This document shows, one piece after another, positions 1 to 52,720 of a stretch of DNA of 52,720 nucleotides. Source of the DNA: Spirochaetaceae bacterium (GTDB lineage Bacteria > Spirochaetota > Spirochaetia > DSM-27196 > PWMO01). The stretch is taken from positions 1 through 52,720 of the forward strand of contig REDW01000079.1 of the NCBI GenBank assembly GCA_007693325.1, given 5' to 3'. Position 1 is the stretch's first letter; each line of letters starts with the position of its first letter. The notes under the pieces were generated by a model. That model searched no databases. It worked only from the letters and a program-made list of their open reading frames with translations, and was not told where the DNA came from. Made by a program: the position numbers and the translations under genes.

Positions 1-160
1 TCGGCAGGTTGAGAAACGTCTTGATGATCCGCGCCGGAATGAACCCGCCGGTGCCTATGGCGACAATGACCTCCGGGGCATAACCTGACTCATCAACGCA
101 CCGGGCCAAGCCGGCAACGGTGTTGTGAATCTCATTGTACGAAAAGGCTATCTGTTCCAT
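1..160 (-). CDS. Phosphoribosyltransferase family protein (5' part only)
   Basis: Only the first 53 residues lie in the window; the gene runs off the left edge. The N-terminus reads MEQIAFSYNEIHNTV, followed by PEVIVAIGTGGFIPARI. That matches the conserved opening of type I phosphoribosyltransferases of the xanthine/hypoxanthine class, where a strand ending in a G-G-x-P-A-R loop precedes the core. These enzymes transfer phosphoribose from PRPP to a purine base in salvage. The PRPP-binding motif lies outside the window, so the substrate cannot be named. No Shine-Dalgarno sequence precedes the ATG at 160. A promoter at 166-194 puts the transcript start at about the start codon. It is divergent from the secreted-protein gene at 277. 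Confidence 0.6.
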   Translation of the reverse strand, partial: MEQIAFSYNEIHNTVAGLARCVDESGYAPEVIVAIGTGGFIPARIIKTFLNLP

Positions 161-165
161 GGGCT

Positions 166-194
166 ACCATACGCGGCTCGGCGCGCTTTGTCTA
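166..194 (-). promoter_or_regulatory. Promoter of the phosphoribosyltransferase gene
   Basis: On the minus strand TAGACA (189-194) and TATGGT (166-171) are 17 bases apart. The -10 box ends 5 bases before the ATG at 160, so the mRNA should be leaderless. Confidence 0.5.
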
Positions 195-234
195 CGCGCT
201 GCGGCAAAACCGCGCACATCGGGCGCTCCCGGTG

Positions 235-240
235 TATAAT
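235..240 (+). promoter_or_regulatory. -10 box of the gene at 277
   Basis: A consensus TATAAT preceded directly by TG. No good -35 is visible. The predicted start near 247 leaves a 30-base leader that carries GAGGGAG at 264-270. Confidence 0.5.
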
Positions 241-276
241 GGAGACGCGTTAATCTCACACCTGAGGGAGACGGAA

Positions 277-939
277 ATGAAGATACCGTTGTTGATAGCG
301 CTGCTGGCATCTGCGCTGCTACCGTCGGCACCCGTGGCCGCTTTCTCACCGGAACACCTGAACCAGGTGACCTTTGTAAACGAAACCGGTTACGACATGC
401 TGTACCTGTTTTTCTCGCCGTCGGACAGCGAGTATTGGGGCGCCGATATTCTGGGCACCGCGCGCACACTCGACTCGGGCCAGAAGCTCAGTTTCTACGT
501 GCTCTACCCCGACGAGTGCAACGCGTTCGATTTCCTGGCGGTCGATGAGGACGGAGACGCATACACCGTCTGGGACGTGGAGTTGTGCGACGGCCATTCA
601 CACGTGCAAAGTGTTACCCTTTCCGAACTCGCAGGGCCATTCGGCCCGCTTGACTTCGCTACGATACAGTTTCACAACCAGCTCGATCACGAGATCCACT
701 ACCTGTTTGTTTCGCCCTCGGATTCGGCCAGCTGGGGAGTCGACGTGCTGGACGCGCGGACCGTGCTGGGCCCTGATCGATACGCCGAGATTCTGGTGTT
801 GCGCAGTGCCGCTGAGGAATACTACGACCTGATGGGAGTAGACGAAGATCTCGAGCTCTATCGATTCCGCTTTGTTGTTGATGAGTCACGCGATTTCAGC
901 TTTGCAATCGAGCCCTCCGACAAGCTGTCTGCCCCTTGA
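277..939 (+). CDS. Secreted protein made of two tandem repeats, function unknown
   Basis: Not a family I can name. The 220-residue product starts with a signal peptide (about residues 1-22, ending PVAA). The rest is two copies of one domain of about 85 residues, roughly 30-115 and 129-213. Both copies carry SPSDS-x-x-WG-x-D (47-56 and 146-155), a preceding Y-L-F strand, and a closing (A/G)VDED segment. The first copy has two cysteines (81 and 104) that could form a disulphide; the second has none. The ATG at 277 is chosen because it follows GAGGGAG and begins the signal peptide; an upstream in-frame start at 232 would overlap the -10 box. The protein is probably periplasmic or surface-exposed. 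The gene ends directly against the convergent gene at 940. Confidence 0.75.
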   Translation: MKIPLLIALLASALLPSAPVAAFSPEHLNQVTFVNETGYDMLYLFFSPSDSEYWGADILGTARTLDSGQKLSFYVLYPDECNAFDFLAVDEDGDAYTVWDVELCDGHSHVQSVTLSELAGPFGPLDFATIQFHNQLDHEIHYLFVSPSDSASWGVDVLDARTVLGPDRYAEILVLRSAAEEYYDLMGVDEDLELYRFRFVVDESRDFSFAIEPSDKLSAP

Positions 940-2142
940 TCAGCGCGCCGGCGGATCACGAAACCCAATCGGAATCCAGCCGCCGGGGTCCGCCTGAGTA
1001 CTGTCTATCAGTCCCAGGTCGACGCTGGCGGTCATCTCGGCAGCCAGGTAGGAGCGGCCTTCAAACGGGTAGCGCCAGCCTTCTCCGGGAACATTGACCC
1101 CGGCAACCGCGTGCGCATACTCGCTGGAAACCAGCAGGATTGCGTCAAACCCGAGCTGGTGCAGCAGAATAACGTAGGTCAACCCGAGTGAGTCACAGTC
1201 CCCTGAGCGCGTCACCAGCGTCGCCGGCGGTGACAGCAGCCGCGACAACGACTCGGTCTGGAAAAACTCGAACCCCTGCAACCACGCCAACAGCCGGTGC
1301 GGGATCTGCTGCCGCGGCACCCCGCTCCGGTCAAAGTGTGCGGCCAGCTGCTCCGCTAGCGGTTCGAGACGCGAGTAGTTGTCGCGGTAGATGGCGCGAT
1401 AGTAGCGCTGCCAGGCGGCAGCCCACGGCGGCAGCTCTTGCGGGTCGGGCCGGGTATAGGAACCCTGTCCGTATCCACTCAGCACGCGTGCCTCGCGCTC
1501 GATCAGAACCTCTGCACCCTCGATCTCACCTTCATCGAGCGCCAGCGACAGCTTAGCATCGTCGATACTGAGCGTGACCTCCTGCGGCTGCGGCGCGGGG
1601 TGCGGATAGTAGAACTGGCTGATCGGCCCCGGCAGCCGGCGTGCGCTGCTCCCGGGTGCAAAAGAGTCTATCGCCGAGAGCAGCACGTCGTGGTAGTGCT
1701 CGTAGTGCTCAACCGGAGCGTACGCCATAATCACGTAGCTGCGCTGCCCGGCGTGGATCATAACGAAGTAGCCCCGCAGGTTGTGGCGGCCGGTTGAGAA
1801 CTGGTAGTCGGCGAGCACGCTATCGTGATTGTTGAAAGCAAACGCGGAATGGTCGCCCTGCGGTTCAAACTGTTGCTGTACGTAACTGTGCAGCTGATCG
1901 ATTGAGTCAAACCGACTCTCGAATGCGAAGACTTGAAAGATTGCGTTTCGTTGCGGGTCGGTGAAGGTCACCTCTTCGGCGGTCTCGGCGTGCAGCACTG
2001 ACCAGCCAATAGGAACATCGAGGTAATAGTCGTACGCCGGGTTGCGGAAGCGTTGTGCCTCTACCTGTGTCGGGAACAGCAGTAGAAATGCAACCAGCGC
2101 TATTGCAGGCAACACAAGCGTCCGGAATAAGCGTTGATTCAT
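940..2142 (-). CDS. Secreted transglutaminase-like protein
   Basis: A 400-residue product with a signal peptide (1-30, ending VEAQ). Residues 31-165 look like a PsbP/DUF1795-type sandwich domain (FRNPAYDYYLDVPIGWSV at the front). The C-terminal half (about 285-370) has the transglutaminase-like arrangement: Cys316 in RSGDCDSLGL and His344 in YAHAVAGV, with an acidic residue near 369 as a possible third member. The family includes peptidases and cross-linking enzymes acting outside the cytoplasm, so a cell-envelope role is likely but the substrate is unknown. The start at 2142 follows GGGGGG at a normal distance and opens the signal peptide; the open frame extends 46 codons upstream without signal-like sequence. 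It converges on the gene at 277 with no gap. Confidence 0.7.
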   Translation of the reverse strand: MNQRLFRTLVLPAIALVAFLLLFPTQVEAQRFRNPAYDYYLDVPIGWSVLHAETAEEVTFTDPQRNAIFQVFAFESRFDSIDQLHSYVQQQFEPQGDHSAFAFNNHDSVLADYQFSTGRHNLRGYFVMIHAGQRSYVIMAYAPVEHYEHYHDVLLSAIDSFAPGSSARRLPGPISQFYYPHPAPQPQEVTLSIDDAKLSLALDEGEIEGAEVLIEREARVLSGYGQGSYTRPDPQELPPWAAAWQRYYRAIYRDNYSRLEPLAEQLAAHFDRSGVPRQQIPHRLLAWLQGFEFFQTESLSRLLSPPATLVTRSGDCDSLGLTYVILLHQLGFDAILLVSSEYAHAVAGVNVPGEGWRYPFEGRSYLAAEMTASVDLGLIDSTQADPGGWIPIGFRDPPAR

Positions 2143-2228
2143 CGTCGATCCCCCCTGTTTCAATTGTCGGCGCCTCAGCGCTGAACTGAAAACCCGCCAC
2201 CAGTGTATCGCACTCAGACGCCTACCGC

Positions 2229-2258
2229 TTGCACTGCGCGCCGCAGACCCGCTACACT
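2229..2258 (+). promoter_or_regulatory. aroA promoter
   Basis: TTGCAC (2229-2234) and TACACT (2253-2258) with an 18-base spacer. The ATG at 2267 is 8 bases beyond the -10 box, so the mRNA has almost no leader. Confidence 0.6.
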
Positions 2259-2266
2259 TCGCCATT

Positions 2267-3580
2267 ATGTCGTCTGCCACAATTCGACCCCACGCAATCT
2301 CCGGAACGATTGCGGTGCCGGCTTCAAAATCTCACACCATTCGCGGAATTGTTATTGCGACGCTGGCTGAGGGTCGCTCGCGCCTGTTCGAACCTCTGGA
2401 TTCCCAGGATGCACGTTCCTGTATTGCCGCGTGCCGTCTGCTGGGGGCTGCAATCGAGGAGTTGCGCGACAGCGACGGACGTCTGCGTGAGCTTGTCATC
2501 GAGGGGACCGCGGGCACGATCGATCCGCCGGAGGACGTGATCAACGTCGGCAATTCCGGTACCACCCTCTATATTCTATCCGGCGCGGCCGCGCTGACTC
2601 GCGGCTGGACCGTCTTTACCGGTGATCACCAGATCCGTAACCGCCCCATCCGCGCGCTGCTGCACGCTCTGACCGATCTGGGTGCCGAGGCATTTACCAC
2701 GCGCGACAAGGATGCCGCGCCGTTCTGCCTGCGCGGTCCGATCACAGGCGGGCTTACCTCGATCGAATGCCCCACCAGTCAGTATCTTTCCAGTCTGTTG
2801 ATTGCGCTGCCGCTGGCGACGGGTGACTCCACCATCGAAGTTCCGCTGCTGCACGAGCGCCCCTACGTCGATATGACCCTGGCGTGGCTTGCCGGCCAGA
2901 ACATTGCCGTCAAACGTGACGGCTATCGCCGTTTTCACGTGGCGGGGGCTCAAGGCTACCGTGCATTCGAGACGCGCGTAGCCGGCGATTTTTCTTCAGC
3001 AACGTTTTTCCTGTGCGCCGCTGCGATCACCGGCTGCCAACTGCAGCTCGAGGGACTGGATATGGATGACCCACAGGGTGACAAAGAGGTGATCACGATC
3101 CTGCGCGCGATGGGCTGTACGGTAACGGTTTCTGACGGGATAGTCAGCATCTGTGGTCCGGCACGTCCGGCTGAAGGCAGACCACACCTGTCCGGCGGTG
3201 AGTTTGACCTGAACGCCATGCCGGACGCACTGCCGGCGCTGGCGGCAACCGCCTGCTTTGCGCGTGAGCCGGTGCGACTGGTGAACGTACCCCAGGCTCG
3301 CCTCAAGGAGACCGACCGAATAACAGTCATGGCCACCGAGCTCGGCCGGATGGGGGCGCGCATCCGCGAACTGCCGGACGGACTGGAAATCCTGCCGACC
3401 GGCGCAGCACCGCTACTGCGCGGTGTTGCTGTTGACGGTCATCACGATCATCGGGTGGTAATGGCGCTGGCGATAGCCGCGCTGGGGGCGGCCGGCGAAA
3501 CCAGCGTCGCCGGTGCCGAAAGCGCTGCGGTCACCTACCCCGGCTTCTTTGCACAGTTGGAGTCGCTGCAGCGCGCATGA
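2267..3580 (+). CDS. aroA: 3-phosphoshikimate 1-carboxyvinyltransferase (EPSP synthase)
   Basis: Joins shikimate 3-phosphate and phosphoenolpyruvate to give EPSP, the sixth step of the shikimate pathway, in the cytoplasm. The 437 residues have the family's normal length and landmarks: PASKSHTIRG near 16 (Lys, Ser and Arg of the substrate site), VGNSGTT near 98, an Arg-rich loop IRNRPIRALL near 127, KETDRI near 345 and DHRVVMALAIAAL near 392. The GNSGT motif keeps the Gly of glyphosate-sensitive enzymes. One oddity is GTTLYIL, where the common form has Arg after GT(A/T)M. Another shikimate-pathway gene, the DAHP synthase fusion, lies at 16.8 kb. No Shine-Dalgarno sequence is seen; the promoter places the transcript start at the ATG. 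The stop overlaps the next gene's start. Confidence 0.92.
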   Translation: MSSATIRPHAISGTIAVPASKSHTIRGIVIATLAEGRSRLFEPLDSQDARSCIAACRLLGAAIEELRDSDGRLRELVIEGTAGTIDPPEDVINVGNSGTTLYILSGAAALTRGWTVFTGDHQIRNRPIRALLHALTDLGAEAFTTRDKDAAPFCLRGPITGGLTSIECPTSQYLSSLLIALPLATGDSTIEVPLLHERPYVDMTLAWLAGQNIAVKRDGYRRFHVAGAQGYRAFETRVAGDFSSATFFLCAAAITGCQLQLEGLDMDDPQGDKEVITILRAMGCTVTVSDGIVSICGPARPAEGRPHLSGGEFDLNAMPDALPALAATACFAREPVRLVNVPQARLKETDRITVMATELGRMGARIRELPDGLEILPTGAAPLLRGVAVDGHHDHRVVMALAIAALGAAGETSVAGAESAAVTYPGFFAQLESLQRA

Positions 3581-4221
3581 TGTTCTTCGACGTTGATCAC
3601 ACGCTGACCCGGCACTCAACCGGTCGGCGTTTCATGGAGCAGGGGCTGCGCATGGGGCACTTCTCACCGCGTTTGCTGCTGCACATGCCGCTATTCTACA
3701 TACGCTACCGTATGGGTATGATAACCCAGCGCGATCTGCGCAAAGAGGTCGCCGCCATTCGCGGCCGCACGCGCGCAGAACTGACGCTGATTGCCGACGC
3801 TGCAGTAGCATTCAGCATGCAGCATGACCTGTTCCAGGACGCCGTTGAAACGGTTACTCGCTTCCAGGCACAGGGAATTGCGACGGTTATTGCAACATCT
3901 TCGCTCGATATCCTGGTCAGACCGCTGGCCGAGAGGCTTGGTATGGATGGTGTCATCGCTACCGAGCTGGAGTTCGAAAACGGCGTAGCTACCGGGCGCG
4001 CTTTGGGGATACCGTGCGTTGGGGACGAGAAGCTGAGACGAGTTCTGGAGTTCATTCGCCAGCACAACGCGGTAGCCGCAGATTGTGGATTCTATACCGA
4101 CAGCGTCAATGACCTGCCGGTACTCAGCGCCGTAGGCACACCAGTTGCGGTAAACCCCGATCCGCGACTGCGTCGAATAGCGCTGCGCAACGGCTGGCAG
4201 GTGTTGCGTTTTCGTCGCTGA
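3577..4221 (+). CDS. HAD-superfamily phosphatase, subfamily IB (SerB-like)
   Basis: A 214-residue hydrolase of the phosphoserine-phosphatase-like HAD group. Motif I is FFDVDHTLT (the nucleophile and acid/base aspartates, here D-x-D-H-T). Motif II is ATSS near 110, a Lys occurs in GDEKLRR, and motif III is FYTDSVNDLPVL near 175. The helical cap between motifs I and II (about 20-90) fits the IB class. Members remove phosphate from small metabolites; the substrate cannot be read from the sequence. The gene starts inside the aroA stop (ATGATG at 3577; the second ATG at 3580 is equally possible), so it is probably made by translational coupling with aroA. Confidence 0.82.
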   Translation: MMFFDVDHTLTRHSTGRRFMEQGLRMGHFSPRLLLHMPLFYIRYRMGMITQRDLRKEVAAIRGRTRAELTLIADAAVAFSMQHDLFQDAVETVTRFQAQGIATVIATSSLDILVRPLAERLGMDGVIATELEFENGVATGRALGIPCVGDEKLRRVLEFIRQHNAVAADCGFYTDSVNDLPVLSAVGTPVAVNPDPRLRRIALRNGWQVLRFRR

Positions 4222-4237
4222 GGATGGTGCAGGGCGT

Positions 4238-4265
4238 CGCCAATTTCACATTGGCGTGCTATATT
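4238..4265 (+). promoter_or_regulatory. Extended -10 promoter with an upstream inverted repeat
   Basis: TGcTATATT occupies 4257-4265, six bases before the ATG at 4272, which predicts a transcript starting at the A of ATG. No -35 is recognisable. In its place is a perfect 7-base inverted repeat, CGCCAAT (4238-4244) and ATTGGCG (4250-4256), touching the extended -10. It lacks a T-tract, so an operator is more likely than a terminator. Confidence 0.5.
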
Positions 4266-4271
4266 GCGGCT

Positions 4272-5144
4272 ATGACTATGCACTCGTGGGACCGCGACGC
4301 AGTCGTGCAACTGCTGCTGGATGCCGGACGGACCGCGCTGTCTTTCTTTGGCGACCCTGGGATCTCTATCAAAGCTGACAAGTCAATTGTCACCGAGGCC
4401 GATAAAGCTATCGAACGCGAACTGGCAACACTGTTCGATCACCCGGACGAAGGCGTCTACCTGCTGGGTGAAGAGACGTTCGAAACGCACTCCGAGGACT
4501 ACTTTGAGCAGGCACTCAAGCATACTACCTGGATTGTCGACCCTATCGACGGCACGTCATCTTTTGCTTTCGGATTACCGACGTGGGGAGTCTCAATCGG
4601 ATTCAGCCGTGGTGGTATTATCACAGAAGGTGGAATTCTGCTGCCGGTCTCCGGAGATCTGATGATCACCGACGCTGGAACGGTCTACTACACCAAACTC
4701 GGCGCCGACCGGAAACAATGGGATCCCGCTGGACTGACTCCGTTCAAGCCGCCGCAACTGGATCCCAAACGCATCGGACTGGTCAGTATATCGCAGGAGG
4801 TTGCCAAGCAGGGTTTCTATCACGGTCCGCAGTCGGTGCAGTCCAACGGTTCGTGCGTCTACTCGGCGGTCTATCTGATTCTCGGATCGTTCATCGGCTA
4901 CATCGCCAACGTCAAGCTGTGGGATATTGCCGCCGCTATCGCCTTCTTTGACGCGCTTGGCTTCACAATGAAGTTTGCCGACGGTCGCGTGGTTGGCCCC
5001 GAGATCAACGAGCAGAACTACCGGCTGAACAGCAGCGGCGGCTCACACTGGAAGATGGCCGACCAGTTCTACATCGCCGACAGTGAACCGCTGTGCGACT
5101 ACCTGGTTTCCAGGACCGTGGTGGCACCGCGAACCAGAAGTTAA
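4272..5144 (+). CDS. Inositol monophosphatase family protein
   Basis: A 290-residue metal-dependent phosphatase of the IMPase/CysQ/HisN superfamily. The metal-binding residues are visible: GEE in YLLGEETF (about 77), DPIDGT in WIVDPIDGTSSF (about 94-102), and the C-terminal WDIAAAIAF (about 217). The superfamily hydrolyses inositol phosphates, 3'-phosphoadenosine phosphate, histidinol phosphate or fructose bisphosphate; the sequence alone does not decide between them. The frame is open from 4224, but an extended -10 box at 4257-4265 overlaps that stretch, so the ATG at 4272 (or the next one at 4278) is the start. This predicts a leaderless mRNA with no Shine-Dalgarno sequence. It converges on htpG with a 24-base gap. 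Confidence 0.8.
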   Translation: MTMHSWDRDAVVQLLLDAGRTALSFFGDPGISIKADKSIVTEADKAIERELATLFDHPDEGVYLLGEETFETHSEDYFEQALKHTTWIVDPIDGTSSFAFGLPTWGVSIGFSRGGIITEGGILLPVSGDLMITDAGTVYYTKLGADRKQWDPAGLTPFKPPQLDPKRIGLVSISQEVAKQGFYHGPQSVQSNGSCVYSAVYLILGSFIGYIANVKLWDIAAAIAFFDALGFTMKFADGRVVGPEINEQNYRLNSSGGSHWKMADQFYIADSEPLCDYLVSRTVVAPRTRS

Positions 5145-5168
5145 CGGGCCGAACCACGGTAATTCTGC

Positions 5169-7037
5169 TCAGACCGCTTTCTCGAGCACCCGATTGAGGC
5201 GCTTCACGAATGCGGCCGGGTCGGTGATCGGAACGTTTTCCACCAGCAGCGCCTGCTCGAGCAGCAGGAAGCTGACGTCGTCGATCATCGCCTGATCGCT
5301 GATGTCTGCCAGCGCCGTGACGATGCGGTGATCCGGGTTGATCTCCAGGATCGGCTTGACCTCGGGAACCTCGCCCTGCCCCAGCGACTTGAGTAGTTGC
5401 TGCATCTTGATTGTCGGGTCATTTTCATCGACAACGATGCACGAAGGAGAATCGGACAGCCGCACTGAAACCTTGACGTCCTTGACACGGTCACCGAGGG
5501 CCTGCTTGATCTTCTCGGCAATCGGCCGGGCATCGTCTGTCTTGGCCTTGTCATTCTCTCCGGCGATGTCTTCACCGGCGTCGCTGCGGTTGATTGCCTT
5601 GAGTTCGGTATCCTTGTAGCTACCGATCGACGGAACAACGATCTCATCGATATCGTCATCCATGATCAGTACTTCGATGTTTTTCTTGCGATATGCTTCC
5701 AGCAGCGGGGAGTTGCGTAATGCGTTTTCGTTATCGCCGCTGGTATAGTAGATCGACTTCTGGTCCGGCAGCATACGCTGCTTGTATTCGGCCAGGCTGG
5801 TGTAGCCTTCTACGTTCGAGGACTTGAAGCGCACCAGCTCGAGCAACGCCTCGCGGTTACCAAAATCCGAGTACAGCCCCTCCTTGAGCGGGCGGTTGTA
5901 CTGCTCGATGAACTGCGTGTAGCGCTCGGGATCTTCGGTGGCAAGCCGCTGGAACTCGCCGAGCAGTTTCTTGACCCCGGCCTGGCGAATATTGGCCAGC
6001 ACCCGGTTATGCTGCAGCGTCTCGCGGCTTACGTTGAGCGGCAGGTCCTCGCTGTCGATGATACCACGCACAAAACGCAGGTAGGCCGGCATCAGATCCT
6101 TCTGATCGTCGGTGATGAAAACCCGTTTGATGTATAACTTGACACCGGGTCGATAATCGACGTTGTACATGTCGAACGGCGCGTGGCGCGGAACGTAGAA
6201 CAACGTAGTGTACTCGAGTGTTCCCTCGGCCTGCGTGTGGGTATAGAGCAGAGGATCTTCATCCTCGTGCGCGATAGTCTTGTAGAACTCCTTGTAGTCC
6301 TCTTCACTGAGGTCGCTCTTGGGCCTCTTCCACAGCGCGCTGGCGCTGTTGACCTGCTCAACCTTGGCTTCCTTGCCCTTTTCGCCGCCCTTGTCGTCGT
6401 ACTCGGTTCTGGTATAGTGCAGGTAGATTGGAAACGCAATGTGATCGGAGTACTTCTTGACGATCTCATCTATCCGCCAACGGGTGGCAAACTCCTTGCC
6501 TTCATCGGCGAGCTGGAGCGTTACCGTTGTTCCGTTTGTATCACGGCTGCTCTGCTCGATCTCGAACTCTCCCTTGCCATCCGAAGTCCACTTCCAGGCC
6601 TGCTCTTCACCGGCCTTGCGGCTGATGACCTCGACCTTGTCTGCCACCATGAACGAGCTGTAGAAACCGACCCCGAACTGGCCGATCAGGCTGGAGTCCT
6701 TGCGGCTGTCACCGGAAAGCTGGGCCAGGAAGTTCCTGGTCCCCGAGCGGGCTATGGTACCGAGGTTTTCCACCAGTTCCTGCTCGTTCATACCAATTCC
6801 GCTGTCCGACACCGTGATAGTGCCGGCGTCCTTTTCATCGAAATAGATATCGATACGCGGCTCGAATGCAAAATCTTTGAAGGCATCGTCGGTGATGGTG
6901 AGGTACTTCAGCTTATCCAGTGCGTCCGATGCGTTGGAAATCAGCTCTCGCAGGAAAATGTCGCGATGGGTATACAGCGAGTGAACAATGAGGTGCAACA
7001 GTTGATTGACTTCTGTCTGAAATTGATGCTTCGACAT
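5169..7037 (-). CDS. htpG: Chaperone protein HtpG (Hsp90 family)
   Basis: ATP-dependent cytosolic chaperone of the Hsp90 family; 622 residues, the normal bacterial length. The N-terminal GHKL ATPase domain is plain: ELISNASDALDKLKY near 33 (the catalytic Glu and the Mg-binding Asn), DSGIGM near 80, and GQFGVGFYSSF near 118. The middle domain holds FNxSRE-like LNVSRETLQHNR near 335, and the C-terminal dimerisation domain ends at about residue 620. The start at 7037 follows AAAGGAGAG at good spacing; the in-frame TTG at 7058 would leave that ribosome site inside the gene. It has its own promoter at 7095-7123, separate from argA upstream. Confidence 0.97.
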   Translation of the reverse strand: MSKHQFQTEVNQLLHLIVHSLYTHRDIFLRELISNASDALDKLKYLTITDDAFKDFAFEPRIDIYFDEKDAGTITVSDSGIGMNEQELVENLGTIARSGTRNFLAQLSGDSRKDSSLIGQFGVGFYSSFMVADKVEVISRKAGEEQAWKWTSDGKGEFEIEQSSRDTNGTTVTLQLADEGKEFATRWRIDEIVKKYSDHIAFPIYLHYTRTEYDDKGGEKGKEAKVEQVNSASALWKRPKSDLSEEDYKEFYKTIAHEDEDPLLYTHTQAEGTLEYTTLFYVPRHAPFDMYNVDYRPGVKLYIKRVFITDDQKDLMPAYLRFVRGIIDSEDLPLNVSRETLQHNRVLANIRQAGVKKLLGEFQRLATEDPERYTQFIEQYNRPLKEGLYSDFGNREALLELVRFKSSNVEGYTSLAEYKQRMLPDQKSIYYTSGDNENALRNSPLLEAYRKKNIEVLIMDDDIDEIVVPSIGSYKDTELKAINRSDAGEDIAGENDKAKTDDARPIAEKIKQALGDRVKDVKVSVRLSDSPSCIVVDENDPTIKMQQLLKSLGQGEVPEVKPILEINPDHRIVTALADISDQAMIDDVSFLLLEQALLVENVPITDPAAFVKRLNRVLEKAV

Positions 7038-7094
7038 GCGGGTCTCTCCTTTGGCCAAACTGCGATGCTGTGCTAATGATTGATTTCTGAACGA

Positions 7095-7123
7095 AATATA
7101 CTGCTGCAGCCGCCCAACGGCAA
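7095..7123 (-). promoter_or_regulatory. htpG promoter
   Basis: TTGCCG (7118-7123) and TATATT (7095-7100) with a 17-base spacer, giving a leader of about 50 bases with AAAGGAGAG. I see no CIRCE-type inverted repeat, so classical HrcA control is not suggested. Confidence 0.55.
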
Positions 7124-7154
7124 CCAGACCAGTTCAGAAGCGAAAATTGAAGCC

Positions 7155-8483
7155 CTACCGCAGATCGAGAACCAGCACGCGCGAGCGGCGGCCCTCGTCG
7201 TAGTGCAGCTGACGATCCTGCGGCAGGTCTCCGCGGCTTGCTTCACGAAAGCCCAACGCGTGAAACCAGTCGCTGGTCGCGGTGGTCAGTACGAAGACAC
7301 GGCTCAGGCCGAGGCGGCGCGCTTTCTCCACCAGGAAACTGATCAGTTTGTGGCCAATGCCGAGGTGAGAGTAGCGCGGATCAACCGCAACACCGGCGAT
7401 CTCGGCCTCCCCGGATGGGAACTGGTGCAGCGCCGCGCAGCCGTGGATTGTGCCGTCGGTCTCGTAGACTACGAAGTCCGGATAGAGCTCGGACAATCTC
7501 TCTTCGGTTCGCTGCACCAGCACACCCTGCTCAACCAGGGGACGCATCAGCCGGTAGACATCGGCAGCATCTTCCTGGCGCATGCTGCGCACACTCTGGT
7601 ATATGTTGGCGTGCACCATGGTACCGAGGCCCAGGTTGGAGAAGATCTCCTTCAGGATCACCCCTTCGATGCGCCCGTCCACGATGTGGATCCGCTCGAC
7701 ACCGTGCACGCCCGAAGCGTAGGCAAACTCGACCAGTTCGTACATGGTCTCCGCCTCGCGGCCGCGATTGACTTCCAGAAAGCTCCGGGCCTCGGATACC
7801 GTCATGCGCGAGACACGGTCATCGGTGGTCAGATCAACGCCCTCGGGTATTGCGTAATCCTTGCCGAACAGTGCGCCGGCATCGGTGATGAAGAAGAGTT
7901 TTTCGGCGTGCAACTCCGAAGCCAGCGTTGATGCCAGCTGACGCGAGGAAACGTTGTACGGCCTGCCCGATGAGCTCCAGCCGATACACGGAAACACCGG
8001 TACAATCCCCTGGTCGAGTACGGTGCGCAGCTGGTTGATCTTGATCCGCTCTACAACCCCGGATTCGCAATAGTCGACTCCGTTCTCCACCCCACGCGCA
8101 CGTGCCTTGACCCAGTTTCCGATAACAGCGTTGGCACTGTAGGCGGTCAACAGTGTCAGCAGCGTATTGGCCGTATCAAACGCGGCCATCTTAATGAACG
8201 GCATCGCCTCGGAGGTTGCAATCCGCACACCGCGCCGGCACTCCCAGGCGATACCGTAGCGTGTAAGCACTTCATCGATGCGTCCTCTGGCACCGGGCAC
8301 CAGAATTATGTTGATACCGGCCTGTTTCAGGAGCACGAGGTCTTTGACCAGATTGGCCAGATAGGGGTGCGCCAGAATGGCATAGTCGATCTGGATAACA
8401 AAGGTCGAATCCTGAAAACGGTTGGCGTAAGAAAACACCTCGCGAATTAACTCGACCTGTTCCTGAACGTTGGGCTCTGGCAT
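7155..8483 (-). CDS. argA: Amino-acid N-acetyltransferase (N-acetylglutamate synthase)
   Basis: Acetylates glutamate with acetyl-CoA, the first step of arginine synthesis. The 442 residues follow the two-domain ArgA plan: an amino-acid-kinase-like domain (about 1-290, with VIQIDYAIL and LVPGARGRIDEVL) and a C-terminal GNAT domain (about 295-442) with the acetyl-CoA loop near YSHLGIGHKLISFLVEKAR and FVLTT following. Members of this type are usually feedback-inhibited by arginine through the kinase-like domain. It lies 19 bases after the secreted-protein gene at 8503 and probably shares its transcript. The start at 8483 follows GGAG. Confidence 0.9.
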   Translation of the reverse strand: MPEPNVQEQVELIREVFSYANRFQDSTFVIQIDYAILAHPYLANLVKDLVLLKQAGINIILVPGARGRIDEVLTRYGIAWECRRGVRIATSEAMPFIKMAAFDTANTLLTLLTAYSANAVIGNWVKARARGVENGVDYCESGVVERIKINQLRTVLDQGIVPVFPCIGWSSSGRPYNVSSRQLASTLASELHAEKLFFITDAGALFGKDYAIPEGVDLTTDDRVSRMTVSEARSFLEVNRGREAETMYELVEFAYASGVHGVERIHIVDGRIEGVILKEIFSNLGLGTMVHANIYQSVRSMRQEDAADVYRLMRPLVEQGVLVQRTEERLSELYPDFVVYETDGTIHGCAALHQFPSGEAEIAGVAVDPRYSHLGIGHKLISFLVEKARRLGLSRVFVLTTATSDWFHALGFREASRGDLPQDRQLHYDEGRRSRVLVLDLR

Positions 8484-8502
8484 CGGAGGCTCCGTTGGCG
8501 CG

Positions 8503-9402
8503 CTACTGGTACTGGATCACTACCGGCCGCGGTTCAAGCGCAAAAACCTCTGGCGGGGTCATCAGCGGATCATCGTAGCCCCAATCGCGCCACGCCTTGG
8601 GATAGAAGAGTTTGAAACCCTTCAGCGGCATGTTTGTTGCTCGCCTATTATACTCCCATGATGCGTATTTGTCCTCGGGAGGGCCGAAACCATCGGCGTT
8701 ATGAACCAGATCGATGCGTTCAAAGTCTGCGCGCACTTCATGGGGGTTCTCGATCATGCGCCAGTTGAACTGGTGCACCAGCAGGATCTTGCGCTCCGCT
8801 ATCTCGTGTTCGATCAGATACTCCTGCATGATCCGCTGAATCTCGTTGATCTCGGCTGCGGTCACCGAACCGATCACTTCGTTGGGCCTATCTGTCGACC
8901 ACTCAGGATCGATTGCGAAGTGCACACTGCGGTATTGCAGCCAGGGCAGCATCTGCCGCACCGATTCCACCACATCGAAGCGTCCCAGCTGGTGGTCCAG
9001 CACAACTACCATATCGTTCTCTTCGGCGTAATCGATATAGCGCTGCAAGGTAGACCGTCCAATGACACCAATGTCGCCCTCGGGATAGACGGTAGCGTAG
9101 ACAATATGAAAGCCGGGAATCACGCCGCGCGTATTGTCGAGCTCGTCAAAGGCAGCTGCGGTTGTCCGCAGCCGCCGCGCAAGATCCTCGAGCGGTTTCT
9201 CACCCAGGATACCCATTGCGCGTGAGAGCGGGTGTCCGTAGTACAGAACCACATCGTAGCTGTCAAGGATCCCCGGAAAATGATAGTCTCCCAGTGCTAC
9301 CGTTAACGCTCCGGTGTGATGCATGGGCCCGGGCTGTTCGGCCCGCGCAACCGGAAGCGAGCCCGCGAACAAGATTATCATGAGAAGTATCTTTGCTATC
9401 AT
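8503..9402 (-). CDS. Conserved secreted protein of unknown function
   Basis: A 299-residue product with a signal peptide (about 1-22, ending VARA). The mature part has alternating strands and helices and several sharply conserved-looking blocks: DVVLYYGHPLSRAMGILGE, VVVLDHQLGRFDVV, VHFAIDPEW, LLVHQFNWRMI. The pattern resembles a TIM-barrel hydrolase-like family that I have seen as unnamed secreted proteins in actinobacteria; I cannot assign an activity. Candidate active-site residues are His in YGH, Asp in LDHQ, Asp and Glu in IDPEW, and His in VHQF. The frame is open to 9453, but the ATG at 9402 opens the signal peptide and lies 11 bases after a -10 box. It shares a transcript with argA. Confidence 0.7.
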   Translation of the reverse strand: MIAKILLMIILFAGSLPVARAEQPGPMHHTGALTVALGDYHFPGILDSYDVVLYYGHPLSRAMGILGEKPLEDLARRLRTTAAAFDELDNTRGVIPGFHIVYATVYPEGDIGVIGRSTLQRYIDYAEENDMVVVLDHQLGRFDVVESVRQMLPWLQYRSVHFAIDPEWSTDRPNEVIGSVTAAEINEIQRIMQEYLIEHEIAERKILLVHQFNWRMIENPHEVRADFERIDLVHNADGFGPPEDKYASWEYNRRATNMPLKGFKLFYPKAWRDWGYDDPLMTPPEVFALEPRPVVIQYQ

Positions 9403-9413
9403 AGTTACGCCGG

Positions 9414-9442
9414 AGTTTAGCGCGCGATGGCACTTTGCACAA
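9414..9442 (-). promoter_or_regulatory. Promoter of the secreted protein-argA unit
   Basis: TTGTGC (9437-9442) and TAAACT (9414-9419) with a 17-base spacer. The predicted start lies about 5 bases before the ATG at 9402. Confidence 0.55.
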
Positions 9443-9501
9443 GCATTGCTCAAAGACCGGCAGCGAAGTGTTGCACTAACCCTTTACAATCAGCGCCGGT
9501 T

Positions 9502-9532
9502 TTGTTAGCTTATATATAGAAAATCTTATATT
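9502..9532 (+). promoter_or_regulatory. Probable thioredoxin promoter region
   Basis: An AT-rich stretch with TTGTTA (9502-9507), TATATATA near 9511 and TATATT (9527-9532). The spacer to TATATT is 19, so the exact promoter is uncertain. GAGAGG follows just before the ATG at 9547. Confidence 0.35.
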
Positions 9533-9546
9533 GAGAGGATAATTCG

Positions 9547-9903
9547 ATGCCCGAACTGCTTACCAAAGAGAGTTTCAAAGAGAAGATATTCGACTTTGAG
9601 CAAAAGAAGGAGTGGGAATACCAGGGAGACCTGCCGGCGATTGTGGATTTCTACGCCGACTGGTGCGGCCCCTGCAAGATGGTGGCACCGATACTCGACG
9701 AAATCTCCAGTGAGTATCAAGGCAAAATGCACGTCTACAAGATCGACACCGACAAAGAACAGGAGCTCGCGGCCGCCTTCGGTATTCAGAGCATCCCGTC
9801 GCTGTTGTTTATCCCGATGAGCGATCAACCGCAGATGGCGCAGGGAGCGCTGCCCAAGGAGTCATTGCAGAAGGCCATCAAGGATATCCTGCACGTCGAG
9901 TAG
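9547..9903 (+). CDS. Thioredoxin
   Basis: A 118-residue cytoplasmic thioredoxin with the redox motif WCGPC (about 38-42) in FYADWCGPCKMVAPIL and the cis-proline in IQSIPSLLF. It keeps reduced the cysteines of target enzymes with electrons from thioredoxin reductase, which is not in the window. The first 28 residues form a lysine/glutamate-rich N-terminal extension (FKEKIFDFEQKKEWEYQ) slightly longer than in E. coli TrxA. No signal peptide. The start follows GAGAGG. A strong stem-loop follows the stop. Confidence 0.9.
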   Translation: MPELLTKESFKEKIFDFEQKKEWEYQGDLPAIVDFYADWCGPCKMVAPILDEISSEYQGKMHVYKIDTDKEQELAAAFGIQSIPSLLFIPMSDQPQMAQGALPKESLQKAIKDILHVE

Positions 9904-9911
9904 CGTTGCCC

Positions 9912-9940
9912 GTCGCAGGCGCCGCGCGTGCGCCTGCGAC
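9912..9940 (+). terminator. Strong stem-loop after the thioredoxin gene
   Basis: A perfect 11-base inverted repeat, GTCGCAGGCGC (9912-9922) and GCGCCTGCGAC (9930-9940), 8 bases after the stop. There is no T-tract, so it may stabilise the mRNA 3' end or aid Rho-type termination rather than act as an intrinsic terminator. Confidence 0.45.
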
Positions 9941-9976
9941 AGCAGCTACCGTTATCAGCTGCACTTGCGCACGATA

Positions 9977-9999
9977 ACCCAATTGTGTACCATTTGGGT
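9977..9999. repeat. Inverted repeat upstream of the CNNM gene
   Basis: ACCCAA (9977-9982) and TTGGGT (9994-9999) with 11 bases between. No T-tract; an operator is possible but unsupported by anything else. Confidence 0.25.
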
Positions 10000-10060
10000 C
10001 GGAGTGTATGGACCAGCCCGACCCGCTTCCTGACAGTAACACTATTTCCAGAGATATCCG

Positions 10061-11323
10061 ATGCTCACGCGTATTGTAGGCATCGCTACCCTTCTGGGTC
10101 TGTCGGGCTTCTTCTCGGGGACCGAAACCGCGTTCACCTCGCTTTCTGATGCTCAGGTGCACTACATCCGCGAGAAATGGGGCAGACGCGGTGAGCTGGT
10201 ATTCCGTGCCACCAGCTCACCCGAGCGGCTGCTGACAATCGTTCTGATCGGCAACAATATCGTCAATATCGGCGCCTCGGTTATGGCCAGCGAATTGACA
10301 ATCCGCCTGTTTGGTAGCGCTGCCCTGGCAGCTACCACCGGCATTCTCACCCTGCTGGTACTGATATTCGGCGAAGTCGCACCCAAGCAGCTCGCCATTG
10401 TGCACAACGAGGCGTGGACCGTGCACACGGTTCGATTCATCATGCTGCTCGAGCTGCTGCTGCGTCCGATCGTATGGGCCGTGTCTTCAATTGCAGCGTT
10501 TATCACCCGGCTGACCGGTGCGGCTTCCAACGTGGGCGTTACGCGCGAAGGTATCCTCTACCTGGTCAAACACGCTGAGTACCTCGGTGTACTCGAGAAC
10601 TCCAAGTCCAGCATGGTCAAGCGCGTGTTCCGCTTTGGAGACGTAACTGTGCAGGCAATCATGACCCACCGAACCAACGTCTTCAGCCTCGAGCAGGACA
10701 CCAGCATCAAGGACGCGCTGCGCGACGTCAGCAAGCAGGGATATACGCGGATCCCGGTGTACGACCGTGACCCCGAACGCATCGTCGGCATCGCCATTCT
10801 GCGCGATATCCTGATTCAGTCCACCGAGGGAAACGGCACGAAGCGTCTGCGTGATGTAATGGTCGAACCCATATTTGTGCCCGAGACGCGCAAGATCGAG
10901 GAGATGCTGACTCAGTTCCGCAAGGAAGGGCTCAACATCTCGGTAGTACTCGACGAGTACGGTGGTGTTGCCGGAATTGTAACACTGGAGGACGTCATCG
11001 AAGAGATTCTCGGCGAGATCTACGACGAGCACGAAGTCAAGCAGCACGACCCTATTACCAGGCTCGACGACGGCTCGATCCGTATCATGGCCGATGCCCC
11101 GATCTACATTGTCAACGACCTGCTGGACACCGACTTCCCGCAATCACGCAGCACCAAGACGCTTGGCGGTTACCTGATGAGCCGTGTCGGGCACATCCCG
11201 GCTCAGGGCGATGAAATAGAGACCGCCGAAGGAACGTTCCGGGTCGAATCGCTCGCCAAGCGGCGCATCATAAGTGTACGCTTCCGCCCGCTGCAGCAGC
11301 ACAACAACGGCGCGAATCGTTGA
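10061..11323 (+). CDS. CNNM/CorC-type membrane protein with CBS pair (hemolysin C family)
   Basis: A 420-residue integral membrane protein. The CNNM transmembrane domain covers about 1-160 with GLSGFFSGTETAFTSLS at the front (the conserved S-x-x-E-x-A) and the FGEVAPKQLA motif near 105. A pair of CBS domains covers about 205-325 (VMTHR-like IMTHRTNVF, DEYGGVAGIVTLEDVIEEILGEI). A CorC/HlyC C-terminal domain (about 340-415) follows. Family members handle Mg2+ or Co2+ efflux, and the CBS pair binds adenine nucleotides. The name hemolysin is historical and not evidence of toxin activity. The start is preceded only by GAG. The stop codon lies inside a weak stem-loop and T-run. Confidence 0.85.
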   Translation: MLTRIVGIATLLGLSGFFSGTETAFTSLSDAQVHYIREKWGRRGELVFRATSSPERLLTIVLIGNNIVNIGASVMASELTIRLFGSAALAATTGILTLLVLIFGEVAPKQLAIVHNEAWTVHTVRFIMLLELLLRPIVWAVSSIAAFITRLTGAASNVGVTREGILYLVKHAEYLGVLENSKSSMVKRVFRFGDVTVQAIMTHRTNVFSLEQDTSIKDALRDVSKQGYTRIPVYDRDPERIVGIAILRDILIQSTEGNGTKRLRDVMVEPIFVPETRKIEEMLTQFRKEGLNISVVLDEYGGVAGIVTLEDVIEEILGEIYDEHEVKQHDPITRLDDGSIRIMADAPIYIVNDLLDTDFPQSRSTKTLGGYLMSRVGHIPAQGDEIETAEGTFRVESLAKRRIISVRFRPLQQHNNGANR

Positions 11324-11329
11324 TTTTTT
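11305..11329 (+). terminator. Weak terminator over the CNNM stop codon
   Basis: CAACG (11305-11309) pairs with CGTTG (11318-11322), followed by A and six T. The stem is only 5 bases, so termination may be partial. Confidence 0.35.
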
Positions 11330-11342
11330 CGGCGTCAGCTAC

Positions 11343-11371
11343 TTGCATTTCTTCGTGCAATCGATTACATT
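11343..11371 (+). promoter_or_regulatory. Possible promoter of the intergenic RNA
   Basis: TTGCAT (11343-11348) and TACATT (11366-11371) with a 17-base spacer. No gene follows before the terminator at 11498. A TTGCA/TGCAA inverted repeat overlaps the -35. Confidence 0.3.
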
Positions 11372-11377
11372 TCAGAG

Positions 11378-11540
11378 CGTGTTCGGTAACGCGCGGTGTA
11401 ACCTTTCATCCGCTGCGTTGTTTGATCAGTAGATAGAGCGAGTGTTACTCGTTTTATGAAATAAGCCACGCTAGTGGCAAGCATTTTTTTGGCGGTACCC
11501 CCTCAGGTTTTATACCTCCTTTCCTGAGGGGGTTTTTTTT
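11378..11540 (+). ncRNA. Candidate small RNA with an anti-Shine-Dalgarno loop
   Basis: This interval holds no open frame worth calling but ends in the best intrinsic terminator of the window. A possible promoter lies upstream, and a weak terminator separates it from the CNNM gene. Short stem-loops are visible (CGAGT-gtt-ACTCG near 11440, GCCAC-gcta-GTGGC at 11465-11478 with T7 soon after). The 15-base terminator loop contains ACCTCCTTTC from 11514, running one base into the stem; this equals the conserved 3' end of 16S rRNA. If transcribed alone, the RNA (about 160 bases) could pair with Shine-Dalgarno sequences through an exposed C/U-rich loop, as known for some bacterial small RNAs. It may instead be a CNNM 3' untranslated region. 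Confidence 0.35.
11498..11540 (+). terminator. Strong intrinsic terminator
   Basis: A perfect 10-base stem, CCCCCTCAGG (11498-11507) with CCTGAGGGGG (11523-11532), a 15-base loop, then eight T (11533-11540). Confidence 0.9.
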
Positions 11541-11545
11541 GCCCT

Positions 11546-11573
11546 TTTACAAATGCAGCAGCTGTGCTACGCT
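11546..11573 (+). promoter_or_regulatory. fxsA promoter
   Basis: TTTACA (11546-11551) and an extended -10 TGcTACGCT (hexamer 11568-11573), spacer 16. The ATG at 11583 is 9 bases beyond. Confidence 0.5.
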
Positions 11574-11582
11574 TCAATGGCC

Positions 11583-11978
11583 ATGGGAAAGCTGTTTCTT
11601 CTATTCACCGTAACGCCACTGGTTGAATTGTATCTCCTGATTCGTATCGGCACCTGGATCGGGGCCTTACCTACCGTTCTTCTGGTTGTGGTCACAGGAT
11701 TTGCCGGAGCATACCTGGCGAAGCTGCAGGGATTCCAGGTCTGGATGCGCATCCAATACGAGGTAAACGCAGGCCGCTTTCCGGCAACCTCGTTGCTCGA
11801 TGGGCTATTACTGTTTGCTGCCGGTCTGGTGCTGATTACCCCCGGCATCATCACCGACGTACTCGGTTTTCTGTTGATTATCCCGCTGACCCGCGCCCCT
11901 ATTCGCGACTGGCTGGCGCGCAAGCTGCGTCGGATGATGGACCGCGGTACCGTCGAGATCCGCGGATTCATGCAATAG
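11583..11978 (+). CDS. fxsA: FxsA family membrane protein
   Basis: A 131-residue inner-membrane protein of the FxsA family, which in E. coli relieves phage T7 exclusion when overproduced; its normal role is unknown. The N-terminal LLFTVTPLVELYLLIRIG with the conserved Pro and Glu in the first membrane segment, the GxGxxAxLQG-like FAGAYLAKLQG near 43, and LLFAAGLVLITPGIITDVLGFLL near 78 are the family landmarks. The tail is basic (RKLRRMMDRG). In-frame ATGs occur at 11553, 11577 and 11583. The -10 box overlaps the region before 11573, so 11583 is preferred and 11577 possible. No Shine-Dalgarno sequence. Confidence 0.82.
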   Translation: MGKLFLLFTVTPLVELYLLIRIGTWIGALPTVLLVVVTGFAGAYLAKLQGFQVWMRIQYEVNAGRFPATSLLDGLLLFAAGLVLITPGIITDVLGFLLIIPLTRAPIRDWLARKLRRMMDRGTVEIRGFMQ

Positions 11979-12014
11979 CCGGCAACGGCCGCCGCCTCCA
12001 CCTCAGCTCTCGCG

Positions 12015-12043
12015 TTGACCCTTTGCTGAGGCTCCGATATCAT
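12015..12043 (+). promoter_or_regulatory. leuS promoter
   Basis: TTGACC (12015-12020) and TATCAT (12038-12043), spacer 17. The -10 box covers an in-frame ATG at 12042, which rules that codon out as the start for this transcript. The next ATG at 12051 is 7 bases beyond the box. Confidence 0.65.
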
Positions 12044-12050
12044 GCCCGCT

Positions 12051-14501
12051 ATGAGCAAGTACCCGTTCAAGGACATCGAGCAGAAGTGGCAAGACTTCTG
12101 GGAGCAGAACAAGACGTTTCGTGTGACCGAGGATCCCACGGTCCCGCCGCAGAAGCGCGCCTACGTTCTCGATATGTTCCCCTATCCTTCGGCAGCCGGG
12201 CTGCACGTTGGACATCCCGAAGGGTACACCGCCACCGATATCTACAGCCGCTATCTGCGCATGCAGGGCTACGCAGTACTGCATCCAATGGGGTTCGACA
12301 GTTTTGGATTGCCGGCTGAAAACTACGCAATCCAGACCGGAACGCATCCGCGAACTACCACTGAAGAGAATATCAAGCGCTTCCGCGAGCAGATCAAGTC
12401 ACTCGGGTTCTCATACGATTGGGAACGTGAGGTCTCGACCCATGACCCCCAATACTACAAGTGGACGCAGTGGATCTTCCTCAAGCTGTACGAACGTGGC
12501 CTGGCGTACAGCGCAGAAATCCCGGTCTGGTACTGCGAAGCGCTCGGCACCGTGCTGGCCAACGAAGAGGTGCTCACCACGCCCGACGGGCCGCGCTCGG
12601 AGCGAGGTAATCACCCGGTAGAACGCCGCCCATTACGCCAATGGATCCTGCGCATTACCGAGTACGCCGACCGCCTGCTGAACGATCTGGACAAGCTCGA
12701 TTGGCCAGAATCGATCAAGGCTATGCAGCGCAACTGGATTGGCCGCAGCGAGGGCGCCAACGTGCGCTTTGCACTGGCAGAGGCAGAGGGTGAAATCGAA
12801 GTCTTCACCACGCGTCCCGATACCCTTTTCGGAGCAACGTACATGGTGCTGGCTCCCGAACATCCGCTGGTGGCAGAGATTACCAGCGCTTCGCAGCGCG
12901 GCGAAGTAGACGCCTACGTTGAGCAGGCGCGTCTTAAGTCCGATCTCGAGCGTACCGACCTGGCGAAGGGCAAGTCCGGAGTTTTTACCGGTGCGTACGC
13001 CGTCAATCCGGTGAATGACCGCAGAATTCCGATCTGGATCTCAGATTACATCCTGCTGAGCTATGGAACCGGTGCAATCATGGCAGTTCCGGCTCACGAC
13101 CTGCGCGACTGGGAGTTTGCCGAAGCATTCGAGCTTCCGATAGTTCAGGTTGTAGAGCCGCCACCCGAGCTCTACGTTGCGCGTAGCGATGATGGAACCC
13201 TTTGCGAGGCGTATACCGGCGAGGGAATGGCGGTTAACTCGGGTGAGTTCGACGGACTCGACACGGCCGTCTTCAAGCAGCGCATTACCGCGTGGCTGGA
13301 AGAAAATCAAGTGGGCCGCAGAGCAGTGAACTACAAACTGCGCGACTGGATTTTCTCACGCCAGCGCTACTGGGGCGAACCAATCCCACTGGTGCACTGC
13401 GGTGACCGGATTGTCCCGCTGAAAACCGATCAGCTTCCGCTGCGGCTACCCGAGGTAGAGAGCTACAAACCCAGTGGCACCGGTGAGTCGCCGTTGGCCA
13501 AGGTTGAAGAGTGGGTCAATACCGGTTGTCCCGACGGTTCGGGGAGCCAGGGGCGCCGCGAGACCAACACTATGCCGCAATGGGCCGGCTCGTGCTGGTA
13601 CTACCTGCGATATCTCGATCCGCACAATGACCACGAGTTGGCGGCACGCGACAAGATCGACTACTGGATGCCGGTAGACCTCTACGTAGGCGGAGCCGAG
13701 CACGCGGTGCTGCATCTTCTCTACGCGCGTTTCTGGCACAAAGTGCTCTACGACATCGGCGTGGTCAACACCGATGAGCCGTTCATGCGGCTGGTCAACC
13801 AGGGCATGATCCTGGGCGAAGATGGTATGCGGATGTCAAAGTCTCGCGGCAACGTGGTCAACCCCGATGACGTGGTTGAAGCGTACGGTGCGGATACGCT
13901 GCGCATGTTCGAGATGTTCCTCGGCCCTCTGGAGGCCGAGAAGGCGTGGACCACCGGCAGCATCAGCGGCGTGCACCGTTTTCTCGATCGCGTCTGGCGG
14001 CTGTCGGACCGCAAACTGCTCGACGGTTCACCACCGCAGCACATCCAGCGACAACTGCACAAGACAATCCGCAAGGTCACCAACGACACCTCACAGCTCG
14101 AGTTCAATACAGCAATCGCGCAGATGATGATCTACATCAACGACCTGTACAAGCAAGAGGCGCTCTACCGCTCGGCGTGGGAGCCGTTCGTACTGCTGCT
14201 GGCGCCGTACGCGCCGCATCTGGCAGAAGAGTTGTGGCAGCGTGCCGGCAGGAGTGCCTCGGTCTCAAAACAGCAGTGGCCCGCCTGGGACGAACAGCTG
14301 ACGCGCGAAGAGCAGGTTACCGTGGTAGTTCAGGTCAACGGCAAAGTACGCGCCAGACTCGAGTTGCCAACCGATACGCCGGAAGCCGAACTCAAACAGC
14401 GCGCACTTGGGCTCAAGCGCATCACGGAGTTCACCGACGGCAGGCAGGTGATCAAGGTCATAACGGTACCCAACAAACTGGTCAATATTGTTGCCCGTTA
14501 G
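12051..14501 (+). CDS. leuS: Leucyl-tRNA synthetase
   Basis: Class I synthetase charging tRNA-Leu; 816 residues, normal for bacteria. The HIGH signature is HVGH in [16 protein letters not shown] near 40-50. The editing domain inserts at about 220-410. KMSKS is present as [12 protein letters not shown] near 590, and an anticodon-binding domain and a C-terminal domain ([13 protein letters not shown] near 763) complete it. The editing site threonine-rich segment [17 protein letters not shown] near 246 is intact, so post-transfer editing is expected. The start is set at 12051 because the earlier ATG at 12042 lies in the -10 box; the mRNA should be leaderless. Its stop overlaps the convergent lipoprotein gene (shared TTAG). 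Confidence 0.96.
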
Positions 14502-15295
14502 CCGGACGCGATACGTGCTCCGCGCTGCAGTAGTGTCCAGCGCGGCGTACCGTCGTCTTCGATTACCACATTCAGCACCCAGCCGCCGCTGGCGTGGAAC
14601 AGCCGGTGCATTCCACGGGTCAGCTCGAGCTCCAGCAGCGGCATTTCTTGCGGCGCCACGGTCTGTTCGGCCGGGCGCAGCAGGTTCTCTGAGTACCACA
14701 CTCCCGCCGGCACCGCAATCCCAACCCGGAATTTCTCCGCCGGCCGGATCGAGGTCACACGAAATTCCCCGGACAGCAGCTGCGCAACAAGGGCCTCAAG
14801 GTTTACACTCCAGGGGTTCCCGCCGGTTCGCTGCTCAAGCTCCCGCTGAAGACGAACCGCGTTATAGCGCTCCGGGTGGCCGGTCAACACCGACAGCTCG
14901 CGCATCACGCAGGCCACTGCTCCCGCGCTCCACGACAGCGTCATCCGGCCGCTATCCAGAACATGGTGCGGAAACAGAGCCCCGCCGGGCAGCAGCCGAT
15001 AGTACGGTGATCCGTTGCCGTCGCCCGGAATGACCGCATAGACCAGGACCGCGGTGTTGTAGAGCTTCGGCAGCCGTACGACCATCTGCCGGGAAGCTGC
15101 GGCAATCGTACGCCGCTGCGCCTGGCCGCTAGCATCCAGCCATTCTACCTGGTAGCCGACATCTTCCGGCAGCGCACCGAGCCAGCCCGGCAACGATGGC
15201 AGCGACAGTATGACGTCCGTCTCACCACCAACCAGCTCGCAGCCGCACAAGAGAGCTACAAGCGCCGACAGCAGCAGCAGCGTTGAATACTTCAT
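14498..15295 (-). CDS. Putative lipoprotein of unknown function
   Basis: A 265-residue protein beginning [20 protein letters not shown], a typical lipoprotein signal with the lipobox LLCGC and predicted lipidation at Cys19. The mature part has no domain I recognise. It contains an Arg-rich middle ([16 protein letters not shown]) and a C-terminal strand-rich part ([21 protein letters not shown]). The frame is open to 15523, but the signal peptide fixes the start at 15295. An out-of-frame ATG lies 4 bases upstream, after AGGT. It is divergent from the coiled-coil gene at 15386 and converges on leuS. Confidence 0.7.
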
Positions 15296-15347
15296 ACATA
15301 CCTGTAACGTCGGAAACGCGTGCGGTACTTCAAGAACGCCGTTCGGA

Positions 15348-15376
15348 TTGTCTGTTTTCAGCGAATATATGATAAT
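15348..15376 (+). promoter_or_regulatory. Promoter of the coiled-coil protein gene
   Basis: TTGTCT (15348-15353) and GATAAT (15371-15376), spacer 17. The ATG at 15386 lies 9 bases beyond. Confidence 0.6.
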
Positions 15377-15385
15377 GCTGGCGTT

Positions 15386-16810
15386 ATGCAAGCCGAGACC
15401 AGCTATAACTCCCGTCTGGCTGAAGCCCTCGAACAGCGTCGTACTCATCTCGAAACAACAGCTATTCCACAGCTCAAACAGGAGTGCCAGGTGTTTCACT
15501 CCTCGTACCGTGCGCTGCTGCAAGTGCTGGAGAAAAAGGGCCTTGTCCAGCCCGATCCGTACAAGCAGGACGAGCGGATCTCCGATATTACGTTGCCTTC
15601 AGAGGAGGCGTTTCTGGAGTCCGAACGCGACGCGCAGATGAGCATACGCTTGTCGCAATACGACAACCAGCTGGATTTTCTGGTGAGTTACTTCCAGTTC
15701 GACCTCGAGTTCATGAACCTGAGCCGCATGAAGAATCTGGTAGGACTGATCAAATACATCCGCTGGCACCAACTTAGCGAGACCTCCACGCATCTGATGA
15801 CCCGGTCTCTGGCGGAGTACATCGGGCGGCTGGTACGTGACCAGGATCCGCTCTCGAGCGGTATTGTCAAGGACTCGCAGGATCAGTTGGTGCGCCGCTC
15901 GCGCACCATTCTCGGCACCCTCAAGGAGATTGCCGCCTATCAGCGCGAAAGCACCAAATTGCGTATACGGACTGAGGCACTACCGCATTGCCGTCTGGAG
16001 CCGGCGCGCGCGATAGCTGACCGCGAGGATACGCTCAGACAGCTGCGCAAGGCGTGGGCCCAAATGCAGCCCGAGAGTCCGTTCTTCTCCGACCTGGCCT
16101 GGGAAGTAATCGAAGAGGAGTTCTCTCCACAGGGCTCGCAATTGCAACGCGAATTGCTCGAGCGAATCCAGGTCAGTCAACCACAGCAGAGAAGCCGACG
16201 TGAACCATCCGAGGAGTTCCGCACAATGCTGTTGGAGACGATTCGCAACCTGGCAACCGCAGGGGGCACTCTCAGTTCATTACTGGAGCGAACCGTTGAA
16301 AACGCTGAACTGCTGAAAGCACGCAGAGTCTCGCTTATGCAGCGGCTCAAGCGCTGGATCGAACAACTCACCAATCAGGCGCCCGATCGGACAATAATGC
16401 GCATTGAAATGATGGAAGAGAACACCTCGGCGGTCCACATCCAGGAACTGGACTTCGAGCAGTTCAGCGAATCGGTACGCAAGCGCATCCGGCTCTACGG
16501 TGCAATACTCAACCGCGTCAGCAGTCCCGCACGTCGTCTGCAGGAGGCAGGCGAGGAGCAGTTGTTCTCGTTTCTGCAGAAACAGGTCAAAGAGCTGTTC
16601 GAATTGCATCGTCAGCTATCTGCCATCGATACCTACATCCGTTCCGAAAATTCGCGCGAGCAACGCAATCGCCTGCGCCCGGTCAACGTCGAGTTGTCTA
16701 CGCTCAAGGAGCATCTGCTGCGGGTCAACAAAAAACGCCACGCGTACGTGACACGCAAGGAAGAGCAGGAACAGCTGCAGAAACTCGGCATACCACCGAC
16801 CGGCGCATGA
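15386..16810 (+). CDS. Large helical coiled-coil protein, function unknown
   Basis: A 474-residue soluble protein without signal peptide or membrane segment, rich in Glu, Gln, Arg and Leu, and predicted almost wholly helical. Heptad-like stretches are visible at about 5-40, 210-245 and 410-465. No catalytic motif is seen. The composition suggests a structural or scaffold protein that could be restricted to the lineage; I do not recognise a named family. The open frame begins at 15320 but the promoter at 15348-15376 lies inside that extension, so the ATG at 15386 is the start, with no leader. It converges on the DAHP synthase fusion gene with a 31-base gap. Confidence 0.65.
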   Translation: MQAETSYNSRLAEALEQRRTHLETTAIPQLKQECQVFHSSYRALLQVLEKKGLVQPDPYKQDERISDITLPSEEAFLESERDAQMSIRLSQYDNQLDFLVSYFQFDLEFMNLSRMKNLVGLIKYIRWHQLSETSTHLMTRSLAEYIGRLVRDQDPLSSGIVKDSQDQLVRRSRTILGTLKEIAAYQRESTKLRIRTEALPHCRLEPARAIADREDTLRQLRKAWAQMQPESPFFSDLAWEVIEEEFSPQGSQLQRELLERIQVSQPQQRSRREPSEEFRTMLLETIRNLATAGGTLSSLLERTVENAELLKARRVSLMQRLKRWIEQLTNQAPDRTIMRIEMMEENTSAVHIQELDFEQFSESVRKRIRLYGAILNRVSSPARRLQEAGEEQLFSFLQKQVKELFELHRQLSAIDTYIRSENSREQRNRLRPVNVELSTLKEHLLRVNKKRHAYVTRKEEQEQLQKLGIPPTGA

Positions 16811-16841
16811 CGCGTCCGTCCCGTGGGACTGACCCGTATGA

Positions 16842-18749
16842 CTACCCCGCGCGATACTTGCCCAGCAGACGCAGATCCTGCGCCGTTTCGGCCAGTTCCT
16901 GCATTGCCTGCTCAAAGGGTGTGGGATCAGACGGCAGAGCAATGTCGAGATAAAACATGTACTGCCACGGTTTGCCCAGAATCGGGCGTGACTCGAGCTT
17001 CTTCAGGTTTAGATTGCGGTTCGACAGAACCGCCATGCAGGACAGCAATGCGCCGGGAGTATCCGGAGTGGCAAAAACGATCGACGCCTTGCTCGGGCGG
17101 TCTACGTGCGAATCCTCGCTGCGCGCCACCAGCGCAAACCGAGTGTAGTTCTGCGGATTGGTCTCGATGCCGTCACGAAGCACTTTCATCTTGTAGACCG
17201 CAGCCGCTTCGGCGTTGGCTATTGCGGCAACCGAGCGTTCACCGAGCTTTGCTACGTGCGCAACCGACCCGGCCGTATCGTAGAACGGCACGCGTTCCCA
17301 TTGCGGGTGCTCATCAAGAAAACGGGCGCACTGCGCCAATCCCTGCGGGTGGCTGTAAACCCGGGCTACGTCCTCTATCGACGATTCCGGCGTCCCGATC
17401 AGGCTGTGGATGATGCGGATTTTGACCTCACCTACTATGCTGAGATCGGGATACTGCAGCAGCAGATCAAAGTTCTCGTGAATCGATCCTGCCAGCGAAT
17501 TCTCCAGCGGCACAATCCCGTAACGGCAGCGTCCCTCGAGCACGGCATTAAACACGCTGCGAAAATCCGGTTGCGGTGCAGGTACCACGGTATCCGAGTG
17601 GAAATACCGCAGCAGCGCCTGCTCACTGAACGCGCCACGCTCTCCCTGAAACGCTACCAGCATCTCGGCCTCGGTTGCCGCTGCGGTTGCTTCAACGCCA
17701 GCAAATGCCGGTACTCGTTCGTGGCGTTCCGGCAGCCGCAGTAACTCCTTCTCCACCACCGGCGCCAGCGCTTCTATGTCGCGCATCAGACGCTCAAACT
17801 GCTCCGGGTGCAGACTCTGCGGCCCGTCGGAAAGTGCTTCTTCGGGGGTCGGATGAACCTCCACAATCAGTCCGTCGGCTCCGGCTGCAACCGCCGCAAG
17901 CGCCACCGGCGGCACCTTGGCACGGATGCCGGTTGCATGGCTGGGATCCACCATCACCGGCAGGTGACTGAGCGTCTTGACAACCGGTATCGACGATATA
18001 TCCAGCGTATTGCGGGTATAGGTCTCAAAGGTCCGTATACCGCGTTCACACAGCACCACGTTTTCCGCCCCGTGCGCCAGGAGATACTCGGCGGCCATCA
18101 GCCATTCCTCGATGGTTGCGCACAGTCCGCGTTTGAGCATGACCGGAACATTGCGGCTGCCGATTGCCTTGAGCAGCTCAAAATTCTGCATGTTGCGCGC
18201 GCCGACCTGGAGAACGTCGACGTATTCAATCATCTCATCGATCAGTTCCGGTGAGACAATCTCGGAGATAACCGGCATGCCGGTAGCCTCGCCTGCCTCT
18301 TTCAGATAGCGCAACCCCTCGACCCCCAGGCCCTGAAAAGCGTAGGGTGAGGTCCGCGGCTTGTACGCTCCACCGCGCAACATCACGGCACCGGACTTGC
18401 GCACCATGTGCGCAGCCTCCAGAATTTCGTCTTTGCCCTCTACCGAGCACGGCCCGGCAATCACCGCGATCCGTCTGCCGCCGATCTTGACCGGCCCGAC
18501 GCGCAGCACGCTGTCGTCCTTCTGCAGCTCGCGCGAGGCCAGCTTATACGGCTTTGAAATCGGGATGACACGCGCCACGCCCTGAAGCACCTCGACCTCG
18601 CGCAGATCGATGCCAAGATGGCCAACTGCTCCGAAGATCGTCTCTTCCTCGCCGACAATTTCGCGCACACGAAAGCCGCGGGCCTCCAGAAAGTCACGAA
18701 TTCGGCGCTTGTGATCCTCGCGGATCGACCGTTCAAGTACTATAACCAT
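16842..18749 (-). CDS. Fused DAHP synthase-prephenate dehydratase
   Basis: A 635-residue protein joining the first step of the shikimate pathway to the last dedicated step toward phenylalanine. Residues 1-70 form a ferredoxin-like regulatory domain as in Thermotoga-type DAHP synthases. Residues 72-335 are a class I-beta DAHP synthase (AGPCSVE 98-104, [11 protein letters not shown] 130-140, DPSHATG 268-274, EVHP 297-300). A Pro/Ala/Glu-rich linker (336-362) leads to prephenate dehydratase ([12 protein letters not shown] 367-378, [15 protein letters not shown] 414-428, TRF 536-538). A C-terminal ACT domain (about 555-630) holds GALL and ESRP, the phenylalanine-binding motifs. No chorismate mutase domain is present. 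All visible catalytic blocks look intact. Start ATG at 18749 after AGGA. It follows the transglycosylase gene by 34 bases and probably shares its transcript. Confidence 0.9.
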
Positions 18750-18783
18750 CCTGTCCTGCTCTGTGTTCCTCTGACCCTGCGGC

Positions 18784-19503
18784 TCAACTTGTCGCCGCAG
18801 GGAACCGGTTCAGCATGAAGCGCCTGAACCGCAGCTCGAGGTTTCTCTGGTATTCCGTGACCCGCTGCACGTAGCGCTGCGTGGTATCCGGAATTTCGTT
18901 CCTGCGGACTCGTGCGAGTCCCGCGTTGTATATGGCCAGCGCCGTCCGCTGGTCCTGTTCAGCCAGCCGCATTGACCGGCGCAGGTAGTCCGCGCCGTGG
19001 CGTGAGCTCACGTCGGGGTCAAAGAAGTCATCCTCCGATAGATGGCGGAATGACAGCGAGTTCAACTGCCACAGCCCGCGATCAACGCTGGTGGCGTTTT
19101 GGTTGACCGCCACGGGCGAGAAGCGGCTTTCAACCCAAGTCAGCCCGAATGCCAGTGAAAGCGGAAGATCGTTGCGGTCAGCGTGATACAGAATCGGCAG
19201 CGCCGTATCGGGCGAGCCGGTAACCTGGATGAAAAACTCCGTTACCGCCGCGCTGGTCACATCTTCACGGTAGAGCGCCAGCATCGGTTTCTCGTCGTCG
19301 AGCAGGTTGAGAACGTTGGGGAAGTTTTCTGGAAGAGATCGACGCCCACCCTGAGCCTCCCAGCGGAACAACAGGTTGTACAGCGGACGCCGCTGCTGCT
19401 GAACCGCCGCGCTCTCCCATGTGCTGCAGCCCAGGAACGCAGTCAGCACCATAATCATCACGGCGCGGTTTGCGTGCTTTCCCCAATCTCGTTCACTCTG
19501 CAC
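18784..19503 (-). CDS. Lytic transglycosylase (SLT domain) lipoprotein
   Basis: A 239-residue envelope enzyme that cleaves peptidoglycan between N-acetylmuramic acid and N-acetylglucosamine. The N-terminus has basic residues, a hydrophobic run and a lipobox-like FLGCS, so it is probably an anchored lipoprotein. The SLT/Slt70-like domain covers about 110-225: the catalytic Glu in LTWVESRFSPVA, then GLWQLN (family G-L-M/W-Q-I/L) and AIYNAGLARVRR. A GTG at 19503 is taken as start because a TTGAAA/TACACT promoter ends 8 bases before it; the ATG at 19458 is an alternative that would still keep the lipobox. No Shine-Dalgarno sequence. Confidence 0.8.
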   Translation of the reverse strand: MQSERDWGKHANRAVMIMVLTAFLGCSTWESAAVQQQRRPLYNLLFRWEAQGGRRSLPENFPNVLNLLDDEKPMLALYREDVTSAAVTEFFIQVTGSPDTALPILYHADRNDLPLSLAFGLTWVESRFSPVAVNQNATSVDRGLWQLNSLSFRHLSEDDFFDPDVSSRHGADYLRRSMRLAEQDQRTALAIYNAGLARVRRNEIPDTTQRYVQRVTEYQRNLELRFRRFMLNRFPAATS

Positions 19504-19511
19504 AACGGCCG

Positions 19512-19540
19512 AGTGTAGCGAGCTTACCGTGAAGTTTCAA
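19512..19540 (-). promoter_or_regulatory. Promoter of the transglycosylase gene
   Basis: TTGAAA (19535-19540) and TACACT (19512-19517), spacer 17. The -35 overlaps the end of the methyltransferase gene. The predicted start is 2 bases before the GTG at 19503. Confidence 0.6.
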
Positions 19541-20220
19541 GGCAGGATCTTGACTGAGACACACTGCCCATTGAGATTATGGGTGACGATGCGATCAGGA
19601 CGGACAAACTCTTCATTGCCCAACGCGGTGACCCCCTCGCATCCGTAGAAACCGTAGTCATCGTAGACCACGATTGCGCCGCGCGAAAGCCGCGGCCAGA
19701 CCCACTCAACAACGTCTCTGGCAGACTGGTAAACATCCACATCAACGTGGCACATGCTGAAAGCTGTAGCGGCCGGGATCTGCCCGGCCGTTTCATCGGG
19801 AAACACACCGCACAGCAGCTGGTAGCGGTCCAGCTTCAGTTCTGCAAAGAGCGCTCGCACCGTATCTGCGGAAGTGTCCGCGTGTTCGCCGCCTTTGTAG
19901 TAGTCATCCCGCGGCCCGGCCTTGACAACCCCGCTGAAGGTGTCGGCCAGATAGACGGTCTTGCTGCCGATTGCGAAGTGCTGTAACGCTGCCGCCAGTA
20001 CCGCTGCACTGCCGCCGCGCCACACGCCTACCTCCAGGATGTCACCGGGCAACGAGGCGGTCTGCTCGGCGTAGCGCCACAGAGCGTAGCAGCGATAGAT
20101 ATCAACCTTTGTGTGAGAAGCTACCGCGTTGTATATCCGCAGAAACGGTTGATCAACATCCCACGGCCGATAGTCGGCCACCGGCTCAACTACGCCGTAG
20201 CCCGCTGGATAGTGCTTCAT
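19537..20220 (-). CDS. TylF/MycF-family O-methyltransferase
   Basis: A 227-residue class I SAM-dependent methyltransferase of the TylF (macrocin O-methyltransferase) type. The SAM-binding glycine motif is LEVGVWRGGSA (about 62-72). The family's metal-binding acidic cluster is HVDVDVYQSARD and VVYDDYG (about 158-195). Biochemically known relatives methylate sugar hydroxyls in antibiotics, but the family is broad and no biosynthetic cluster is present here. The sugar could belong to a surface glycan. It starts 9 bases after the stop of the thioredoxin-fold gene, with which it probably shares a transcript. Confidence 0.78.
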   Translation of the reverse strand: MKHYPAGYGVVEPVADYRPWDVDQPFLRIYNAVASHTKVDIYRCYALWRYAEQTASLPGDILEVGVWRGGSAAVLAAALQHFAIGSKTVYLADTFSGVVKAGPRDDYYKGGEHADTSADTVRALFAELKLDRYQLLCGVFPDETAGQIPAATAFSMCHVDVDVYQSARDVVEWVWPRLSRGAIVVYDDYGFYGCEGVTALGNEEFVRPDRIVTHNLNGQCVSVKILP

Positions 20221-20229
20221 CGCCAGTGA

Positions 20230-20682
20230 TCAACGGCGCACGTGCGGCATCAACCGAGTGACGTAATTTCCAGCGCCGCCGGCCAGGTAGCCTGTACGAT
20301 GGATCACTTCCCCCGACGGATCGAGAATCAGCACCGTAGGAAAGCCGCTCACACCGTAGCGCTGCGCTAGAGCTATGTTGACCTGCTGCTGCTCTTCACT
20401 CTGCGGCAGCTCACGCGGGAAATCGATCAGCAGCGGCACCACAAATCTACGCGAGAAATCCTCGAACAGCTGCGTGTCGAGCACCTCCGCCTTGAGCTGC
20501 AGGCACCAGCTGCACCAGTCCGACCCGGCAAAGTAGGCAAATACCACACGATCCTGGCGTTCGGCCTCGGCCAGCGCTGCATCGAGATCGGTCTCCCACG
20601 AATAGATATCTGCAGCCTGCAAGCCCAGCGGAGCGAGCATCAGGGCTACTGCCAACAGGACGATAAGAGATAGTTGCTTCAT
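20230..20682 (-). CDS. Secreted thioredoxin-fold protein
   Basis: A 150-residue exported protein with a signal peptide (about 1-23, ending LQAA). It has one thioredoxin-like domain with a C-x-x-C site in [16 protein letters not shown] (Cys57 and Cys60) and the cis-proline in [14 protein letters not shown]. The motif WCSWC resembles periplasmic thiol-disulphide proteins of the DsbD C-terminal/SoxW-like group. A role in periplasmic reduction or cytochrome or protein maturation is inferred. The open frame extends upstream to 21270 antisense to the aminotransferase, but the -10 box at 20689-20694 and the signal peptide fix the start at 20682, exactly at the predicted transcript start. Confidence 0.8.
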
Positions 20683-20688
20683 TTTGTT

Positions 20689-20717
20689 AAAGTACCGATC
20701 CGGCGCCAATTGGGCAA
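20689..20717 (-). promoter_or_regulatory. Promoter of the thioredoxin-fold gene
   Basis: TTGCCC (20712-20717) and TACTTT (20689-20694), spacer 17. The predicted transcript start is the A of the ATG at 20682. The -35 overlaps the -35 of the divergent promoter. Confidence 0.55.
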
Positions 20718-20739
20718 GACAGCGCCGGAGTGCTACACT
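20710..20739 (+). promoter_or_regulatory. Promoter of the aminotransferase gene
   Basis: TTGGGC (20710-20715) and an extended -10 TGcTACACT (hexamer 20734-20739), spacer 18. It shares the TTGGGCAA segment with the divergent promoter. Confidence 0.55.
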
Positions 20740-20751
20740 CAGGACAGAAGC

Positions 20752-21909
20752 ATGGATAGCGAAGTCAACGCCCTGGAACGCGAGCGCCGCGCCGCACACA
20801 ACGCGGGCACGCTTATAGACCTGATTGACACCAACTTTCAACGCAACGGTCTGCGCTTTCCCGCCGAGGTGCTGATCGAGGCGAGCAGCGCATGGTTTAA
20901 AGACCGACTGTACCACCCCGACCCCAAAGGCGCCCTCGCGGCACGCTGTAGTATTGCTGATTTCTACCGCAACAGCGGCACGGCACTCGATCCCGGGCAT
21001 ATCATTATCTGTGCATCGGCATCCGAGAGCTACGGCCTGCTGTTTCAGGCGCTTGCCCACTGCGGCGACGGCGTTGCGCTGCCCCGCCCCGGTTATCCGC
21101 TGTTTGAACACGTTGCCGGCTACATGCGCCTGCGCACCAGCTTCTATGAAACGCGTTTTGAGCAGCGTTTCTGCCTGAACAGAGACGCTATAGCCGCGTC
21201 GCTGACCCCGGCAACCCGCTTTGTGGTGCTTGTTTCGCCCAATAATCCTACCGGTCACGTGGCCTCCCACGCCGAAATCGATCAGTTACTGGCGCTATGC
21301 GAGCGGCACAACCTGGCACTTATCTGCGATGAGGTCTTCAGCGATCTGCTCTACGAGAGTGAATCCCTGCCGAGACCGATGTCACGTGCCGCTGATGCAG
21401 AGGTGGTGGTTTTCACCATCAATGGTGTATCCAAGCTGTTTGCTTCTCCAGACCTCAAATTGAGCTGGATTGCCGTCAGCGGTCCCGGACAGAAAGTACA
21501 AAGAGCGGTTGCAGAGCTTGAGCTCGCCAATGACATGTACCTCAACTGTTCGCCGCTTTCGCAACAGCTCTTGCCGACTCTGTTTGGTGCAGGTAGTGCG
21601 TTCCGCCGCGCGATGCAGAGCGAGCTGACCGCACGGCGCGGGATTCTGCTTGACACTGCATCACGGTTGGAAGGTCTTGACGTACTGCACCCTGCCGGCG
21701 GGATTCATGCGGTGGCTCGATTTCACCGGCCACAGGATGATGAGCGCTTTGCGCTGGCGCTGCTGCGCCACAGCGGGGTGCTTCTGCACCCGGGCTACCT
21801 CTACGGCCTGGACGAGGACCGGTTTGTAGTGCTGAGTTTTCTGAAAGAACGCGCGCTGCTGCACGAAGGTCTGCAGAGAATTGCCGAATTCCTGCGCAGC
21901 GCAATGTAG
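20752..21909 (+). CDS. Class I/II PLP-dependent aminotransferase
   Basis: A 385-residue fold-type I enzyme. PLP-site features are visible: SPNNPTGH near 160, [11 protein letters not shown] near 188 (the Asp that holds the pyridine nitrogen), and the Schiff-base lysine in [16 protein letters not shown] near 226. A C-terminal Arg in FVVLSFL is not obvious, so substrate preference (aromatic, alanine-like or MalY-type lyase) cannot be set. The start ATG at 20752 is chosen because the promoter lies within the upstream extension of the frame (open from 20674). It is divergent from the thioredoxin-fold gene and 47 bases ahead of the oligopeptide-binding gene, which has its own promoter. Confidence 0.82.
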
Positions 21910-21920
21910 CCGGTCAGCCA

Positions 21921-21949
21921 TTTTCACAGCGCCGGACAGCTGCTATACT
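21921..21949 (+). promoter_or_regulatory. Promoter of the oligopeptide-binding protein gene
   Basis: TTTTCA (21921-21926) and an extended -10 TGcTATACT (hexamer 21944-21949), spacer 17. A GTG follows 7 bases later at 21957 and an in-frame ATG at 21969. Confidence 0.5.
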
Positions 21950-21956
21950 GGTTGAC

Positions 21957-23543
21957 GTGATCAAGCGTATGCAGAAGGCAGTTCTGATACTTATCGTGCT
22001 GCTCTCTTCGGCCGGTTGGGCTGTAGCGGAGGAGACCGAGTTTGTGGTCAGTTTCCTGCCGTCACGGATTCGGTTCAATCCGATCGAAACCTTCACGTCA
22101 ACCGAAGCTCAGATATATACCGCCATTTACGAAGGGCTGGTAGGCTATCATCCACTCACGGTGCGTCCGGTTGCGGCTGTAGCAGAACGATGGGACATCA
22201 ACCCCGAAGGTACTGTCTACACGTTCTATCTGCGCGAAAACGCCCGTTACTGGAACGGAGACCGGGTAACCGCCAGTCATTTCCGCGACACCTGGCTGGC
22301 GTTGCTGGACCCGAAGTCCGAGTCGGCCTACTCATTCCTGTTCGACGCGATTCTGGGCGCTGAGCAGTACCGCAGCGGCAACAATCCTGATCCCCGCAGT
22401 GTGGCTGTCCGCGCACCGCACGAGGGCGTACTCGAGGTTGAGTTGGAACGCCCTGCACCGCACTTCCTGGACGTGCTGGCGCATCACAGCTTTGTCCCGG
22501 TGCACCCTGATATGCTGGCCAACGGCGATTGGGACCGGGGAGAGAACGTCATAGGCAACGGTCCGTTTCGCATTATCGAGCATAATGATGAAGAGATGCT
22601 GCTGTCGCGCAACGAGCGCTACTGGGACCGCCGCAACGTACGAGTCCCCAGACTGCGATTTGTGTTCAGCGAAGACTACGAGGCCACCACACGTGCCTTC
22701 AATGACGGCAGCATTCATTGGGTCGCCGGTGGAATGTCGCTGGAGGCGGTAGCCCAGCCGCGCAGTATCATCGTGAATCCGATGTTTGCTACATCGTACT
22801 ACTTCTTCGTGGCCGACCGCCAACCGTGGGATGACCCGCGAGTCCGCCGTGCGATGGCGTTGCTATTGCCCTGGGACCGCATCCGCGATGAAGAGATCCA
22901 CTTTGCCCCGGCCACAACCCTGGTACCCGCAATCCCGGGTTATCCCGAGGTAGTAGGAATTGTGGAGCAGGATCTCGATGAGGCGTTTGAACTGCTGGAG
23001 CAGGCCGGTTACCCCGAAGGCGCAGGATTACCGTCGCCGGTACTTCGAATTCCCGGCGGCAGCGAGAGCACGCGTGTGGTCGAGCTGATGCGTGAAAGCT
23101 GGCGCGACTATCTCGACCTCGCTTCGCGCGTTGAACTGATCGATTATCCCGACTATTTCGACTCACTTTCGGCGGACCGCACCTACACGGTTGCCACGGT
23201 AAGCTGGATTGGTGACTTCGCCGACCCATTGACCTTTCTGCAGATGTGGACCTCGCTCAGTAATCTGAACGAGTCCGGATTCGCAAATCCTGACTACGAC
23301 GCTGTAGTACGCGACGCCGCGTCGCTGCGCGGCAATGAACGCTTTGAAGGGCTCAGCCGCGCCGAACGCATGCTACTCGAGACTGCCGTGGTACTGCCGG
23401 TCAGCCACTCTCCGGCGGTAAACCTGATCGATCTCACGGTTGTAGACGGCTGGTTTCCAAATCCGCTCGATATTCATCCCTTCAAACACGTTCGCCTGCT
23501 GGGAATGACCCCCGCACCGGGCGTAGTACGCTACCCGCGCTAG
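21957..23543 (+). CDS. ABC-type oligopeptide-binding protein
   Basis: A 528-residue periplasmic solute-binding protein of family 5 (OppA/MppA type). A signal peptide covers about 1-25 (ending GWAVAEE). The mature protein opens with the lobe I signature FNPIETFTSTEAQIYTAIYEGLVGYHPLT, followed by YTFYLRENARYWNGDRVTASHFRDTW, which is typical of family 5. The ligand is probably a short peptide. No cognate permease genes are next to it, so the transporter partners must lie elsewhere. The GTG at 21957 fits the predicted leaderless transcript; the ATG at 21969 would give a 524-residue product with the same signal peptide. Confidence 0.85.
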   Translation: MIKRMQKAVLILIVLLSSAGWAVAEETEFVVSFLPSRIRFNPIETFTSTEAQIYTAIYEGLVGYHPLTVRPVAAVAERWDINPEGTVYTFYLRENARYWNGDRVTASHFRDTWLALLDPKSESAYSFLFDAILGAEQYRSGNNPDPRSVAVRAPHEGVLEVELERPAPHFLDVLAHHSFVPVHPDMLANGDWDRGENVIGNGPFRIIEHNDEEMLLSRNERYWDRRNVRVPRLRFVFSEDYEATTRAFNDGSIHWVAGGMSLEAVAQPRSIIVNPMFATSYYFFVADRQPWDDPRVRRAMALLLPWDRIRDEEIHFAPATTLVPAIPGYPEVVGIVEQDLDEAFELLEQAGYPEGAGLPSPVLRIPGGSESTRVVELMRESWRDYLDLASRVELIDYPDYFDSLSADRTYTVATVSWIGDFADPLTFLQMWTSLSNLNESGFANPDYDAVVRDAASLRGNERFEGLSRAERMLLETAVVLPVSHSPAVNLIDLTVVDGWFPNPLDIHPFKHVRLLGMTPAPGVVRYPR

Positions 23544-23585
23544 GCCCCCGCGCTGCGTTGTGTTATCGGGGCCTGCAACGCCCCT

Positions 23586-23614
23586 TTGACCAAACCGGAG
23601 CGCTTTGCTATATT
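23586..23614 (+). promoter_or_regulatory. carD promoter
   Basis: TTGACC (23586-23591) and an extended -10 TGcTATATT (hexamer 23609-23614) with a 17-base spacer. It is the best combined promoter of the window. The ATG at 23622 starts 7 bases beyond, so the mRNA is leaderless. Confidence 0.75.
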
Positions 23615-23621
23615 CGACTGG

Positions 23622-24212
23622 ATGAAGCAAACAAAGAAGACCACCACGTTCAAGGAGAAGCAGCAGGTTGTGTATCCGCTGCAGGGCGTAGGCCAGGTCC
23701 TTTCGATTGAACAGCGCCAGTTCAAAGACAAGAAACTGCTTTACTACGTTATCTACCTGGAAGTAACCGACATGACCGTCATGGTCCCGGTAGACAAAGC
23801 CGAGGAACTCGGGATCCGCGCAATAGTGCCCAAGAAAGATGCCGAAGGCGCCCTCAAGCTGGTTTCCGATGAATACGAGGCGATACCTGCAGACTGGAAG
23901 ATGCGCTACCAGATGAATCTGGATCTTCTCAAGCAAGGTAGCGTGTTTGACATCGCCACGGTTGTACGAACGCTCTACCATCGCAGCAAGGTCAAGGAGT
24001 TACCGATTCTCGAACGCAAGCTGTTCGACAACGCACTCAAGCTGCTGGTGGACGAGGTCTCGTTCTCATTGAAGAAATCCAAAGCGGATATCGAAAAGGC
24101 GGTGTTTGAGCGGCTGGAGGCCGAAGCAAAGCGCAGTGCCAAGGTATCGGCAGAGAGAGCCGCGGCGGCGCCGCCCGTAGATGACCTCGACGACGAAGAC
24201 CTCGAAGACTGA
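23622..24212 (+). CDS. carD: CarD/CdnL-family transcription regulator
   Basis: A 196-residue RNA-polymerase-binding regulator. The N-terminal RNAP-interacting domain (about 8-70) holds VVYPLQGVGQVLSIEQ and YYVIYLEVTDMTVMVPV. The helical DNA-contacting domain (about 75-165) includes IPADWKMRYQMN and the VVRTLYHRSKVKELPILERKLFDNA segment characteristic of the family. Relatives stabilise open promoter complexes, for example at rRNA promoters. An unusual tail follows: an Ala-rich stretch and a run of Asp/Glu (DDLDDEDLED). The open frame begins at 23586, but that stretch is the promoter itself. The 3' end overlaps nth by 32 bases. Confidence 0.88.
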   Translation: MKQTKKTTTFKEKQQVVYPLQGVGQVLSIEQRQFKDKKLLYYVIYLEVTDMTVMVPVDKAEELGIRAIVPKKDAEGALKLVSDEYEAIPADWKMRYQMNLDLLKQGSVFDIATVVRTLYHRSKVKELPILERKLFDNALKLLVDEVSFSLKKSKADIEKAVFERLEAEAKRSAKVSAERAAAAPPVDDLDDEDLED

Positions 24213-24855
24213 CCCCACAGAGATACTCGGCGCTATCCGCACGTTTCTCTCAGGCACCGCCCTCCCTTCTGTTTCGCAGGTGGCGCTGAGGTCGCCTGAC
24301 CCGTTTCGCATTCTGATCTCCACGATGATCTCCTTGCGCACCCGCGACGAAGTCACCCTCGCGGCCACCGATCGGCTGTTTGCCCTGGCACAGACACCTC
24401 ATACAATGGCCGGACTGACGCAGCAACAGGTAGCCGCGGCAATCTATCCGGCCGGATTCTACCGCACCAAGGCGCACAGCATTCTCGCGGTATCGCAAAT
24501 TCTGCAACAGCAATACGACGGTTCAGTACCCGATACCCTCGAACAGTTGACCGCGCTGCCGGGAGTTGGGCGCAAGACCGCCAACCTCGTTCTGGGCCTC
24601 GGATTCGCAATTCCATCGATCTGCGTAGACACTCACGTACACCGGATCACGAATCGCCTTGGCTGGATAACAACCCGGACCCCGGATCAGAGCGAGATCG
24701 AACTGCAACACGTTCTGCCGACACAGTGGTGGATCGCGGTTAACGAACTACTGGTGCGCTTCGGGCAGCAGATCTGCACCCCCCAGTCTCCGTGGTGCAG
24801 CCGTTGCCCTGTTGCACAAAAATGCCCGCGAGCCGGTGTGACCCGCGAGCGCTGA
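24181..24855 (+). CDS. nth: Endonuclease III (DNA glycosylase/AP lyase)
   Basis: Base-excision-repair enzyme removing oxidised pyrimidines and cutting at abasic sites; 224 residues. The helix-hairpin-helix is LPGVGRKTANLVL (about 122-134) with the catalytic Lys in GRKTA. The catalytic Asp is in VDTHVHRITNRLGW (about 143). The iron-sulphur cluster loop is complete at the C-terminus: C-x6-C-x2-C-x5-C in CTPQSPWCSRCPVAQKC. The ATG at 24181 lies inside carD, so the acidic tail of CarD and the Thr/Lys-rich N-terminus of Nth are read from the same bases. The two genes are probably cotranscribed and translationally coupled. Confidence 0.92.
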   Translation: MTSTTKTSKTDPTEILGAIRTFLSGTALPSVSQVALRSPDPFRILISTMISLRTRDEVTLAATDRLFALAQTPHTMAGLTQQQVAAAIYPAGFYRTKAHSILAVSQILQQQYDGSVPDTLEQLTALPGVGRKTANLVLGLGFAIPSICVDTHVHRITNRLGWITTRTPDQSEIELQHVLPTQWWIAVNELLVRFGQQICTPQSPWCSRCPVAQKCPRAGVTRER

Positions 24856-24885
24856 ACTGCATAATCCGGTTGCGGGACTGCTCGG

Positions 24886-25590
24886 CTACGGCTCGACGAT
24901 CAGCAGTGTGTGTGAATCGAGAATCAGCGACAAATCTTCCTGAACGTAGCGTTCGTGCTCTTTGACCAGCTGCAATTGAACGCGCTCCCCGACCGGCGCC
25001 AGCGTTATGAGAACACTGACGGAGTCCATGTAGCGGCTCAGCAGCTTCGGAACGCCGTATTCGTCAACCTCGGGATCTTCGCGGTGCAGCGTAGCACTGA
25101 ACCACACCGATATCCCGAGTTCTGCAGCAAACGCTTTGATTGCGGCAACGCTCCGGGGATCACCGCAACGAAAGTCGTAGCCGTCGATCATTATGATATC
25201 AGCGGAGAAACCACCGTGTACTATCATTGCACGCAGGCTCTGAAGCAGCTGCTCGGCCTCGATCCCCGTCTGTGAGAAGTTCATGACAACACGATTGCGT
25301 ACCAGTTCATCGTGGATCTGCATCGGATCGTCGAGTTCGCGTTTACGCGCGATCTCGCGGTAGATGTCTTCGTACCAGCTGAGGATGTGATCGGTGCGCG
25401 AGGCAAAACTGACGTGGATAACGTGCTTGCCCTGCAGCAGGGTATCGGTGGCAATATGCACCAGACAGGCGGTCTTGCCAACGCCCTTGCGCGAGGCGAT
25501 AACGCCGACATTACCCGCACCCAGTCCACCGTGAATCGATTGCTCGAGTATGCGCAGCGGACTGCGACGTACCAGGTCTTCTTTCACCAT
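24886..25590 (-). CDS. RecA-superfamily ATPase of unknown role
   Basis: A 234-residue single-domain P-loop protein. Walker A is SRKGVGKTA (about 33-41) after GNVGVIASRKG, as in KaiC/DnaB/RadA-type RecA-like folds. Walker B is IIMIDGYDF (about 133). A sensor-like segment WFSATLHRED (about 165) follows. No DNA-binding or zinc domain is present. The gene begins 2 bases after the fusA stop on the same strand, so the two are surely cotranscribed; this pairing suggests, but does not prove, a link to translation or growth control. I cannot assign a specific function. Confidence 0.7.
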   Translation of the reverse strand: MVKEDLVRRSPLRILEQSIHGGLGAGNVGVIASRKGVGKTACLVHIATDTLLQGKHVIHVSFASRTDHILSWYEDIYREIARKRELDDPMQIHDELVRNRVVMNFSQTGIEAEQLLQSLRAMIVHGGFSADIIMIDGYDFRCGDPRSVAAIKAFAAELGISVWFSATLHREDPEVDEYGVPKLLSRYMDSVSVLITLAPVGERVQLQLVKEHERYVQEDLSLILDSHTLLIVEP

Positions 25591-25592
25591 GG

Positions 25593-27680
25593 TTACTTGT
25601 TCTCCTTGTTCTTGCTTTCCTGATACTTCTTGATGAGCTCTTCGGCAACGCTCTGCGGCACGCGTCCGTACTTGAGGAACTCCATCGAGAACTCCGCCTT
25701 GCCCTGGGTAAGCGACCGCAGCACGGTAGAGTATCCGAACATCTCCGACAGTGGCACCTCGGCCTCCACGGTGGAAGATTTCCCGTCCTCTGACGACGCC
25801 AATATGATACCACGGCGCTGATTCAAACTGCCAAAAATGTTGCCCTGGTATTCGGTGGGCCCTTCAACCGTGACTTTCATGATCGGTTCCAGGATGACCG
25901 GCCTGGTTTTGGGATAGGTCTGGCGGAACGCGGCCAGCGCCGCAGCCTGGAACGCCATGTCAGATGAGTCAACCGGATGTGTTGCCCCGTCATTGATGGT
26001 TACACGAACACCGACAATCGGAAACCCGATCACGCTGCCTTTCTGCATCGCAGTACGAAAGCCTTTGTCACACGAAGGTATGTAATCGTTGGGAATCACA
26101 CCGCCTTTGATGTTGTCGACAAACTCGTAGTCGCCCTCGGTCAGGGGCTCGATGAAGCCCGCCACACGCGCAAACTGTCCCGAGCCACCGGTCTGCTTCT
26201 TGTGCGTGTAGTCGAAATCGGCCCGCGCGCTGATCGCTTCACGGTAGGCTACCTGCGGCATGCCGGTGCTGACCTCGGCACGATACTCACGACGCATGCG
26301 CTCGATGTATACCTCCAGATGCAGCTCGCCCATACCCTGGATGATCGTCTCGTTGGACTCGGAGTCAACAAAGCTGCGGAACGTCGGGTCTTCCTTGGTG
26401 AAGCGGTTGAGCGCCTTGCCCATGTTGTCTTCCGAGGCTTTATCTTTGGCCTTGACCGCCAGCGAGATAACCGGATTGGGCACGTACATCGAGGTCATCG
26501 AGTAGTTCAGCTCCGGCGCAACAAAGGTATCACCGGATGCGCAGTCGATGCCAAAGATCGCAACGATGTCACCGGCCAGCGCTTCGTTGATATCGGCGGT
26601 ACTGTCAGCGTGCATCCGGATCAGCCGCCCGACCTTGATCTTCCTGCGCGCGCGCGTATTGTAGAGATCCATACCCTTCTTGATGGCTCCCTGGTAGATG
26701 CGCACGTAGGTCAACTGTCCGTACTGACCCTCTTCGAGCTTGAAAGCCAGCGCCACGGTAGGCATAGCGCCGTCAGACTTGAGATCCACCGGTTCTTCGT
26801 TGTTATCCAGGTCGAGCGCGGTGTACTGCAGCTGTGACGGGTCCGGCAGGTAGCGCAACACGCCGTCCAGCAAGCCCTGCACGCCCTTGTTCTTGTACGC
26901 GCTCCCCATATAGACCGGCACCATTTGGCGCGTAAGGGTGCCGCTGCGGACAGCCTCCACGAGCATGGCGGAATCGACATCCCCATCCAGGTAGGCTTCG
27001 GCCAGCTGGTCAGAAAACAGCGTGGCGGCGTCCAGCAGACGTTCGCGATAGCTTTCAGCCTGCTCGACAAGCGCGGCGGGAATTTCATCCTCACGGATGA
27101 TCTCGCCAAAATCACCTTCGTAGTAGTGGGCCTTCATGCTCACCAGGTCTACCACTCCCACAAAACGGTCTTCGAGCCCGATCGGCAGCTGCATCAAGAC
27201 CGCATTGTGTCCCAGCTTCTCCTCGATCTGGTCGCGCACCCGCTGCGGATTGGCACCGGTTCTATCGCACTTGTTGACAAACGCGATGAACGGCACGTTA
27301 TAGCGGCTCAACTGCCGGTCCACCGTCAGCGTCTGCGACTGCACCCCACCAACCGAGTCCAGCACCAGCACCGCCCCGTCGAGAACCCGCAGCGCGCGCT
27401 CAACTTCGATAGTGAAGTCAACGTGGCCGGGAGTGTCGATGATATTGATGACGTAGTCTTTCCAGGTGACGTTGGTGGACGCCGACTGTATTGTGATGCC
27501 CCGTTCGCGCTCGAGGTCCATAGAGTCCATTGTGGCACCAACGCCGTCCTTACCGCGAACCTCGTGAATCGCGTGGATCCTCTGGCAATAGAACAGAATG
27601 CGTTCAGTAAGGGTAGTTTTTCCGGAGTCGATATGCGCGCTGATACCGATATTCCGCATCTTCTCTACACGTTGATCCAT
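25593..27680 (-). CDS. fusA: Elongation factor G, mitochondrial EFG1-like (spd) class
   Basis: GTPase that drives ribosomal translocation; 695 residues. The G motifs are [17 protein letters not shown] (G1), RGITIQSA (G2), DTPGHVDF (G3) and NKCD (G4, where classical bacterial EF-G has NKMD). The sequence [12 protein letters not shown] and the Ser in AHIDSGK place it with mitochondrial EFG1 and the spdEFG1 group known from spirochaetes, planctomycetes and some deltaproteobacteria, rather than with E. coli FusA (AHIDAGKTT). Domains II-V follow in normal order, with domain IV near [10 protein letters not shown] and domain V ending [16 protein letters not shown]. Start ATG after AAGGAAA. The transcript begins about 98 bases upstream. 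Confidence 0.93.
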
Positions 27681-27739
27681 AGTATTTCCTTCTTCCGTAG
27701 CTCTCGTGCTGCTTTCAGTGAATCTTTATTGGGGTAGTA

Positions 27740-27759
27740 GTACGCACCATTGCGCGTAC
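27740..27759 (-). promoter_or_regulatory. Stem-loop in the fusA leader
   Basis: GTACGC (27740-27745) and GCGTAC (27754-27759), 8-base loop, inside the predicted 98-base fusA leader. A control element is possible; nothing else supports it. Confidence 0.3.
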
Positions 27760-27785
27760 GAGGATTCCTGAGAAATCGAGCACTA

Positions 27786-27814
27786 AATATACCGAGAAGG
27801 AGGTGTCTTTTCAA
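27786..27814 (-). promoter_or_regulatory. fusA promoter
   Basis: TTGAAA (27809-27814) and TATATT (27786-27791), spacer 17. The transcript should start near 27779. Confidence 0.7.
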
Positions 27815-27841
27815 TAGCCGCGCGAGCTTTTCGCTCGGTTA

Positions 27842-28642
27842 CTATTCCACCTCGGAAAGCAGCACTTCGTCGCTTTCGAAGGTCCGATGGCGAATCTCGT
27901 GAAACTTCCGTACCAGCTTGTCAACGGTCAGGCTGCGCTTTTCCTCGCCATCGACATCGAGGATGATCTCACCTTTGTCCATCATCAGCAGCCGATTCCC
28001 GTACTGGATGGCGTGCGGCATGTTGTGGGTCACCATCACAGTGGTAAGCCGGTACTCGTTCACAAAGCGCATCGTCAGGTCGAGCACCATCTGCGCATTC
28101 TTGGGGTCCAGCGCCGCGGTGTGTTCGTCGAGCAGAATCAGCTCCGGCTCCGACAGCACCATCATCAGAAGGGTCAGCGCCTGCCGCTGGCCCCCGGAAA
28201 GCAGCCCGACGTTGTCCTTGAGCCGATCCTCGAGCCCCATTTCCAGATGTGTCAGGCGTTCCTGGAAGAAGCCCCGCATCCTGTTGTTGAGACTGATCCG
28301 CGGCCCTTTGAAGCCCTTGCGATAGGTGATCATCATGTTGTCTTCCAGGCTCATGTTGGATGCCGTACCCAGAAGCGGATCCTGGAAGATGCGTCCGATG
28401 TAACGCGCGCGTTTGTATTCCGGATGGCGCGTGACCTCGATGTCATTTACAAAGACCTTGCCCGCAGTCGGCATGAAGGTCCCCGATACAAGATTGAGCA
28501 GCGTGCTCTTGCCGGCACCGTTACTGCCAATTACGGTGATGAAGTCACCTTCACGCACGTGGAGCGAAACGTTGCGCAGCGCCGTGTTCTCGTTGACAGT
28601 TCCAGGGTTGAACACTTTGGTGATCGATTCCAGGCGGATCAT
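27842..28642 (-). CDS. ABC transporter ATP-binding protein (TrpXYZ type)
   Basis: A 266-residue ATPase energising the adjacent permease. Walker A is GSNGAGKSTLL (about 39-49), the Q-loop follows GRIFQDPLLG, the signature is LSGGQRQALTL (about 150), Walker B is ELILLDEHTAALD and the switch His is in VTHNM. It starts inside the permease stop (ATGA). Together with the next two genes it forms a three-part importer of the class annotated as TrpXYZ or ABC_sub_bind uptake systems, for which tryptophan and other small substrates have been proposed. Confidence 0.88.
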   Translation of the reverse strand: MIRLESITKVFNPGTVNENTALRNVSLHVREGDFITVIGSNGAGKSTLLNLVSGTFMPTAGKVFVNDIEVTRHPEYKRARYIGRIFQDPLLGTASNMSLEDNMMITYRKGFKGPRISLNNRMRGFFQERLTHLEMGLEDRLKDNVGLLSGGQRQALTLLMMVLSEPELILLDEHTAALDPKNAQMVLDLTMRFVNEYRLTTVMVTHNMPHAIQYGNRLLMMDKGEIILDVDGEEKRSLTVDKLVRKFHEIRHRTFESDEVLLSEVE

Positions 28643-29607
28643 AGGGCACCCTTGCCAGTCGCGGCAGCGCGGGCAGCGCCGGCCGGCGGGGCCTCTTCGC
28701 CGCCGGCCCCCGGCAACACAAGCAGCGCCTTGGGCTTGCTGGTTCGCATCTGGGTAATCACCAGGCTAACGATGATCAGCAGGCCGGTGATCAACTTGAG
28801 ATCGTTGGGCGTCAGGTTGACGTAGTAGCCGTAGTAGCGACCGAGATACATGATCCCGCGGTAGAGAATCGACCCCAGCACCGCGCGCGCGGTCAGGATC
28901 CAGATCCGGTTGGATCGGATCAGAAACTCCCCTATCATAACCGATGCCAGTCCGGCAATAATGATCCCCTGCCCGAGGTTGACATCGGCGAATCCCTGGT
29001 ACTGGGCAACAAAGGCGCCCGACAACGCTACCAGGGCGTTGGAGAGCCCAACGCCAATCAGCTTCAACGTCTCGGGATTAGCCCCGGTTGCTATAACCAT
29101 CTGTTCGTTGTTGCCCATGGCGCCCATCGTAAGCCCCAGGTCGGTACGGAAGAACAGATCTACCAGGAACTTGGCAATCAGCGTGACGGCAAGAAAGAAG
29201 ATCAGCACGGCCACGACGCTACTCATCACATCGGTGGCCATTGCACGCACGTGCGTCAGGATGGTTGTCTGCCGCAGCAGCGGAAGGTTGGCCCGGTTCC
29301 CGAGCACACGGATGTTGATTGACCAGAGCATGGTCATAGTGAGAATGCCGGCCAACAGGTTAGGTACCTTGAGTTTGTTGTGAATCAGCGCGGTCACCAT
29401 GCCTGCCACCAGCCCACCAAGGAAGCTGATGGCCAGACCAAACCAGAGACTGGCGCCCTGCGTAATCATCACCGCCATAATAGCGGCTCCCAGCGGAAAG
29501 GACCCGTCAACGGTGAGATCGGGAAAGTTGAGGATCCTGAAGGTGATGAACACCCCCAGGACCATCAGACTGTAGACAAGCCCTTCGACCAGGATTCCTT
29601 CGATCAC
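28639..29607 (-). CDS. ABC transporter permease (TrpXYZ type)
   Basis: A 322-residue inner-membrane protein with about eight hydrophobic segments, in the branched-chain-amino-acid-type permease fold (LFFRTDLGLTMGAMGNNEQMVIATGA near 155 is the conserved cytoplasmic loop). The C-terminus ends in a hydrophilic Ala/Gly/Pro-rich tail of about 25 residues. The start is a GTG whose last two bases form the binding-protein stop (GTGA), so translation is coupled. Confidence 0.85.
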   Translation of the reverse strand: MIEGILVEGLVYSLMVLGVFITFRILNFPDLTVDGSFPLGAAIMAVMITQGASLWFGLAISFLGGLVAGMVTALIHNKLKVPNLLAGILTMTMLWSINIRVLGNRANLPLLRQTTILTHVRAMATDVMSSVVAVLIFFLAVTLIAKFLVDLFFRTDLGLTMGAMGNNEQMVIATGANPETLKLIGVGLSNALVALSGAFVAQYQGFADVNLGQGIIIAGLASVMIGEFLIRSNRIWILTARAVLGSILYRGIMYLGRYYGYYVNLTPNDLKLITGLLIIVSLVITQMRTSKPKALLVLPGAGGEEAPPAGAARAAATGKGAL

Positions 29608-30596
29608 TGCGTGCGCAACACTCCGTTCTCAACGATCTTGCCGGCAGTTTCGAGGATGTCCTCGGGAAAGGTAATACCCAGTGCATCGGCAACATCGAGG
29701 TTGATCAGCAGGTCAATGTCCGTGGGATCAGTCATGAACACAGTCCCGATATCCGACGTTGGTGTCCCCTCCAGAATCTGGGCAATCACCCGGCCGGTAG
29801 CACGCCCCATCTTGTAATAGTCAAAACCCCAGGCGGCGAGTACGTCGAACTCTTCGGCTGAGCTGGGATCAGCGGTAACCACCGGGACTCCGGCGGCGTT
29901 TGCCACTTCCACCAGTGAGCTCAGCGCTGACACAACGGTGTTGTCGGTACTGACGTAGATACCGTCCACCCGGCCTATGATCGACTGGGTTGCCTGACGG
30001 ACTTCGGCCGAGTTGGTGACCGTGGCTTCGACAAACTCGATGCCAAGCTCGTCGGCGGCCTCACGCGCCATGTTGGCAAGCGTTACCGCGTTTGCCTCGC
30101 CGGAGGCGTAGACGTGACCGAGGGTCTGCAGGTCGGTAAGCCGCGCCAGCATTTCGATCTGCGCCTTTACCGGGGTCATATCAGATACACCGGTAACGTT
30201 TGGACCACCGCGCTGATAGTTGTCAACCAGACCCGCGTCCACCGGATCGGTGACCGCCGAGTATACCACAGGGATGTCGCTGATGGCGTTCACCAGCGCC
30301 TGCGATGTTGGGGTGGCGATTCCGACGGCAACCCGGACACGATCACTGCGAAACTTGGTGGCTATTGATGCTGCGGTGGAAATATCACCGGCAGCGTTCT
30401 GCAGGTCATACTCGAGCTCGTAGCCCAGATAGGCCAGTTCGTCCATGATGCCCTGCTCGACCGCGTCCAGTGCCGGATGAGCAACGATCTTCGAGATTCC
30501 GATCACGTCAGGGCGATCCGCCGCCCCCGCACCAAACACGGTTGCAGCAATCAGCATTGCTGCGGTCACCAGAGCCAGCATACGTGTTTTGTTCAT
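29604..30596 (-). CDS. ABC transporter substrate-binding protein (ABC_sub_bind family)
   Basis: A 330-residue periplasmic protein with signal peptide (about 1-26, MNKTRMLALVTAAML then GAGAA). Two lobes of the PF04392-type fold follow, with IGISKIVAHPALDAVEQG at the front and PVVYSAVTDPVDAGLV, PVVTADPSSAEEFDVLAAWGFDYYKMG in the second half. It delivers the substrate to the permease and ATPase downstream. A hypoxanthine-type permease gene precedes it, but a terminator separates the two, so a shared substrate is only a guess. The start at 30596 follows AAGGAGGAA. Confidence 0.85.
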   Translation of the reverse strand: MNKTRMLALVTAAMLIAATVFGAGAADRPDVIGISKIVAHPALDAVEQGIMDELAYLGYELEYDLQNAAGDISTAASIATKFRSDRVRVAVGIATPTSQALVNAISDIPVVYSAVTDPVDAGLVDNYQRGGPNVTGVSDMTPVKAQIEMLARLTDLQTLGHVYASGEANAVTLANMAREAADELGIEFVEATVTNSAEVRQATQSIIGRVDGIYVSTDNTVVSALSSLVEVANAAGVPVVTADPSSAEEFDVLAAWGFDYYKMGRATGRVIAQILEGTPTSDIGTVFMTDPTDIDLLINLDVADALGITFPEDILETAGKIVENGVLRTQ

Positions 30597-30701
30597 TTTG
30601 ATTCCTCCTTGTACCACTGTCGGTATCCCTTACTCTACGCCGAACCGGGGGCAAATGTCTACGTTTCTTATGCAAATGGAGCCGAAAATGGAATAATTAT
30701 G

Positions 30702-30728
30702 AAAAAACCGCCCTGCGGTAGGGCGGTT
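30702..30728 (-). terminator. Intrinsic terminator of the purine permease gene
   Basis: A 9-base stem (30706-30714 with 30720-30728) and 5-base loop, followed on the minus strand by a run of T. On the plus strand it ends in only three T. Confidence 0.85.
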
Positions 30729-30749
30729 TGAAGCACAGCCGTTGCCGAA

Positions 30750-32036
30750 TCAATTCACGACGAAATGCAGAATAAAGATCAGCGCTACAACGTAGGTCGA
30801 GATCGGGATCTCTTTGTGACGTCCGCTGATAAGCTTGAGCAGAACGTAGGCCAGAACACCAAAGATGATACCTTCGGCAATCGAGTAGGTAAACGGCATC
30901 ATGATGATTGCCAGAAACGCTGGAATTGCCTCGGTGTACTCCTCCAGATCGATGTCCTTGACCGGTCCCATCATGAACAGACCCACCAGCACCAATGCCG
31001 GAGCAGTCGCTGCACCGGGAATCATCAGGAACAACGGCGATACAAACAGCGCCAGCAGAAACAGAACCGCTGTGGTCACCGAGGTCAAACCGGTACGACC
31101 GCCCTCGGCAACACCGGATGCACTCTCGATGTAGGTGGTCACCGTTGAAGTTCCCAGGAGCCCACCAACGGTTGTGCCAACCGCGTCGGCAAACAGCGCC
31201 TCTTTGGCCTTGGGAATGGTGCCGTCGGGCTTGATGATACCGGCCTTGGTGGACACACCGATCAGCGTTCCAGCGGTATCAAACAGGTCGACAAAAAGGA
31301 ACGTGAACAGCACAATCAGCATGTCGGTTGAGAACACCTGCGAGAAGTCAAACTGAGCAAAGGTCGGCGCCAGCGAAGGCGGAGCCCAGCTGCCGCTCGG
31401 CGGCTGAGTGATGCCCATTGGAAAACCGATGAGTGCGGTAATAACGATGCCCAGCAGCAGCGCTCCCTTTATCTTGAACGCCAGCAGCCCGCCGGTGATG
31501 ATCAGACCGATCAGAGCCAGCAGCGCTCCGCCGGAGGTAACGTCGCCGAGCGTCACCATGGTGGCCTCGTACGGAACAACAATACCGGCGTTGTTCAAGC
31601 CAATCAGGGTGATGAAGAGACCGATACCCACCGCAATACCACGCTTGACATTCATCGGAATCGAGTTAACGATCGCCTCGCGAATGTTAAGCATCGTCAG
31701 TACGATAAATATGATGCCTTCCAGAAATACTGCGGTCAACGCGAACTGCCACGAGTATCCCATGCCGATTACAACCGTGTAAGCAAAGAACGCGTTGAGT
31801 CCCATCCCTGGGGCCAGCGCAAACGGCAGGTTTGCCACAAAGGCCATAACCAGCGTAGCGATAGCCGATGCCAACGCCGTTGCCGTGAACACCGCGCCGA
31901 AGTCCATTCCGGCGTCAGAAAGGATCAACGGGTTGACGATCAGGATGTAGGCCATCGTGAGAAACGTCGTCAGTCCAGCCAATACTTCGGTCTTGACCGT
32001 GGTATTGTGCTCCTTCAGCTTGAACAGTTTTTCCAT
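30750..32036 (-). CDS. Purine (hypoxanthine/guanine/adenine) permease, AzgA/PbuG type
   Basis: A 428-residue proton symporter of the NCS2 AzgA-like branch, with about 12-14 membrane segments. Typical features are EVLAGLTTFLTMAYILIVNP at the front, APGMGLNAFFAYTVV near 77, FVDLFDTAGTLIGVSTKAG near 250 and GTSTVTTYIESASGVAEGGRTGLTS near 295. It imports purine bases for salvage or, in this neighbourhood, perhaps for breakdown. Start at 32036 after AAGGAGTG. The leader is only about 25 bases, too short for a purine riboswitch. Confidence 0.88.
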   Translation of the reverse strand: MEKLFKLKEHNTTVKTEVLAGLTTFLTMAYILIVNPLILSDAGMDFGAVFTATALASAIATLVMAFVANLPFALAPGMGLNAFFAYTVVIGMGYSWQFALTAVFLEGIIFIVLTMLNIREAIVNSIPMNVKRGIAVGIGLFITLIGLNNAGIVVPYEATMVTLGDVTSGGALLALIGLIITGGLLAFKIKGALLLGIVITALIGFPMGITQPPSGSWAPPSLAPTFAQFDFSQVFSTDMLIVLFTFLFVDLFDTAGTLIGVSTKAGIIKPDGTIPKAKEALFADAVGTTVGGLLGTSTVTTYIESASGVAEGGRTGLTSVTTAVLFLLALFVSPLFLMIPGAATAPALVLVGLFMMGPVKDIDLEEYTEAIPAFLAIIMMPFTYSIAEGIIFGVLAYVLLKLISGRHKEIPISTYVVALIFILHFVVN

Positions 32037-32067
32037 AGACAACACTCCTTGGATCTGGGGCTACCGA

Positions 32068-32096
32068 ATAATAGTGGAAGTGTTCGGGCTACACAA
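32068..32096 (-). promoter_or_regulatory. Promoter of the purine permease gene
   Basis: TTGTGT (32091-32096) and TATTAT (32068-32073), spacer 17; the start is near 32061. Confidence 0.65.
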
Positions 32097-32181
32097 CCCC
32101 CACGGCGTTTTCAGCTATCGCGTATGACCTTGATTGTGCTGTAGCGAGGCAGCGCCGGCCTGAGGCGCCTGACGGACCCAA

Positions 32182-32592
32182 TCAGAGTGTCTTGTTGATC
32201 CGGTTTGATATCTTGACCTGCAACCAGTGGGCGTTGACAATCGAGCGCACGTGTGCCCCGCGGGCTATCAGTCCGTTGTTGTCGTGTGCCTGCATCGCTA
32301 TGCCAATATGATAGCCATCGAAGCTTTCAATCGAGACGGTCATGGTCACAACGGCACCCACAACCGACGGATGCTCGTGCACAACCTCGGCACTCTTGCC
32401 CACAGAAATGAATCCGTCGGGGAGCTTCGGGTGAACCATGCGTGCCGAGGCTTCTATCATCATCGATACAATACTGGGAGTCGACAGCAATTGCCCCACA
32501 TCGCTGTCCCAGTAGTTGCCGGCGGTGTCGGATTGCTCAACGGTGCGCGTGATGCTGTGGCTGTCGCCAATAAGTATGCCGGGAAACTTCAT
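32182..32592 (-). CDS. FlK-like acyl-CoA thioesterase
   Basis: A 136-residue hotdog-fold protein resembling fluoroacetyl-CoA thioesterase FlK. The family's catalytic Thr, Glu and His can be placed at STPSIVSMMIEASA (about 37-50) and VVHEHPSVVGA (about 72), with the typical end GLIARGAHVRSIVN. It would hydrolyse a small acyl-CoA; a housekeeping or detoxifying role in the neighbouring CoA-transferase pathway is likely. The start at 32592 follows AAGGAGAG; the upstream extension of the frame has no support. It is divergent from the CaiB gene at 32701. Confidence 0.75.
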   Translation of the reverse strand: MKFPGILIGDSHSITRTVEQSDTAGNYWDSDVGQLLSTPSIVSMMIEASARMVHPKLPDGFISVGKSAEVVHEHPSVVGAVVTMTVSIESFDGYHIGIAMQAHDNNGLIARGAHVRSIVNAHWLQVKISNRINKTL

Positions 32593-32612
32593 GAACTCTC
32601 CTTCGCGCTCGG

Positions 32613-32641
32613 ATTGTAATACACTTTTGTGAGTATGAAAA
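32613..32641 (-). promoter_or_regulatory. Promoter of the thioesterase gene
   Basis: TTTTCA (32636-32641) and TACAAT (32613-32618), spacer 17. Its -35 abuts the divergent -35. Confidence 0.45.
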
Positions 32642-32670
32642 TGGACGCCCACCGGGATGCAGCATATAAT
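32642..32670 (+). promoter_or_regulatory. Promoter of the first CaiB gene
   Basis: TGGACG (32642-32647) and TATAAT (32665-32670), spacer 17. The leader of about 24 bases carries AGGAGG (32689-32694). Confidence 0.6.
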
Positions 32671-32700
32671 CGAGCGCATAGATCAGGCAGGAGGACGGCA

Positions 32701-33891
32701 TTGGAAGTACTCAACGGCATTCGGGTTATCGATCTGACACAGGCGCTCGCGGGCCCCTACTGCGCGCAACTGCTCGGAGATTTTGGTGCCGAGGTGATCA
32801 AGGTCGAACGTCCCGCAGGCGGCGATCAGGCACGCGGCTGGGGGCCGCCGTTTGTTGCCGGTGAGAGCTCCTACTTCATGGGCACCAATCGCAACAAGCG
32901 CAGCATCACGCTCGACCTGCAGATTCCCCGGGCGCGTGAGATCATGGACTGCCTGGTGGACCGGGCGGATGTACTGATCCATAATGTTCCCAGACGCGCA
33001 ACGCGCGAAAAGCTCGGAATCGATGCCGCGCGGGTACGGGGACGCAACGCGCGGATCATCTGGGCATCGATCACCGGTTTTGGGCTCACGGGCCCCGAAG
33101 CCGAGAAACCCGGCTACGACGTCATCGCCCAGGCAATGAGCGGCACCATGGCGCTGACCGGTGAGCCCGACCACGGACCAACGCGTTTCCCGACCCCGAT
33201 GGCCGATATAACCACCGGCATCTACACTGCCCTGGCGATTGTAGCTGCGCTGTACGAACGGCAGTCAAGCGGCGTGGGCCAGGAGCTGGACCTGGCACTG
33301 CTGGATTGCCAGACCACCTGGTTGGCAAACGTCGCCTCGGCCTATCTGGCTACCGGCAGCGCACCGGCCAAGCGCGGCAACGCCCATCCAAACATCGCCC
33401 CCTATCAGCCGTTCCACGCAGCCGATGACTGGTTCATTGTAGCAGCGGGAACCGAGGGGCACTGGAAGTTGCTGATCGAGACCCTCGGTATCGATGCAAC
33501 TATCGGCAGCGACAGGCGGTTTTCCAGCAACGCAGAGCGAGTGGCACACCGCGAAGAACTCGATGCGTTGCTGAGTGAACAGTTTGCACGCCACCCGGTG
33601 GATTACTGGATCGGAAAACTCGAAGCCGCCGGCATACCGTGCGGACCAATCAACAGGCCCGAGCAGATCCTCAATCATCCGCATATGGCAGCGCGCAATA
33701 TGATAGTCAGTACGCAGCACCCGAGCGCCGGCCCGGTTCGCTCGCTTGGCAACCCGATGAAGATGAGCCGCACCACGCCGCGTGCTGAACGGCCGGCGCC
33801 GCTCCTGGGAGAGCACACCGTAGCGGTGCTGTCCGAACTCGGCTACGATGCGGACCAAATCGAACAGCTTCGCCGGGAGCGTGCGGTTTGA
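32701..33891 (+). CDS. CaiB/BaiF-family (type III) CoA-transferase
   Basis: A 396-residue enzyme moving CoA between carboxylic acids. The opening LNGIRVIDLTQALAGPYCAQLLGDFGAEVIKVE, then GTNRNKRSITLDL, is the family hallmark. The nucleophilic Asp that forms the acyl-anhydride is in PMADITTGIYTALAI (about 168). The start is the TTG at 32701, which follows AGGAGG at 6 bases and lies after the promoter; the frame is open from 32629 but that stretch contains the promoter. It resembles the second CaiB protein (35245-36435) over its whole length, so the two are paralogues placed on opposite sides of the amidase gene. Substrate unknown. Confidence 0.85.
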   Translation: MEVLNGIRVIDLTQALAGPYCAQLLGDFGAEVIKVERPAGGDQARGWGPPFVAGESSYFMGTNRNKRSITLDLQIPRAREIMDCLVDRADVLIHNVPRRATREKLGIDAARVRGRNARIIWASITGFGLTGPEAEKPGYDVIAQAMSGTMALTGEPDHGPTRFPTPMADITTGIYTALAIVAALYERQSSGVGQELDLALLDCQTTWLANVASAYLATGSAPAKRGNAHPNIAPYQPFHAADDWFIVAAGTEGHWKLLIETLGIDATIGSDRRFSSNAERVAHREELDALLSEQFARHPVDYWIGKLEAAGIPCGPINRPEQILNHPHMAARNMIVSTQHPSAGPVRSLGNPMKMSRTTPRAERPAPLLGEHTVAVLSELGYDADQIEQLRRERAV

Positions 33892-33922
33892 GGGGGGTGG
33901 TCTGAAGCGGGTGCGGCTGCAG

Positions 33923-35248
33923 TCAATCGTCGCTAGACGCGGCCAGTATCGCCTCGATCCGCGCTGCGCGTGCTACCAGGGCTTCGTCGCCCTCGTAGCA
34001 GCCGCACAGCTGCAACCCGAGCGGTAGTCCATCCTCGCTCAGTCCGCACGGTACGGTTAGCGCCGGAACCCCGGCGTAGGTCCACGGCAGGTTCATTATG
34101 GGGCTACCGGTAGCCTCGATACCGCGCGGTGCCGCTGAAGCACTCGCTGGACTGGCCCACAATGAGGCGCCGAGGCGTTCGGATTCCTGCGTGATACGCT
34201 CGCGCAGCCTGCTGCGGTCCTGCCTCGCTTGGCTGACCCGCTGCGAATCTACCTCCCGGCCGCGTTGTACCAGCTCGGCGCTTGTCTCACTGTAGCGCTT
34301 GCGCTGCTTATCGAACCAGGCCGCGTGCACCTGAGCAAACTCGGCGGCAATCATGTCGTTGTGGGCAGCGTTGATCTGGTCAATGTCATCCAGCAGCGAC
34401 GACTGTTCGATACGCGCACCGCCGTTTGCCAGCCGTTCCAATCCACGCTCGAACGCCCGGCGGGCACCCGCATCGGCTTGCGCCAGATAACGCTCACAGG
34501 GAACGGCCACTACCGATTTCTTATGAACCGGCTCTCTGGCCGCAGCCTTGTGGTTCCACGGCCGGCACAGTACCGCCGCCAACCGCGCCACACCGGCAAC
34601 ATCGGACGCAAAGACTCCAACGTGATCAGCGGAAACCGAGAACGGGAAGACACCGTCGGTGGTAATCCTGCCGAAGCTCGGCTTGTAGCCTACGATTCCG
34701 CAGAACGCCGCAGGACGAATGACCGAGCCGATGGTCTGCGTCCCCAGCGCAGCGTGGCACATGCCTGCTGCTACCGCCGCCGCCGAGCCGCTGCTCGATC
34801 CGCCCGGGGTGTGCTCGGGGTTCCACGGATTGCGAGTGGGCCCCGGCGAGAAATAGGCAAACTCGGTGGTAACGGTCTTACCGGCCACCAGTGCTCCAGC
34901 TTCCACCAAGCGAGTGACCGACGAGGCCTGCTGTCCGGCAAACAGCTCAGCGGAGAGCCGTGAGCCGGCGCGGGTTTCAAAACCGTCCACTCGGAACAGG
35001 TCCTTCACCCCGATCAGCAGGCCGTAGAGCGGCGGCCGTTTTGCCCTGTCGGCGTACTCGCTTTCCAGCGCAGCGGCCTGTTTCATCAGACGCTGTTCGC
35101 GCCCGGGCTCATCGATAAACGCCTTCAGCGTTGGTTCAGCTTCACGTATGCGTTGCAGAACGCGTGCAATCTCGTTCTGCAGGGCGCCATCGCCTTCACG
35201 CAGTTGCCGCAGCAGTTCTACTATGTTCACCGGAGCAACCAGGTTCAA
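33923..35248 (-). CDS. Amidase (amidase signature family)
   Basis: A 441-residue hydrolase of the GatA/AtzF-like amidase signature family. The Ser-cisSer-Lys triad is visible: Lys in LIGVKDLF (about 82), Ser in the GGSSSGSAAAVAAG block (about 149-162), and Ser in TIGSVIRPAAFCGIVGYKP (about 175). The usual T-D-T-G-G-S is T-Q-T-I-G-S here. It cuts a carboxamide or ureido bond; an allophanate- or oxamate-like substrate would fit the neighbours. The start is a TTG at 35248 after AGGAGGG, overlapping the CaiB stop by 4 bases. It is the last gene of the fdrA operon and converges on the first CaiB gene. Confidence 0.85.
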   Translation of the reverse strand: MNLVAPVNIVELLRQLREGDGALQNEIARVLQRIREAEPTLKAFIDEPGREQRLMKQAAALESEYADRAKRPPLYGLLIGVKDLFRVDGFETRAGSRLSAELFAGQQASSVTRLVEAGALVAGKTVTTEFAYFSPGPTRNPWNPEHTPGGSSSGSAAAVAAGMCHAALGTQTIGSVIRPAAFCGIVGYKPSFGRITTDGVFPFSVSADHVGVFASDVAGVARLAAVLCRPWNHKAAAREPVHKKSVVAVPCERYLAQADAGARRAFERGLERLANGGARIEQSSLLDDIDQINAAHNDMIAAEFAQVHAAWFDKQRKRYSETSAELVQRGREVDSQRVSQARQDRSRLRERITQESERLGASLWASPASASAAPRGIEATGSPIMNLPWTYAGVPALTVPCGLSEDGLPLGLQLCGCYEGDEALVARAARIEAILAASSDD

Positions 35249-36435
35249 ATCACACCCTCCTCACGCAAGGCCTCGATCTCGGACTCGCTGTAGCCCAACA
35301 GGTCTCCGTAGACTTCTGCGTTATGCTGACCTACGGCGGGCATCGGCGGGCGTGACACCTCATCATCAAATGAAGACATCTTGATCGGATTTCCGGCGAT
35401 CTTGACCGTTCCTACCACCTTGTCACTGACGTCTACAATCATATTGCGCGCCAGCACCTGGGGATGCTTCAGCACCGCGTCAATGCCGTTGATCGTGCTG
35501 TGCGGTAGACCGGCATCGGCCAGGATGTGTTCCCATTCGGCAGTGGTCCGACAGCGGAACTCTGCTTCAAGGATCTGGTTCATTGCATCGATGTTCTGCG
35601 TGCGATCACCGTTAGTGCGGAACCGCTGGTCGTCGATGAGATCGGGACGGCGGATCACGTTGCAGAGCGTTTTCCAGAGCGCATCGTTTCCGATGGCCAC
35701 CACCATGTAATCGTCTTTGGTGGCGTAGGCCTGAAACGGAGCAATCGTCGGATGGCGCGTGCCGAGGCGCTCGGGGTTACGACCATCGACCTGGTAGCGC
35801 GCCAAAGCGTTTTCCAGCAGCGAGACCTGGCAATCGAGCATTGCCACATCGACCTTCTGGCCCTTGCCGGTCTGTGTGCGCTGATAGAGTGCCGCCATAA
35901 TACCGATCGCGGTGTACAGCGAAGCCGAAAGGTCACCGATCGAGCAGCCGACACGCGTCGGTGGTCCGTCGGGCCATCCGGTGATGCTCATGAGCCCACC
36001 GGCGGCCTGTGCCAGAATGTCGTAGGCCGGCCTGGTGGAATCCGGCCCCGTGTGCCCGTATCCCGAGGAGGCCGCATAGATCAGCCGCGGGAACTCGGCC
36101 CGCAGCGTGTCGTAGCCCAGGCCCAGCTTCTCCATGACTCCCGGCCGATAGTTCTCAACCAGGACGTCGTGCGTCGCCATCAGTTTCTTCAGAATACTGC
36201 GCCCTTTCTCGGTCTTGAGATTGAGCGACACGCTCCGTTTACCGCGGTTGATACTGATGAAGTAGAGACTGCGGTCATTCTTGAACGGACCAAAGCTGCG
36301 CGAATCGTCACCCTTGCCCGGGATCTCTACCTTCAGCACCTCTGCGCCGAGGTCCCCAAGAATCATGGTGCAAAACGGACCGGCCAATACGCGACTGAGG
36401 TCCAGCACGCGGACCCCGGCCAGAGGCTTGCTCAT
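35245..36435 (-). CDS. CaiB/BaiF-family CoA-transferase (operon copy)
   Basis: A 396-residue type III CoA-transferase with LAGVRVLDLSRVLAGPFC, INRGKRSVSLNLKT and the presumed catalytic Asp in GCSIGDLSASLYTAIGI (about 169). The family includes formyl-CoA:oxalate, carnitine, succinyl-CoA and bile-acid CoA-transferases; motif reading does not separate these. It lies 15 bases after the cyclase gene and overlaps the amidase gene, fourth in the fdrA operon. A paralogue lies at 32701. Confidence 0.85.
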   Translation of the reverse strand: MSKPLAGVRVLDLSRVLAGPFCTMILGDLGAEVLKVEIPGKGDDSRSFGPFKNDRSLYFISINRGKRSVSLNLKTEKGRSILKKLMATHDVLVENYRPGVMEKLGLGYDTLRAEFPRLIYAASSGYGHTGPDSTRPAYDILAQAAGGLMSITGWPDGPPTRVGCSIGDLSASLYTAIGIMAALYQRTQTGKGQKVDVAMLDCQVSLLENALARYQVDGRNPERLGTRHPTIAPFQAYATKDDYMVVAIGNDALWKTLCNVIRRPDLIDDQRFRTNGDRTQNIDAMNQILEAEFRCRTTAEWEHILADAGLPHSTINGIDAVLKHPQVLARNMIVDVSDKVVGTVKIAGNPIKMSSFDDEVSRPPMPAVGQHNAEVYGDLLGYSESEIEALREEGVI

Positions 36436-36450
36436 GCTTCGTACTCCACG

Positions 36451-37323
36451 CTACTTCTTGCGCGCTTCTTCGGCCAGCCACGGATTGTCTGCAATCGATA
36501 CGTCACCGTGCTTGGTGAGTTTGCACTTGGCCTTCTTCTGCATCAGTTGATCGTAGCGCTGATCCTCAACAAACGCAACAATCCGCGCAATGCTGGCCTC
36601 CCCGTCAACAAAACGCCACGGGAAACAGCCGATCAGCGCACGCTGATTGAGCAGCAGGTCGATATCGCCGCCAACGCATTCAGCGTGAACGATGCTGTGG
36701 TTGAACATCTCGAGATGCATCAGCTGGTACTTGTCATCGGTAAAGACCTCCGAAAGTCCCTTGCCGTATTTCTTTTTGAAGTGGGCATCGCACTCCCCGG
36801 CCTGGCGCGGCATCCAGTCACGAATCTTGGTGTTCATCGGGTGGTCGGCGCTACCGCAGTCAACGCCGATCCAGCGCAGCTTCTTCTGCTTGGCCCACTC
36901 GGCAAACTCACGGTCCGGCCCCGGATGCTTGACCATATAGCGGACCTCGTCGGCGTTCGGCTGGTCCCAGCCGTACCGATGGTACCCGGTGTTGATGATC
37001 AGGATGTCGCCTTCTTTGACTTCAACACGGTCTTCCACCATCCTGGAGGTGTAGATGTCGTAGTCTCCGGCGGCATCCGACAGGTCAACGATGACTCCGT
37101 CGTGCATCAGATAGTCCATCGGCAGACTGGCCATATCGCGTCCCGGGGTATAGAAGTGAATCTCACCATCGAGATGCGTCCCGATATGGTTGGAATGCGT
37201 CACCAACTGACCGTTGGCGCCGTTGGGAGCGAGGCGCTTGAAGTACTTCACCTGCAGCGGCTCATAGGTGGGCCACGGCGGGGTGCCGATACCCAATGGA
37301 ATACTCAAATCGATTGCTTTCAT
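36451..37323 (-). CDS. Cyclase-family metal-dependent hydrolase
   Basis: A 290-residue enzyme of the cyclase family (COG1878: kynurenine formamidase, isatin hydrolase and relatives). The metal site H-x-G-T-H-x-D-x-x-x-H is intact in HSNHIGTHLDGEIHF (about 56-70). A second block, IINTGYHRYGW, and GVDCGSADHPMN and HLEMFNHSIVHAE carry further conserved acids and His. Relatives open cyclic amides or cut formamides with a Mn or Zn ion. It is longer than most kynurenine formamidases (about 210 residues). Start at 37323 after AGGAGA. Third gene of the fdrA operon. Confidence 0.82.
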   Translation of the reverse strand: MKAIDLSIPLGIGTPPWPTYEPLQVKYFKRLAPNGANGQLVTHSNHIGTHLDGEIHFYTPGRDMASLPMDYLMHDGVIVDLSDAAGDYDIYTSRMVEDRVEVKEGDILIINTGYHRYGWDQPNADEVRYMVKHPGPDREFAEWAKQKKLRWIGVDCGSADHPMNTKIRDWMPRQAGECDAHFKKKYGKGLSEVFTDDKYQLMHLEMFNHSIVHAECVGGDIDLLLNQRALIGCFPWRFVDGEASIARIVAFVEDQRYDQLMQKKAKCKLTKHGDVSIADNPWLAEEARKK

Positions 37324-37361
37324 TTCTGTCTCCTGGTGAAATTTCGGTATATCAATGATTC

Positions 37362-38795
37362 TTATGGTTTTGTTCCGTATCGTTCCGCGTAGGCCTCGAA
37401 CGCGTCGTGGAAGCACTTGAGCGGCGGCTTGACCAGACCCGCACCAACCATTCCCACGCCCGGATCCTTGTGCGCAATGCCGGTATTGATTGCCGGCAGA
37501 ACACCGGTCTCGATAATTTTGAACAGGTCGATACCGGTCGGCGTACCGCGAAAGTCGAGCGCCGGAATCTGGTAGGTGTCATTCTCGCGCAGGGTTATGT
37601 CGTACATCCGCCTTGTGAAGGTGAGTGCATCCTGCGGCGTCCCCCCGACAAACTTGACTATCGCCGGCGCGGCCGCCATTGCAAACCCGCCGATACCGCC
37701 GGTCTCGGTGATGACCGAGTCACCGACGTCACGCGCGGCGTCCTGTTCCGAGTAGCCCGGCAGGTAGAGACCGTCCACCCTGGAAGCCGGGCCGGTGAAC
37801 CACTGATCGCCGAGGCCTGATACCCGGATACCGAACTCGGTGCCGTTGCGAGCCATGGCCACGATCATCGAACTGCCGTCGATATCGCGCGCGGCATCAA
37901 CGGCGGCTTTGCACGCCGGCATAGTAAGGTTGAGAAAGAAGTGGTCATTAGTATGCATGAACTTCAGCACTTCACTGAGCTCTTGCTTACTGCGATCGAG
38001 CATCACCAGGTAGGGCGCCATTTCACGAATGAACAACGAGGTGCCGGCACGGTTGCGGTTGTGCCCTTCATCGCCCATCTGCAGCACCTGTGCAATCAGG
38101 TTCTTCATATCGATGGGGCCGTGCATTTCCAGCGCCTGCTTGAGCACCGGTGACAGAACATCCCCCATCCACTTCAGCCGCTTGATCACCTCGTTTGAGT
38201 TTGCTCCGTAGCGCAGAACCTTGCCGAGCCCCTCGTTGAGCGTGCAGTAGGCGGTATTACCGAACGTTTCGTTCTTCATGATCCAGACCGGCATGCTCGA
38301 AGTCATAATGCCCGCCATCGGGCCGACCGCATCGTGATGATGACACGGGGCGTATTCGATATCCCCGGACGCCGCCAGCTCCTCGGCCTCTGTGGGGCCC
38401 TTCGCCAGCCCCTCGTAGATCAGTCCCCCAATTACTGCACCGCGTACCGGACCGGCCATTTTGTCCCAGGTTACCGGCGGACCGGAATGCAGCACCAGCT
38501 TCTTGTGCATGCCGGGCACAACGTCGGCGGCAATCCCGATATCGATCAACGTCGGCTTGCTCTTCATCAGCCGCTCCACAGCCTGGTCGTTGGCCTGATC
38601 GCGCTTGAGCGCAGAGTTGCTTTCAACGCGCTCAAGCAACTGCACCATGTGCCGGTCTCCACCGGCAGGCGGCTTCCAGTCCACCTGTAATGCCTCGGCA
38701 CCTTCATGCTGCAGCGACGCAGTGAACTCTTCCAGCCCCAGATTGATTGCCTTCAGGTCGCCGGAAAACAGTTGGTTGATCTTTGCAACACTCAT
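37362..38795 (-). CDS. DUF1116 protein, YlbE/AllG-like oxamate carbamoyltransferase component
   Basis: A 477-residue protein of the DUF1116 family, recognised from GDLKAINLGLEEFTASL near the start, DIGIAADVVPGMHKKLVLHSGPPVTWDKM near 100 and YAPCHHHDAVGPMAGIMTSSMPVW near 175. In E. coli the family member YlbE (AllG) works with FdrA (AllF) and YlbF (AllH, DUF2877) in the reaction that phosphorolyses oxalurate to oxamate and carbamoyl phosphate. It starts 4 bases after the fdrA stop. The DUF2877 partner is at 41894. Whether the substrate here is oxalurate is inference. Confidence 0.82.
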   Translation of the reverse strand: MSVAKINQLFSGDLKAINLGLEEFTASLQHEGAEALQVDWKPPAGGDRHMVQLLERVESNSALKRDQANDQAVERLMKSKPTLIDIGIAADVVPGMHKKLVLHSGPPVTWDKMAGPVRGAVIGGLIYEGLAKGPTEAEELAASGDIEYAPCHHHDAVGPMAGIMTSSMPVWIMKNETFGNTAYCTLNEGLGKVLRYGANSNEVIKRLKWMGDVLSPVLKQALEMHGPIDMKNLIAQVLQMGDEGHNRNRAGTSLFIREMAPYLVMLDRSKQELSEVLKFMHTNDHFFLNLTMPACKAAVDAARDIDGSSMIVAMARNGTEFGIRVSGLGDQWFTGPASRVDGLYLPGYSEQDAARDVGDSVITETGGIGGFAMAAAPAIVKFVGGTPQDALTFTRRMYDITLRENDTYQIPALDFRGTPTGIDLFKIIETGVLPAINTGIAHKDPGVGMVGAGLVKPPLKCFHDAFEAYAERYGTKP

Positions 38796-38799
38796 TCAG

Positions 38800-40347
38800 T
38801 TACCTTACCTTCTGCATGATCTTGAGCGCCAACCGAGCGGCCTGGACGTTGGACGGCATCACAACGCAGCCGACTTCTTGCAGCGTACGTCTCTGCGCCG
38901 TCAGGCTCTGAGGATCGCCATCGGTGCCGGTCACCGAGGCAACAACCGCCAGATAGCCGCCGTCATCCGCGGCCGCTCTTCTGGCAGCGGTGATGGCATC
39001 AACCATGGCGCCGGCCGGATCACGGTGGGCACCGTAGCCGAGCACAAAGTCGAGCAGCAGCAACGCCATATCGCCACCGCGGAGTTCCTTCTCCAGCTGT
39101 TCGTTGCGGATCGAGACGTCGATCATAGGATGAGGCCGACCAACGGTAAACGTGTCATCACCGAGATCGATGATGGTGTGTTCGCGCGAAACCGTTGGGT
39201 CCGCGAGACGATATCCCTCGTCGGGGTGAACGTTGGAGTAAACCCCGCCCAGAGCTTCCTGCATAACAAACAGCGCCTCCTCTGCCAATGTACCGCCGCA
39301 GAACAGGCCGCGCAGATACTTCTGTTTCTTGCCGAATGACGCGCTTTGGTCTGCGACAATTCCGGCAATTTCATCATCGGACAACGCGAACTCGGTGGGG
39401 TTGTGCTTGCGGCCGCCGGCCAGCTCAACCGCTATGCTGGCACAATCTTCGAGGCTGGGAGCGAAGCGGATTTTGTCCTCGTCCTGGCGACGCCGAGCGC
39501 CAATGAAGTGCACCACTGCCGGTTTAGCGCTCTTCCGCAGCGCCTCGATGGCACTGTCCACCACCGTTTCTGCCGGCGGCTTGGAAATCAGGCTGATCAC
39601 CGTGGTCTCGCCATCCGCAGCCAGCGCCTCGATTCCCATGAGCATGCTGATACCGCCAACATCCTGCGTGACGTCGCGGCCACCGGTGCCGATAGCCTGC
39701 GTGATGCCGCTACCGGCCTTGTCGATGCTGCAGGTGAGTTCCTGCAGCCCTGAACCGGAGGCCGCCACAATACCGATCGGACCGCGTCTGATTACGTTGG
39801 CGAACGCCAGCGGCTTACCGTTGATGATCGCGGTACCACAGTCCGGCCCCATAAACAGCAGCCCCTTATCGCGCGCCATCTGCTTCAGGCGAATCTCGTC
39901 CTGCAGCGGCACATTGTCCGAGAATACCATGACGTGCAGACCACGCTCGAGCGCTTTGCGCGCTTCACGTGCAACAAACGCGCCGGGAATCGACAAGAGT
40001 ACCAGATTGGCTTGCGGTAACACTTCGACTGCTGCGGCCAGACTTGTGGGACGAAACGCCTGCTCGCTGGTGCGGCTCTTCTTCTTCAACAGTGAGTAGG
40101 CAGCCGTCTCTGCCTGGTTGAGGGCATCTTCGGTTTCACCCTCCAACGCGACGATGAGGTCATTGGCCGTTGCGGACTCCACGTCAGCGTTGCTCATGTT
40201 CATGCCCTTGAGCAGATCACGATTCATGTCAGTACCCATCGCCACAACGGCCTCGGAAATGCTGTCGGTCTTCTTCACATCCTGATTGATCAACATCAGA
40301 AAGACCGAATCGTAATAGGCGTCTTTGCGGACAATAATTCTCTTCAC
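38800..40347 (-). CDS. fdrA: FdrA/AllF family protein (succinyl-CoA-synthetase-like)
   Basis: A 515-residue FdrA-family protein. It has a Rossmann-type CoA-binding domain (about 95-210, with LVLLSIPGAFVAREARKALERGLHVMVFSDNVP and GPDCGTAIINGKPLAFAN) and a ligase-CoA-like domain (about 220-500). The region equivalent to the phosphohistidine motif GHAGA of succinyl-CoA synthetase alpha reads FIGARRRQDEDKIRF and has no His, so ordinary acyl-CoA synthetase chemistry is doubtful. This agrees with its E. coli role as an oxamate carbamoyltransferase subunit. Start is the GTG at 40347 after AGGAGAG; the upstream part of the frame contains the promoter. First gene of a five-gene operon. Confidence 0.85.
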   Translation of the reverse strand: MKRIIVRKDAYYDSVFLMLINQDVKKTDSISEAVVAMGTDMNRDLLKGMNMSNADVESATANDLIVALEGETEDALNQAETAAYSLLKKKSRTSEQAFRPTSLAAAVEVLPQANLVLLSIPGAFVAREARKALERGLHVMVFSDNVPLQDEIRLKQMARDKGLLFMGPDCGTAIINGKPLAFANVIRRGPIGIVAASGSGLQELTCSIDKAGSGITQAIGTGGRDVTQDVGGISMLMGIEALAADGETTVISLISKPPAETVVDSAIEALRKSAKPAVVHFIGARRRQDEDKIRFAPSLEDCASIAVELAGGRKHNPTEFALSDDEIAGIVADQSASFGKKQKYLRGLFCGGTLAEEALFVMQEALGGVYSNVHPDEGYRLADPTVSREHTIIDLGDDTFTVGRPHPMIDVSIRNEQLEKELRGGDMALLLLDFVLGYGAHRDPAGAMVDAITAARRAAADDGGYLAVVASVTGTDGDPQSLTAQRRTLQEVGCVVMPSNVQAARLALKIMQKVR

Positions 40348-40384
40348 GAGCTTCTCTCCTGGAATCGCCACGTTGTGGTGTAGA

Positions 40385-40412
40385 AATATACCATGTGGAC
40401 CGGCGTTGTCAA
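40385..40412 (-). promoter_or_regulatory. Promoter of the fdrA operon
   Basis: Consensus TTGACA (40407-40412) and an extended -10 TGgTATATT (hexamer 40385-40390), spacer 16. Predicted start near 40378, leader of about 31 bases with AGGAGAG. Confidence 0.75.
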
Positions 40413-40450
40413 AGAAGCGCGGCGAGCGTGCGCCCCGGCGCACAACGTAA

Positions 40451-40482
40451 GGAGCCTTCAGCGCGTGAACGATGAAGGCTCC
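40451..40482 (-). terminator. Stem-loop after the uracil/xanthine permease gene
   Basis: A perfect 9-base inverted repeat, GGAGCCTTC (40451-40459) and GAAGGCTCC (40474-40482), between the permease stop and the fdrA promoter. The downstream T-tract is weak (TTACGTT). Confidence 0.55.
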
Positions 40483-40535
40483 AGAAGGTCAGGTTTGCGT
40501 CAAAAACCAGACCGCGCGAACGAGCTGCGGCGTGT

Positions 40536-41807
40536 TCAGCTGCCGCTCTTGATGCTCTGCGGATCGAGAACGGCGTTGAGTACGATACCGACGATTGCCG
40601 CAAGTCCCAGTCCGCCAAACGAGAAGATGCCGATCGCGATGTCAACTTCAGCCGCTGCGGTTCCCAGTCCGAGCACCAGCATCGCGGCAACGATCATCAG
40701 CTTCTTGGGATCGTCCATGTCGAGCTTGGCATCAACCATGTTCTTGACACCAATCGAGCTGATCATGCCGAACAGCAGGATCGAGATTCCACCGATAACC
40801 GGAGCCGGTACGGTAGCGATCAGCGCGGTGAACTTGGGGATCAGCGACAGCACAATGGCGAAGACAGCCGCAATTCGCATGACCCACGGATTGTAGACTT
40901 CGGTCAGAGCGATAGCCCCGGTGTTCTCACTGTAGGTAGTGTTGGCCGGACCACCGATCAGGGCCGAGAAAGACGTTGCCAGACCGTCACCCAGCAGCGT
41001 GCGGTTGACACCCGGGTCTTTGATGAAGTCACGCTTGGTCACATTTCCGATGGCCAGAACGTCACCAAAGTGCTCGACCATGGTTACAATGGCAATCGGT
41101 ACGGTGAAGCTTATCGCGGTAGCCGAAAATTGCGGCAGGGTAAAGCGAGGAATGCCAAACCACGCGGCTTCCGCCACGCCGCCGAAGTCTACGATACCGA
41201 TGATCACCGACAACAGGTAGCCCGCGACAATTGCCAACAGCACCGGAAGCAGCGACATGAACTTCAGGTTCCAGCGCGGCAGAACAATCTTGACGAAGAT
41301 TGCCGCGGCAAACGTAAACAGTGCCACAAACCAGCTTCCCAGCACGCCGATCTGTTCTGCAACATTGCCGACGTAACCGTCGGTAGCATTCATTATCGCT
41401 ACCGGTGCCAGAATAATGCCGATCAGGATAATCACCGGGCCGGTAATATGCGGCGGCAGAATGCGGTGCAGCACGTCAGCGGAGACAAACGTAAAGATGA
41501 TCGCCACCACAACGTAGACCAGGCCGGCAATCAGTATACCACCCAGTGCAAACGGCAATCCCTCATTGGCGCCAATGACAAACAGTGCCGGCAGGAACGC
41601 AAACGAGCTCCCAAGGAATACCGGAACCTTCCACTTGGTCACCACGTGAAAGATCCAGGTTCCTACCCCAGCAGCAAACAGGGTAACACCCACATCAAGA
41701 CCGGTCAGCAGCGGCACAAGCACCGTTGCACCGAACATGACGAAGGTGTGCTGCAGACCCAGAACAACCGTTTTACCGGTTACGGGTTCGTTCAACGAAT
41801 CAGACAT
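40536..41807 (-). CDS. Uracil/xanthine permease (NCS2 family)
   Basis: A 423-residue nucleobase symporter of the UraA/RutG/PbuX branch, with about 14 membrane segments. The front has LGLQHTFVMFGATVLVPLLTGLD, the middle VEHFGDVLAIG, and the NCS2 signature is GGPANTTYSENTGAIALT (about 285). This branch carries uracil, xanthine or uric acid; the motif does not settle which. It lies between the DUF2877 gene and the fdrA operon on the same strand, so it is the probable uptake step of that pathway. The start at 41807 follows GGGAGA; two in-frame ATGs lie upstream. It has its own promoter. Confidence 0.87.
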   Translation of the reverse strand: MSDSLNEPVTGKTVVLGLQHTFVMFGATVLVPLLTGLDVGVTLFAAGVGTWIFHVVTKWKVPVFLGSSFAFLPALFVIGANEGLPFALGGILIAGLVYVVVAIIFTFVSADVLHRILPPHITGPVIILIGIILAPVAIMNATDGYVGNVAEQIGVLGSWFVALFTFAAAIFVKIVLPRWNLKFMSLLPVLLAIVAGYLLSVIIGIVDFGGVAEAAWFGIPRFTLPQFSATAISFTVPIAIVTMVEHFGDVLAIGNVTKRDFIKDPGVNRTLLGDGLATSFSALIGGPANTTYSENTGAIALTEVYNPWVMRIAAVFAIVLSLIPKFTALIATVPAPVIGGISILLFGMISSIGVKNMVDAKLDMDDPKKLMIVAAMLVLGLGTAAAEVDIAIGIFSFGGLGLAAIVGIVLNAVLDPQSIKSGS

Positions 41808-41840
41808 GTGTAACATCTCCCTCTGCACAGATGTGTTCTG

Positions 41841-41857
41841 CCGGAGGCACGCTCCGG
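41841..41857 (-). promoter_or_regulatory. Stem-loop in the permease leader
   Basis: CCGGAG (41841-41846) pairs with CTCCGG (41852-41857), loop of 5, within the predicted 55-base leader and about 30 bases ahead of the start codon. Confidence 0.35.
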
Positions 41858-41869
41858 ATAGCTGGCGAC

Positions 41870-41897
41870 ATTGTATATGATAACGCCATTAAATCAA
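41870..41897 (-). promoter_or_regulatory. Promoter of the uracil/xanthine permease gene
   Basis: TTGATT (41892-41897) and TACAAT (41870-41875), spacer 16. The -35 overlaps the stop codon of the DUF2877 gene. Confidence 0.5.
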
Positions 41898-42808
41898 GCT
41901 TTTTTGATAAAGTTCATGAAAAACCAGAGCATCCCGACCGCGGCGTCGGTTGCCGATGTCTGACCGTGCTCGAGCAACCCGGACTCAACCCGCTGCGGTG
42001 CCGCTGGCGGTGTTGCAGCGCCGGGGCACGCTTCTACTGTGAACAGCCGCTCGGTCAGCTGCAGCAGATAGGCGGGAAACTGTCGCCGGACAGCAGCAGC
42101 TACCAGTGTTTGACCGGCAGACGTGGTAGCGTGCAGGCGCTGCTCTATCGCCGTGCGGTTCAAACTGCTGCAGCAGGTACCGCTGGCATGACAGAGCTCC
42201 TGCGCCAGGAGTGCCCCGGCGAGAAAATCGTCCCCGGAAGGGGTCAGCCCGACCCCGAGCCCTACCAGGGCGGAAACATCCCGCTCGGCGGCTTTGGCCG
42301 TGGGTATAGCCGCCTGCGCCGTAATCGGTGGGTCAACTGCGGCTGCAAGCAGCCGCTGCGCGAAGGCACTCACCGGGTTGTGAGCCGGCTCGTGAATCAG
42401 CCCCAGCAGCCCGCCGGCGCTTCCATGCTCCACAACGAGCGTGCGCAGCGCAGCGATGCGCTGAGCGGTTATGCAGTACTCGGCGCCGTGAGGCAGGCAT
42501 CCGTCCCAGCGTTGGGCGTCGGCGCAGTCTACCAACCATTCCCGTCCGATTCTCAGCATGGACCGGTTGAGCGTACACTCGGTACCGCGGACCAGCGGCG
42601 CCGGCAAGCGGTCGAGCAACAGCGCCGCGGGGGCCATGTCTGCGGCCCGGTCCACCAGCGAGACCAGCCCCCGTGCGTCAGATATCTCCAGGTTCACAGC
42701 GCGGCGATACACCGAGTGTACCCGCATCGGTCCCTCGGCTGGCACCAGGGCTCCCACCTTCAGTGCCGTCAATTCATACCGCTCCTGCCGGCCAGGGGTG
42801 TGCTGCAT
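41894..42808 (-). CDS. DUF2877 protein, YlbF/AllH-like oxamate carbamoyltransferase component
   Basis: A 304-residue protein of the DUF2877 family, marked by GLGVGLTPSGDDFLAGALLA (about 205-224), its single strongest motif. In E. coli the member YlbF (AllH) is the third partner of FdrA and YlbE. All three partners are therefore present here, but this one is split from the fdrA operon by the permease gene and has its own promoter. The frame is open to 42880, where it would run through the divergent rarD promoter; the ATG at 42808 follows a TACACT box by 10 bases and is preferred. No Shine-Dalgarno sequence. Confidence 0.8.
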   Translation of the reverse strand: MQHTPGRQERYELTALKVGALVPAEGPMRVHSVYRRAVNLEISDARGLVSLVDRAADMAPAALLLDRLPAPLVRGTECTLNRSMLRIGREWLVDCADAQRWDGCLPHGAEYCITAQRIAALRTLVVEHGSAGGLLGLIHEPAHNPVSAFAQRLLAAAVDPPITAQAAIPTAKAAERDVSALVGLGVGLTPSGDDFLAGALLAQELCHASGTCCSSLNRTAIEQRLHATTSAGQTLVAAAVRRQFPAYLLQLTERLFTVEACPGAATPPAAPQRVESGLLEHGQTSATDAAVGMLWFFMNFIKKA

Positions 42809-42818
42809 AACGGCCAGC

Positions 42819-42847
42819 AGTGTAGCCTCGTAGCAGCGCTGTGTCGA
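42819..42847 (-). promoter_or_regulatory. Promoter of the DUF2877 gene
   Basis: TCGACA (42842-42847) and TACACT (42819-42824), spacer 17. Nearly leaderless with the ATG at 42808. It interleaves with the divergent rarD promoter. Confidence 0.55.
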
Positions 42848-42850
42848 GCG

Positions 42851-42859
42851 TGCTATACT
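42851..42859 (+). promoter_or_regulatory. Extended -10 promoter of rarD
   Basis: TGcTATACT (hexamer 42854-42859), 12 bases before the ATG at 42872. No clear -35. Confidence 0.5.
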
Positions 42860-42871
42860 CGACGCTACGCT

Positions 42872-43906
42872 ATGGCTCAATCAAACACACACCGCAGCGG
42901 CACGCTCTACGCCATCGGCGCCTTCGGCCTGTGGGGGCTGCTGCCGCTTTACTGGCGCCTGCTGCACGGCGTTCCGGCTTACGAGATTCTGGCGCATCGC
43001 ACCTTCTGGTCGTTTGTGTTTGCCTCGATTGTCCTGCTGTTCATCGGCAAGCGCGATTTTCTGGCTAGCCTGACCCAGCCGCGACTGCGACGCGCCATGC
43101 TGGCCACCGGTCTGCTGCTCGGCCTTAACTGGTTCACCTATATCCTTGCGGTCAATACCGATCGCGTCCTGCAGGTCAGTATGGGCTACTACATCAACCC
43201 GTTGTTCAGCATTTTTCTGGGACGCATCTTTCTCAAGGAGCACCTGACCCTGTTGCAGCGGGTGGCGGTGCTGTTCGCGGCCGCCGGGGTAGCGGTACTC
43301 ATTATTGCTCACGGTGTGGTGCCGTGGATCGCGCTGATACTGATGACCACCTTCGGCTTCTACGGCCTTGTCAAAAAGACCGTAGCTATCGACGCATTGA
43401 CCGCTCTGGCGATCGAAACGCTGGTGCTGTCACCGATTGCCGCCGCGGTCATCATAGCCGGAGTAGTACGCGGCGCCGGCGCTCTGGCTCGGGTCAGCCC
43501 GGGCGTAGACGCGCTGCTGATTGGCGCCGGTGTGGTCAGTGCGATACCGCTGTACTGGTTCGCCATGGGAGCTCAGCGCATACCGCTGGCGCGCGTTGGT
43601 TTCCTGCAGTACATCGCACCAACGCTGATGTTCCTGATCGGCGTTCTACTCTTCGGCGAGCCCTTCACTACCGTTCATGCGCTAAGCTTTGGCCTTATTT
43701 GGACCGGTCTGGCCATCTACTCACTGTCGCACACCAGGCCGCTACGGCGGCTCGACGCCGCCGCTACTCCGCCTGTTCACCCCACAGCTGCGTCAGCCGC
43801 GCGTCGCGGCGACAGCCGGTGCGATAGAACTGATAGCGTACCGGGTTCTTGCGATAGTAGCCCTGGTGATACTCCTCGGCAGGATAAAACGCTTCCAGCT
43901 CGCTGA
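42872..43906 (+). CDS. rarD: RarD-type EamA-family permease
   Basis: A 344-residue membrane protein with ten predicted segments (two EamA repeats, about 10-145 and 155-295). IGAFGLWGLLPLYWRLLHGVPAYEILAHRTFWSF is the RarD opening, and LNWFTYILAVNTDRVLQVSMGYYINPL the second landmark. Members are drug/metabolite exporters; E. coli RarD was linked to chloramphenicol resistance, but the natural substrate is unknown. Usual length is about 295. Here a hydrophilic Arg/Asp/Pro-rich tail of some 47 residues is read antisense through the 3' end of msrA, a 143-base overlap. The frame is open far upstream to 41831 but the extended -10 box lies in it. Confidence 0.85.
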   Translation: MAQSNTHRSGTLYAIGAFGLWGLLPLYWRLLHGVPAYEILAHRTFWSFVFASIVLLFIGKRDFLASLTQPRLRRAMLATGLLLGLNWFTYILAVNTDRVLQVSMGYYINPLFSIFLGRIFLKEHLTLLQRVAVLFAAAGVAVLIIAHGVVPWIALILMTTFGFYGLVKKTVAIDALTALAIETLVLSPIAAAVIIAGVVRGAGALARVSPGVDALLIGAGVVSAIPLYWFAMGAQRIPLARVGFLQYIAPTLMFLIGVLLFGEPFTTVHALSFGLIWTGLAIYSLSHTRPLRRLDAAATPPVHPTAASAARRGDSRCDRTDSVPGSCDSSPGDTPRQDKTLPAR

Positions 43907-44510
43907 TTTCGGTTACGATCGGGCCGGGCAGCACACCGGAGCGGTCCAGGCGCCGGCGGCTCTGCATCGCTGCCTCGCGCTGCTGTGGAGTATGATAGAA
44001 GATCGCACTGCGATACTGGCTGCCGCGATCGCAGAACTGCCCACCGGCATCAACCGGGTCAACGTTGACCCAGAACACCTCCAGCAGTCTCTCGTAGGAG
44101 ATGACCTGAGGATCGTAGATAACCTGAACTACCTGAGCGTGGCCGGTGGTACCCGTCCCCACTTCCTGATATCTGGGGTTGACCACGTGGCCGCCGGCGT
44201 AGCCGGACGTGGTTGACACAACGCCGTCGAGCTTGTCATACGGGCCCTCCATACACCAGAAGCAGCCCCCGGCAAACGTTGCCGCGGCGTAGCCCTGCTC
44301 CAGCGCCGAGCGCTCATCGAGATACTCGACATCCAGCGGAGGATTGACCACCGGCGCTTCTGCCGCCGCCGTCCCGGGCTGCGGCTCGGCGGACGCTCCC
44401 TCGGCAGCAGGTGACTCAGAGGCCCCACCGCCAAAGAGTACGCCAGAAAACGCCAGCACCATGACGCCGATCAGAAGCGCGCGCCGACTGTAGATTAGCA
44501 TATCGCTCAT
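43764..44510 (-). CDS. msrA: Exported peptide-methionine (S)-S-oxide reductase
   Basis: A 248-residue MsrA that repairs oxidised methionine. The catalytic site is GGCFWCMEGPYD (about 82-93), and the family block GTTGHAQVVQVIYDP follows. A further Cys sits in GGQFCDRGSQYRSAIFY, as in related MsrA proteins. The first 26 residues are a signal sequence (SRRALLIGVMVLAFSGVL) and 27-60 an Ala/Glu/Pro-rich linker, so the enzyme should act outside the cytoplasm. SRRALL resembles a twin-arginine motif, but the match is partial. Start at 44510 after GGAGG. The 3' end overlaps rarD on the other strand. Confidence 0.88.
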   Translation of the reverse strand: MSDMLIYSRRALLIGVMVLAFSGVLFGGGASESPAAEGASAEPQPGTAAAEAPVVNPPLDVEYLDERSALEQGYAAATFAGGCFWCMEGPYDKLDGVVSTTSGYAGGHVVNPRYQEVGTGTTGHAQVVQVIYDPQVISYERLLEVFWVNVDPVDAGGQFCDRGSQYRSAIFYHTPQQREAAMQSRRRLDRSGVLPGPIVTEISELEAFYPAEEYHQGYYRKNPVRYQFYRTGCRRDARLTQLWGEQAE

Positions 44511-44526
44511 ATATACCTCCGCAGCA

Positions 44527-44532
44527 AATATA
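44527..44532 (-). promoter_or_regulatory. -10 box of msrA inside a small inverted repeat
   Basis: TATATT on the minus strand, lying between CAGCA and TGCTG (5-base inverted repeat, about 44522-44538). No good -35. An operator covering the -10 is possible. Confidence 0.35.
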
Positions 44533-44633
44533 CTGCTGAACGGACCAGATCAGCAGAAAAACTTGATCCCGGGCTATTCTGCAGCAGCGAAGTCAGGCGC
44601 CACGGATGTCTGCACGGATCCCCCGTGATAGGC

Positions 44634-44639
44634 TATAAT
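44634..44639 (+). promoter_or_regulatory. -10 box of nfo
   Basis: Consensus TATAAT; start near 44646, leader of about 37 bases with GGAGT. Just upstream, CACGGAT occurs twice (44601-44607, 44613-44619), and CACGG pairs with CCGTG at 44623-44627. Confidence 0.5.
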
Positions 44640-44682
44640 GGCGCGCAGGATTCAAACGCGCACGAAACATGGAGTTGGTATT

Positions 44683-45552
44683 ATGAAGTACATCGGTGCC
44701 CACGTCAGTGCATCCGGCGGCGTTCAGAACGCGCCAGTCAACGCTCAGCAGATCGGCGCACACGCGTTTGCCCTTTTTACCAAGAACCAGCGCCAGTGGA
44801 ATGCAAAGCCTCTCGCGGATGAGGACATCAGCGAATTCCGGCTCAATCTGGAAAAGAGTGGTATTGAGCCGCGGTTTGTGCTGCCGCACGACAGCTACCT
44901 GATCAATATCGGCAGCCCAAAGAGAGAAACCCGCGAAAAGAGCCTGGCAGCGCTCGAGGATGAGCTGCTGCGTGCGGGACAGCTCGGTCTGCCGGCGGTC
45001 AACTTTCACCCCGGGGCACACTTGAAACAGTCAAGCGAAGCAGAGTGTATCGAACTCATTGCGCGCGGCATGAATGCGGTCCTGCGCGCAACCTCCGGCG
45101 GCCCCGCAGCCGACGTACAGCTGGTCATCGAAACCACCGCCGGGCAGGGATCCAACGTCGGATACCATTTCGCTCAGATCGCCGAGATCATCGCCCAGGT
45201 AGAGGATCAATCGCGTGTCGGGGTCTGCATCGATACCTGCCATGTCTTTGCCGCCGGCTACGATATCCGCACGCTGGAAGGCTGGAACTCCATGATGCAG
45301 CAGTTCGATCAGAATATCGGGTTGCAATGGCTGCGCGGGATGCATCTGAACGATGCCAAGGTAGAGTTTGCCAGCCGCAAGGACCGCCACCACAGCATTG
45401 GCCAGGGAACTATCGGTCTGGAGGCGTTTCGCGTAATGATGCAGGATCCGCGGCTGGACGAGATGCCCCTTATTCTGGAGACCGTAGATCCCGATCTCTG
45501 GCCGCAGGAGATTTCACTGCTCTACGATTTTGCCGGCGCGAGTCCGGCTTAG
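44683..45552 (+). CDS. nfo: Endonuclease IV
   Basis: A 289-residue zinc-dependent AP endonuclease of base-excision repair. It begins [13 protein letters not shown], the standard family start. Metal ligands are recognisable in VNFHPGAH (about 109), [14 protein letters not shown] (about 149), [14 protein letters not shown] (about 182), GMHLNDAK and [14 protein letters not shown] (about 225-250), and LILETVDPD near 270. The frame is open from 44638, which lies in the -10 box, so the ATG at 44683 after GGAGT is the start. Together with nth at 24.2 kb it gives two enzymes that cut abasic sites. Its stop overlaps the convergent VTT gene (TTAG). Confidence 0.95.
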
Positions 45553-46079
45553 GTCAACAGCTGCACGCCGGCACGCAGCAGCGCCCAGTAGGCCACAATC
45601 CGCGGTGCACGCGAAAGCGCTCCCAGCAGGAAGATTCCCGGCGGCATGCGCACCATGCCGGCTATCCACGCCACCGTGGAAAACGGAATCGGTGTCACCC
45701 CCGCCAGCACAACTCCCCACACCCCGTAGCGCTCGATGATGTGTTCGCCGCGCCTGCGATACCCCGCAACGGTACGTTGCACAAAGCGCAGCCGATACAG
45801 GTTGCGTCCAATCCCGTAGCCGCATAGCCCGCCGAATATCGATGCAGCACTCATAGTCAGCAGCAGAGGAACCGGAATCCAGTGCAACGTAACGGGAAAC
45901 AACAGATCGAGCGAGGCAGGCACGATAAGCGTGTCTACAAGCCATACAAAGATGAAGACCCCGAGCAGTCCGCCGCGGTCGGCAGCCTGGCGGGCAAAGC
46001 GCTCCAGCGGAATGTCGAGCAAAATGAGCACCAGCGCAACGCCGAGCAGCAGCACCAGCAGCACCAGCGTGCGTACCAC
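45549..46079 (-). CDS. VTT/DedA-like membrane protein
   Basis: A 176-residue inner-membrane protein of the VTT (SNARE-associated, YqaA/DedA-like) type, with about four hydrophobic segments. The family features are [15 protein letters not shown] near 82 and the reentrant-loop-like [25 protein letters not shown] near 122. Relatives are lipid scramblases or transporters. The conventional start is the GTG at 46079, which has no good ribosome site. In frame 24 codons upstream is an ATC at 46149-46151, 6 bases after a perfect GGAGG, directly behind a stop codon; the segment between reads like normal protein. The true start may be that AUC (200 residues). Confidence 0.7.
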
Positions 46080-46157
46080 CAGCTTCCACGGTTCAACAAC
46101 CGCAAAATCATCAATGGGATGGCCGTGCTCGGGCTTACTCAGCGGGCTGATTGCTCA

Positions 46158-46162
46158 CCTCC
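46158..46162 (-). promoter_or_regulatory. Shine-Dalgarno sequence with no standard start codon
   Basis: GGAGG on the minus strand. The codon 6 bases downstream is ATC (46149-46151), in frame with the VTT protein. A GTG overlapping the GGAGG itself leads to only seven codons before TAA. Confidence 0.4.
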
Positions 46163-46269
46163 GATAGGGTTGGCAATCGAGCCGGAAAACTCGTCGGTTT
46201 CACGCCAATCTCCTGGTAGCAGTCTGAGAGCAGAGCGATTGTAGCCGAATGTCTCGATTATGTCTTTCC

Positions 46270-46298
46270 TTGACAACCGACCGCGCATCACGTAGACT
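46270..46298 (+). promoter_or_regulatory. Ferredoxin promoter
   Basis: Consensus TTGACA (46270-46275) and TAGACT (46293-46298), spacer 17; leader of about 48 bases with GAGGAG. Confidence 0.7.
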
Positions 46299-46352
46299 GG
46301 CCTCGATAGCAACAAATACCGTGGTTCTCGAGCCATGTATGAGGAGTGTACT

Positions 46353-46538
46353 ATGAAAGTCAAGATCGATGCTGATCTGTGTACCGCATGTGAATTGTGC
46401 ACCGGCCAAGTGCCCGAGGTCTTCGAAATGGGTGACGAAGTTGCCGAAGTCATCACCCCGGATGTACCCGCAGAGTTTGAGGACGCCGTAGAGGAAGCAG
46501 CGGCGGACTGCCCGGTAGACGCCATCATCGTCAGCTGA
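46353..46538 (+). CDS. Small single-cluster ferredoxin
   Basis: A 61-residue acidic electron carrier. It resembles the monocluster ferredoxins of Thermotoga and Desulfovibrio: MKVKIDADLCTACELC and a later DCPVDAI. Exactly four cysteines are present (C-x2-C-x2-C and one C-P near residue 52), enough for one [4Fe-4S] cluster. The extra cysteine pair that forms a disulphide in the Thermotoga protein is missing (Val in GQVPEVF). The start is the ATG at 46353 after GAGGAG; an in-frame ATG at 46335 would place that site inside the gene. Two tandem stem-loops follow, the second an intrinsic terminator. Partner enzymes are not adjacent. Confidence 0.9.
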   Translation: MKVKIDADLCTACELCTGQVPEVFEMGDEVAEVITPDVPAEFEDAVEEAAADCPVDAIIVS

Positions 46539-46546
46539 CCATGATA

Positions 46547-46564
46547 CGAGCCCTGCCGGGCTCG
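46547..46564 (+). terminator. Stem-loop after the ferredoxin gene
   Basis: Perfect 7-base repeat CGAGCCC/GGGCTCG with a TGCC loop, 9 bases after the stop, no T-tract. Confidence 0.5.
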
Positions 46565-46574
46565 CATATCATCC

Positions 46575-46615
46575 AGCCGCAGAAACCCGCAATTGGCCGG
46601 TTCTGCGGCTTTTTT
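46575..46615 (+). terminator. Intrinsic terminator of the ferredoxin gene
   Basis: AGCCGCAGAA (46575-46584) pairs with TTCTGCGGCT (46601-46610), followed by five more T. Confidence 0.85.
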
Positions 46616-46661
46616 GTTTCACCCGCTGCAGCGCGCACGCCACAGCGTTTTCCGACTGCGA

Positions 46662-47687
46662 TTACCCGGCGTTACTCGACTGTGCCCACAGATTGATCCC
46701 GGATTCGGTAGCGTACTGATCGATTTCCTGGAGCTCCTGCTTGCTGAACTCCAGGTTGTTCAGCGCTGCAAGGTTTTCTTCTACCTGCTCAACTCGACTA
46801 GCCCCGATCAGCGCCGAGGTAACCCGCGGATCACGCAGGCACCACGCGATTGCCATCTGCGACAGCGACTGCCCGCGACGCTTGGCGATCTGGTTCAGCG
46901 CGCGCACCTTCTTGAGGTTTTCCTCGTTGATGAACTCCTCTTTGAAGAACGGCGCGGTGCGCAGACGCGAATCGGCGGGAATCTCGCTCAGATACTTGCC
47001 GGTCAATAGGCCCTGCGCCAGCGGCGAGAAGGCGATGCAACCGATCCCCTGCTTATCGAGCTCGTCGAGCAGCTTCTCCTCGATCCAGCGGTTGAGCATC
47101 GAATACGACGGCTGGTGGATCAGACAGCGCACGCCCATACCGCGCAGAATTTCGGCGGCTTGCGCGGTCTTCCGGGCCGAATACGACGAAATGCCAACGT
47201 AGAGCGCCTTACCCTGCTGAACGGCCGACGCCAGCGCCCCCATAGTCTCTTCCAGCGGCGTATCGGGATCAAAACGGTGCGAATAGAAAATATCGACGTA
47301 CTCCAGGCCCATCCGCTTGAGACTCTGATCGAGACTGGCCAGCACGTACTTGCGTGAACCCCATTCGCCGTAAGGACCCGGCCACATATCGTAGCCGGCC
47401 TTGGTCGAGATGATCAGCTCGTCGCGGTACGCACTGAGATCACCTTTGAGCATCCGGCCGAAGTTCTCTTCGGCCGATCCAGGCGGCGGGCCGTAGTTGT
47501 TGGCCAGGTCGAAGTGGGTTACGCCGAGGTCAAAGGCACGCAATACCATTGCGCGGCCATTCTCATAGGGGCGGGTACCGCCGAAGTTGTTCCACAGTCC
47601 CAGCGAAATCGGCGGAAGCTTGAGCCCGCTGCTTCCACAACGGTTGTAGGACAACAGTTCGTATCGGTCTTCTGCTGCTTTGTACAT
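46662..47687 (-). CDS. Aldo/keto reductase, YghZ (GpR) type
   Basis: A 341-residue NADPH-dependent oxidoreductase. It has the AKR14-like opening YNRCGSSGLKLPPISLGLWNNFG and the catalytic tetrad: Asp in HFDLANNYGPPPGSAEE (about 60), Tyr in the same block, Lys in IISTKAGYDMWPGPYGEWGSRKY and His in DIFYSHRFDPDTPLEET (about 135). The length and the GEWGSRKY stretch match E. coli YghZ, an L-glyceraldehyde 3-phosphate reductase, and beta-subunit-like relatives. Start at 47687 after AGGAGG. Confidence 0.87.
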   Translation of the reverse strand: MYKAAEDRYELLSYNRCGSSGLKLPPISLGLWNNFGGTRPYENGRAMVLRAFDLGVTHFDLANNYGPPPGSAEENFGRMLKGDLSAYRDELIISTKAGYDMWPGPYGEWGSRKYVLASLDQSLKRMGLEYVDIFYSHRFDPDTPLEETMGALASAVQQGKALYVGISSYSARKTAQAAEILRGMGVRCLIHQPSYSMLNRWIEEKLLDELDKQGIGCIAFSPLAQGLLTGKYLSEIPADSRLRTAPFFKEEFINEENLKKVRALNQIAKRRGQSLSQMAIAWCLRDPRVTSALIGASRVEQVEENLAALNNLEFSKQELQEIDQYATESGINLWAQSSNAG

Positions 47688-47717
47688 CTGAATTGGCCTC
47701 CTGAAATGACTGTTTGC

Positions 47718-47746
47718 ATTGTAGGGCAGAACAGACCCACGTGCAA
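47718..47746 (-). promoter_or_regulatory. Promoter of the aldo/keto reductase gene
   Basis: TTGCAC (47741-47746) and TACAAT (47718-47723), spacer 17; leader of about 23 bases with AGGAGG. Confidence 0.65.
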
Positions 47747-47769
47747 GCAACCCGCAGTTGTGATACGCT
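47741..47769 (+). promoter_or_regulatory. Promoter of the AEC transporter gene
   Basis: An extended -10 TGaTACGCT (hexamer 47764-47769) ends 6 bases before the ATG at 47776. At 17 bases spacing the -35 position is GTGCAA (47741-47746), the same six base pairs as the divergent -35. Confidence 0.5.
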
Positions 47770-47775
47770 GCCGCT

Positions 47776-48729
47776 ATGAGTCAGACTGTAGCCTCGGTGA
47801 TTGTGCGCGTTGCTCCGATTATCCTCTTGATGGCAGCCGGCATTGCCGTCAGACGGGTTCAGCTGGTCGGCGCAAAGACCGTGGAAGAACTCAAGAAGCT
47901 GGTAGTCAACCTGGCGCTGCCGGCGGTGCTGTTTCGGGCCTTCCTGGACATGGACCTCGACTGGTCGTACGCGTGGATCTTCCTGACAATTCTGGTTGTG
48001 TGCGTTACGCTGTGGTACTACGGAGTGTTTGCGCGGCACGCGTTGCGGTTGCCCCAGGATTACTTCCCGTTTCTGACCACCGGTTTTGAGTTCGGCATGC
48101 TCGGCATCACGCTGTTTGGCGCGGCCTACGGTATGCAGTACGTTGGATATATCGCGGTTGTTGATCTCAGCCACGAGCTTTTCATCTGGTTTGTCCTGGT
48201 AACGCTGTTGATCAGAAAACGCGACGGCGCCAGTAGTATCGCAGCAACCGCGGCCGGCTTTGCACGTTCACCGGTCATTATCGGCATTCTTGCCGGCCTG
48301 CTGCTGAACGTCGCTGGATTACGTCAGACGGTCTACACCGCGCCGGTCGGCCGGGCGCTTCTGGATTCCCTGCAACTACTGGGCGCGATGCTTGTCCCGT
48401 CGATCCTGCTGATAATCGGCTACGGTCTGCACATCAACCTGGCCAACATTCGCGAGGCAGCGGTGAGTGTCGGCTTGCGGCTGGCGGCGCTGATACCGAT
48501 TGCGCTGTTCAGCGTTCTGATCGTAGCGCGGCGCTGGCTGATGCTGCCACTGCCGTTTGAGCGGGCTATCGTTACGTTTCTGCTCCTGCCGCCACCCTAC
48601 ATCATCCCGCTGTTCATGAAGGAGTCCGACGGGCGCGGCAGGCAGTACGTGCACTCGGTGCTCTCGCTCTATACGGTCATCACCGTTGTGCTGTTCATCA
48701 TCTATTTTGTGGCAAACCCGACGATCTGA
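47776..48729 (+). CDS. AEC (auxin efflux carrier) family transporter
   Basis: A 317-residue inner-membrane protein with about ten segments in two inverted halves. LLMAAGIAVRRVQLVGAKTVEELKKLVVNLALPAVLFRAF is the family opening, with the conserved Asn-x-x-x-Pro in the second segment. Members export or import small organic acids or auxin-like compounds; the substrate is unknown. Start ATG coincides with the predicted transcript start, and no Shine-Dalgarno sequence is present. A two-tier inverted repeat follows the stop, before the convergent eda gene. Confidence 0.85.
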   Translation: MSQTVASVIVRVAPIILLMAAGIAVRRVQLVGAKTVEELKKLVVNLALPAVLFRAFLDMDLDWSYAWIFLTILVVCVTLWYYGVFARHALRLPQDYFPFLTTGFEFGMLGITLFGAAYGMQYVGYIAVVDLSHELFIWFVLVTLLIRKRDGASSIAATAAGFARSPVIIGILAGLLLNVAGLRQTVYTAPVGRALLDSLQLLGAMLVPSILLIIGYGLHINLANIREAAVSVGLRLAALIPIALFSVLIVARRWLMLPLPFERAIVTFLLLPPPYIIPLFMKESDGRGRQYVHSVLSLYTVITVVLFIIYFVANPTI

Positions 48730-48730
48730 A

Positions 48731-48773
48731 CGCCACAGCGCCCCGGCGGTCGCACGCCGGGTTCAGTGTGGCG
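48731..48773. terminator. Two-tier inverted repeat between convergent genes
   Basis: Outer CGCCAC/GTGGCG (48731-48736, 48768-48773) and inner CCCGGCG/CGCCGGG (48742-48748, 48755-48761). It could shield both 3' ends; there is no T-tract on either side. Confidence 0.45.
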
Positions 48774-49404
48774 GCCGCAGACTCTGAGCCAGTTTCACTG
48801 CTTCGCGCACCAGCCCGGCAACGGCCTCGAAGTCTCCGGCGCTGATTTTGTCTGAAGGCACCATCCAGCTGCCGCCAACCGCCAGCACCGCGGGCAGTGC
48901 CAGATAGTCCCCAAGATTGGCGGCGCCTATGCCGCCGGTGGGCACGTAGCGCACGTCACCGTAGGGCGCCGACATGGCCTTCAGCATCTTGACTCCGCCG
49001 GAAGCCTCGGCCGGGAAGAACTTGACCACCGACAGACCACGCGCCAGCGCGGCCTCTACACCGGTGGGATTGTTGATTCCCGGGGTAATCGGAATCTGCT
49101 GCTTAACACAGTAATCGACCACCGCCGGGTTGAAGCCCGGCGTTACGATAAAGGCCGCGCCGGCGTCAACCGCCTCTTTGACCTGATCAACCGTGAGTAC
49201 CGTTCCGGCACCCAGCAGCACGTCGGGCACGTCGCGGCTGATGTTGCGGATGCTCTGTCCCGCCGCTGCGGTACGAAAGGTCACCTCTGCAACCGGCAGA
49301 CCGTTGGCCAGCAGCGTCTCTGCCAGCGGGGTTGCCGAATCGGCGGACTCCAGCTTGATCACGGGAACCAGCAGCTGCTTCCCGAGTGTCTGCAATACGT
49401 TCAT
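48763..49404 (-). CDS. eda: 2-keto-3-deoxy-6-phosphogluconate aldolase
   Basis: A 213-residue class I aldolase splitting KDPG into pyruvate and glyceraldehyde 3-phosphate. The catalytic Glu is in AEVTFRTAAA (about 40). GAGTVLT near 66, ITPGINNPTGVE near 107 and the Schiff-base Lys in VVKFFPAEASGG (about 128) are present, as is the phosphate-binding YVPTGGI near 152. It follows kdgK by 20 bases, with AGGAG before the ATG. Last gene of the iclR-kdgK-eda operon. Confidence 0.93.
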   Translation of the reverse strand: MNVLQTLGKQLLVPVIKLESADSATPLAETLLANGLPVAEVTFRTAAAGQSIRNISRDVPDVLLGAGTVLTVDQVKEAVDAGAAFIVTPGFNPAVVDYCVKQQIPITPGINNPTGVEAALARGLSVVKFFPAEASGGVKMLKAMSAPYGDVRYVPTGGIGAANLGDYLALPAVLAVGGSWMVPSDKISAGDFEAVAGLVREAVKLAQSLRPPH

Positions 49405-49424
49405 AGTGTGCTCCTGTTACAACG

Positions 49425-50516
49425 CTATCTTTCGACCCGCGCGCTGGCGCCGGCCATGATCTTCTCTACTTCCTTGAGCGATGCCATCGAGGTATCCCCC
49501 GGTGTAGTCATCGCCAGCGCGCCGTGCGCCGCACCGTAATCGACGCATTGCTGCGGATCCTTGCCGCTCAGGAAACCGTAGATCAGCCCTGAAGCAAAAC
49601 TGTCTCCACCGCCAACCCGGTCCATGATTTCCAACCGCGGCCGGTGCTGCGCCTCAAAAAATTCGCCACCGTGATACAGGATGGCGCCCCAGTCGTTGAC
49701 CGTGGCGCTGTGCACCTCACGCAGCGTTGTGGCAACGGCCTGGAAATGCGGAAACTCCTTTACCACGGTGCGGATCATGTTCTTGAACTTGTCTACCTGC
49801 AGATCGGTGACGTCTTCAGCGAGCCCTTCGACTTCGAAGCCCAACGCCGCGGTGAAGTCTTCTTCGTTGCCTATCATGACATCGACGTACTTGGCAATCT
49901 CGCGGTTGACCTGCACTGCACGCTCGCTGCCGCCGACAGCTTTCCATAGCGATGGTCGGTAATTGAGGTCGTAGCTGATGATGGTTCCGGCGCTGCGCGC
50001 CGCCTCCATGGCCTCCAGCAGCACCTCGGGTGTGGTATCGGATAGTGCAGCAAAAATTCCGCCACAGTGAAACCAGCGCGCACCCTCATCCTCGAAGATA
50101 CGCTTCCAGTCGATGTCGCCCTTACGCAGTTTGCTGGCAGCACTGTTGGCTCGATCGGAAACCCCGAGTGCTCCACGGATACCGAAACCGCGCTCGGTGA
50201 AGTTGAGCCCTAATCGAACGTCGCGTCCGATACCGTCGTAGGGATACCACTTGATGTGCGACGTATCGACGCCGCCCTGATAGAGAAAATCCAGCAGCAG
50301 ATAGCCGAGATCGTTCTCCGGTATCGCCGTGACCACGGTGGTATTCAACCCGAAACAGCGCTTGAGCCCGCGGGTCACATTGTACTCCCCACCGCCTTCC
50401 CAGACGCGAAACGATCGAGTGTTGCGCACCCGTCCCTCTCCCGGATCGAGACGCAGCATGATTTCGCCGAGCGAAACCGCATCCCATCTGCATTCTTTCT
50501 CAGGTCTCATTCTCAT
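49425..50516 (-). CDS. kdgK: 2-keto-3-deoxygluconate kinase (PfkB family)
   Basis: A 363-residue ribokinase-family sugar kinase that would turn 2-keto-3-deoxygluconate into KDPG for the next gene. The front holds SLGEIMLRLDPGEGR and the substrate-binding GGGEYNVTRGLKRCFG. The C-terminal PfkB signature with the catalytic Asp is DRVGGGDSFASGLIYGFLSG (about 310). The substrate is inferred from the eda partner and the KdgR-like regulator; the length is somewhat above E. coli KdgK (about 310). Start at 50516 after AGGAGGAGG. The gene begins inside iclR (17-base overlap). Confidence 0.88.
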   Translation of the reverse strand: MRMRPEKECRWDAVSLGEIMLRLDPGEGRVRNTRSFRVWEGGGEYNVTRGLKRCFGLNTTVVTAIPENDLGYLLLDFLYQGGVDTSHIKWYPYDGIGRDVRLGLNFTERGFGIRGALGVSDRANSAASKLRKGDIDWKRIFEDEGARWFHCGGIFAALSDTTPEVLLEAMEAARSAGTIISYDLNYRPSLWKAVGGSERAVQVNREIAKYVDVMIGNEEDFTAALGFEVEGLAEDVTDLQVDKFKNMIRTVVKEFPHFQAVATTLREVHSATVNDWGAILYHGGEFFEAQHRPRLEIMDRVGGGDSFASGLIYGFLSGKDPQQCVDYGAAHGALAMTTPGDTSMASLKEVEKIMAGASARVER

Positions 50517-51303
50517 AGCGTTCCTCCTCCTGTAACCGTGTTGCCTGCGGCTGTCGCCAACCGAGGTGTGTGGATATCTCCTGTGCCGTGCGCCTGACCG
50601 CCTGTCCGATGCGGTCAACATCCTGCTGCGAGATCTGCTGCGCCGGCCCGGAAACGCTGACCGATGCAAGCGGCAGCCCGCGATAGTCTATCAGCGGGGC
50701 CGCAACACAGCGTACACTGCTCTCGTTCTCACGGTCATCGAAAGCGTAACCGCGTTGACGTGCCTGTTCCAGATCGGCCAGCAGTGCATCGCGCGAGGTA
50801 TGCGTACGCGGCGTCCGCGGCTCGAGTGGCAGCTCGGCCAGCAGCACGTCGAGCCGCGATTGAGGCAGCGCCATCAGCGCCGCCTTCCCCAGCGCGGTGC
50901 AGTGCAATGGCGCCCGGGTACCGATGATCGAGTAACGGCGCAAGCTGTTGTACGCTTCGGTCTTCTCGACGTAGACCATGTAGCGGGCTTTCAAAATCGC
51001 CAGGAACACCGTCTGGCCGGTGAACTGTGACAGCTGATACATCGCCGGCTTGGCTTCCACCTTCAGTTCCAGGTGATCGAGGTGTGCACCGGCGAGCTCG
51101 ACGCACTTGAGCCCGACACGGTAGGTTGCGGTTGCCGGATCCTTCTCCAGGTAGCCGCGCTGGCGCAGCGCTACCAGCAGACGACCGGCTGTGCTCTTGT
51201 GCAGCCCGAGCTCGGCCGCCACCCTGGTAACGCCGCTACCGTTGGGCCGCTGTGCGAGTAACTCCAGGATGTCGAGCGCTCTGTCGAGCGATTGAACACT
51301 CAT
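50500..51303 (-). CDS. IclR-family transcription regulator
   Basis: A 267-residue repressor-type regulator. The N-terminal winged helix (about 1-65) includes SLDRALDILELLAQ and the recognition segment ELGLHKSTAGRLLVALRQRGYLEKD. The C-terminal effector domain (about 80-250) has VFLAILKARYMVYVEK, LHCTALGKAALMALP and RGYAFDDRENESSVRCVAAPL, all family landmarks. The first gene of a unit with kdgK and eda, it is probably a KdgR-like sensor of 2-keto-3-deoxygluconate. Starts are GTG at 51318 or ATG at 51303; neither has a good ribosome site, and the ATG fits the family N-terminus better. The promoter and a likely operator lie at 51338-51391. Confidence 0.87.
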   Translation of the reverse strand: MSVQSLDRALDILELLAQRPNGSGVTRVAAELGLHKSTAGRLLVALRQRGYLEKDPATATYRVGLKCVELAGAHLDHLELKVEAKPAMYQLSQFTGQTVFLAILKARYMVYVEKTEAYNSLRRYSIIGTRAPLHCTALGKAALMALPQSRLDVLLAELPLEPRTPRTHTSRDALLADLEQARQRGYAFDDRENESSVRCVAAPLIDYRGLPLASVSVSGPAQQISQQDVDRIGQAVRRTAQEISTHLGWRQPQATRLQEEERYENET

Positions 51304-51337
51304 AGCTGCGGAACTCACTGCGACGCAATAGCGATCT

Positions 51338-51365
51338 GTCTCATAGTTTGGGATATGGTCTCATA
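51338..51365. promoter_or_regulatory. Direct repeat, probable IclR operator
   Basis: GTCTCATA occurs at 51338-51345 and 51358-51365, spaced 20 bases, about two helical turns. The second copy covers part of the iclR -10 box and the first lies just downstream of the start site. CATA/TATG symmetry lies between them. Confidence 0.5.
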
Positions 51366-51391
51366 ATATGACGCGCAGCCACGCGTGTCAA
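51363..51391 (-). promoter_or_regulatory. Promoter of the iclR-kdgK-eda operon
   Basis: Consensus TTGACA (51386-51391) and TATTAT (51363-51368), spacer 17; start near 51356. Confidence 0.75.
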
Positions 51392-51413
51392 GCCGCTGCT
51401 GATATGCTATCAT
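51385..51413 (+). promoter_or_regulatory. Promoter of the AlaX-like gene
   Basis: An extended -10 TGcTATCAT (hexamer 51408-51413) ends 6 bases before the ATG at 51420. At 17 bases the -35 is GTGTCA (51385-51390), overlapping the divergent TTGACA. Confidence 0.55.
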
Positions 51414-51419
51414 CGACGT

Positions 51420-52628
51420 ATGACCCGCAAACTCTATTACGATGACCCAATGAAACGCGAGTTTGACGCCGTGGTTGTGGAAGCGAAACCGGCTGGCAAG
51501 CGTTGCGACGTGGTACTCGACTGTACCTGCTTCTACCCCGAAGGCGGCGGTCAGCCGGCAGATCGTGGCAGCCTCGACGATATAGCCGTGCTCGATGTAC
51601 GCAAGCAGGGTGAGCAGGTTATCCACACGCTGGAGCGCACACCGGAGACCGATACCGTTCACGGCAGAATCGACTGGCAGCACCGCTTTGACTACATGCA
51701 GCAGCACACCGGGCAGCACATAATTTCGGCATCGATGATCCACGTCGGCGGTTATGCAACCGTTGCGGTGCACCAGGGCGAGCAGTATACAACCGTCGAA
51801 TGTGACACCGCGGAGATAGCCGAAGCGCAGCTACAGCAGATCGAAGAACTGGCCAATGAGACCGTTGGGCGCAATCTGGAAGTACGAACCTTCGATGCCG
51901 GAGAAAGCGAGATTCCCCGGCTCGAGTTGCGCCGGCCTCCCAAAGTCGGGGGAACTATCCGCATAGTCGAGATCGACGGCTTCGACCGGGTTGCCTGTGG
52001 CGGTGTGCACACCCCTACCACCGGCCAGGTAGGAATAATCAAACTGGTGGGGCTGGAGCGTATCCGTGGCAACCTGCGCAGCGCGTGGAAGATCGGCCGG
52101 CGGGCACTCTATGACTACCGTGAGAAGACCTCAATCGTCAACACACTCTCGGACCGCTTCTCGGCCAGGCAGCACCAGATCCTGGAACGCGCCGAGAAGC
52201 TGGAGCTGGCACTCAAGCAGTCGCAGTATAACGAGCGTGCAACCACGGCACGGCTGTGTGCGCTGTGGGCCGAGCAGCTGCAGCGCGGCACAACGGTCAG
52301 CGGCGAGCTGCGGATTGTCACCGAGCGGTTCGAGGCCGAGCCGCCCGAGCTGTTTCGCGGCGTGCTGGAAGCCCTGATCGAACAGCCGTCGACCTGCGCC
52401 TGCCTGGTCAACGTCGAGCCACAGCGGGTGCAGTGGATAATCGGATGCTCGCCGGATCTGCGGCTGGAGTTCGACGCTGTTCGCCGCGAGCTGCTGCCGA
52501 TTATCAACGCCAAGGGCGGTGGCCGCCACTCGATCTGGCAGGGAGTCGGCAGTGAACCGCAGCACGCCGACCGGTTGCTGCGCTGTTTTGCCGAACAAGC
52601 ATCTCGGTTTGTTGGTAATTTCGGCTGA
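51420..52628 (+). CDS. Alanyl-tRNA editing protein, AlaX-L type with DHHA1 domain
   Basis: A 402-residue free-standing relative of the alanyl-tRNA synthetase editing domain, expected to deacylate mischarged Ser- or Gly-tRNA-Ala. The opening matches AlaX (CTCFYPEGGGQPADRGSL). The zinc site is H-x-x-x-H in QQHTGQHIISA (about 97) and C-x-x-x-H in RVACGGVHTPTTG (about 196). A helical linker (about 240-290) leads to a DHHA1-like C-terminal domain with GGGRHSIWQGVGS near 370, as in AlaX-L proteins. Start ATG at 51420 is at the predicted transcript start. Divergent from iclR. Confidence 0.88.
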   Translation: MTRKLYYDDPMKREFDAVVVEAKPAGKRCDVVLDCTCFYPEGGGQPADRGSLDDIAVLDVRKQGEQVIHTLERTPETDTVHGRIDWQHRFDYMQQHTGQHIISASMIHVGGYATVAVHQGEQYTTVECDTAEIAEAQLQQIEELANETVGRNLEVRTFDAGESEIPRLELRRPPKVGGTIRIVEIDGFDRVACGGVHTPTTGQVGIIKLVGLERIRGNLRSAWKIGRRALYDYREKTSIVNTLSDRFSARQHQILERAEKLELALKQSQYNERATTARLCALWAEQLQRGTTVSGELRIVTERFEAEPPELFRGVLEALIEQPSTCACLVNVEPQRVQWIIGCSPDLRLEFDAVRRELLPIINAKGGGRHSIWQGVGSEPQHADRLLRCFAEQASRFVGNFG

Positions 52629-52641
52629 TTTCGGCTATATT
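52612..52641 (+). promoter_or_regulatory. Promoter of the last, partial gene, with a tandem 10-base repeat
   Basis: TTGGTA (52612-52617) and TATATT (52636-52641), spacer 18; the ATG at 52649 follows the -10 by 7 bases. The spacer holds two near-identical tandem 10-mers (ATTTCGGCTG and ATTTCGGCTA, 52618-52637) across the stop of the upstream gene. Confidence 0.5.
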
Positions 52642-52648
52642 TATCGAT

Positions 52649-52720
52649 ATGGCTGAACGGCGCACCGCGCGAGATCTACTGCGCACCATTAGACGCATCC
52701 AGAAGATAACCGATCTTACT
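52649..52720 (+). CDS. Unknown protein (5' part only)
   Basis: Only 24 codons lie in the window: MAERRTARDLLRTIRRIQ and six more residues. It is strongly basic and helical and too short to identify. It is accepted as a gene because a promoter of the leaderless kind precedes it and the frame stays open to the window edge. Confidence 0.4.
   Translation, partial: MAERRTARDLLRTIRRIQKITDLT

Follow-up and report, generated by a model that had tools for sequence, protein, structure and literature searches.

A spirochaete gene island with a complete FdrA-AllG-AllH set as a candidate lower pathway of energy-conserving oxidative pyrimidine catabolism

Contig REDW01000079.1 of a soda-lake spirochaete (52,720 nucleotides, called the window here) encodes FdrA (AllF), AllG (DUF1116) and AllH (DUF2877), all three predicted subunits of a carbamoyltransferase. 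In anaerobic allantoin catabolism of E. coli, AllFGH phosphorolyses oxalurate to oxamate and carbamoyl phosphate, and oxalurate, in this one enterobacterium, is the sole substrate demonstrated for the enzyme (PMC11326118). Neither allantoin genes nor a carbamate kinase gene were found among the annotated genes of the window, as the first-pass annotation had stated. We hold with fairly high confidence that the island encodes the lower steps of an oxidative, energy-conserving catabolism of pyrimidines (uracil or thymine), a reading built on gene families and their context.

Pfam searches placed the three subunits, a PF04199 cyclase, an amidase, two CaiB CoA-transferases (the second recognized by its clustering with the first), an FlK-like thioesterase and a UraA-like permease in one island, bearing out the gene set described earlier. 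All its genes except CaiB 2 lie on the minus strand:

41894-42808, minus: AllH (DUF2877), carbamoyltransferase subunit; PF11392, 52.8 bits against a cut-off of 25; ATG start at 42808
40536-41828, minus: NCS2 permease of the UraA/uracil type; PF00860, 314 bits; motif TTYSENTG
40385-40412, minus: promoter-like site TTGACA-16-TATATT just 5' of FdrA; an 11/12 consensus match only
38800-~40347, minus: FdrA (AllF), SucD-like subunit; PF00549/PF02629; NCBIfam FdrA, 519 bits against a cut-off of 433; PDB 3dmy, 302 bits
37362-38795, minus: AllG (DUF1116) subunit; PF06545, 344 bits; PDB 3clq, 477 bits
36451-37323, minus: PF04199 cyclase (112.6 bits), proposed metal-dependent hydrolase opening the barbiturate/5-methylbarbiturate ring
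35245-36435, minus: CaiB-type class III CoA-transferase 1; PF02515, 443 bits
33923-35248, minus: amidase-signature hydrolase, proposed malonamate amidase; PF01425, 249 bits
~32701-33891, plus: CaiB-type CoA-transferase 2, convergent with the operon; AGGAGG precedes the TTG start; clusters with CaiB 1
32182-~32592, minus: FlK-like hot-dog thioesterase; PF22636, 87 bits; matches to PDB 3qoo and FlK
30750-32045, minus: second NCS2-family protein, peripheral; PF00860, 166 bits; also in L002

FdrA, DUF1116 and DUF2877 occur together in 38800-42808, each above its relevant cut-off. The FdrA reading frame is open to 40443, and the GTG at 40347 is the preferred start. FdrA, AllG, the cyclase, CaiB 1 and the amidase are separated by 4, 38, 15 and -4 bp, a pattern as in one operon. 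No Rfam RNA element was found at the island.

The neighbourhood survey started from the AllG of the window and is therefore biased toward similar loci; locus genes were called by a composition-scored caller. The association is not confined to this genome. Dozens of loci, belonging to several phyla, show the order FdrA-AllG-cyclase, which argues that the arrangement did not arise by chance. Additional genes in relatives encode a molybdenum hydroxylase, a carbamate kinase, a Na+-pumping decarboxylase of the methylmalonyl-CoA type and permeases scoring over the cut-off of the uracil-permease model. A single 29-kb contig of a congeneric genome (G001) carries permease-FdrA-AllG-cyclase-CaiB1-amidase, CaiB2, FlK and MmdA-OAD gamma-biotin carrier-OAD beta-CoxL-CoxM-CoxS-carbamate kinase, AllH being the only missing piece of the set. 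Gene content, conserved linkage, phylogeny, co-occurrence and the replacement of the cyclase by barbiturase were all established computationally.

As to the carbamoyltransferase itself, alignment with 3dmy revealed that the nucleotide/CoA-fold residues and the GRPHPM motif are common to the FdrA proteins of the window and of E. coli. When six carbamate-kinase-linked sequences were set against pyrimidine-linked ones, 75 positions of AllG and 59 of FdrA were invariant. The window AllG is 46% identical to that of E. coli. It groups with cyclase-linked spirochaetes (99), outside the clade (SH-aLRT 100) in which E. coli AllG joins the allantoin-cluster AllG fusions of Lachnospiraceae (100). Position 283 (window numbering) is Asn in all 20 sampled pyrimidine-linked AllG proteins and Thr in the E. 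coli/allantoin clade, while position 319 is Thr in nearly all of the 20 and variable in that clade. A carbamate-kinase-linked clade (L029, L052, L056) was considered as the E. coli type; it formed a third clade once E. coli AllG was added, and the assignment was dropped.

In classical oxidative pyrimidine catabolism, uracil dehydrogenase, barbiturase and ureidomalonase convert uracil to barbiturate, ureidomalonate and then malonate (PMC3758960, PMC4051656). We propose that the PF04199 cyclase does the job of barbiturase, to which it is unrelated. Its motif HxGTHxDxxxH is invariant among 36 homologues, and its nearest folds are isatin hydrolases (4m8d and 4j0n, the top Foldseek matches), with low model confidence for residues near the metal site. 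No characterised member of its orthologous group was found. The AtzD/Bar family PF09663, which includes barbiturase, is absent from the window's genome and from all seven tested cyclase genomes; it is present in 17 of 17 tested actinobacterial genomes, whose AllG loci are without the cyclase. A Nocardioides representative matched the barbiturase of PDB 5hwe with 670 bits, and the signature Asn195/His321/Lys325/Val345/Ser-Ala346, defined for barbiturase (PMC3758960), is present in the aligned actinobacterial proteins. Under NCBIfam the linked PF09663 proteins would be called cyanuric acid amidohydrolase, a name that the PDB match and the published signature oppose for the actinobacterial proteins, not for that of L024.

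The barbiturase gene lies in or near the AllFGH cluster in the four actinobacterial genomes inspected (4/4). It directly precedes FdrA in an acidimicrobial locus, and in L027 the order is CoxL-barbiturase-FdrA. Two genomes (G070, G074) have the order permease-CoxM-CoxS-CoxL-CoxG-amidase-HyuA-HyuB-NmrA-carbamate kinase-barbiturase, with FdrA divergent. HyuAB of the actinobacterial clusters has no place in the proposed scheme. The exchange also separates two sister AllG lineages (L024 and L025; SH-aLRT 93 and 96), one with a PF09663 enzyme beside AllG and the other with the cyclase beside FdrA.

The first-pass annotation counted two nucleobase permeases, and the UraA-like one is indeed part of the island. 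Among proteins of solved structure it is closest to uracil permeases (243 bits). It scores 339 bits on the uracil-permease model, under the cut-off of 477, and two residues that are His and Gly in UraA are Asp and Ser here, so that its ligand may differ from uracil. The linked permeases of L007 and L018 (574 and 648 bits) exceed this equivalog cut-off. Of the 27 linked NCS2 permeases from genera other than the window's, 24 have the motif TTYxENxG. The second NCS2 protein is considered peripheral, since it lies outside 32182-42808, matched no NCBIfam model and is without the uracil-type motif.

Of the additional partners in the surveyed loci, a molybdenum hydroxylase is the most frequent. The window's genome has orthologues of the FdrA-linked CoxL on contigs C94 and C62, where a molybdenum hydroxylase is predicted, and the C94 CoxL is sister (100/100) to the FdrA-linked CoxLs. 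CoxLs of this type (at least 63% identity) were found in 18 of 29 AllG genomes versus none of 32 others (Fisher p 2.6e-8, uncorrected for kinship). A search of the genome for carbamate kinase returned one, on contig C103, above the cut-off with 366 bits; it shares just 39-54% identity with sampled cluster-linked enzymes. Both enzymes are encoded outside the island in this genome and inside the cluster in relatives.

The nearest solved relatives of CaiB 1 are dicarboxylate CoA-transferases (SUGCT, YfdE), and CaiB 2 is conserved in four loci (L001, L003, L142, L143). Complete MmdA/biotin carrier/OAD-beta sets, of the malonyl/methylmalonyl-CoA decarboxylase type, flank the cluster in L133 and G001. 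The genome of the window itself yielded no MmdA. On the flank of CoxL that bears the decarboxylase in relatives, contig C94 ends after 85 bp, and an assembly gap possibly hides one there. PF05292 malonyl-CoA decarboxylase had no match in this genome, a result of no weight because the control genomes were silent too. Oxalyl-CoA decarboxylase, also searched for, gave no hit above cut-off in the genome, and no such ThDP enzyme was found in any surveyed locus. The linked decarboxylase and the absence of oxalyl-CoA decarboxylase suggest that the acid is malonate or methylmalonate.

The first-pass annotation had proposed oxalate instead. On that account oxalurate arises when the cyclase opens parabanate or some other C2 ureide, AllFGH is an oxamic transcarbamylase of the classical kind, and oxalate and oxalyl-CoA follow through the amidase and CaiB. 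Oxalurate is the only demonstrated AllFGH substrate (PMC11326118), the title of a 1965 report names induction of oxamate transcarbamylase by parabanate in a Streptococcus, and CaiB 1 scores best on the CoA:oxalate CoA-transferase model, though with 379 bits against a cut-off of 522. The type of the decarboxylase, the uracil-type permeases, the molybdenum hydroxylase, the barbiturase in the cyclase's place and the position of the window AllG outside the E. coli/allantoin clade all oppose this account, which we regard as improbable; oxalate is probably not the product.

The pyrimidine pathway could also be kept with another ending, in which the missing ureidomalonase is supplied by the amidase and AllFGH has some other ureide as its substrate. 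The classical pathway does finish with ureidomalonase, which forms malonate and urea from ureidomalonate (PMC3758960), and an amidase-signature enzyme adjoins CaiB in the window and the molybdenum hydroxylase in Nocardioides; the amidase of the island scored below every NCBIfam equivalog cut-off listed. However, these clusters, in different phyla, keep the whole of AllFGH, often together with carbamate kinase, and these enzymes would have no substrate if the route were hydrolytic, which makes this ending very unlikely. It is more improbable still that a cyclic ureide of purine or other origin is processed by the set through a xanthine-dehydrogenase-like enzyme: the linked molybdenum hydroxylase large subunits are closest to the XdhA and 4-hydroxybenzoyl-CoA reductase models (below cut-offs), PucR-family regulators occur in many surveyed loci and a non-uracil NCS2 protein lies near the island, but the linked permeases are of the uracil/RutG type, the swapped-in ring opener bears the barbiturase signature, and urate and its products require other ring-opening enzymes.

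Taken together, these features favour phosphorolytic pyrimidine breakdown, each reaction and the direction of flux being predicted from families, gene context and phylogeny. The UraA-type permease would import uracil, thymine or a close oxidised relative, and the molybdenum hydroxylase would convert uracil to barbiturate (thymine to 5-methylbarbiturate). The cyclase would open barbiturate to ureidomalonate (3-oxo-3-ureidopropanoate). FdrA-AllG-AllH may phosphorolyse this to carbamoyl phosphate and malonamate, a counterpart, with one more carbon, of the reaction from oxalurate to oxamate. Carbamate kinase could then form ATP from carbamoyl phosphate, the amidase would release malonate and ammonia from malonamate, and the CaiB enzymes would give malonyl-CoA (methylmalonyl-CoA for thymine). 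In relatives, the biotin-dependent Na+-pumping decarboxylase would yield acetyl-CoA or propionyl-CoA. The outline drawn earlier is thereby supported for permease, ring opening, carbamoyl transfer, amidase and CoA transfer, and its compounds, parabanate and oxalurate, are probably wrong.

FdrA/DUF1116/DUF2877 sets occur in many phyla, and this reading places most surveyed sets in pyrimidine breakdown. It is likely that phosphorolytic, energy-conserving oxidative pyrimidine catabolism is widespread in bacteria, with AllFGH-family enzymes as ureidomalonate (malonamate) carbamoyltransferases, the PF04199 cyclase as an independently evolved barbiturase, and anaerobes gaining ATP, some also a sodium gradient, from uracil or thymine. 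If so, a widespread three-gene set whose enzyme was so far tied only to allantoin breakdown would have a job. Gene candidates are suggested for uracil/thymine dehydrogenase, a second barbiturase and a phosphorolytic alternative to ureidomalonase, for which no sequence is known to us. ATP-yielding anaerobic use of uracil is predicted in cultured gut bacteria (Anaerotruncus). In the literature on barbiturase, ureidomalonase, uracil dehydrogenase, FdrA and DUF1116, covered largely outside subscription papers, no published link between AllFGH and pyrimidines was found.

Compared with the oxamic transcarbamylase of E. coli, the island likewise has all three subunits adjacent, and phosphorolysis of an N-carbamoyl amic acid is likewise proposed; it differs in its partners, which point to a C3 acid. 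From the enzyme proper of allantoin catabolism it differs in that no allantoin or ureidoglycolate genes are among the annotated window genes, carbamate kinase is on another contig and AllG is not inside the corresponding clade. The oxalate CoA pathway (frc/oxc) includes an oxalyl-CoA decarboxylase, which is missing here from the surveyed loci and, above cut-off, from the genome. The full subunit set of a Na+-translocating methylmalonyl-CoA decarboxylase adjoins the cluster in L133 and G001, with malonyl- or methylmalonyl-CoA as the putative substrate. The cyclase shares fold and motif with the isatin hydrolase/kynurenine formamidase family (PF04199), although at about 20% identity, and its orthologous group stands apart, linked to AllG. 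With oxidative pyrimidine catabolism the island would share the same intermediates, and the actinobacterial version of the cluster has a true barbiturase. Unlike the classical pathway, the window type would open the ring with an unrelated cyclase, save carbamoyl phosphate by phosphorolysis where the classical route hydrolyses to urea, and proceed through CoA esters rather than free malonate.

The gene content and linkage of the island were established by tool results, and the island described in the first-pass annotation proved to be real, its genes correctly listed. With neighbouring genes, the region holds:

27842-30617, minus strand: ABC_sub_bind/BPD_transp_2/ABC transporter operon, adjoining a peripheral NCS2 gene
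30750-32045: other NCS2-family protein, without the uracil-type motif and outside the operon
32182 to about 32592: FlK-like thioesterase, after the second CaiB
about 32701 to 33891, plus strand: second CaiB, convergent with the minus-strand genes
33923-35248, minus strand: amidase
35245-36435, minus strand: first CaiB CoA-transferase
36451-37323, minus strand: cyclase (PF04199)
37362-38795, minus strand: AllG
38800 to about 40347, minus strand: FdrA
40536-41828, minus strand: NCS2 permease, UraA-type
41894-42808, minus strand: AllH

Transcription on the minus strand runs AllH, permease, FdrA, AllG, cyclase, CaiB, amidase. The intergenic spacings from FdrA to the amidase (4, 38, 15 and -4 bp) suggest a single transcript for these genes. 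The binding-protein gene of the ABC operon is also adjacent in surveyed locus L002. The genome is a Spirochaetota MAG of 3.47 Mb (97.5% complete). Its closest titled relatives are likewise MAGs of spirochaetes, and isolate names suggest that several of them come from the sediment of soda lakes.

GTDB genomes were scanned with the window's own AllG, a seed that favours similar loci, and 80 loci were returned, with many contigs incomplete. The cyclase was present in 47 of 103 loci (AllG survey and relatives, some redundant), which span Spirochaetota, Bacillota, Chlorobiota/Bacteroidota/Ignavibacteriota, Kiritimatiellota, Chloroflexota, Verrucomicrobiota and Pseudomonadota. A molybdenum hydroxylase recurred, its three subunits in 45, 39 and 37 of the clustered loci, and other repeated partners were NCS2 permeases, PucR regulators, carbamate kinase, CaiB and amidase. 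The association is thus kept across many phyla and is not confined to this genome, a restriction that the first-pass annotation had named as counting against its hypothesis.

A thiolase and a GNAT-like protein occupy the cluster in L006, L007, L014 and L015, joined in L006 and L007 by an OB-fold-like protein; neither CaiB nor amidase was seen in these four clusters. In Chloroflexi and others, a long cyclase (about 550-575 aa) lies beside AllG (L042:12756-14453, L058:10566-12236, L124:7131-8855, L020, L033, L044 and L072). It is next to a single-domain cyclase in L042 and L058, and has two PF04199 stretches in L124, which also bears a BMP-type ABC transporter.

Four lines of evidence, from the permease, the molybdenum hydroxylase, the CoA ester and the replacement of the cyclase, point to a pyrimidine substrate, and the set quite probably serves the oxidative catabolism of uracil or thymine. 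Linked permeases from a spirochaete (L007, 574 bits) and a Selenomonadales MAG (L018, 648 bits) exceed the NCBIfam uracil-permease equivalog cut-off (477), and the one Nocardioides permease tested has RutG as top model, with a score under that cut-off. Motif TTYxENxG is present in 24 of 27 linked NCS2 permeases outside the window's genus. The closest solved structures to the window permease are uracil permeases; since it scores 339 bits, under the uracil-permease cut-off, and has two changes near conserved glutamates, its exact ligand may not be uracil. The molybdenum hydroxylase is the commonest extra partner, and L018 shows the row CoxM-CoxS-CoxL-uracil permease-FdrA-AllG-cyclase. An MmdA-type carboxyltransferase occurs in several spirochaetes and Anaerotruncus. 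In L133 and the congeneric genome G001 it is accompanied by a biotin carrier and OAD-beta, together predicted to be a complete Na+-pumping methylmalonyl/malonyl-CoA-type decarboxylase.

The first-pass annotation had instead proposed, as an example, parabanate opened to oxalurate, the substrate of the E. coli set, and a route to oxalyl-CoA. In the survey loci no oxalyl-CoA-decarboxylase-like enzyme was seen, and in the window's genome none scored over the cut-off. With the four lines leading to pyrimidines, parabanate/oxalurate is very unlikely to be the compound handled. In the pyrimidine pathway, the cyclase would act on barbiturate, AllFGH on ureidomalonate, the amidase on malonamate and CaiB on malonate.

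The actinobacterial loci have the molybdenum hydroxylase, NCS2 permease, amidase and AllFGH, and no cyclase. All 17 cyclase-less actinobacterial genomes tested contain PF09663 (AtzD/barbiturase family), and none of 7 cyclase genomes does, the window's included. The two groups also differ in taxonomy, so that mutual exclusion alone is not independent evidence. Enzyme identity and position weigh more. A representative Nocardioides PF09663 protein matches PDB 5hwe (Barbiturase) over its full length at 670 bits, the best cyanuric acid hydrolase reaching about 317. The signature Asn195/His321/Lys325/Val345/Ser-or-Ala346, which separates barbiturase from cyanuric acid hydrolase (PMC3758960), is present in the aligned actinobacterial proteins; a second, divergent copy in genome G065 (L167) is without it. 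In genomes G070 and G074, one strand carries permease-CoxM-CoxS-CoxL-CoxG-amidase-HyuA-HyuB-NmrA-carbamate kinase-barbiturase, with FdrA divergent, and G062 shares this block. In G075 the amidase is followed only after about 12 kb by carbamate kinase and barbiturase, and in L027 barbiturase is directly between CoxL and FdrA.

L024 and L025 are sisters in the AllG tree (SH-aLRT 93 and 96) with related molybdenum hydroxylases (support 100/99). In L024, AllG is followed at a distance of 12 bp by a PF09663 enzyme, and in L025 a cyclase lies 9 bp before FdrA. As the signature of the L024 enzyme resembles that of AtzD and not that of barbiturase, this pair backs exchange of the ring-opener and not barbiturate specifically.

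NCBIfam NF052395 (cyanuric acid amidohydrolase equivalog) scores barbiturase-signature proteins above cut-off (L154:1486-2592, L027:6907-8010) and would misname them. HyuA/HyuB (hydantoinase/oxoprolinase) recur in barbiturase-type clusters (L171:11236-16089, L027:11353-15260), accompanied in the Nocardioides cluster by an NmrA-like gene.

Further steps may be encoded elsewhere in the window's genome, which has five molybdenum hydroxylase large subunits. The CoxL of contig C94 groups as the fully supported sister of the FdrA-linked CoxLs of L131, L142 and L143, and that of C62 as the sister of the FdrA-linked CoxL of L007. A CoxL at least 63% identical to that of C94 occurs in 18 of 29 AllG-bearing relatives versus 0 of 32 others (Fisher p 2.6e-8, which ignores kinship). 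In G001, a single 29-kb contig carries permease, FdrA, AllG, cyclase, CaiB1, amidase, CaiB2, FlK, MmdA, OAD-gamma, biotin carrier, OAD-beta, CoxL, CoxM, CoxS and one carbamate kinase. MmdA was not found in the window's genome. Since C94 stops 85 bp past CoxL, and it is on this flank that the decarboxylase lies in G001 and G003, an assembly gap may hide MmdA; if it is truly absent, malonyl-CoA could enter fatty-acid synthesis. The carbamate kinase sought beyond the island was found on contig C103, with 39-54% identity to sampled cluster-linked ones, and is not closely orthologous.

Isatin hydrolases are the best structural matches of the cyclase model (mean pLDDT 84, with low model quality in the N-terminal part, where the metal motif lies), and all of 36 homologues keep motif HxGTHxDxxxH unchanged. 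In chemical terms, ureidomalonate follows oxalurate in the homologous series. It is also the stated product of barbiturase (PMC3758960). The assay of E. coli AllFGH ran in the reverse direction and gave a Km of 36.9 mM for oxamate (PMC11326118).

In Lachnospiraceae/Clostridium loci, FdrA and AllG are fused (about 1000 aa; L074:8423-11428, plus strand, also L071 and L077), evidence that both subunits work together. L074 also carries carbamate kinase and genes of the AllB/AllE/AllD/AllC family types (amidohydrolase, cupin, Ldh_2, M20). Residues 13-57, in the N-terminal part of the window AllG, match E. coli FdrA in its C-terminal segment (NCBIfam model 510-554; PDB 3dmy 430-475), so this segment sits in FdrA in E. 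coli and in AllG in the window. A third AllG clade (L029, L040, L052, L053, L056 and L073), mostly carbamate-kinase-linked, differs at 12 positions conserved in other AllG; Nocardioides sp. SLBN-35 has both a third-clade set (L056) and a barbiturase-type set (L038).

The AllFGH system and oxidative pyrimidine catabolism are both already known. No paper joining them was found in a search mostly without subscription papers, and a prior description is possible. The window and E. coli AllG share 46% identity and the family's invariant residues, but the window protein does not belong to the clade that unites E. coli AllG with AllG from Lachnospiraceae allantoin clusters (SH-aLRT 100). Window position 283 is Asn in 20 of 20 sampled pyrimidine-linked proteins and Thr in the allantoin clade, while position 319 is Thr in nearly all sampled pyrimidine-linked proteins and Asn, Tyr, Val or Lys in the allantoin clade.
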